This document shows positions 1 to 64,000 of a DNA stretch of 64,000 nt, piece by piece. A model generated the notes under the pieces. It did no database searches, was not told the DNA's origin, and saw nothing but the letters and a program-made list of their open reading frames with translations. Positions within the stretch are counted from its first letter, which is position 1; each line of letters begins with the position of its first letter. The stretch is from Trichopria drosophilae (lineage: Eukaryota > Arthropoda > Insecta > Hymenoptera > Diapriidae). Position numbers and translations under genes: made by a program. The DNA is taken from the NCBI GenBank assembly GCA_030407085.1, contig CM059582.1, forward strand, positions 133,489,501 through 133,553,500, in the 5' to 3' direction.

Positions 1-26749
<26,749 letters not shown>

Positions 26750-26856
26750 AATAATGAAAATAATAAAAACAATGAATATAATAAAAACAATGAATATAAT
26801 AAAAATAATGAAAATAACGAAAATAATAATGATGAAAATAATGAATATAATTCTGA
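26750..26856 (+). repeat. AT-rich Asn-codon microsatellite
   Basis: Degenerate AATAATGAAAAT-type repeat with an 18-bp sub-period (AAAAACAATGAATATAAT twice near 26765-26800). In one frame it reads as Asn/Glu/Lys/Tyr-rich low complexity. It lies between the C-rich tract and the 57-bp repeat. Confidence 0.8.
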
Positions 26857-27016
26857 TGAAGACTTGATAGATAAGTCCTCTCGATCACCAATATTAAATA
26901 AAACAAAAAGGGATCAAGACTTGAAAGATAAGTCCTCTCGATCACCAATATTAATTAAAACAAAAAGAGATCAAGACTTGATTAATAAGTCCTCTCGATC
27001 TAATACCATTTTTCAA
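26857..27016 (+). repeat. 57-bp tandem repeat, about 2.7 copies
   Basis: The phrase GACTTGATAGATAAGTCCTC and close variants start at 26861, 26918 and 26975, exactly 57 bp apart. Because 57 is a multiple of three, the repeat stays open and encodes a 19-residue unit containing DL.DKSSRSPIL.KTKRDQ. The third copy is truncated and diverged. Confidence 0.85.
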
Positions 27017-27247
27017 ATCACAAATGGCAATGGCGAAGATTTCGAACCTGCTGAAAATGGAAACACTCAAAGTATAAATACATATCTCACATCAAATGTC
27101 GAAAGAAACAATAAGTCATGTAACGAATACTCTGGGTTTTCTGAGAATTACTACAAAATATGTCATGTGGTAAATGTCATGTCAAAGACAATGCCAAGAG
27201 TACAAATTCTATATTCCACAACTCAATTCGGAATATTTCAAACATAA

Positions 27248-27586
27248 GTTATCAATTAGAAAGAAAAGGTTTTCAACGAATTCCATATGATAGAGGCAAA
27301 TTTATTAAGAAATATTCCTTAGCTCTTTAATTTGTTTTAATTTTTCTATATTTTTACTTTTTACTCTTATTTTCACAGTAATATAGCATCTGATTTAGTA
27401 CTCTGACTATTTTGACTATTTCATTGCAAATAATTGTTGTAAATTTTTCTATCTGGTTTTATTTTGCGTCATATTTGTTTATTTTTGGATTGTGGTATTG
27501 ATAGTGAACTTTCGCTAACAAATTCTGAAGTTTTTGGTGAGGCAGTATTTTAACCTCACTTTGCCACGTGCTCCAAAACTATAAAC
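27248..27586. other. AT-rich stretch, probably containing the LINE 5' UTR
   Basis: No convincing gene. The first half is T-rich. The last ~100 bases before the ORF1 ATG at 27587 are more balanced in composition and probably belong to the 5' UTR of the following LINE. The true 5' boundary of that element cannot be fixed from one copy. Confidence 0.4.
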
Positions 27587-28572
27587 ATGAGTGATAAGGA
27601 TAATGATTCGGAGTGTGATTCCGAATGTGAAGAGATAAAGTGCTTTCTTTGTCCTAAGAAAGGACCGATTGTGATTGAAGATGCGGAACAATGTGAATTT
27701 TGTGGCGCTTATTTTCATAAGCAGTGTTTTCCACGTCGCATAAAGAAAGACGGCACCTATAAATGCTGTGCTAAAAGAAAAGTTTCCATTCATTTGCTAG
27801 CTAAGATGCTTAGGAGTTTATCGGATGACCTAAATTCTAAGTTTAGTAGTTTAAGCACAGATAACAAGAAATTAGCAGATGGTATGGATGATCTCAGAAA
27901 AAGTCACTCGACAGTCCAGAAAGAAATGCAATTGGTGAAAAATAAAATTAGTTCTACGGAAAAAAAGATTATTGACTTTCAACAAAATCTGGATAGCTTG
28001 AACGTCAATATAAGTAACGTTAGTACAAGGGTGCCTTCGGTCGAATCTGAAGCTCAAAAGCTGGATGAACGAATTACAAAAATTGAGGCTTCTCCGATCA
28101 ACGCACCAGATGAACTCGAATGCCTATTATCTAAATTGCAGTGCATCTCCGAGTTAAAGCAGATGGAACGTCGGGCCAAAAATGTTATTATCTGCAATTT
28201 GAAAGAGACTAACGACAACGTACTAACTGTAATCAATAACATTTTGGCGGATTCTCTGCAAGTTGATATTCGAGCAGTATCGGCAAAACGACTAGGATTA
28301 CCAGCGGATAAAAAGTGAGACCGGTATTGGCATCGCTAACTAGCTCCACTGATGTCTCTACCATTATTGGTAGATACAAACAATTTCCGGCTCCCTTACA
28401 GATCTCATCGGATAAGTCACCTGATCAACGTAAATTATACCAGATTCTACATAAAAAAGTGGAGGAATACAATATGATCCATCCGCAAGCATTGAAAATT
28501 AAATATTCCAACGGAGTTCCGGTGATCCTGGATAAAAATAATGTTAAGTGCGATCCAAAAAACTTAATGTAA
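27587..28572 (+). pseudogene. LINE ORF1 protein, PHD finger plus coiled coil, frameshifted
   Basis: Nucleic-acid-binding ORF1 protein of the LINE, expected to coat the element RNA. Starting at the ATG at 27587, Cys19, Cys22, Cys36, Cys39, His44 and Cys47, followed by CC at 60-61, form a PHD-like zinc finger. About residues 80-180 are heptad-like (Leu/Lys/Glu-rich) and probably coiled coil. The NVIICNL segment near residue 205 begins an RRM-like region. The first frame stops at 28318, and a second frame (28315-28572) continues the same protein, so a single-base indel near 28315 has broken the gene. The end overlaps the start of ORF2 by 25 bases. Family clade is inferred; the zinc finger is seen directly. 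Confidence 0.8.
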
Positions 28573-31419
28573 ATAACTTATCTTTGAAGCTTTATTATCA
28601 AAATGTAAATGGCCTGCGTATAAAGTTACAAGATTTAAACTTAGCAATATCAACTCTCTGCCCTGATATTATTTTATTGTCGGAGACACACCTCACTCCC
28701 GACTATTTGAATTCAGAACTTGGTCTGGATGGCTACAATATCTATCGCCATGACAGAAATGCTTCAACTAGCGAGTTTGCACGGGGTGGTGGTGTGTTAA
28801 TAGCAGTAAAGCGCAGTATTAAGTGTACTCAAATTATTCCTTTACATTCTACAGTTGAGCATATTTTTATCAAGCTATGGATTGGAGATAGGAAAATCAT
28901 TCTCGGTTGCACTTATATTCCGCCTAACTCTAGCAGTGATCACCACGATAAGCATCTAACTACAGTTGAAGATATAATGTTATCCAATCCAGATTGGGAC
29001 CACGCATTTTTTGGCGATTATAATCTTCCTAAAATTATGTGGAATTCTACAAATCAGCTCTCGTATAGTGCAACTTCATGGGTTCCTCCTGCGGCACATG
29101 ACATAGCTTATGCACTTTGTAACACTTTCTGTCTGCTAGATTCATCACAGATTTATCCTGTCCATTGGGATAAAGGATATACTCTGGATCTTCTTTTTTC
29201 CAATATTAAGGATATTGAGTACACTTCTCCACACGAGCCATTAGTCAACATCGATGTGCATCATCCTCCGACAGAATTTCGTATCTCCTATAGTCACCAA
29301 CCAGTCCTCAGTTTCTCAGTCGAGTGTAGAGATTATTATCGTGGTAATTTTGCGGAGATTAATAAAAGATTGAATGAAGTGGACTGGGATTTTATTCTAC
29401 AATCATCATCAGCGGATGCTATGCTGACAACTTTCTACGAGACTATCTACAACTTACTCGATCGATATGCGCCAATGAGGATAATAAGATCGAATAGTTT
29501 TCCAGCGTGGTTTAGCAATGAATTGAAGCTCATTATTAAACAAAAGAAAGTAGCGCATAAACGCTTCAAAGAAACTAACAATGCAACCGATCGAGCTGAG
29601 TTTTATAAACTGCGAGCATTGTGTATAAAAGTGCGAAATTCGTGTTATAGAAGATATATAGATTTGATTGAAAATAATGTGTCAACAAATGTAAAAGCAT
29701 TTTGGACCTTTGTAAATAGTCAGCGTAATGCGAATCAGTTCCCTAGTTATATGACATTAAATAATTTGGAAGCTTATACTGGTGAAAGTACTGTGAATCT
29801 TTTCGCTGAATATTTCCAATCGGTGTATACAACTTCTCGACTACCATCGGTGCCCCTTGTTGATTCTTTGGAAATTGCTAATTCGATTGTTGTAAGTGCG
29901 GAGGATGTTAGCTCTGCATTGAAGAATTTTAACACGAAATCAGGGCCGGGTCCTGATGGAATCCCTGGTATTTTATTAGGTAAATGTGGAGCGTCCCTGA
30001 TAAAACCTTTAGCAAGGATCTTTAACTGCTCGTTAAGTACTGGTATCTTTCCGAACCTCTGGAAACTTAGCTATATCTTACCTTTGTTTAAATCAGGTAA
30101 TAGAAATTCGATTCTCAACTACAGGCCTATCTCGATTATGAACTGTTTAGCTAAAATCTTTGACTCTATCATTGCAACAAAATTACAAGCTTTACTTGGG
30201 ACATTTATTATTCCGGAACAACATGGTTTTGTTCAGAGGCGCTCCACAGTTTCAAATCTTGCAATCTATACTAATTATATTACACGCGCTTTTCTTCAAA
30301 AGAGACAAGTTGATTGTATTTATACAGACTTTGAAAAAGCGTTCGATAGAATTAATCACACGCGGTTAGTAAGTAAGCTTTATAATTATGGGATACGTGG
30401 ACCTTTGCTTGAGTGGATAAGATCATATCTTACCGATAGATCTCAATTTGTAAAAATTAAAAACTTCGAATCTAGGTCTATAGCTTATTCTTCGGGTGTA
30501 CCTCAAGGTTCTCACCTCGGTCCGTTACCTTTTGCTTTATACGCAAATGACATCGCTTCTGAAATAAGACACTCTAAGTTTTTGATTTTTGCTGACGACT
30601 TAAAAATGTTTTCTATTATTCAATCACCTCGTGATGCCATTAAAATCCAATTGGATTTAGATAGAGTTCATCTCTGGGGATCAAGGAACGGACTAAACTT
30701 GAATATTAATAAATGTAAATCTTTTTCTTTTTACAAGTCGATTTCACCAATAGAATTTACATACAACATCTCAGGTATTAGTTTAGAAGCAGTGTCAAGT
30801 ATACGTGACCTTGGGGTAATTATGGATTCTAGTCTTAATTATCGTGAGCATATCAACTTCATTACATCCAAGGCTTACAAACTACTTGGATTTATTAAAA
30901 GAGTTACTCGAAGTTTTCGGTCAACTACAGCTTTGATATCACTGTATAAATCCTTGATCATTTCTGTTTTTAGTTATGCCTCGCCTATTTGGTCTCCTCA
31001 TATAAATTATGATATTAGTAAATTAGAATCAGTTCAGCATAAATTTCTCCGTTACCTTTCTTTTAATACAGATAGACATATGCATCCCTTCGACCATAAT
31101 TATACTCCTATAGCTCGTCAATTTAATTTCTTTTCGCTGGAATCATGTCGTAAACTGAATGATCTTAAATTTGCATACAATATTGTAAAGCGTAATATTG
31201 ACTGTAGTGAACTTGAAAGCCTATTTTCTCGCAGAGAGTTGAATTACCCTTTCAGGAACCTCAGGATTTTTGTTGAACCTCCATCTACAACAGAACTGGT
31301 CATATTTTTCACTTTATCCTAGGATAGTGAGGGAGTTCAACTCTCTACCACAAATGGCGAGGGACAGTGCGACTCTTGGAATATTTATTAATAGCATTAA
31401 GTATATACTCCGATATTAA
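28548..31419 (+). CDS. LINE ORF2: AP endonuclease and reverse transcriptase
   Basis: Replication enzyme of the LINE: nicks target DNA and reverse transcribes the element RNA onto it. The main frame (28548-31322) encodes 924 residues. Endonuclease signatures are QNVNGL near residue 18, SETHLT near 45 and FFGDYNLP near 157. Reverse transcriptase motifs are GPDGIPG, YRPISI, DFEKAFD, VPQGSHLGP and the catalytic FADD (Asp683-Asp684, codons at 30594-30599). A Jockey-like C-terminal region follows (LYKSLIISVFSYASPIW). The frame stops at 31322, but a shifted frame continues as IVREFNSLPQM and ends at the TAA at 31417-31419. One indel near 31300 has therefore truncated the normal C-terminus. Otherwise it is open throughout, so the copy is fairly young. 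Confidence 0.9.
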
Positions 31420-31542
31420 GTTAAATTTAAGTTAATTTTCTTCTATTGTTTCATTAAAATTTTATTTGGTTATGTTCATCTATATTCGATTATTATGACA
31501 GCTGTTGTATATATTATATCTATGTAAAGGGTCAATTGGCCC

Positions 31543-31576
31543 GTAAATAAATATTAAATAAATAAATAAATAAATT
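31543..31576 (+). repeat. TAAA microsatellite tail of the LINE
   Basis: GTAAATAAATATTAAATAAA followed by further TAAA units. It sits about 120 bp after the ORF2 stop and marks the 3' end of the element. Confidence 0.8.
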
Positions 31577-32750
31577 TTTCCTAAAAATAATATTCAGAAA
31601 TTACATTAAACATAAAATGATTATAAGTAAACATTACATGACATAATACATAAGTAAAAACATATTCACATATTGTTATTAAAAGCACATGAAAGTGACA
31701 GCAAAACAAAAAAAAAAACGAAATTGAAATTATTATTACTGATAATAGTTGAACATGCTATCAGAAACCAACGAAATCGAACTCACAAGCAAAGTAAATA
31801 ATTATTACAATTAGAATCGTCAAAATCAAAAAGAATCGGAAATAATTAAAAATATTATAAATGAAATTGAAACTATAATTTAAATCATTCATATAATGAA
31901 AAATAAATTTAAAAATCTTATTAAAAAAAATGTTATTCAGATTTCCCGATGCGTTTTAGATATGAATATGAATGCAAACCTTAAAATTAAATTTTTAGAT
32001 AGACGAAATATGTTTCAAATCTTTTGACAAAATTGAACAAACCACATCATGATTATCTTAAGTCTAGTTTATATGAAGCACTATCACTTACGTTAAAACA
32101 TATAATATAAATAATAATGCACCTTTGCATATACAAATATACATGTGTAATCCCATTATCTAATCAGAGAAATGTGGAAACATGCATATATGTATATGAA
32201 CATTTCTTTTTCACGACCAACATTGACACATGGAGCAAGATAAAAATAAAAAATGATTTTCTCCTCTCGAACTTTATATCTCTTTAATAATTTTCTTTTC
32301 ATTCCTAACAACCATTTTCAAGAGGCTGGAATAACGCTTAAAACAAATTTTTTTTTATTAATAATTTTTCAATTCTGTTCTGTTTTCTAGACACTATTAA
32401 GATTTTCTCATAAATCCAACAAGCTAAAAGTAATATCAAATGAAACAATATTATTCAACCAGCATGTATACATTACAGGCAATTAACAAAACTAATGAAT
32501 ACTAACCTTCACGATTAGCAATAGAATTAAAATGAAACAGTACGAATAGACAATAAAGTAAAATATAATAATGCACGAACTTCTCCAGTGAAAAAAAAAA
32601 TAACAAAAAGAATTGCGAATTGAATTACTGCATGATCAAAGTAATCGACACAAAATGAGGACAAATGTGAAAAATACGAAAATTTTAATTTTAAATGATT
32701 ACAATGAATCAAATAAAAGAAAATAAATTGAATCTCTGAAAAGAACTAAC

Positions 32751-32888
32751 CTCGTTTAAGTTAGGCTTGCCACAAATTGGTGGAGAACGAGAGTTACGAA
32801 ACAAAATGGGATCAGTGAAAACTGTTAGAGTTAATGTTATCTCGCCGTTAAGTTAGACTTGCCACAATTTGGTGGAGAGCGATGTATC
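32751..32888 (+). repeat. Diverged direct repeat, 92-bp spacing
   Basis: TTAGGCTTGCCACAAATTGG at 32761 recurs as TTAGACTTGCCACAATTTGG at 32853, each followed by TGGAGA and G-rich sequence. The CCACA-AATTGGTGG arrangement resembles an LTR end joined to a primer-binding site, but no tRNA match is established. Confidence 0.5.
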
Positions 32889-33682
32889 ACCGACTTAGCA
32901 AAAGTTAATATTTTGGTATTCGTTTCATTTGAACCTCATTGAATTTTACGATATTGCAATTGCCAACAAAATAATAGAAATATTTTTATAATATTAACAG
33001 CAACTATAGTAAAGAGTAATAACTTTCCTAAAATTAACAATTACCATATACTAACCAAAATCATTCACAAAAATTTGAAGTCGGAAATACACGAAAATAT
33101 TTATCTTTTTCTCACAACTTATCGACAGATGCGAAAAGAATCATCAAAGTGACCTTTACTTTATGTGATCGAATATATCAGTACCATCAATACATCGCTA
33201 GAACTTAAAACTTTTATACATTGGAATGAATTGTTATCATATTACTAAACGTTATGAATCGAAATCAACATATACACTGTTTATTTGCTATTGTACTACA
33301 ACTTGTACTCGAAATATATTATTACCGCAAATATGTAATATTATTATGTAAACACATACTGTACATCTACAACAATTTACAAGATTAGCGAACAAGATAA
33401 GACTCAATGTAACTGAACGCCATAATGTAATACGAATGTATACTACTTACAATAACATTGTACCAAAAAAAGTTCATAACTACGAACATATTGCAATACA
33501 AAATGCAGATGTATTTAACGTCGCAATAATCCACCACGTCATAGCGATTGTAAAAATGCGAAACTTCATGCGTTTTAGATAAAATGAATTAGGGCCACAT
33601 ATATAGAGAAAGCATTAATAAACAATATTAGCAAACAATCTACTTCTTCTACTAAAGTTGGAGGACCAACTTTCAACTCAGA

Positions 33683-33693
33683 GGGGGGGGGGG
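33683..33693 (+). promoter_or_regulatory. Probable polypurine tract
   Basis: AACTCAGAGGGGGGGGGGG directly precedes a TGTTACG LTR-type start. Purine runs at this position prime plus-strand synthesis in LTR retrotransposons. Confidence 0.55.
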
Positions 33694-34678
33694 TGTTACG
33701 TCCTACGTAACGCGCTTAGATTAGCTATTTTCGAATTGTCGTAATTGCAGATTCCGTTTATTGTAAACCAGCATCAATGAACATTATTTATTAGCTAGCA
33801 CTTAACGCATGATGCACAAACACGATCGTCGATAACTCTTAGGACTCATCAGAAAGAATCCAATTCTCACGTGCACCTTACCACATTCTAAACTATGAAC
33901 CTTCACATCCACGCCCACTCCCAAAATACCAGCGAGTATTTCGTCATCGATTCAACTGCTACAATTTCCAAGTGGGACAATATCTACACACCAATACATA
34001 AAGAGATAAAAAAGAAGATGATCTCTCTCGAGAAAAACAGTCAGTTCTCCTTCAGCAGTGGTGTCGGATAGACCCCGACAAAATTTGGATAGTGAGTGCT
34101 CTTCCAGGAGTGGCGTCGGATAGACTCCGACTAAATTCCGAAAATCGCGACTCAGCCCGACATCATCAGACTGATGGTCAACACCTAAGGAACGACATCG
34201 CGACGAAATCGGAAGTCAGCATAGTAGCAGACTGAAGTGCTCGGGAAGCGACATCGGTCATCGCACATGGTAAGCAATCCGCTTTATATTTAACAAATAT
34301 TCCATAATTAATGTTTCTTAATTAACATTCCTTAATCCCCCCACAGGAGGCGATAATTAATCGTAAATGCCTCATTTTTATTTTTATATTTTGTTATTTT
34401 TACTGAGACGAATGTGTTGATTACCTTTTAATTTTTTTTTCTCTTGATTTTAAATAAAAGGAACAACACCTTAGGGAAAATATTTTTGTTATTAGTGATA
34501 CTAGTGACTCGATTCGGCGTCGTTCTTTGAACGAAGAGGCGATCGAGCCACAAGCATCAATAGGGACTGTTAGGTTTCAATCCAGTAATATTATTATGTT
34601 CTTTCATTTTATTCTTTCTTTTGTAAAGTACACCCAGAAACCCAATATGTATTCTCCTCATATTACTAACTAGTAACA
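33694..34678 (+). mobile_element. Probable LTR (3' or partly solo) of a Ty3/gypsy-like element
   Basis: Begins TGTTACGTCC right after a purine tract and may end at TAGTAACA (34671-34678). This gives terminal TGTTAC/GTAACA inverted repeats and a length of 985 bp. It contains an AATAAA polyadenylation-type signal near 34454. It also has a pair of similar segments, GTGTCGGATAGACCCCGAC and GCGTCGGATAGACTCCGAC, near 34061 and 34111. No second copy is in the window, so the 3' boundary is uncertain. Its start resembles that of the gypsy LTR at 49281, but the bodies do not align by eye. Confidence 0.55.
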
Positions 34679-35223
34679 ATATCTAATGCATTCAATACTC
34701 GGGAATATTTAAATTTCTTTAAAACGCGAATTAAAAATCAAATATGTAATTTATTTAAAAGTACATGTAAAATTTCATTTTTTAATTTTCATTTATCGAT
34801 ATATTACTTTTTATTTTAATAAGTTTTGTAATTCTTTAAACTGTTTTTGTGTAAACAAATAGTTATTCTTATCTAAACTACAAATTTATAATACTCATAA
34901 TTTATAAGATAATATTTTTTTGTGAATCTAGGAAAAATACACAAAGAAGTTGGACACCGGAGAATCCTCGAAATTATCGCATCCCTAATTCCTTCCAACC
35001 CTTCCGTATTTTTATCTTTCTAAATAAATTAAATTGTTTACTTTGAATTTGAATTTTATTTAAATCCAACCTATATTCCTGTTCTTTTGTATTGGCAGTA
35101 GCCCCCACAAAATTTCGAACTCAGAATCGACTCTTCCAGTCAATTCCGTCTTTTCTTGGTTGTGTTGAGGTGAAGGTATTTGCAAACTTTTCATTGCAAA
35201 GCGCTTCCCCACCGGCCATAACA
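34679..35223. other. Spacer between LTR and satellite
   Basis: AT-rich to about 34930, then more balanced. No gene, RNA or mobile-element signature recognised. Confidence 0.5.
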
Positions 35224-38155
35224 CGGTAGAGAATTGACTCAAAACCATATTTTCCTTATTTCAAACAGTATTTTTGAAGAGCATGCAAAATTTTTACTTT
35301 ATAAAGAATTTTCTGCCCAAGTTATACGTATTTTACAGTAATCGTTATAAACAATAATTATTTAAACAATGATTCCGCCGCGAATTGTATCAAAACGATA
35401 TTGTCGATATTTCAAACAGTATTTTTAAATTGTTTGGAAAATTTTTATTTTATAAGGAATTCCCTGCAGAAATTATACGTATTTTACAGAAATCGTTATA
35501 AACAATGATTATTTAAACAATAATTCCGTGTCGAATTGTTTCAAAACGATATTTCAAACAGTATTTTTGAAGTGTATGCAAAAGGTTTTACTTTATAAAG
35601 AATTCCCTGCAAAAATTATATGCATTTTACAGAAATCGTTATAAACAATGATCATTTAAACAATAATTCCGTCTCGAATTGTTTCAAAACGATATTTTCG
35701 ATATTTCAAACAGTATTTTTTTAGTGTATGCAAAATTTTTACTTTATGAAGAATTCCCTGCAGAAGTTATACGCATTTTACTGAAATCGTTACAAACAAT
35801 GTTCATTTAAACATTGATTCCGTCGTGAATGGTTTCAAAACGATATTTTCGATATTTCAAACTGTATTTTTTAAGTGTATGCAAATTTTTACTATATAAA
35901 GAATTCCCTTCAGAAATTATACGCATTTTACAGAAATCGTTATAAACAATGATTATTTAAACAATAATTCCGTCTCGAATTGTATCAAAACGATATTTTC
36001 GATATTTCAAACAGTATTTTTTAAGTGTATGCAAATTTTTACTATATAAAGAATTCCCTGCAGAAATTATTCGCATTTTACAGAAATCGTTATATACAAT
36101 GATTATTTAAACAATGATTCCATCGCGAATTTTTACAAAACAACATTTTCCTTATTTCAAACAGTATTTTTGAAGAGCATGCAAAATTTTTACTTTATAA
36201 AGAATTTTCTGCCCAAGTTATACGTATTTTACAGTAATCGTTATAAACAATAATTATTTAAACAATGATTCCGCCGCGAATTGTATCAAAACGATATTGT
36301 CGATATTTCAAACAGTATTTTTGAAGGTTATGCGAAATTTTTACTTTATAAAGAATTCCCTGCAGAAATTACACGTATTTTACAGAAATCGTTATAATCA
36401 ATAATTATTTAAACAATCATTCCGTCCCGAATTGTTTCAAAACGATATTTCAAACAGTATTTATGAAGTGTATGCAAATTTTTACTTTATAAAGAATTCC
36501 CTGCAAAAATGATATGCATTTTACAGAAATCGTTATAAACAATGTTTCTTTAAACATTGATTCCGCAGCGAATTTTTTCAAAACGATATTTTCGATATTT
36601 CAAGCAGTATTTTTGAACTGTTTGGAAAATTGGAACTTTATAAAGAATTCCCTGCAGAAAGTATACGCATTTTACAGAAATTGTTATCATAAATGATAAT
36701 TTAAACAATCATTCCGTCTCGAATTCTTTCAAAACGATATTTCAAACAGTATTTATGAAGTGTATGCAAATTTTTTACTTTATGAAGAATTCCCTGCAAA
36801 AATTATATGCATTTTACAGAAATCGTAATAAACAATGATTATTTAAACAATGATTCCGCTGCCCATTGTTTCAAAACAATATTTTCCTTAATTCAAACAG
36901 TATTTTTAAAGAGCATGCCAAATTGTAACTTTATATAGAATTTCCTGCAGAAATTATACGCATTTTACTGAAATCATTACAAACAATGTTTATTTAAACA
37001 TTGATTCCGTCGTGAATGGTTTCAAAACGATATTTTCATTATTTCAAACAGTATTTTTAAAGAGCATGCCAAATTGTAACTTTATAAAGAATTTCCTGCA
37101 CCAGTTATCAGAAATCGTTATACAGAATAATTATTGAAACAATGATTCCGCCGCGAATTTTTTCAAAACGTAATTGTCCTTATGTCAAACAGCATTTTTA
37201 AAGAGCATGCTTAACTTTATAAAGAATTCCATGCAGAAATTATACGCATTTTACAGAAATCGTAATAAACAATGATTATTTAAACAATAATTCCGTCTCG
37301 AATTGTTTCAATACGATATTTTCGATATTTCAAACAGTATTTTTTTAGTGTATGCAAAATTTTTACTTTATAAAGAATTCCCTGCAGAAGTTATACGCAT
37401 TTTACTGAAATCGTTACAAACAATGTTTATTTAAACATTGACTCCGTCGTGAATGGTTTCAAAACGATATTTTCCTTATTTCAAACAATATTTTTAAATA
37501 GCATGCAAAATTTTCACTTTATAAAGAATTTTCTGCACAAGTTATCAGAAATCGTTTTAAACAATGATTATTTAAACAATGATTCCGCCGCCAATCGCTT
37601 CAAAACAATATTTTCCTTAATTCAAACAGTATTTTTAAAGAGCATGCAAAATTTTAACTTCGTGAAGAATATCCTACCCAAGTTATCAGTAATCGTTATA
37701 AAGAATGATTATTTAGATAATGATTCGGTAGAGAATTGATTCAAAACCATATTTCAAACAGTATTTTTGAAGAGCATGCAAAATTTTTACTTTATGAAGG
37801 ATTTTCTGCACAAGTTATACGCATTTTACAGTAACCGTTATAAACAATAATTATTTAAACAATCATTATGCTGCGAATTGTATCAAAACGATATTGTCGA
37901 TATTTCAAACAGTATTTTTGAATTGTTGGGAAAATTTTTACTTTATAAAGAATTCCCTGCAGAAAGTATACGCATTTTACAGAAATTGTTATCATAAATG
38001 ATAATTTAAACAATCATTCCGTCTCGAATTCTTTCAAAACGATATTTCAAACAGTATTTATGAAGTGTATGCAAATTTTTTACTTTATGAAGAATTCCCT
38101 GCAAAAATTATATGCATTTTACAGAAATCGTAATAAACAATGATTATTTAAACAA
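35224..38155 (-). repeat. Satellite array in reverse orientation, first segment
   Basis: About 20 monomers of the same ~150-bp satellite, read on the minus strand (GAATTCCCTGCAGAAATTAT on plus). Monomers are more diverged than in the left array, and several share a GGTAGAGAATTGA variant not common there. The first recognisable monomer piece starts at 35224. The segment is cut at 38155 by a LINE insertion. Confidence 0.95.
38150..38155 (+). repeat. Left target-site duplication AAACAA
   Basis: Satellite bases AAACAA at the left edge of the second LINE, matching 43535-43540. Confidence 0.75.
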
Positions 38156-38799
38156 GGTGTTAAACAGGGTGTTCCGTTACAGACGGTAAGTAGAGCAGTC
38201 GTGTCTCTTTTCGCTCCGAATTCTCGTCTGGAATTTTTGCTTAAATTCTGTTTTTGGGAGTTCAAATTTTAGTGACATTCCTCCGGAGCGGCTCGGACTA
38301 CGTTCGATGAGCATTTTTTGAGTGTCCGAGTCTTTATTCTGGAGCAAATTGAAGCTTTTTACCTCGGCATTTACTAAAGTGACAGTTGACTCTGCACCGG
38401 CTCTCGTGGTGACGTCACACGTCCGTGAGGTATTGACGGACCAATCATTTGTCACATTTCGTCGAAGGAAAAGAATTTGAAGGAGCGGATGGTTTTTTGG
38501 TGCCTGGAGCTGAAGGAGCTTTATAACAGAACCAAGTATCAACGAGGAGGGTGACATTGGTGGCTAGGTCCCAGGAATTGTTTTATACCACGCAGTTCGA
38601 TATCAGAGCTGTCTTTTCTTGCAAGACCACGGAATTTTCTCGGACAGTCGTTATCGCTTAGTTGTGCCTCGCCCCATCGATAGTCGTTGGACGTCAGCAC
38701 CTCTCGGACCCCCTACCTGAAGCACGCCGGTAATTAACCGGTGATTACAACGTGCATATACGGTCACCTGGAGTCAGGGGCGCTCCGGCTAATTAACTC
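38156..38799 (+). other. 5' UTR of the second LINE
   Basis: About 640 bp of balanced composition before the ORF1 start. Internal promoters of LINEs normally lie here. No specific core-promoter motif is called. Confidence 0.5.
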
Positions 38800-39999
38800 A
38801 TGCCAGATATTAGTCCGATTTGTAACGAAACTCAAGCGCTTGCCCTCCCAACGGCCGCTGCTGTTGGTGGAAAAGAAGAGCGTTCTTCAGCAATCCTGCG
38901 CCCGCCCGTTTTTTGCGGTCGTCCGTCAACAGCGACTAGGTGGAAAGCGCTCCGTACTAACAGCTGCAGCGCACTGGAAAATTTTGGTTTTGCCAAGCGC
39001 AAACGAGATTGCCAGTCTTTCACAGACGACCTAAACGACTCACCGCCACCACGACAACGGAAGTTCTCGCTTCCTCGAGGCGCTCAAGGCTCTCCACAAA
39101 CCGCATCTCAGACCATGTCTGCTATTACAGCGCCGCAACTCACCCTCGAAGCACTGCAGCAGTCGCTTCCCGCAGCGTTAAAAAGCGAATCAAATCGTGT
39201 TACCGATTCACTGCAAGCCAGCATTAACCGATGCACAAACGAAATATCAGCAGTGAAACTAACAGTGGATCAGATTAATTCTGATCTCACGAATCGTCTG
39301 TCTTTATTAGAAGAAAAAATAGTTTCGCAAGACTCCATCATAAAAACACTTGCGGCCAAACTCGAAGTGCAAGAAAAAATTAATAAACGAAAAAACATTA
39401 TCCTAACTGGTTTTACTCCTGGACCAGGCTCTCTAAGGGAGGAAATTTACAAATTTTTGGCCTCGAAGTTCCCGTTAGCCTCAACGCTTGCAGCCGCCAG
39501 ACAGATCCGGTCAAATCCGCCAGCCTATTTAGCGGAATTAATGTTAGAAGATGACAAATTTTTAATCTTAACGTCTAAAAAAACGGCGCTGCGGTCATCG
39601 GAAGTATATGTTAACCGTGATTACACCGCCAGGGAGCGTTTCATGGCATTTAAGGTCAGAGAAGCTCGCCGAACAGCTTCTGCTTCCGGCTCATCCTTCA
39701 GGAGAAGAGGAGACGCTATAGCCATCAATAACGTATGGCTCAAATGGTCGGAGGCGGACCAAGATTTCAAATCCCCGTGCTCGGATTCATCACTGGGAAG
39801 AAAATCTGCCCCCTCTCGCACTACACCGGCAAACAATAGACAGGACAGTACTCGATCGAATCGCACAAACGCAACATCCATGGACACTGATACATCTTCT
39901 CAAACCGAAAATGCGGTTTTTAAATCGCCCCCGTCCGCAGCAAGATGCCATCGTCTCTACGCCATCGTCTTCTGCTGTAGCGCCGTCACCGCTCCTTAG
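38800..39999 (+). CDS. Second LINE ORF1 protein, coiled coil and RRM-like
   Basis: Predicted RNA-binding ORF1 protein, 399 residues from the ATG at 38800. The first ~100 residues are low-complexity and basic. About residues 110-190 are rich in spaced Leu/Ile with Glu/Lys/Gln (LEEKIVSQDSIIKTLAAKLE) and probably form a coiled coil. Next comes RKNIILTGF and a mixed alpha/beta segment resembling the RRM-like core of L1-type ORF1 proteins. A Ser/Thr-rich tail follows. No CCHC knuckle is seen. The last ~30 residues overlap the start of the ORF2 region in another frame and may lie past an indel. The fold assignment is inferred from layout, not from a search. Confidence 0.65.
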   Translation: MPDISPICNETQALALPTAAAVGGKEERSSAILRPPVFCGRPSTATRWKALRTNSCSALENFGFAKRKRDCQSFTDDLNDSPPPRQRKFSLPRGAQGSPQTASQTMSAITAPQLTLEALQQSLPAALKSESNRVTDSLQASINRCTNEISAVKLTVDQINSDLTNRLSLLEEKIVSQDSIIKTLAAKLEVQEKINKRKNIILTGFTPGPGSLREEIYKFLASKFPLASTLAAARQIRSNPPAYLAELMLEDDKFLILTSKKTALRSSEVYVNRDYTARERFMAFKVREARRTASASGSSFRRRGDAIAINNVWLKWSEADQDFKSPCSDSSLGRKSAPSRTTPANNRQDSTRSNRTNATSMDTDTSSQTENAVFKSPPSAARCHRLYAIVFCCSAVTAP

Positions 40000-40023
40000 T
40001 TTTAATTCATCGAACCGTTATAA

Positions 40024-43000
40024 TTTATTTAAAACAATCTTTTGGAATGCTCGCGGCTTTTTTAATATTAAAAATAACAATTTTTATTCCGCATACAAAG
40101 TTTCAAATTTCTCAGAAACCTGGCGCGACTCCGAAATTCGCACAGGGGATCTGTCTACTGGTCACTCAGTGATTCATTCACCAGCCGCCCGCCTCAGTAA
40201 CTTTGGCCGATGTAGTGGGGGCCTTTTATCCTTAATCAGTCCTAATTCCACTTTTTCGCGTCTTGATTCGTCTCCCCACTGGCTTTTTTTATAAATTAAA
40301 TTTGTTCCCACTCAATCTAATTATCGGATCTTTTTATTTTCCGCCAAACTCCGATCTAGAACCTCTGCTCTCTTCCTTACAACTCGTCTTAGACTCACTG
40401 ACTGACCAGTACTCAGACTGCATTTTTATCTTGGGAGGCGACTTTAACTCTCGAGTTGGTCCCTCAGACTCTTTTGCCGATCTTCCTCAAGTTTTTGATG
40501 ACGCTTCTGTGCGAGTTCGAAGGCGATCTCATGATGTGACTTCCAATCGTCGCAGTGCCCTTCTGTCTGATTTTATGTCTGTAAATAACTTCGTCTTATT
40601 AAATGGTCGGACGCCAAGCGACTCTCCGGCTCATTTTACCTTCCTCGGGCAGAGGGGCTTTAGCGTCGTTGATCTGGTCTGGGTTTCGGTATCGCACTTG
40701 CCATATGTTCATGATCTTACGATCGGCGATGATCTTTTCGGCTCTGATCATCTTCCAATAACAGTGGTACTCCATCTATCCGAAGATAGACCCCCCACGC
40801 AGCCAAATGTCTGTGCTACAGCAATTCGAACCGTGACACGTTATCAGCGCCCCCCGGACGGGGCAGACAGCGCTTTTGCGAATTATCGAGCACAATTAGC
40901 GGTATCAGTGCAAAATATCAGCATATCCGATGAACCCGACTTAATTTATAACCGCCTTCTAGAAATAGTTCGTTACTCAGCGTTTTCTACCGAACTATTG
41001 AAAGAATTTGTTACTCGCTCCTATAGTACTCCCTCGCGTTTTTATAAGCCTTGGTTCGATGAGGCGTGTTTCTCGGCAAGGAGATCACTGGCCCGAGCCT
41101 TGAGACACATGAGGGGGGCTGGATACGGCGCGACCGCGGTCGAACAATACAAGTCGGCACGAAGGTCTTACTACAACCTACTTTCTCGGAAAAAAGCCAG
41201 TTTTGACTGCAGGATATCTGACAGATTTTCGCAATTCTGCGGACTTCTGGAATACCGTGCGTCAATTCAGATCAAAACCCGCGTTAACTCATCATGTGTC
41301 AGAAGAAGTCTGGACCGCATTCTTTCGGAGCATTTTTCCGCAGTTTGAACCAATAGCCGAGTTGTATTTTGGAACGTTCGACCCCGTGCTCGACTCGCCT
41401 CTCTCAATGATCGAGCTCAGAGACAGCCTGAGAGCTCTGAAGGTGGGAAAAGCCACTGGTCCCGACAAAATTCCCTCTGAACTTTTCGAACTCATGGACG
41501 ACCGGTGTCTTTCTCTCCTTCTCTCGCTCTTTAACAGGATCTTTTTGGCGGAAACTTTTCCCTCAGGTTGGGCCGACTCATTAACTTTTACGCTATATAA
41601 GAAGGGCGCGCGCGACAACCATTCAAATTACCGATTAATAGCAATTACGAACGCCCTGGCGAAGATCTTCTCCCAGATCTTATGTACACGACTGACCAAG
41701 TGGGCATCACAAAGAGACATCCTTCCAGAGGAGCAATCTGGATTTCGCGGTGGTAGGGGGACAGAGGATAATATCTTCTGCCTTCTTGCATCGGCGCAGG
41801 TCGTTCTTAGACGCCCGAACTCAAAATTATATAGCCTTTTTGTTGACTTCAAAAGAGCCTTTGATTCGGTACCACATGCTCTTGTTTGGCGAAAGCTCTT
41901 TGGTCTCGGCGTCAGCGCTAAATTCGTCAGGGTGTTAAGCGCGTTATATCGTTCTGCGTCGGTTCTGTATCGTAGCGAAAATGGAGATACGTCCTGCTAT
42001 AATGTAACAATCGGCGTGCTACAAGGCGAAATTCTAAGTCCTTTATTGTTTATTTTATATCTTTCAGATATTGTCTCTTTTTTTCGCGGAAATAATGTAC
42101 GCGGGGTAGACGTTACCAGATCTAAGGATTTGTTAATGCTCCTCTATGCCGATGACCTCGCCATCCTCGCATTCTCTCCAGCCGACCTTCGTAACAAACT
42201 AAGAATACTTTCTGTTTACTGTGCAAGCAACCTGCTTACCGTTAATGTAGATAAAACTAAGATCGTTTGTTTCAGGAGGGCTGGTGCGCTTGCTCAGTAC
42301 TCGAGGGATTTCTTATACGACGACGCTCCGGTTGAGGTCACGAATGCCTACCGATTTTTAGGTATAATTTTTTCATCTTCAGCATCCGGCCTTCAGCCTA
42401 CTGAGGATGCTGTCGTCCGTACAAGAGCCGCCTCGGCTGCGGTCCTAGCGTTAATTAACTCCGCGAAGATTGATTCCTGGGACGCATTCTGGAAACTGTA
42501 CAGAGCCATGATTACCTCCGTCCTTTTGTATGCGGCTCCATTTTGGGCCCTGCGACATTTGGATAGGCTGGAGTCGGCGCAGATTGATTTTTTTAAGAAG
42601 CTTCTCCACCTGCCGAGAAACACACCGGCATACCTGATTCGTTTAGAACTCGGCATTCCGCCGATCGCGGTAGAGATTCTCAATAGGTCGATAAATTGGG
42701 TAATCAAAACCCTGAGACTGCCCTACTCCAGTTTGCCCAAAATCTTACTTCTTCGCCTTTGAGAACTGGCTACCTTCGGGTCGTCACAAGTACCTCGAAA
42801 TTGGCTTTCTCAGATTGGGGCACTTTTGGACGAGGCGGATGTAGGCGATCTGTGGGTCGATTTTGATGCCGAGCACTGGGCTGTCGCTGGACCGCGGTTG
42901 GTTGCCAAATTTGCCGAGTCTTGTAGAGCAAGAGATCTAGCGAGATACTACAACTCTGACACTGTACAGCTGCCGCTCTATCGACAGCTCACAGACTCGT

Positions 43001-43362
43001 CGCTCACGTTATACCCGCTCTGCCTCCCTCTGGCCTGCCTCAGAGTTAAAGCCCAAATCAGACTGGCGACGGTCTATTCTCCCTCGCTTTCAGTTTTCGG
43101 AATGCGTTTCCTCTATAACCCGCAGAGCCTGTGTTCATTATGCGTCCTAAATGTTGCCGACACGCTTTGGCACATTCTCGCTGAATGCCCTCTGCTAACA
43201 CCCGGCAGACGGGAGTTTGCAGAACGTGTGCTCGGGCACCATTCGCGTGAGAAAAATTTTCTATACAAACTGACTTGCAACACCGACCCATCATCCGCGA
43301 AGCTTTTATTTAAGTTTATAAAAGCAATGTTTACTAGAAGAGCGTTTTTGCTAGGCGAATGA
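40024..43362 (+). pseudogene. Second LINE ORF2: endonuclease, reverse transcriptase, zinc finger (broken)
   Basis: Replication enzyme of about 1100 codons spread over three frames. The endonuclease N-terminus (FWNARGF, SETW) is in the frame open to 40294. The rest of the endonuclease (GGDFNSRVG near 40437, GSDHLPI near 40740) is in the frame 40263-41348. The reverse transcriptase (41203-42762) shows GKATGPDKIPS, YRLIAITN, DFKRAFDS, GVLQGEILSPLLF and catalytic YADD (42145-42156). Frame changes lie near 40290 and 41210. An in-frame TGA at 42760-42762 separates the last part (to 43362), which carries a CxxC...HxxxxC zinc finger (CSLC...HILAEC). Three lesions make it non-functional as it stands. 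Confidence 0.85.
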
Positions 43363-43534
43363 TGTATAACGAAAGGCAATAGTCCCACTATCTAGTGTGT
43401 CTGCGAGTAGTAACAATTTTGCTTCGTGCGCTCCAATTAAATAATTCTGCGTCCATGTAATCCGGTCTTTTCCGGAACTCCTCCCTCTACAGGATTTGTA
43501 TCCCTTACAAGAGAGAGTAAACACATACATACAT

Positions 43535-43540
43535 AAACAA
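43535..43540 (+). repeat. Right target-site duplication AAACAA
   Basis: Satellite bases AAACAA directly after the ACAT tail, followed by normal satellite TAATTCCGTCTCG. Confidence 0.75.
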
Positions 43541-44419
43541 TAATTCCGTCTCGAATTGTTTCAAAACGATATTTTCGATATTTCAAACTGTATTTTTTAA
43601 GTGTATGCAAATTTTTACTATATAAAGAATTCCCTGCAGAAATTATACGCATTTTACAGAAATCGTTATAAACAATGATTATTTAAACAATAATTCCGTC
43701 TCGAATTGTTTCAAAACGATATTTTCGATATTTCAAACTGTATTTTTTAAGTGTTTGGAAACTTTTTACTTTATAAAGAATTCCCTGCAGATATTATACG
43801 CATTTTACAGAAATCGTTATATACAATGATTATTTAAACAATGATTCCATCTCGAATTGTTTCAAAACGATATTTTCGATATTTCAAACAGTATTCATGA
43901 TGTGTATGCAAAATTTTTACTTTATAAAGAATTCCCTGCAGAAATGATACGCATTTTACAGAAATCGTTATAAACAATGATTATTTAAACAATGATTCCG
44001 TCTCGAATTTTTTCAAAATGATATTTTCATTATTTCACACAGTATTTTTAAAGAGCATGCCAAATTGTAACTTTATAAAGAATTTCCTGCACCAGTTATC
44101 AGAAATCGTTATACAGAATAAATATTTAAACAATGATTCCGCCGCGAATTTTTTCAAAACGTAATTGTCCTTATTTCAAACAGCATTTTTAAAGAGCATG
44201 CTTAACTTTATAAAGAATTCCATGCAGAAATTATACGCATTTTACAGAAATCGTAATAAACAATGATTATTTAAACAATAATTCCGTCTCGAATTGTTTC
44301 AATACGATATTTTCGATATTTCAAACAGTATATTTTTTGAGTATATGCAAAATTTTTACTTTATAAAGAATTCCCTGCAAAAGTTATACGCATTTTACTG
44401 AAATCGTTACAAACAATGA

Positions 44420-47301
44420 TTATTTAAACATTGATTCCGTCGTGAATGGTTTCAAAACGATATTTACCTTATTTCAAACAATATTTTTAAATAGCATGCA
44501 AAATTGTAACTTTATAACGAATTTCCTGCCCCAGTTATCAGAAATCGTTATACAGAATAATTATTTAAACATTGATTCCGCCGCGAATTTTTTCAAAACG
44601 ATATTGTCCTTATTTTAAACAGTATTTTTAAAGAGCATGCTTAACTTTATAATGAATTCCCTGCAGAAATTATACGCAGAAATCTTTATAAACAATGATT
44701 ATTTAAACAATAATTCCGTCTCGAATTGTTTCAAAACGAAATTTTCGATATTTAAAACAGTATTTTTTTAGTGTATGCAAAATTTTTACTTTATAAAGAA
44801 TTCCCTGCAGAAGTTATACGCATTTTACTGAAATCGTTACAAACAATGTTTATTTAAACATTGATTCCGTTGTGAATGGTTTCAAAACGATATTATCCTT
44901 ATTTCACACAATATTTTTAAATAGCATGCAAAATTTTCAATTTATAAAGAATTTTCTGTACAAGTTATCAGAAAACGTTTTAAACAATGATTATTTAAAC
45001 AATGATTCCGCCGCTAATTGCTTCAAAACAATATTTTCCTTAATTCAAACAATATTTTTAAAGAGCATGCCAAATTGTAACTTTATGAAGAATTTCCTGC
45101 AGAAATTATACCCATTTTACTGAAATCATTACAAATAATGTTTATTTAAACATTGATTCCGTCGTGAATGATTTCAAAACGATATTTTCATTATTTCAAA
45201 CAGTATTTTTAAAGAGCATGCCAAATTTTAACTTCATGAAGAATATCCTAACCAAGTTATCAGTAATCGTTATAAAGAATGATTATTTAGATAATGATTC
45301 GGTAGAGAACTGATTCAAAACCATATTTTCCTTAATTCAAACAGTATTTTTAAAGAGCATGCAAAATTTTAACTTCATGAAGAATATTCTTCCGAAGTTA
45401 TCTGTAATGGTTATAATGAATGATTATTTAAACAATGATTCGGTAGAGAATCGATTCAAAACGATATTTTCCTTATTTCAAACAGTGTTTTTGAAGAGCA
45501 TGCAAAATTTTTACGTTATTAAGAATTTTCTGCACATGTTATACGCATTTTACAGTAAACGTTATAAACAATGATTCCGCCGCGAATTGTATTAAAACGA
45601 TATTGTCGATATTTCAACCAGTGTTTTTGAATTGGTTGGAACATTTTTACGTTATACATAATTTTCTGCACAAGTTATACGAATTTTACAGTAATCGTTA
45701 TAAACAATGATTATTTAAAGAATCATTCCGTCCCGAATTGTTTCAAAACGATATTTTCGATATTTCAAATAGTATGTTTTTAGTGTATGCAAAATTTTAC
45801 TTTATGAAGTATTCCCTGCAGAAGTTATACGCATTTTACTGAAATCGTTACAAATAATGTTTATTTAAACATTGATTCCGTCGTGAATGGTTTCAAAACG
45901 ATATTTACCTTATTTCAAACAATATTTTTAAATAGCATGCAAAATTGTAACTTTATAACGAATTTCCTGCCCCAGTTATCAGAAATCGTTATACAGAATA
46001 ATTATTTAAACATTGATTCCGCCGCGAATTTTTTCAAAACGATATTGTCCTTATTTTAAACAGTATTTTTAAAGAGCATGCTTAACTTTATAATGAATTC
46101 CCTGCAGAAATTATACGCAGAAATCTTTATAAACAATGATTATTTAAACAATAATTCCGTCTCGAATTGTTTCAAAACGAAATTTTCGATATTTAAAACA
46201 GTATTTTTTTAGTGTATGCAAAATTTTTACTTTATAAAGAATTCCCTGCAGAAGTTATACGCATTTTACTGAAATCGTTACAAACAATGTTTATTTAAAC
46301 ATTGATTCCGTTGTGAATGGTTTCAAAACGATATTATCCTTATTTCACACAATATTTTTAAATAGCATGCAAAATTTTCAATTTATAAAGAATTTTCTGT
46401 ACAAGTTATCAGAAAACGTTTTAAACAATGATTATTTAAACAATGATTCCGCCGCTAATTGCTTCAAAACAATATTTTCCTTAATTCAAACAATATTTTT
46501 AAAGAGCATGCCAAATTGTAACTTTATGAAGAATTTCCTGCAGAAATTATACCCATTTTACTGAAATCATTACAAATAATGTTTATTTAAACATTGATTC
46601 CGTCGTGAATGATTTCAAAACGATATTTTCATTATTTCAAACAGTATTTTTAAAGAGCATGCCAAATTTTAACTTCATGAAGAATATCCTAACCAAGTTA
46701 TCAGTAATCGTTATAAAGAATGATTATTTAGATAATGATTCGGTAGAGAACTGATTCAAAACCATATTTTCCTTAATTCAAACAGTATTTTTAAAGAGCA
46801 TGCAAAATTTTAACTTCATGAAGAATATTCTTCCGAAGTTATCTGTAATGGTTATAATGAATGATTATTTAAACAATGATTCGGTAGAGAATCGATTCAA
46901 AACGATATTTTCCTTATTTCAAACAGTGTTTTTGAAGAGCATGCAAAATTTTTACGTTATTAAGAATTTTCTGCACATGTTATACGCATTTTACAGTAAA
47001 CGTTATAAACAATGATTCCGCCGCGAATTGTATTAAAACGATATTGTCGATATTTCAACCAGTGTTTTTGAATTGGTTGGAACATTTTTACGTTATACAT
47101 AATTTTCTGCACAAGTTATACGAATTTTACAGTAATCGTTATAAACAATGATTATTTAAAGAATCATTCCGTCCCGAATTGTTTCAAAACGATATTTTCG
47201 ATATTTCAAATAGTATGTTTTTAGTGTATGCAAAATTTTACTTTATGAAGTATTCCCTGCAGAAGTTATACGCATTTTACTGAAATCGTTACAAATAATG
47301 T
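44420..47301 (-). repeat. Tandem duplication of a 1441-bp satellite block
   Basis: The stretch from about 44420 to 45860 recurs at 45861 to 47301 with a constant offset of 1441 bp (for example 44461 and 45902, 44872 and 46313, 45359 and 46800), apparently without differences over long runs. It spans about ten diverged monomers, so the unit is a higher-order block copied recently. Confidence 0.85.
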
Positions 47302-47789
47302 TTATTTAAACATTGATTCCGTCGTGAATGTTTTCAAAACGATATTTTCCTTATTTCAAACAGTATTTTTGAAGAGCATGCAAAATTTTTACGTTATAAA
47401 TAATTTTCTGCACAAGTTGTACGAATTTTACAGTAATCGTTATAAACAATGATTATTCAAACAATAATTCCGTCTTGAGTTGGTTCAAAACGATATCTTC
47501 GATATTTCAAACAGTATTTTTTTAGGGTATGCAAAATTTTTACTTTATAAAAAATTCCCTAAAGAAGTTATACGCATTTTACTGAAATCGTTACAAACAA
47601 TGTTTATTTAAACATTGATTCTGTCGTGAATGGTTTCAAAACGATATATTCATTATTTCAAACAGTATTTTTGAAGTGTTTGGAAAATGTTTACTTTATA
47701 AAGAATTCCCTGCAGAAATTATACGTATTTTACGGAAATCGTTATAAACAATGTTTATTTAAACATTGATTCCGCCGCTAATTTTTTTA

Positions 47790-48655
47790 AAACGATATTT
47801 TCGATATTTCAAGCAGTATTTTTGAAGTGTTTGGAAAATTGTAACTTTAGAAAGAATATTCTGCACAAGTTATCAGTAATCGTTATATACAATGATTATT
47901 CATACAATAATTCCATCGCGAATTGTTTCAAAACAACATTTTCCTTATTTCAAACAGTATTTTTAAATAGCATGCAAAATTTTCACTTTATAAAGAATTT
48001 TCTGTACAAGTTATCAGAAATCGTTTTAAACAATGATTCCGCCGCGAATGGCTTCAAAATTATATATTCCTTATTTTAAACAGTATTTTTAAAGAGCATG
48101 CATAATTTTAACTTTATAAAGAATTTCCTGCACAAGTTATCAGAAATAGTTTGAAACAATAATTATTTATACAATGATTCCGCCGCGAATTTTTTCAAAA
48201 CGATATTGTCCATATTTCAAACAGTATTTTTGAACTGTTTGGAAAATTGTAACTTTAGAAAGAATATTCTGCACAAGTTATCAGTAATCGTTATATACAA
48301 TGATTATTCATACAATAATTCCATCGCGAATTGTTTCAAAACAACATTTTCCTTATTTCAAACAGTATTTTTAAATAGCATGCAAAATTTTCACTTTATA
48401 AAGAATTTTCTGTACAAGTTATCAGAAATCGTTTTAAACAATGATTCCGCCGCGAATGGCTTCAAAATTATATATTCCTTATTTTAAACAGTATTTTTAA
48501 AGAGCATGCATAATTTTAACTTTATAAAGAATTTCCTGCACAAGTTATCAGAAATAGTTTGAAACAATAATTATTTATACAATGATTCCGCCGCGAATTT
48601 TTTCAAAACGATATTGTCCATATTTCAAACAGTATTTTTGAACTGTTTGGAAAAT
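47790..48655 (-). repeat. Tandem duplication of a 408-bp satellite block
   Basis: About three shortened monomers beginning near 47810 recur 408 bp further on (for example 47828 and 48236), nearly identical over the whole unit. Confidence 0.8.
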
Positions 48656-49280
48656 TGTAACTTTATAAAGAATATTCTGCACAAGTTATCAGTAATCGTT
48701 ATAAACAATGTTTATTAAAATAATGATTCCATCGCGAATTGTTTCAAAACGTCATTTTCCTTATTTAAATCAGTATTTTTGAAGGTTATGCAAAATTTTT
48801 ACTTTATAAAGAATTCCCTGCAGAAATTATACCCATTTTACAGAAATCGTTATAAACAATGTTTATATGAACATTGATTCCGCCGCGAATTTTTTCAAAA
48901 CGATATTGACCTTATTTCAAACAGTATTTTTAAAGAGCATGCTTAACTGTATAAAGAATTCCCTGCAGAAATTATACGCATTTTAGAAAAATCGTTATAA
49001 ACAATGATTATTTAAACAATAATCCCGTCTCGAATTGTTTCAAAACGATATTTTCGAAATTTCAAGCAGTGCTTTTGAAGTGTTTGGAAAATTGGAACTT
49101 TATAAAGAATATTCTGCACAAGTTATCAGTAATCGTTATATACAACGATAATTTAAACAATGATTCCATCGCGAATTGTTTCCAAACGATATTTTCCTTA
49201 ATTCAAACAGTATTTTTAAAGAGCATGCAAAATTTTAACTTCATTAAGAATATCCTACCCATGTTATCAGTAATCGTCAT

Positions 49281-49945
49281 TGTTACGACTGGTTGGTCAT
49301 AGGCAGCCGTAACCATATTAATTAGCATCTATTATAAGTTATTACGAAATATACTTTAGTTTTTAATATTCATGTATGACAATAGCGTTATAAGATAGGT
49401 TCCGGTCAAACGATATATTCGTGGGACCGAGGAAAAAGCAAGGCGCGAACGCGACACTCTTACCCCAAAGCGTAATCATTTTTCGGCTGGGAACCTGCCG
49501 AGCTTTCACCTGAATTCGCGCAATATACGCCTCGACGTCGGTTACCTGCCGAGGCTAGCAGGTTCCCAGGGCGAAGGATTGCTGACCAGGGATGAGAAAC
49601 GTCAGACGATCCGCGAACTCTCCGTCGACGGATCCAAAAAGACGTGGACACTCTGGGATTCGGTGCTAGACTCCCGGGGAGATCACACCTCGCGCTCGTC
49701 CATTTCCAATCTACTCAAGGGTCGAGAGTCGAGGTCCGTCCAGGACTTAGGCGGTTTTCGAGATTACCAAATAGAGACTTAGCCGTAGCCGACCGAGGCT
49801 ACTGAACGTCGGGAAACACAAGTGCGCGCCTCGTTCGTTCGACTTAACGTGCCGATACTTATGTACGGGTGCTGGACGTACATAAATAAAACCACCACGT
49901 AAATAATATTCCCGTACATATTTTATGTTACCCCGAAACGTAACA
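49281..49945 (+). repeat. 5' LTR of the gypsy element
   Basis: 665 bp bounded by TGTTACG at 49281 and its exact inverse CGTAACA at 49939-49945. AATAAA near 49883 may be the polyadenylation signal. An 11-bp inverted repeat, TGGGAACCTGC (49488-49498) and GCAGGTTCCCA (49558-49568), lies inside. No second LTR copy is present to confirm the boundaries. Confidence 0.8.
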
Positions 49946-50521
49946 TAAATAATTTGGAGGCAGCGTCGGGGCTCCGCGCTCGATTGTGTGTTCGTTTCTT
50001 TAAAATCGAATTCATGTCGGGTGTTAACCCCGTTCACGCGGAGACACCGAACCACCCTCCAGCTACCGAGGGTTTACAAACTTTGAAAATTTGAACAACT
50101 ATAAAATAAAAACTGTATACATTTCAAACGCGAGTGTGAAATTAATATCCGCGCGCGTCGCGAATCGGATGCTAACAGACAATCAAACAAAAAAAAAACG
50201 GTGAATATATTTTTGTGGTGAACTGTGGTGAACCAAGAGAATTGTGGAACTTAGGTGGAAGAAAAGGAACCCACGGACAACCATTGCAATTTACCTGAGG
50301 GCTACAGTCAACAAGGATGAGGACAACGAACGCGAGATTCCTGTTCTACATAGCAGTTCTGAAAGTGATCGAAGGGTGAGTCGCGACTATTTTCCCCCTC
50401 AATAGTATTGCCGGTAAATTTGATGAATTTCGTTTGTTACAAAATTTTATGCATTGCTCGTACACACACGCATTAACATATTTGGCCACGCCCATGTCCA
50501 CATGAATTTCCACGTAATTGT
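49946..50521 (+). other. Leader with candidate primer-binding site
   Basis: Begins TAAATAATTTGGAGGCAGCG. TGGAGGCAGCGTCGGGG is a plausible tRNA primer-binding site by position and its TGG start, but I cannot name the tRNA. The rest is untranslated leader up to the first gag ATG. Confidence 0.5.
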
Positions 50522-52083
50522 ATGAATAAGATAAAGGACATATTGGCGTCCCCAGCAGCAAAAAAAATACGAGATCGCAATATACCGTCGCGAAAAAAGA
50601 AACCGAAAACGGCGGATTTCGGAGAAACCTCGTCGAGCGACACAAGCTCACGGGACCATTCCCCAGAAAATAGTTCAAATTCGCGCGATATTACCCCAGA
50701 GAAAAAGCCGTATTTAACGGAAAATTCTCCCAACAAAATTTTATATTTGCAAGAAACCTCCTCAGAGGAAGTTCCGGGGTTAACGATAACCATCTCAGAT
50801 AAAAATCAGATTTCGGTAGAACAGAAACCGAGAATTATGGGGGACAATCAGAATACCAACGAGTAATTTCTCCCAACGGGACCCTGCACCCTAACATTAC
50901 GGACGTCCGCGAATGACGTCATCGCCGGCGTGCCCGAATTTTACGGTAATAGGGAAACGTATCCTTATTTTTCAAGCGCATGCCGGGATGCTTTAGCACA
51001 ACTCCCAGAAGGTAGCCGACCTTTATTTAAATTATTACTGAGAGGGAAAGTTAAGGGGAAGGCCGAAAGGTTCGCAAGACACAGCGGGTATATGATACCA
51101 TTGAGGTGCTCTTCAACGCCATGGACAAGGTCTACGGACACCGAGAGGACCCGCACATATACCTATCAAAAATTCCAACTTTTTTTCAGCGTAACGACGA
51201 AACCGCGGGAGACTTCGGTACGCGAATAACCGATATGTGCACGGATGCACTCGCCGCGACTGCCGCGTCAACAGAATTAACGGCCGAATGTAAAGCTAGT
51301 TTAACGGCGTTAATAAATAAAAAATCTTTAGACCAATTTATAGCGGGATTAAAGGGAGATATGGAATTCAGGGTACGAGCGGAACGTCCAAAAACGTTGC
51401 AGGAAGCCACCGATCATGCCAATCTATTAGAACGCGTGTATAGAGAGAAATACGAACGGGCGGCCCCCCGAACACTGGAAAACAAGAGGGCGGAACGAGC
51501 GGTTTCCGCGAGAATAGTAAATGCCGAAGACAATTATCTTGCAAATTCGCGTTATGATATGTCGGATATGTCAGAATACGTGTGTAGCTATTGCGATTTA
51601 GTCGGACACGGAGAGGAAACATGCGAATCTCGAGCATATAACGAGATAGTTTGTAGTTATTTCAAACGAATCGGTCATACACGGGACCGATGTTTAACAC
51701 TGAACAGCTTTAACAGACGAGGTCAAACACGACAGATAAACCCAAATAGAAATACGGGTAATTATAATGCGAATGTACACCAACACAGTTACAACCCGTG
51801 GCGAGACTTGCAAAATTTTAGTAGACACCCACGGTACTCAAATCAAAGTTCGCAAAACTTCGATAGGAACTTGGGGTACTCGAACCAAAATCGGAAAAAT
51901 TTCAATGGCAATGCGGAAAATTATAACCGGCGAAATCCGAATTACAACCCACCGCGAAATTACAGCGGGAACAACCCAAATGAAGCAAAACGCGGGGGAA
52001 ACGTCCAACGACCCGAACAAAATGACGGGCGGGAAAATTTGCGGCGAAACGCTCAACAAATGAATGAATGTCCCAACGGTTAG
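50522..52083 (+). pseudogene. gag of the gypsy element (broken)
   Basis: Structural protein for the element's particle. A first segment (50522-50866) starts at an ATG and is Lys/Ser/Glu-rich. An in-frame TAA at 50864-50866 separates it from the capsid-like segment (50930 on; VPEFYGN, YFSSACRDAL). Near 51085 the frame shifts into the frame that runs to 52083. That last part has a capsid-like C-terminal domain, then a good CCHC knuckle (CSYCDLVGHGEETC), a second knuckle with the second Cys replaced by Phe (CSYFKRIGHTRDRC), and a long Asn/Arg/Tyr-rich tail (about residues 200-320 of that frame). The tail overlaps pol by 16 bases in the -1 frame, a usual gag-pol layout. Confidence 0.8.
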
Positions 52084-54753
52084 AGCAGGCAAAGAGCCCA
52101 AAAACCTTTAAACTATCAGGACACTCGAGCCGAGACTGCGGGATCGAGTGGGCCACGGAAGCAGTCGACAGCATCACAACAGATGAGACTGCTGAAATTA
52201 GCGGAGCCAATATCCGTTATGGAGATGTTGGGCTCTCCAGATGCCCAAGACTAGAGATATCGAGCAAGGATTTGCATTATACCCATGGTATGTTCCTCGT
52301 AGACACCGGTTCCGAAATAAACATTATTAAGCTCTCGAAATTACGTCGAGACATGTATCCGGACCGTACGGTAAAATGTCAACTTAGCGGAATCGGGGAG
52401 GGAATTATCAACACGTTTGGGTGCACAAAGATAAAATTTCAAGGTTTAACGATCGAGGCACAAATCGTATTAGACGATTTCCCGATCCTCGAGGACGGAA
52501 TCCTCGGTGATCCATTTTTGCGAAAATATGACGTCAGTATAGACTATAGGAATGACGCGTTTCAAATTGGGGGGCAAGTGTATCCATTCGCCGGGGCTTA
52601 CTGGGCGGAACTGCCTCAGCGAAGCCGGAAAGTAATTCGCGGGCGTATCACTAATGGTGTAAATTTTGCCCAAGATTGATACAATGGAAGGCGTTTATAT
52701 CGGAAATGCGTTAGTAGAAAATAAGAATGGATACGCGTATGTAATTGCCGCGAACACCACGGACGAAATAGTAAAAACAAATATCCCGGCAACGGCATTG
52801 GAAGAATGCGACATCGCAAGCGAGATCAGATTCGACAGCGACGAAACAGTCGACATAATCAACGACGATCGTCATTCGTCACAGCGCGCAACTGTCCATA
52901 CTACTCACACACATGCGAGTCGGGCGAAACTAGTATCGGCGCTCATGGATTTAAGCGCATTGCTACACGACGAACGAGAGCACGTGGAGTCTCTCGTCGC
53001 GAAACACGCAAATCGGTTTCATCTACCGGGCGAGACGTTAAACGCAACTACGTTGTTCTCGCATCGAATACACACGACGGACGACGTACCGGTCCGCGCG
53101 AAGCGCTTCCGACACCCCTCCCCCCCCCCCCCCATAATCAAGCATGAAATGCAACGGATCGTGACGGAGCAAGAGGCCGCCGGAATCATAAGACACTCAA
53201 CTTCGCCGTACGATTCACCAGCATGGGTCGTACCGAAGAAGGCAGGCCCGAACGGGGAAAAGAAATGGCGACTCGTCATCGATTTTCGGGCGTTGAACGA
53301 GAAAACGATCGGTGATGCGTACCCCATTCCCAATATCACCGACATTTTGGATCAACTCAGGCATGCATCATATTTTACTACACTCGACTTACGATCAGGA
53401 TTCCACCAAATCGAAATGGACAAACGAGACGCACATAAGACGGCGTTCTCTATACCTTATGGGCATTGCGAATATACACGTATGCCCATGGGAATAAAGA
53501 ATGGTCCTAGTGCATTCCAAAGATTGATGGACCTAGCTTTATCAGGTTTACAAGGGATCGAAATGCTCGTATACTTGGATGACATCGTCATCTACGCGAA
53601 GAGCTTGGAAGAACACGGTAAGAAACACGGCAAGGGCGAATTTAACTCTAGAGCCCTTGAAATGCAAGTTCCTGTGCAGAGAGGCAGGGTATTTATGCCA
53701 TATAATTAGCGAGAACCAAGTGAAACCAGATCCCCGAAATTTAGAAGCGGTAGAAAAATTCCCGCGACCCAAGAACCAGAAACAGGTCAAACAATTTCTT
53801 GGCCTGGCATTGGAGATTTGTGGAAGACTTCGCAAAAATCGCATATCCACTCACATTTCTCCTACGAAAAACAACACCCTTTGTATGGAAGAAAGAACAA
53901 GAGGAAGCATTTGGGTTGTTAAAAACAAAGTTATGTTCCCCCCTCCCCCCCCCCCCCCCCATACTAAACCTGCCGGATTTTACAAGACCTTTTATAGTGA
54001 CAACTGACGCATCAGGCTATGGCCTAGGACCGATTTTATCACAGGGAGAAATAGGAAAAGACACTCCAGTGGCATACGCGTCCAGAAATTTGAAAGACGC
54101 CGAAACCCGATATCCCACGGGAGATAAAGAGATGCTAGGCGTAGTTTTCGCGGTCGAACAATTTCGCCCTTACATATACGGAAGAAAAATTACAATAGTC
54201 AAAAGACCACGAACCATTGAAATACCTAAAAAATATGAAAGATTCAAAATTATGCATTCACAGATTTCGAACAAATCTGGAAGACTACGAATACGACGTT
54301 GAATATAAACCGGGTAAATATAATGTAAATGCCGATGCATTATCACGAAACCCGCCCGACGGAATCGAACGTCCAGAAGATGGTAGTGACGAAAAAGAGA
54401 GCCCGCCAGTAGCAGCAAACTTGTTACCGCTCAGAAAACAAAAACCAATAGACCGAGGGTCAAAACGACGGAAGGAAATCCACCAGTATAACACTCGCCG
54501 ACGATCGGAGTCGAGTTCGGGAAACCCAGCTGACCGCAAGATGAGACGGCTGGACGATAATACCGATGCCACAACAATACCAGATAATGGAAAAGAAACG
54601 TCGAAAGGAACTGTAAAATTGCCAAGGAAACCAAAGGGTTCCTCGGTAAGTAAATACTGGAGTTGGAAAATAATTGAAGCTGACGCGCAGAAAACCCCGA
54701 TGAAACTTACAGATGCCGGGAAGACGATCAGCCAGGCGATTTACGCCACATAA
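52068..54753 (+). pseudogene. pol: aspartic protease, reverse transcriptase and RNase H (frameshifted)
   Basis: Polyprotein of the gypsy element, spread over several frames. Protease is in 52068-52679: LVDTGSE with the catalytic Asp codon at 52302, and DGILGDPFL as the second signature. Near 52668 the frame changes to 52666-53709, holding the RT: YDSPAWVVPKK, WRLVIDFRALN, TLDLRSGFHQI, TRMPMGIKNGPSAFQ and catalytic YLDD (53572-53583). Frame changes near 53630 and 53810 lead through LTLEPLKCKFL and QVKQFLGL to the RNase H frame (VTTDASGYGLG, GDKEMLGVVFAVEQF). A further shift near 54200 destroys the TDH region, and VEYKPGKYNVNADALSRNP follows in frame to 54753. Two C-runs (53120-53133, 53945-53960) add prolines at normally compact sites. 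Confidence 0.88.
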
Positions 54754-56032
54754 CCCGTCGAATTCGCACGAGAATCGACATGACGCGCAAAATGTCGCGG
54801 AGAATAATATACAAAACCCACCCACGCCAATACAGGCAGAGGAGCCGCACTTGGCCCCAACGTTAATAATGGATACCGATTCTCTAATGGAAGGTTCCGA
54901 CGTTTCCCAAAATATCATTTCAGACATTACAAATTTTGTGGCGAATCGGGATGAGGATTATAGGGTCAGATGGGAAGACCGAATGGGCCATTGGCCGACC
55001 GAATATATTGTCCCGGAAAAATACGAAAGTGTCAAAGAGGACGTCCAGGGGATGATAGCGAGAGAAAAACATACAGTCTCCCCGCAACAATCGACAGCAG
55101 TGGAACCCTCCTCCGTGCGCAATGAAAGAGAAAAAGTAAATAGACCTTGGAAACAACGCTATCGAATGGACATTAAGGTACAACGATTAGATAATAACGA
55201 AGGTGACAGTGAAAGCTCCGAAACTGAGAATAATTTAAAGAAACGTCGAAAGAAGAAATTACGAAAACCGGATTAAAGGCGCAAAGAGCGCGAGAAACCA
55301 ATTTCAGACGATGACAGAATACAACATAGACACACGCAAGGAAACAATGAACGGCCTGGAGAACACATGTTACCAACGAGTAACAAGGACGCACAAAACA
55401 GAGCCACACATCCAAGGGAAACATCACTCGTGTTGAGGGAAGGAGAAGAAGACCCCAAACAACGATGCGACTCGCTCGCGGGATACTACAGCGATTGCCG
55501 AGAGGCGCGCCGTAAAGAGCGTAGGTCCGCAACGTTTAGCGCGGACGAAAAATTAAATTATCTAATCGACGGTAAAGACAGCCAAGATACTGCAAAGACA
55601 CCGGCTCGTCGCCCGAGCCATATTAAAATAGGTACGACCACCTCTCCACGGCGCGGGGAGAGAGAGAGTAAATGCATAGAGGGAAAAGACAGCGCTATAG
55701 CAGCCACATACGGCACAAGCAGCGAGAGAGAATTGCCTTCAACGGATGCAAGTGCATCAAGAGAACGACCGAGGGGCACTGAGGTCAGAGTTACCCCCTC
55801 TCCGGTTGTCGAGGAGAATGGGAATATTACAATGAATGAATCACATAACGATAGCTCCGAGAGTTCGGAACGAACTGAGCACACTGCTTCCCCCTCCTCG
55901 CCAAATAAAAAGTGCAGAGACGCGCATGGTGACAATGAAATGTCACTCGGCACAAACAAACATAAAAATTCTCCGCTGTATAATTACATAATAAACGAAC
56001 ATTGCACTGAACCCTACGCGATACTAACATGA

Positions 56033-56391
56033 AATGAAGATGTCGCAATAGATGGAAATTGTCTATTCGACTCACTCATCAAATTACATCACCTCAATAT
56101 GACTCCGGTGGAATTGCGAAAAACTCTATTAAAATTCGGAAAATTGAACGATTGCGCAGAACCAAAAAACACACAAAAGATACTTCTGTCATTCAACGAA
56201 TATGGTGATGACAACCACATTCGATTATTCGCCATGCACTTCGGCATAAATATCTGCGTACATTATAATGATGATCCCATCAAAACGAGATACTTTCATT
56301 TTAAAGTATCCAACGCAACGATTTGGTACCATCTACACTTAGAAAATGAACATTACACGCCATTTTTGAAATTAGTGAGCGAAGAACCATC
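56033..56391 (+). other. OTU-type cysteine protease domain
   Basis: OTU proteases cleave ubiquitin or ubiquitin-like modifiers. About 115 residues begin just after the in-frame TGA at 56030. DGNCLFDSL supplies the catalytic Asp and Cys, in the canonical DGNC[LF] motif. GDDNHIRLFAMHFGINICVHY matches the central helix-strand region. LENEHYTPFLKL supplies the catalytic His followed by an aromatic residue, as usual at the domain end. All three active-site residues are visible and the spacing (about 100 residues from Cys to His) suits a small viral-size OTU. That it is a deubiquitinase is inferred from the family; substrate preference is unknown. Confidence 0.85.
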
Positions 56392-56410
56392 AGAAGAAAG
56401 GTTTTCACCT

Positions 56411-56536
56411 GATCCGGGAGGCGGACACTCCGATCCGGGAGGCGGACCCTCCGATCCAAGAAACGGATCACCTGATCCGGGAGGGGGACCCTCCGATCCG
56501 GGAGACGATTCGCCCGATCCGAGAAATGGATCACCC
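56411..56536 (+). repeat. 21-bp repeat encoding a 7-residue linker
   Basis: Six units of GATCCGGGAGGCGGACCCTC type, encoding DPGGGPS or DPRNGSP variants. This is a flexible linker between the OTU and macro domains. It is in frame throughout. Confidence 0.9.
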
Positions 56537-56719
56537 GACAAAAAGAGAAAAGATAATAATAATGATACTAATATGTCAGAAAACAAATGTGACACTGAAA
56601 ATAGGCCAGAAAATCAGCCTCTGCCAAGCTGAACAACTGACACTGTCGAAGAAACAGACGGACACCAGCTCCAAACACAGACACCGGATTCCCTTGAATC
56701 TGGCGAACCCGCCATTGCA

Positions 56720-57004
56720 ATGTCAAATAAACATCTGACAAGTGAAAAGGGCCATGTTGCATTTTTCACGACCGCTGATTGTCTCCTTGACAGTGAGGTG
56801 GGAAGGCTCCTGCAAGAGAAATCACTCATGACATCACAAAAATTAAAGGATGGCACTCCTACAATTGGCGAAGTCGTAGTAACCAAGACCGGGAGGTATT
56901 TGATGTTTGCCCTGATAGTAAAACCGACTATCAGCGAGAGAGCATCGAAATGCGCCATAAATTCATGTCTGAGGAAACTAAATAGAATAATTAAGGGGGA
57001 GTAA
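56720..57004 (+). other. Truncated macro domain, TARG1/OARD1-like
   Basis: Macro domains of this branch bind ADP-ribose and remove it from proteins. Residues KGHVAFFTTADCLL...VGRLL, GEVVVTKTGRYLMFALIVK and an amphipathic helix ending LRKLNRIIKGE follow the order of the N-terminal two-thirds of TARG1/OARD1-type macro domains. The Lys after FALIV sits where that family has its catalytic Lys. The glycine-rich ligand loop is altered (DSEVG). The C-terminal third, with the Gly-rich loop and catalytic Asp, is absent because the frame stops at 57004 where the inserted DNA begins. The assignment rests on pattern recognition and needs a profile search. Confidence 0.6.
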
Positions 57005-57402
57005 CACCTTTGAGGCTTCAAAAATTGTCAAAAAATTTTTTTCGCTAAAATGCTTCTTTAAGGCATGTAGAATAAGATATTATTAATTCCGAGACAAGTT
57101 TGTACTGAAAATTTTTCAGAATCAGCATTTATGTACATAGGTTCACAGAGCGCATAAAGTGCCTCCGAGCGCTCTCCGAATATTCCGTCTTTGTAACGTA
57201 CCTATCGACAATTTTCAGTTCTAGCTAGTTCGGTAAGTGTATTGTAGTTGGCACCTGATGACATTCTCAATGGAAAACCGTATATTAGTCATATTACTTT
57301 CTATTTCGTGTGTCCACCACGTGTTTCCAACGAACAGTTTCGGTTATATTACCGGCGTCGGCACGTCAATTCGCATTCATTTTATCAAAAATTGAAATAA
57401 AT
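57005..57402 (+). other. 5' flank of the Mutator-like transposase gene
   Basis: About 400 bp without coding signal, starting GTAACACCTTTGAGGC. The gypsy reading frame ends at its left edge, so the insertion junction is near 57000-57005. I found no matching inverted copy of this end near 59200 or 62800. Confidence 0.45.
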
Positions 57403-59151
57403 ATGTCGAGAAAACGAGTTTACAGCAGCCAAAAAGGGTCTAAATTTAATAATTCACGTGCTTCAAAAAGTAAAATATCGAATAGAAAGCCTGTAAATAG
57501 ATATTCAGCAGAAGGCCAAAGTGATGGTGTGAGTGCGTCGGCGAAAAAATTGAAAGACAGTGTTGACGAATATAACATACACGTCGACAATACTTTCGAA
57601 TATCGTTTTATTAATTTTATAACGGTTTTTCAAGCAATTTCACAAATGATTGTGTGCAAAGTATGTGGCTCCAATATAAAATTCGAAGAAGCCAGTAGTC
57701 GTGGCTTAGGATTTAAAATTGTTGTTGTGTGTGATAAGTGCGATCCACGTTATGTTAATTCACGTCCACTTATAAACAATCGCGCTTATGACATAAACCG
57801 TCGAATAATATTTGTAATGAGACTACTCGGCGTCGGAATCAATGGAATAAAGAAATTTTGTGCCTTTATGTGTCTGTCAAATCCCGTATACCAATCGTTT
57901 CATGATCAAATAATTGATGTTATTCGAATTGCCACGAGTTCTGTGTGTGAAAGGTCTATGAAACAAGCAGCTGTAAAAGAAAAGAAAACGTCATCAGAAA
58001 AAGGACAGACTGCCGGAATAACGGTTTCGGGCGACGGGACATGGAGAAAAAAGGGATTTGCGTTCTTGTTCGGTGCCGTGTCTCTCATAGGATGGTATAC
58101 GGGGAAAGTCGTCGATATTTTAGTGAAATCGAAATTTTGTCAAGCCTGTAGTTTATGGAAGGGGAAGGAAAACACAGCTGACTATGAAGAATGGTATGCT
58201 CAGCACGAAGAAACCTGCGAAAAAAATCATAACGGTTCTTCGGGGAAAATGGAGGTCGACGCCGTAATTGAAATGTTTCAACGTTCTGAAGAACTGCACG
58301 ATGTTAAATATTCTAATTACGTCGGAGACGGAGACAGCAAAACCTTCTTGGGAATTTTAAATGTAAACCCTTATGAAGACTTGATTGTAACGAAAAAAGA
58401 ATGTATTGACCACGTTCAAAAACGAATGGGCACGAGATTAAGAAATTTAAAAAAAACTGTACAAGGTCTTGTAGGCCGAGGAAAATTGACGGGGAAACTG
58501 ATCGACGAGTTAACAATATTTTACGGTCTCGCCATCCGAAGAAACACAACATCGATTGAAGCCATGAAACGTGAAATATGGGCAACTTTGTACCATAAAA
58601 TTTCCACGGACAGTAACCCGCAACACGACTACTGTCCAGCCGGAGATAATTCATGGTGTACGTGGCAGAAGGCGAAAGCGCGCAACGAATTGCAACATTA
58701 CCAGCACAAATCGGAGTTACCTGATGAAGTTGTTAAAGCTGTGAAGCCGATTTATGAAGATTTGAGTCGCGATGAGTTATTAACCCGTTGTCTTGGCGGT
58801 TTCACGCAGAACAGCAACGAAAGTTTTAATTCTGTGCTGTGGGCAATAGCACCGAAAACCGTGCACAGTTCGAAGAAAATCGTCGACATAGCTGCCCATA
58901 TTGCTGTCTGCAGTTTCAACGATGGTTTGCACAGCATCATGGAAATTATGCAAATGTTAGGACTGCCTATTAGTAACAAATGCTACAACTTCTGCATGAC
59001 AAGCGACTCAAAGCGCATTTCGGCAGCTGAGAACTCCATCACTTCAGAGGCCCAGGAAGCTCGTAGGCAACATACATCGACGAGAAAACTTGCCGACGAT
59101 GAAGCTGACAATATAGAAGGACAGATGTATGGTGCAGGAATAGCAGATTAA
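57403..59151 (+). CDS. Mutator-like transposase, intact
   Basis: DDE-type transposase of the Mutator-like domain family found in many insect genomes, expected to cut and move its own DNA element. An uninterrupted 582 residues start from the ATG at 57403; an upstream ATG at 57310 would add 31 residues but lacks the basic MSRKR start. The N-terminus is basic and Ser-rich, followed by a CxxC...CxxC zinc-binding pair (CKVCGSN...CDKC). Catalytic motifs are VSGDGTWRKKG (first Asp), YVGDGDSKTF (second Asp) and GGFTQNSNESFNSVLW (Glu). A second metal-binding group lies between them (FCQAC...H...C...GSSGKMEVD). CPAGDNSWC precedes the Glu. Its intactness contrasts with the broken gypsy element around it, so it arrived later. 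No clear terminal inverted repeats were found. Confidence 0.85.
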   Translation: MSRKRVYSSQKGSKFNNSRASKSKISNRKPVNRYSAEGQSDGVSASAKKLKDSVDEYNIHVDNTFEYRFINFITVFQAISQMIVCKVCGSNIKFEEASSRGLGFKIVVVCDKCDPRYVNSRPLINNRAYDINRRIIFVMRLLGVGINGIKKFCAFMCLSNPVYQSFHDQIIDVIRIATSSVCERSMKQAAVKEKKTSSEKGQTAGITVSGDGTWRKKGFAFLFGAVSLIGWYTGKVVDILVKSKFCQACSLWKGKENTADYEEWYAQHEETCEKNHNGSSGKMEVDAVIEMFQRSEELHDVKYSNYVGDGDSKTFLGILNVNPYEDLIVTKKECIDHVQKRMGTRLRNLKKTVQGLVGRGKLTGKLIDELTIFYGLAIRRNTTSIEAMKREIWATLYHKISTDSNPQHDYCPAGDNSWCTWQKAKARNELQHYQHKSELPDEVVKAVKPIYEDLSRDELLTRCLGGFTQNSNESFNSVLWAIAPKTVHSSKKIVDIAAHIAVCSFNDGLHSIMEIMQMLGLPISNKCYNFCMTSDSKRISAAENSITSEAQEARRQHTSTRKLADDEADNIEGQMYGAGIAD

Positions 59152-59229
59152 CGGTGAGTTTTGAGTTATTACAAGTTTTCGTCTTTCAAAACTTTAAACG
59201 CGTTTTCTGAAAAACACCATTTTACAAAT
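59152..59229. other. 3' flank of the transposase gene
   Basis: 78 bp of AT-rich sequence between the transposase stop and the outer inverted-repeat arm. Nothing recognised. Confidence 0.5.
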
Positions 59230-59677
59230 TGGCGCTGTTCCATAGGGGAGAGGTATTGCCAATGAGAACTTTGTTAGCAGGTCCTGTATTGTGAGCACGT
59301 ATTTATTTCCGTCTCGGGACATGGTAGTCGGACCCCATAGCACACATGGATCAGAGTAAGGTTTCGCGGACATTTTTTTTGATGGACCACCCCCTGGCGA
59401 ATTGTTAACCGATCTTGATAAATCTTTTTTTAAAATACTCAGGAATGATAGTAGTATCATTGTAGTATCGCATTTTTGATATCTTGAATATTCGCTGACC
59501 TGTGCGTTCTCAAAGTCACCATTTTTCTCTGATTCCAAACATCTCATCGGAGCATCCACTTTTCGATGAAATTAAAATCATGGCTGTTTAAGTTTCCGGT
59601 GCTCTAAGCTGTTTTGGGGGTCGCTGAATTCGAATCTCGTACTGATTTTCGAAATTCAAAATGGCGGCATCCAAAAT
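59230..59677 (-). repeat. Outer inverted repeat, left arm, with captured integrase piece
   Basis: 448 bp that is the near-exact reverse complement of 62509-62956. The part at 59230-59345 is an inverted copy of the gypsy integrase start (minus strand, WGPTTMSRDGNKYVL). In this copy the integrase frame is open at the point where the right copy has lost one base. Confidence 0.9.
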
Positions 59678-60180
59678 GGCGGACGACTTTAAAAAAAAAA
59701 GCTTAGATTCGCTTGAAACTTGTTACTCGGGGTTTTTTTGGGTTGCTGAATTCGAATCTCGTACTGGATTTTCGAAATTCAAAATGACGGCATCCAAAAT
59801 GGCGGACGAAATTAAAAAAATGCTTAGATTCGCTTGAAACTTGTTACTCGGGGGTTTTTTGGGTCGCTGAATTCGAATCTCATACTGGATTTTCGAAATT
59901 CAAAATGGCGTCATCCAAAATGGCGGACGAATTTTTAAAAAATGCTTAGATTCGCTTGAAACTTGTTACTCGGGGGTTTTGTGGATCGCTGAATTCGAAT
60001 CTTGTACTTAATTTTCGACATTCAAAATGGCGGGATCCAAAATGGCGAACGAATTTAAAAAAAAAATGCTTAGATTCGCTCGAAACTTGTTATTCGGGGA
60101 TCTTTTGGGTCGCTGAGTTCGAATCTCGTACTGGATTTTCGAACTTCAAAATGGCGGCATCCAAAATGACAAATTGGTAA
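59621..60180 (+). repeat. Tandem repeat, five units of ~122 bp
   Basis: The phrase TCGCTGAATTCGAATCTCGT or close variants starts at 59621, 59743, 59864, 59986 and 60110 (steps 121-124). Each unit holds AAAATGGCGGCATCCAAAAT, an A-run, TTAGATTCGCTTGAAACTTG and a G/T-run. Related units occur at 61340-61610 (plus) and at 61620-61900 and 62509-62580 (minus). Confidence 0.9.
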
Positions 60181-61098
60181 AAATTGAACGGGCTTTAAAA
60201 AAGGATCGAATATAGTAAATCCTCTCGTATTCAATTTTGACTAACACAAAAATGAAGCAATTGTGCAGTGTTAAAGAAAATATATATTCGGAAAAAAGGC
60301 GATATCGAGGAAATAAATGTAATGAAAGTAAGTCTCACTGCAACTGCTAGGTATCAGCATTAAATATGATCCCTAAAATATATATAAAATAATGTATGTG
60401 ACATTTAATATTTTTGAATGGGAAACAAATATTTATTACCTGAATCTGACAATTTATATACATTTATATGAGATATTTAATCTCATAATGTACAAAATAT
60501 ATATTACTCGTAAATGTGAACTTTATTCAATTTGACGCCCAGTTTTGAAAATGGATACACTCATATTGTGGAAATATTTTTCAGCATATACCACGTTTGT
60601 CAAATTAATACACTAATATGAATGAAGCGTATAATGCTTCTTAACAGTGTCAATATACAAAATTTTTTTATCAAATATGTTATTAAATTAATTTGTCCAA
60701 ATAGATGCAATATAAATTAACAAAACAGGAAATATGAAAATCATAGAAAAATAAAACAAGATAGAGGAATTTAAAAAAAAAGTTCACATTTTTTAGAAAA
60801 ATTCGAATCCCTTACGATGAAATTGTGAATAAATAAAGTGAAGAATTATGCGCGGTTACAAGAAAAAAAATTGCCGTCATATGACCGGCTGAAGAAAGTG
60901 AAAATTGCTTTTGCTCTCGTAATTGTAATTAAACTATTTTGACCTACTATTATAGTATCATTCGCCTTCCAACTAAGCACAGCAAACTTCATTCGGAAAG
61001 TTTGAATGTGCGGCTTATAAAATTCACGGTTTTCTGCAAGTTCTGAAGTCTAAAAAATTGTTGTAAAAAACATATTCCTTTCTTGACTTACTTATTAT
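60181..61098. other. AT-rich interior, nothing recognised
   Basis: About 0.9 kb with many short stops in all frames. No gene or repeat identified. Confidence 0.5.
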
Positions 61099-61420
61099 AT
61101 ATGGGACGTTTGACGTCAACCGGGCGACATGAATGGCCAAAATTTGGCTGATCGTAAAATAATGGTTAAGGTCTTAAAATGTTCGTATCATTATGCTCTT
61201 TCAAATTAAAAGTGGATTTTAAAAAAAAATCAATGTGGCCGATGCAAAATGGCGCAAGACTTCCACATACTCTAACTATTGGTTTAAAAAAACTTTGATA
61301 ATTAACAGTATAGTGGATAAACTGATTGGAAGAAGTGATATATAACATTTTCGGGGTCGCTAATTACGAATCTGAAGCCAGATTTTCAAAATACACAATG
61401 GCGGATCCAATATGGCGGAC
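61099..61420 (+). repeat. Inner inverted repeat, left arm
   Basis: 322 bp that is the close reverse complement of 61824-62144. Contains GACGTTTGACGTCAACCGGG near the outer end and a diverged 122-bp-type unit (CAATGGCGGATCCAATATGG) at the inner end. Confidence 0.9.
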
Positions 61421-61823
61421 GAATTTTTAAAAAGATCGTTTTATTTTTATGAAACTTGGCATCCGGGGGGGTTTGGGTTCGCTGATTACTAATCTGAAGT
61501 CAGATTTTCAAAATTCAAAATGGCAGGCGATAAAATAAAAAATTTATCGGATTTTCCTGATGAAATTTGTTACATGGAGGTTTTTAGGGTCGCTGATTTC
61601 GAATCAGAAGCCAGATCCGACGAAGGTTGGATTCGTAATCAGCGTCCTCGAAAACCCCTCGAGTAACAAGTTTTAAGCAAATCCGAGCAAGTTTCAAATT
61701 TTGTCCGCCATATTGGATCCGCCATTTTGAATTTTGAAAATCTAAGGCCGGATTCTTAATCAGCGACCCCGAAAACCGCCCGAGTAACAAATTTCAAGCA
61801 AGTCCGATCAATTTTCAATTTTT
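61421..61823. repeat. Centre of the inner palindrome, units facing each other
   Basis: Contains diverged 122-bp-type units: plus orientation up to about 61610, then minus orientation (CAGCGACCCCGAAAACC, TTGTCCGCCATATTGGATCC). The turn is near 61610-61625. Confidence 0.75.
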
Positions 61824-62144
61824 GTCCGCCATATTGGATCCGCCATTGTGTATTTTGAAAATCTGGCTTTAGATTCGTAATCAGCGACCCCAAAAATGTT
61901 ATATATCACTTCTTCCAATCAGTTTATCCACTATACTGTTAATTATCAAAGTTTTATTAAACCAATAGTTAGAGTATGTGGAAGTCTTGCGCCATTTTGC
62001 ATCGGCCACATTGATTTTTTTCAAAAATCTACTTTTAATTTGAAAGAGCATAATGATACGAACATTTTTAGATCTTAACCATTGTTTTACGATCAGCCAA
62101 ATATTGGCCATTCATGTCGCCCGGTTGACGTCAAACGTCCCATA
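61824..62144 (-). repeat. Inner inverted repeat, right arm
   Basis: Close reverse complement of 61099-61420. It ends with CGGTTGACGTCAAACGTCCC. Confidence 0.9.
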
Positions 62145-62156
62145 TGTATACATATA

Positions 62157-62508
62157 CAGTAAAACTTAGGTTATCCGACCTTCGATTAACCGAGCTTCCG
62201 CGTTATCCGAGGCAGGATTTACGAGGTAAATTTTCAAAAGTGCTCGGATTGAAAATGTAAAAGCAGGTACTTGTAGATTAATTTTAAAAACATCTTTTTT
62301 TCCTCTAATAAAATTATTTCAATAACTATATTTAATAGTTTTTTAAATAAACGTCAAAAACCTCATTTTAGAAAGTTGTTCATTAAGGTTTATTAATGTT
62401 TTCTACAAAATCTCATTTTTCTTCAGCCGCGTTAGTAATAAGTTATACGCTATAATATCAATGCTTTGGCCCAAAGATTAATCTACATTTAATTTTCATA
62501 TCTGTACT
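62157..62508 (+). mobile_element. Pogo/Tigger-like DNA transposon end or short MITE
   Basis: CAGTAAAACTTAGGTTATCC at 62157, continuing GACCTTCGATTAACCGAGC, has the look of terminal repeats of pogo/Tigger elements (CAGT start, TTATCCGA motifs repeated). It is preceded by TA, the usual target. The matching second end was not found, so it may be a truncated end. It has no counterpart outside the left inner arm, so it inserted after that repeat formed, or the left copy lost it. The right boundary is only an upper limit. Confidence 0.5.
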
Positions 62509-62956
62509 ATTTTGGATGCCGCCATTTTGAATTTCGAAAATCCAATACGAGATTCAAATTCAGCGACCCCCAAAACAGCTTGGAGCACCGGAAACTTAAA
62601 CAGCCATGATTTTAATTTCATCGAAAAGTGGATGCTCCGATGAGCTGTTTGGAATCAGAGAAAAATGGTGACTTTGAGAACGCACAGGTCAGCGAATATT
62701 CAAGATATCAAAAATGCGATACTACAATGATACTACTATCATTCCTGAGTATTTTAAAAAAAGATTTATCAAGATCGGTTAACAATTCGCCAGGGGGTGG
62801 TCCATCAAAAAAAATGTCCGCGAAACCTTACTCTGATCCATGTGTGCTATGGGGTCCGACTACCATGTCCCGAGACGGAAATAAATACGTGCTCACAATA
62901 CAGGACCTGCTAACAAAGTTCTCATTGGCAATACCTCTCCCCTATGGACAGCGCCA
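62509..62956 (+). repeat. Outer inverted repeat, right arm
   Basis: Near-exact reverse complement of 59230-59677. Its last ~116 bases (62841-62956) are gypsy integrase sequence, contiguous with the rest of the integrase to the right, so this is the original and the left arm is the copy. Confidence 0.9.
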
Positions 62957-63700
62957 TCGGTAGCAAAAGCGTTTGCCACCGAATTCATTTGCAAATTCGA
63001 AGCCCCACGAGGGATACTAACAGACCAAGGCCAAAACTTTATGTCAGACACTATAAAAGAATTGGCCAAGCTATTCAATATAGCAAAATACAATACGTCC
63101 GCCTATCATCCCCAATCAAACGGGAGCATAGAGAGGAGCCATTGTGTCCTAATAGAATATTTTCGATGTTTTGTTAAAAAACACAAAGACTGGGACAAGT
63201 GGATTCCGTACGCCATGCTCGCGTACAACGCTAGCACGCACGAGGGCACGAAATACTGTCCACACGAACTAGTATTCGGACAACCAGCCCGAGTACCCTC
63301 TAGCGTCGAACCGAGAGAAAAAATAATGACATATACGGATTACGCAGAGGAACATCTTAAGAACATCATCGAATTACAAACCTTAGCAGGACTAAACCTG
63401 AATCAGGCCAAACATCGGTCAAAAGCATACTATGACCGCAAACAGAACATCAAGTACTTCAGAGTGGGCGAATGTGTCATGTTGGAGAAAGAACCCCGAC
63501 ACGGGAAATTCGGCGACACATTCGTCGGGCCATACGAAATAATTGAAATAGTTGGGCCCAGAAACGTCAAGATCCAACTCGATGAGACAAAAACAAAGGT
63601 CGTCCACATTGACAAACTAAGGAAAAGTCATGACCCTCTCATTATCAATGAGGAGATCGGGTCACAACCAGAAAGCGACGCGTCAGAAATAAAAGTATAG
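62841..63700 (+). pseudogene. Integrase of the gypsy element (5'-truncated, frameshifted)
   Basis: DDE integrase that joins element cDNA to the host genome. It starts abruptly at VLWGPTTMSRDGNKYVLTIQ. The N-terminal HHCC zinc domain is missing and the usual first catalytic Asp before GP is not present, so the junction with inserted DNA lies inside the core. One base is missing at about 62947, relative to the inverted copy at 59230-59345. After that the frame is open to 63700: the second Asp in ILTDQGQNF, then the catalytic Glu in HPQSNGSIERSH, then a C-terminal chromatin/DNA-binding region (RVGECVMLEKEPRHGKFGDTFVGPYEI) ending DKLRKSH. A short acidic tail precedes the stop. Confidence 0.88.
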
Positions 63701-64000
63701 TTAAGGCGGTCTGAAGGGATCGATGAGTAAAGATAGAACATAAATAATAAGAGTAAGACTAAACATAAATAATTTGATGGCTTTTCTTCTTTTCATAAAA
63801 TAAAACACATATTTTTTATATAGCTTGCAACAGCGCGAGCAGTGGGTTAGAAAAAACGGTAGTAAAAGAAAATAATGTGATATAACGTTACGATTTCGAC
63901 TAAAACTAAGAGAGTGTTTCACACAAATTTCATATTATTATCTATATTATTTCACATAAATGAGTTGAATTGAAAATATCTACGTTCTTCATGAAAATAA
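63701..64000. other. AT-rich sequence after integrase
   Basis: No envelope-like frame and no LTR start seen. It is either the 3' untranslated interior of the gypsy element or unrelated sequence. Confidence 0.45.

Follow-up and report, generated by a model that had tools for sequence, protein, structure and literature searches.

The 64,000-nt stretch of Trichopria drosophilae DNA analysed here (the window) carries a gypsy-like pol in which the initial annotation had placed a predicted OTU deubiquitinase and a predicted ADP-ribose-hydrolysing macro domain between RNase H and integrase. Do these two domains belong to the element, and what could they do there? Our overall reading, which we hold with about even confidence, is that a Ty3/gypsy-type LTR retrotransposon with several subfamilies has left a single broken copy in the window, and that the family's pol is ordered as reverse transcriptase, RNase H, linker, OTU, repeat linker, macro, zinc finger and integrase core, with the roles proposed below for the OTU and macro domains. 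The literature searched listed no gypsy pol with both domains.

Layout of the interrupted copy

The domains follow the gypsy order, with the zinc finger and integrase core after reverse transcriptase and RNase H, in the window and in other copies; the window copy itself has lost the integrase zinc finger. On the forward strand, a gag-like open frame with a zinc finger (51055-52080; Pfam zf-C2H2_10, E 4.2e-7; Ty3_capsid, E 0.02, below the cut-off) lies by a further open frame (50867-51229). It is followed by an aspartic protease-like piece (52068-52676; Pfam RVP, E 0.0075, below the cut-off), a reverse transcriptase piece (52663-53706; RVT_1, E 1.3e-28) and an RNase H piece (53754-54299; RT_RNaseH_2, E 1.1e-30). 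A different frame is open after RNase H (54199-54753, no Pfam match), and the switch into the OTU frame falls near 54704-54753. There follow a linker of about 440 codons with few stops and no Pfam match, in two pieces split by a stop (54704-56032), the OTU-like domain (56033-56392), a Gly/Pro/Asp/Ser-rich linker encoded by tandem 21-nt repeats (56405-56538), which had also been recognized initially, and the first two-thirds of a TARG1-like macro domain (56720-56994). At 62847-63700 the element resumes with its integrase core and C-terminal part, which share about 97% nucleotide identity with another copy, locus L012.

The region after RNase H had been described as one coding frame, and the stop counts bear this out. 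Frame 54704-57004 contains four stops including the last, against a mean of 37 in that frame in Markov-simulated sequence, and none of the 2000 simulations had fewer than 12 stops in any of the six frames. The pieces between the stops are 54704-55276, 55277-56032, 56033-56632 (OTU) and 56633-57004 (macro-like).

A foreign sequence of 5.85 kb (56995-62846) stands in place of the end of the macro domain, the zinc finger and the start of the integrase core. Four other copies can be aligned up to 56994 and again from 62847, and both flanks represent one element, with 95-97% identity to those copies. The description of the macro-like domain as its first two-thirds is therefore accurate, and the last ten bases of the frame, up to 57004, have no counterpart in the four copies. 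Inside the interruption we found an uninterrupted Mutator-like transposase frame (57289-59148, forward strand; Pfam Mutator, E 9.2e-65) and, on the reverse strand, an inverted copy of the integrase core start (59230-59340) at an inverted-repeat arm (59239-59649, partner 62538-62948). A comparison of 49280-50300 with 63601-64000 revealed no repeat pair that could represent paired LTRs; the window ends 300 bases past the integrase. Codon usage did not distinguish the element from neighbouring sequence.

Copies elsewhere in the genome

Searching the same 936-Mb genome with the OTU piece (150 scored matches of 748 candidates) yielded 49 other copies; copies lacking the OTU could not appear among them, as the OTU piece served as the query. 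Within this OTU-found set, macro was detected in 46 of 49. A single open frame covers both OTU and macro in 29 of the 49 copies, the zinc finger joins them in 21 and the integrase core in 17, and four copies carry reverse transcriptase, RNase H, OTU, macro, zinc finger and core all in one frame. RNase H and OTU are in one open frame in 15/49, and the order OTU, macro, zinc finger is kept in all 44 testable copies. The placement of both domains between RNase H and integrase of a Ty3/gypsy pol, first proposed from the window alone, is thus seen in copies with open frames at other loci of this genome.

These counts bear on the possibility that OTU and macro came from another element, for example a Helitron, nested between RNase H and integrase. 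Such an origin might be suggested by the interruption of the window copy by other elements, and by the occurrence of OTU in Helitrons and in Ginger1 reported in the accessible text on Ginger1 (PMC2836005). Frames shared with RNase H (15/49) and with macro and zinc finger (21/49), together with the fixed order (44/44), reject it, save for the case of a single ancient nested insertion that was absorbed into pol, and we consider it exceedingly improbable.

Selection across copies had been suggested as a check on both domains, and pN was below pS in every pair compared. Between groups, the median pN was 0.24 against a pS of 0.86 for OTU (pN<pS in 580/580 non-independent pairs), and 0.24 against 0.75 for macro (546/546 non-independent pairs); the integrase core behaved similarly (251/251 non-independent pairs). 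Both OTU and macro conserve their amino acids even as synonymous sites approach saturation. This conservation, the shared open frames and the kept catalytic residues (see below) indicate that OTU and macro are selected parts of pol.

Beyond this genome, a protein database search with the integrase piece gave 44 proteins out of 228 candidates. These relatives include proteins of Augochlora pura (a bee), Cataglyphis niger (an ant) and the protist Carpediemonas (25% identity). The protein database contained no match to the OTU or macro piece, no relatives were found in the viral and prokaryote contigs searched, and the OTU piece had no match in phages and plasmids.

Compared with Ty3/gypsy elements (Metaviridae), this family shares the order of reverse transcriptase, RNase H, zinc finger and integrase core, but in it RNase H and the zinc finger are separated by some 800-900 codons that include OTU and macro (loci L050 and L053). 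As far as the accessible text goes, Ginger1 likewise combines a gypsy-like integrase and an OTU in one protein, but Ginger1 elements are DNA transposons with the OTU C-terminal to the integrase, and the word 'macro' does not occur in that text (PMC2836005). The giant gypsy elements of planarians, Burro, add ubiquitin-related domains and others (MATH/TRAF, SUMO-like, BCL-2) to the gypsy polyprotein; these are different domains in different positions, and the accessible text names OTU once, for Helitrons (PMC6431247). Fish epsilon-like endogenous retroviruses are LTR elements with a macro domain, which is carried there in additional reading frames and not in pol next to integrase; 'OTU' is absent from the accessible text (PMC4977317).

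The OTU-like domain

The sole Pfam match of the trimmed window piece was OTU (PF02338; E 0.037; 15 bits, cut-off 23.3), aligning residues 7-107 of the piece with positions 3-127 of the 128 in the profile; none of nine shuffles gave an OTU match, nor did the one reversed piece. The catalytic residues that had been reported as intact are present: D7 (56051-56053), C10 (56060-56062) and H107 (56351-56353). They are also conserved in the other copies (D in 40/40, C in 40/40, H in 39/41); the counts come from 41 of the 49 copies, those with no stop in the OTU piece and at least 85% of it covered.

The OTU score of 11.9 bits was reached by none of 2000 shuffles and by 26 of 2000 shuffles that kept the motifs, so the signal rests partly on two motifs. 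Against a profile of human OTUD1/3/5, 40 of 42 copies scored above the 99.9th percentile of shuffles, and hhalign gave a probability of 88 (E 2.8e-6) over columns 3-85 only, a span without the His. The curated Pfam cut-off was not reached in five other copies (14-16 bits in three, no match in two), and two of the three matching copies align the first motif only. Since Pfam stays below its cut-off yet the profile-profile evidence is positive, we label the domain OTU-like. In the PDB, the window piece had no match and the OTU piece of another copy found no OTU chain, only an unrelated chain at E 1.2. A single-sequence AlphaFold model had a low pLDDT (41.5), and Foldseek with VIA-align gave no OTU chain among the matches listed, at most 50 each. 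PADLOC and NCBIfam gave no match, and PHROGs returned two weak families of unassigned function.

The OTU is probably an active cysteine protease or deubiquitinase. In that role it would be a cysteine isopeptidase removing ubiquitin, or a ubiquitin-like protein, from either the pol/integrase complex of the element itself or host factors encountered in nuclear entry and integration. Viral OTU deubiquitinases are likewise OTU-type enzymes from parasitic genomes; according to the accessible text they belong to RNA viruses, and we liken them by description (PMC3968130).

Alternatively, the OTU may be foremost a polyprotein-processing protease, cutting pol in cis to free macro-integrase from reverse transcriptase-RNase H, with deubiquitination secondary. 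Its place within the long RNase H-integrase linker, and the frames it shares with RNase H and with the zinc finger, are in keeping with this. So is the OTU of turnip yellow mosaic virus, a plant virus, which the accessible text describes as performing both protein processing and deubiquitination (PMC5695851). The element already has an aspartic protease-like piece, however, and we regard a processing role as possible but unlikely.

The TARG1-related domain and its proposed use

BLASTP aligned 65 residues of the window macro fragment with human OARD1/TARG1 at 29% identity (E 6e-4 in this single comparison). Alone the fragment scored 3.4 bits, a score reached by 21 of 2000 shuffles, and it had no Pfam and no PDB match; Pfam macro also failed to match five other copies. 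A profile built from 31 copies matched TARG1 with 25.9 bits (E for one comparison 4.9e-10; 0/500 shuffles), and hhalign aligned the two over 116 columns (probability 80, E 1.4e-5). PDB searches with two copies ranked TARG1 chains 1-5, with E values of 0.36-0.57 that are weak apart from rank. In the metagenome relative P0007, the pre-integrase region scored 24.1 bits against a TARG1-like profile (0/2000 shuffles); in the PDB this region gave an unrelated chain (E 0.12), with TARG1 absent up to E 10. P0002 alone did not match TARG1 in a pairwise comparison (815/5000 shuffles), and the macro pieces of group D are weak (the L051 score was reached by 10 of 300 shuffles). The single-sequence AlphaFold model had a low pLDDT (52.5), and Foldseek with VIA-align showed no macro chain among the matches listed, again at most 50 each; our reading relies on neither model.

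One might read these weak single-sequence searches, the window pieces without PDB or Pfam macro match and the other copy whose OTU piece finds no OTU in the PDB as chance resemblance, the region being a coding linker with no homology to either domain. The profiles, the shuffles and the catalytic conservation argue against this, and we consider it highly improbable. As judged by sequence, the relationship of the macro domain to TARG1/OARD1 spans most of its length.

TARG1-type macro domain hydrolases are defined by glycine-rich loops that bind ADP-ribose, and Lys84 and Asp125 of TARG1 have catalytic roles. The position of Lys84 is K in 40/40 copies (K68 in the window). The GAGI loop of TARG1, however, aligns with DSEV (D in 38/40, S in 40/40 and E in 39/40 copies), the GxG of the second glycine loop is absent from all 31 full-length macro pieces, and Asp125 aligns with Ala in L012 (hhalign) and is A, V, S, T or P across the 31 pieces. 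The usual active-site loops have probably been lost. Of the domains predicted in the initial annotation, the OTU-like domain and macro homology stand, whereas a working ADP-ribose hydrolase is not supported, because neither the glycine loops nor the residue at the Asp125 position is retained.

That annotation had the element blunting host restriction, with the OTU taking off ubiquitin and the macro domain taking off ADP-ribose. The conserved OTU catalytic residues, the relationship to TARG1 and purifying selection on both domains would fit, but the replacement of both glycine loops makes macro hydrolysis doubtful and the present results tie neither domain to immunity; we regard such counteraction as doubtful. 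A reader or structural module of the integrase is likelier for the macro domain than a hydrolase. Derived from TARG1 and lacking the customary hydrolase loops, it would extend integrase at its N terminus and might bind ligands resembling ADP-ribose, or nucleic acids, where integration takes place.

Ubiquitin and ADP-ribose marks govern DNA repair and antiviral defence. Very tentatively, the integrase precursor may carry a two-part module for post-translational marks, an active OTU isopeptidase and a re-purposed TARG1 fold, that steers or protects integration at sites of PARP and ubiquitin signalling; as part of the same tentative reading, the TARG1 fold would read ADP-ribose at broken DNA, or the invariant Lys and a new GYDxDxxxKQ motif would do other chemistry. 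An OTU-like protease and a TARG1-derived domain kept beside integrase until synonymous sites saturate suggest that both help the family spread. The family offers a natural system for studying how integrating elements deal with ubiquitin, and one in which a hydrolase fold is apparently becoming something else within pol.

Layout and decay of the window copy

From ~50.9 to 63.7 kb, the plus strand of the window carries a copy of a gypsy-type LTR retrotransposon that begins with a gag-like piece containing a zinc finger and continues with an aspartic protease-like piece, a reverse transcriptase (RT; E = 1.3e-28), an RNase H (E = 1.1e-30) and, further downstream, an integrase core. The frame that follows RNase H (54704-57004) is open apart from three stops within it; sequences simulated with matching composition had a mean of 37 stops in this frame, and a minimum of 12 over any of the six frames. 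This agrees with the single near-open frame described in the initial annotation. After a first linker, the frame encodes an OTU-like piece (56033-56392), the expected repeat linker, seen as tandem repeats at 56405-56538, and a macro-like piece (56720-56994), all on the plus strand. Runs of C occur within the coding sequence of RT (53120-53133) and of RNase H (53945-53960) in this copy.

Homology to four other copies ends at 56994 and restarts at 62847, with 95-97% identity on each side; both halves therefore belong to one element. The macro domain is truncated, as had been proposed from its first two-thirds, and its end is missing together with the zinc finger and the core's opening bases. Further damage comes from the three stops and from a change of frame close to 54.7 kb. 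In place of the lost stretch lies a Mutator-like transposase whose 620-codon frame (57289-59148) is uninterrupted. An inverted copy of the start of the integrase core (59230-59340) is found at one of two long inverted-repeat arms (59239-59649, with its partner at 62538-62948, 99% complementary); tandem units of ~121 bp lie between these arms. A further inverted repeat pairs 61096-61432 with 61812-62148 (95% complementary).

Satellite arrays with a unit of ~151 bp occupy 1-26249, 35231-38155 and 43534-49277, and the first gag-like frame begins ~1.6 kb past the last of them. At the end of a satellite array, 500 bases (26250-26749) are nearly all C, a repeated 16-mer of C with one A, and are possibly an assembly or sequencing artefact. 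Two LINE-type elements (28548-31322 and 40236-42762) have endonuclease and RT domains, with a 924-codon open frame in one.

Conservation among copies in the genome

A genome search with the OTU piece gave 150 scored matches among 748 candidates. Besides the window copy, 49 copies were analyzed: the 29 highest-ranking others plus 20 of lower similarity, the latter chosen mostly for long open frames. In this non-random sample, found entirely via OTU so that copies devoid of it could not appear, a single open frame spans OTU and macro in 29 of 49 copies, reaches the zinc finger in 21 and the core in 17, joins RNase H to OTU in 15, and includes all six domains in 4. Copies with both domains in one open frame, the kind of relative that the initial annotation proposed to search for, are present in the same genome. 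The macro domain was detected in 46/49 copies, a contig end truncating one of the three misses, and the order OTU, macro, zinc finger held in all 44 copies in which both macro and zinc finger were detected. Because certain copy pairs are >99% identical across >2.5 kb, the family appears to have been mobile in the recent past.

The copies were placed in five groups by similarity and compared between and within groups. Between groups, median pN was 0.24 for OTU and macro alike, and median pS was 0.86 (OTU) and 0.75 (macro), with synonymous sites near saturation. The suggested selection test indicates amino acid conservation in both domains: pN was below pS in 580/580 OTU pairs and 546/546 macro pairs, counts that are not independent since the pairs share ancestry. 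The same inequality held for RT, RNase H, zinc finger and core. Within groups, OTU, macro, zinc finger and core had a median dN/dS of 0.48-0.54, a level that post-insertion decay may inflate; RNase H and RT, for which group A was not represented, had one of 0.20-0.27.

An OTU-like domain and a macro domain related to TARG1

Profile searches sustained the OTU assignment as OTU-like. The sole Pfam match of the trimmed window piece was OTU (E = 0.037), with nearly the full profile covered at 15 bits, below the cut-off of 23.3; neither nine shuffles nor the reversed piece recovered OTU in Pfam. When compared with a profile built from human OTUD1, OTUD3 and OTUD5, the piece scored 11.9 bits, a value attained by 0/2000 shuffles and by 26/2000 motif-keeping shuffles. 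Profile-profile comparison gave a probability of 88 (E = 2.8e-6) over columns 3-85, with the catalytic His outside the aligned columns. OTU pieces of 40/42 copies exceeded the 99.9th percentile of shuffles. Among five other copies, three matched OTU in Pfam at 14-16 bits (two of them aligning the first motif alone) and two had no Pfam match at all; a PDB search with the piece of one other copy returned no OTU chain. The initial annotation's intact catalytic triad recurs across the usable pieces (stop-free, at least 85% covered) available from 41 of the 49 other copies: D and C are retained in 40/40, one further piece being gapped there, and H in 39/41, both exceptions belonging to group A. As these residues are retained under selection, the domain is probably an active cysteine isopeptidase.

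The macro fragment of the window had no match in Pfam or PDB. Its BLASTP comparison with the human macro domain protein TARG1 (OARD1) gave E = 6e-4 when calculated for this one pairing, with 16/5000 shuffles as high, and a TARG1-like profile, built from TARG1 together with ten macro domains of phages and plasmids, scored it at 3.4 bits, with 21/2000 shuffles as high; four control pieces from the window were unremarkable. The case for homology rests on three other results. The region directly before the integrase zinc finger of P0007, a metagenome relative, scored 24.1 bits against the TARG1-like profile (0/2000 shuffles). In PDB searches with complete macro pieces from two other copies, TARG1 chains ranked 1-5 among 177,635 sequences, at E-values of 0.36-0.57. 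Finally, a profile built from 31 full macro pieces found TARG1 at 25.9 bits (0/500 shuffles), and hhalign aligned the two over 116 columns (probability 80, E = 1.4e-5). P0002, another integrase relative, scored 7.1 bits (1/2000 shuffles) and had no pairwise match to TARG1; extending the profile with P0007 and P0002 raised the window fragment to 7.7 bits (0/2000). Other results speak against the homology: the P0007 region did not retrieve TARG1 from PDB, Pfam macro families were matched by 0/5 other copies, six of the ten domains from phages and plasmids scored <2 bits with the retrotransposon macro profile, and some group-D pieces were weak (e.g., locus L051, 10/300 shuffles as high). The gypsy-type integrases P0002, P0007 and P0017, which come from the protein database, have a matching pre-integrase region, of which P0017 carries the end only; P0007 outscores all 31 of this family's full pieces against the TARG1-like profile.

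The ADP-ribose hydrolase activity first predicted for this domain was not supported. In alignment to TARG1, DSEV replaces the GAGI loop, a GYDxD-type stretch sits opposite GCGLD, and loop 2 is without GxG in 31/31 full pieces. The position of Lys84 is K in 40/40 copies, and that of Asp125 is never Asp in the 31 pieces; in TARG1, both residues and the glycine loops have catalytic roles. A GYDxDxxxKQ motif is conserved in 30/31. Judged from these residues, the domain is probably not a TARG1-like hydrolase.

Known systems and proposed roles

Among the matches listed from open-licence PMC literature, none described OTU and macro together within the pol of a gypsy element; the pair may be annotated elsewhere, such as in subscription papers or repeat databases. 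OTU is present in the DNA transposons Ginger1 and Helitron (PMC2836005; for Helitrons also PMC6431247), Burro gypsy elements of planarians carry domains related to ubiquitin (PMC6431247), and endogenous retroviruses of fish have reading frames for macro domains (PMC4977317); an excerpt of PMC11342252 compares Wolbachia and arthropod OTU domains and, in that part, draws no tie to gypsy elements.

Because OTU adjoins the integrase, we infer that its substrate could be the integrase complex, host partners of that complex, or the pol polyprotein itself, with deubiquitination the favored role and polyprotein processing the second. The macro domain, by the same kind of inference, would be a TARG1 fold converted to an integrase extension, possibly a reader.
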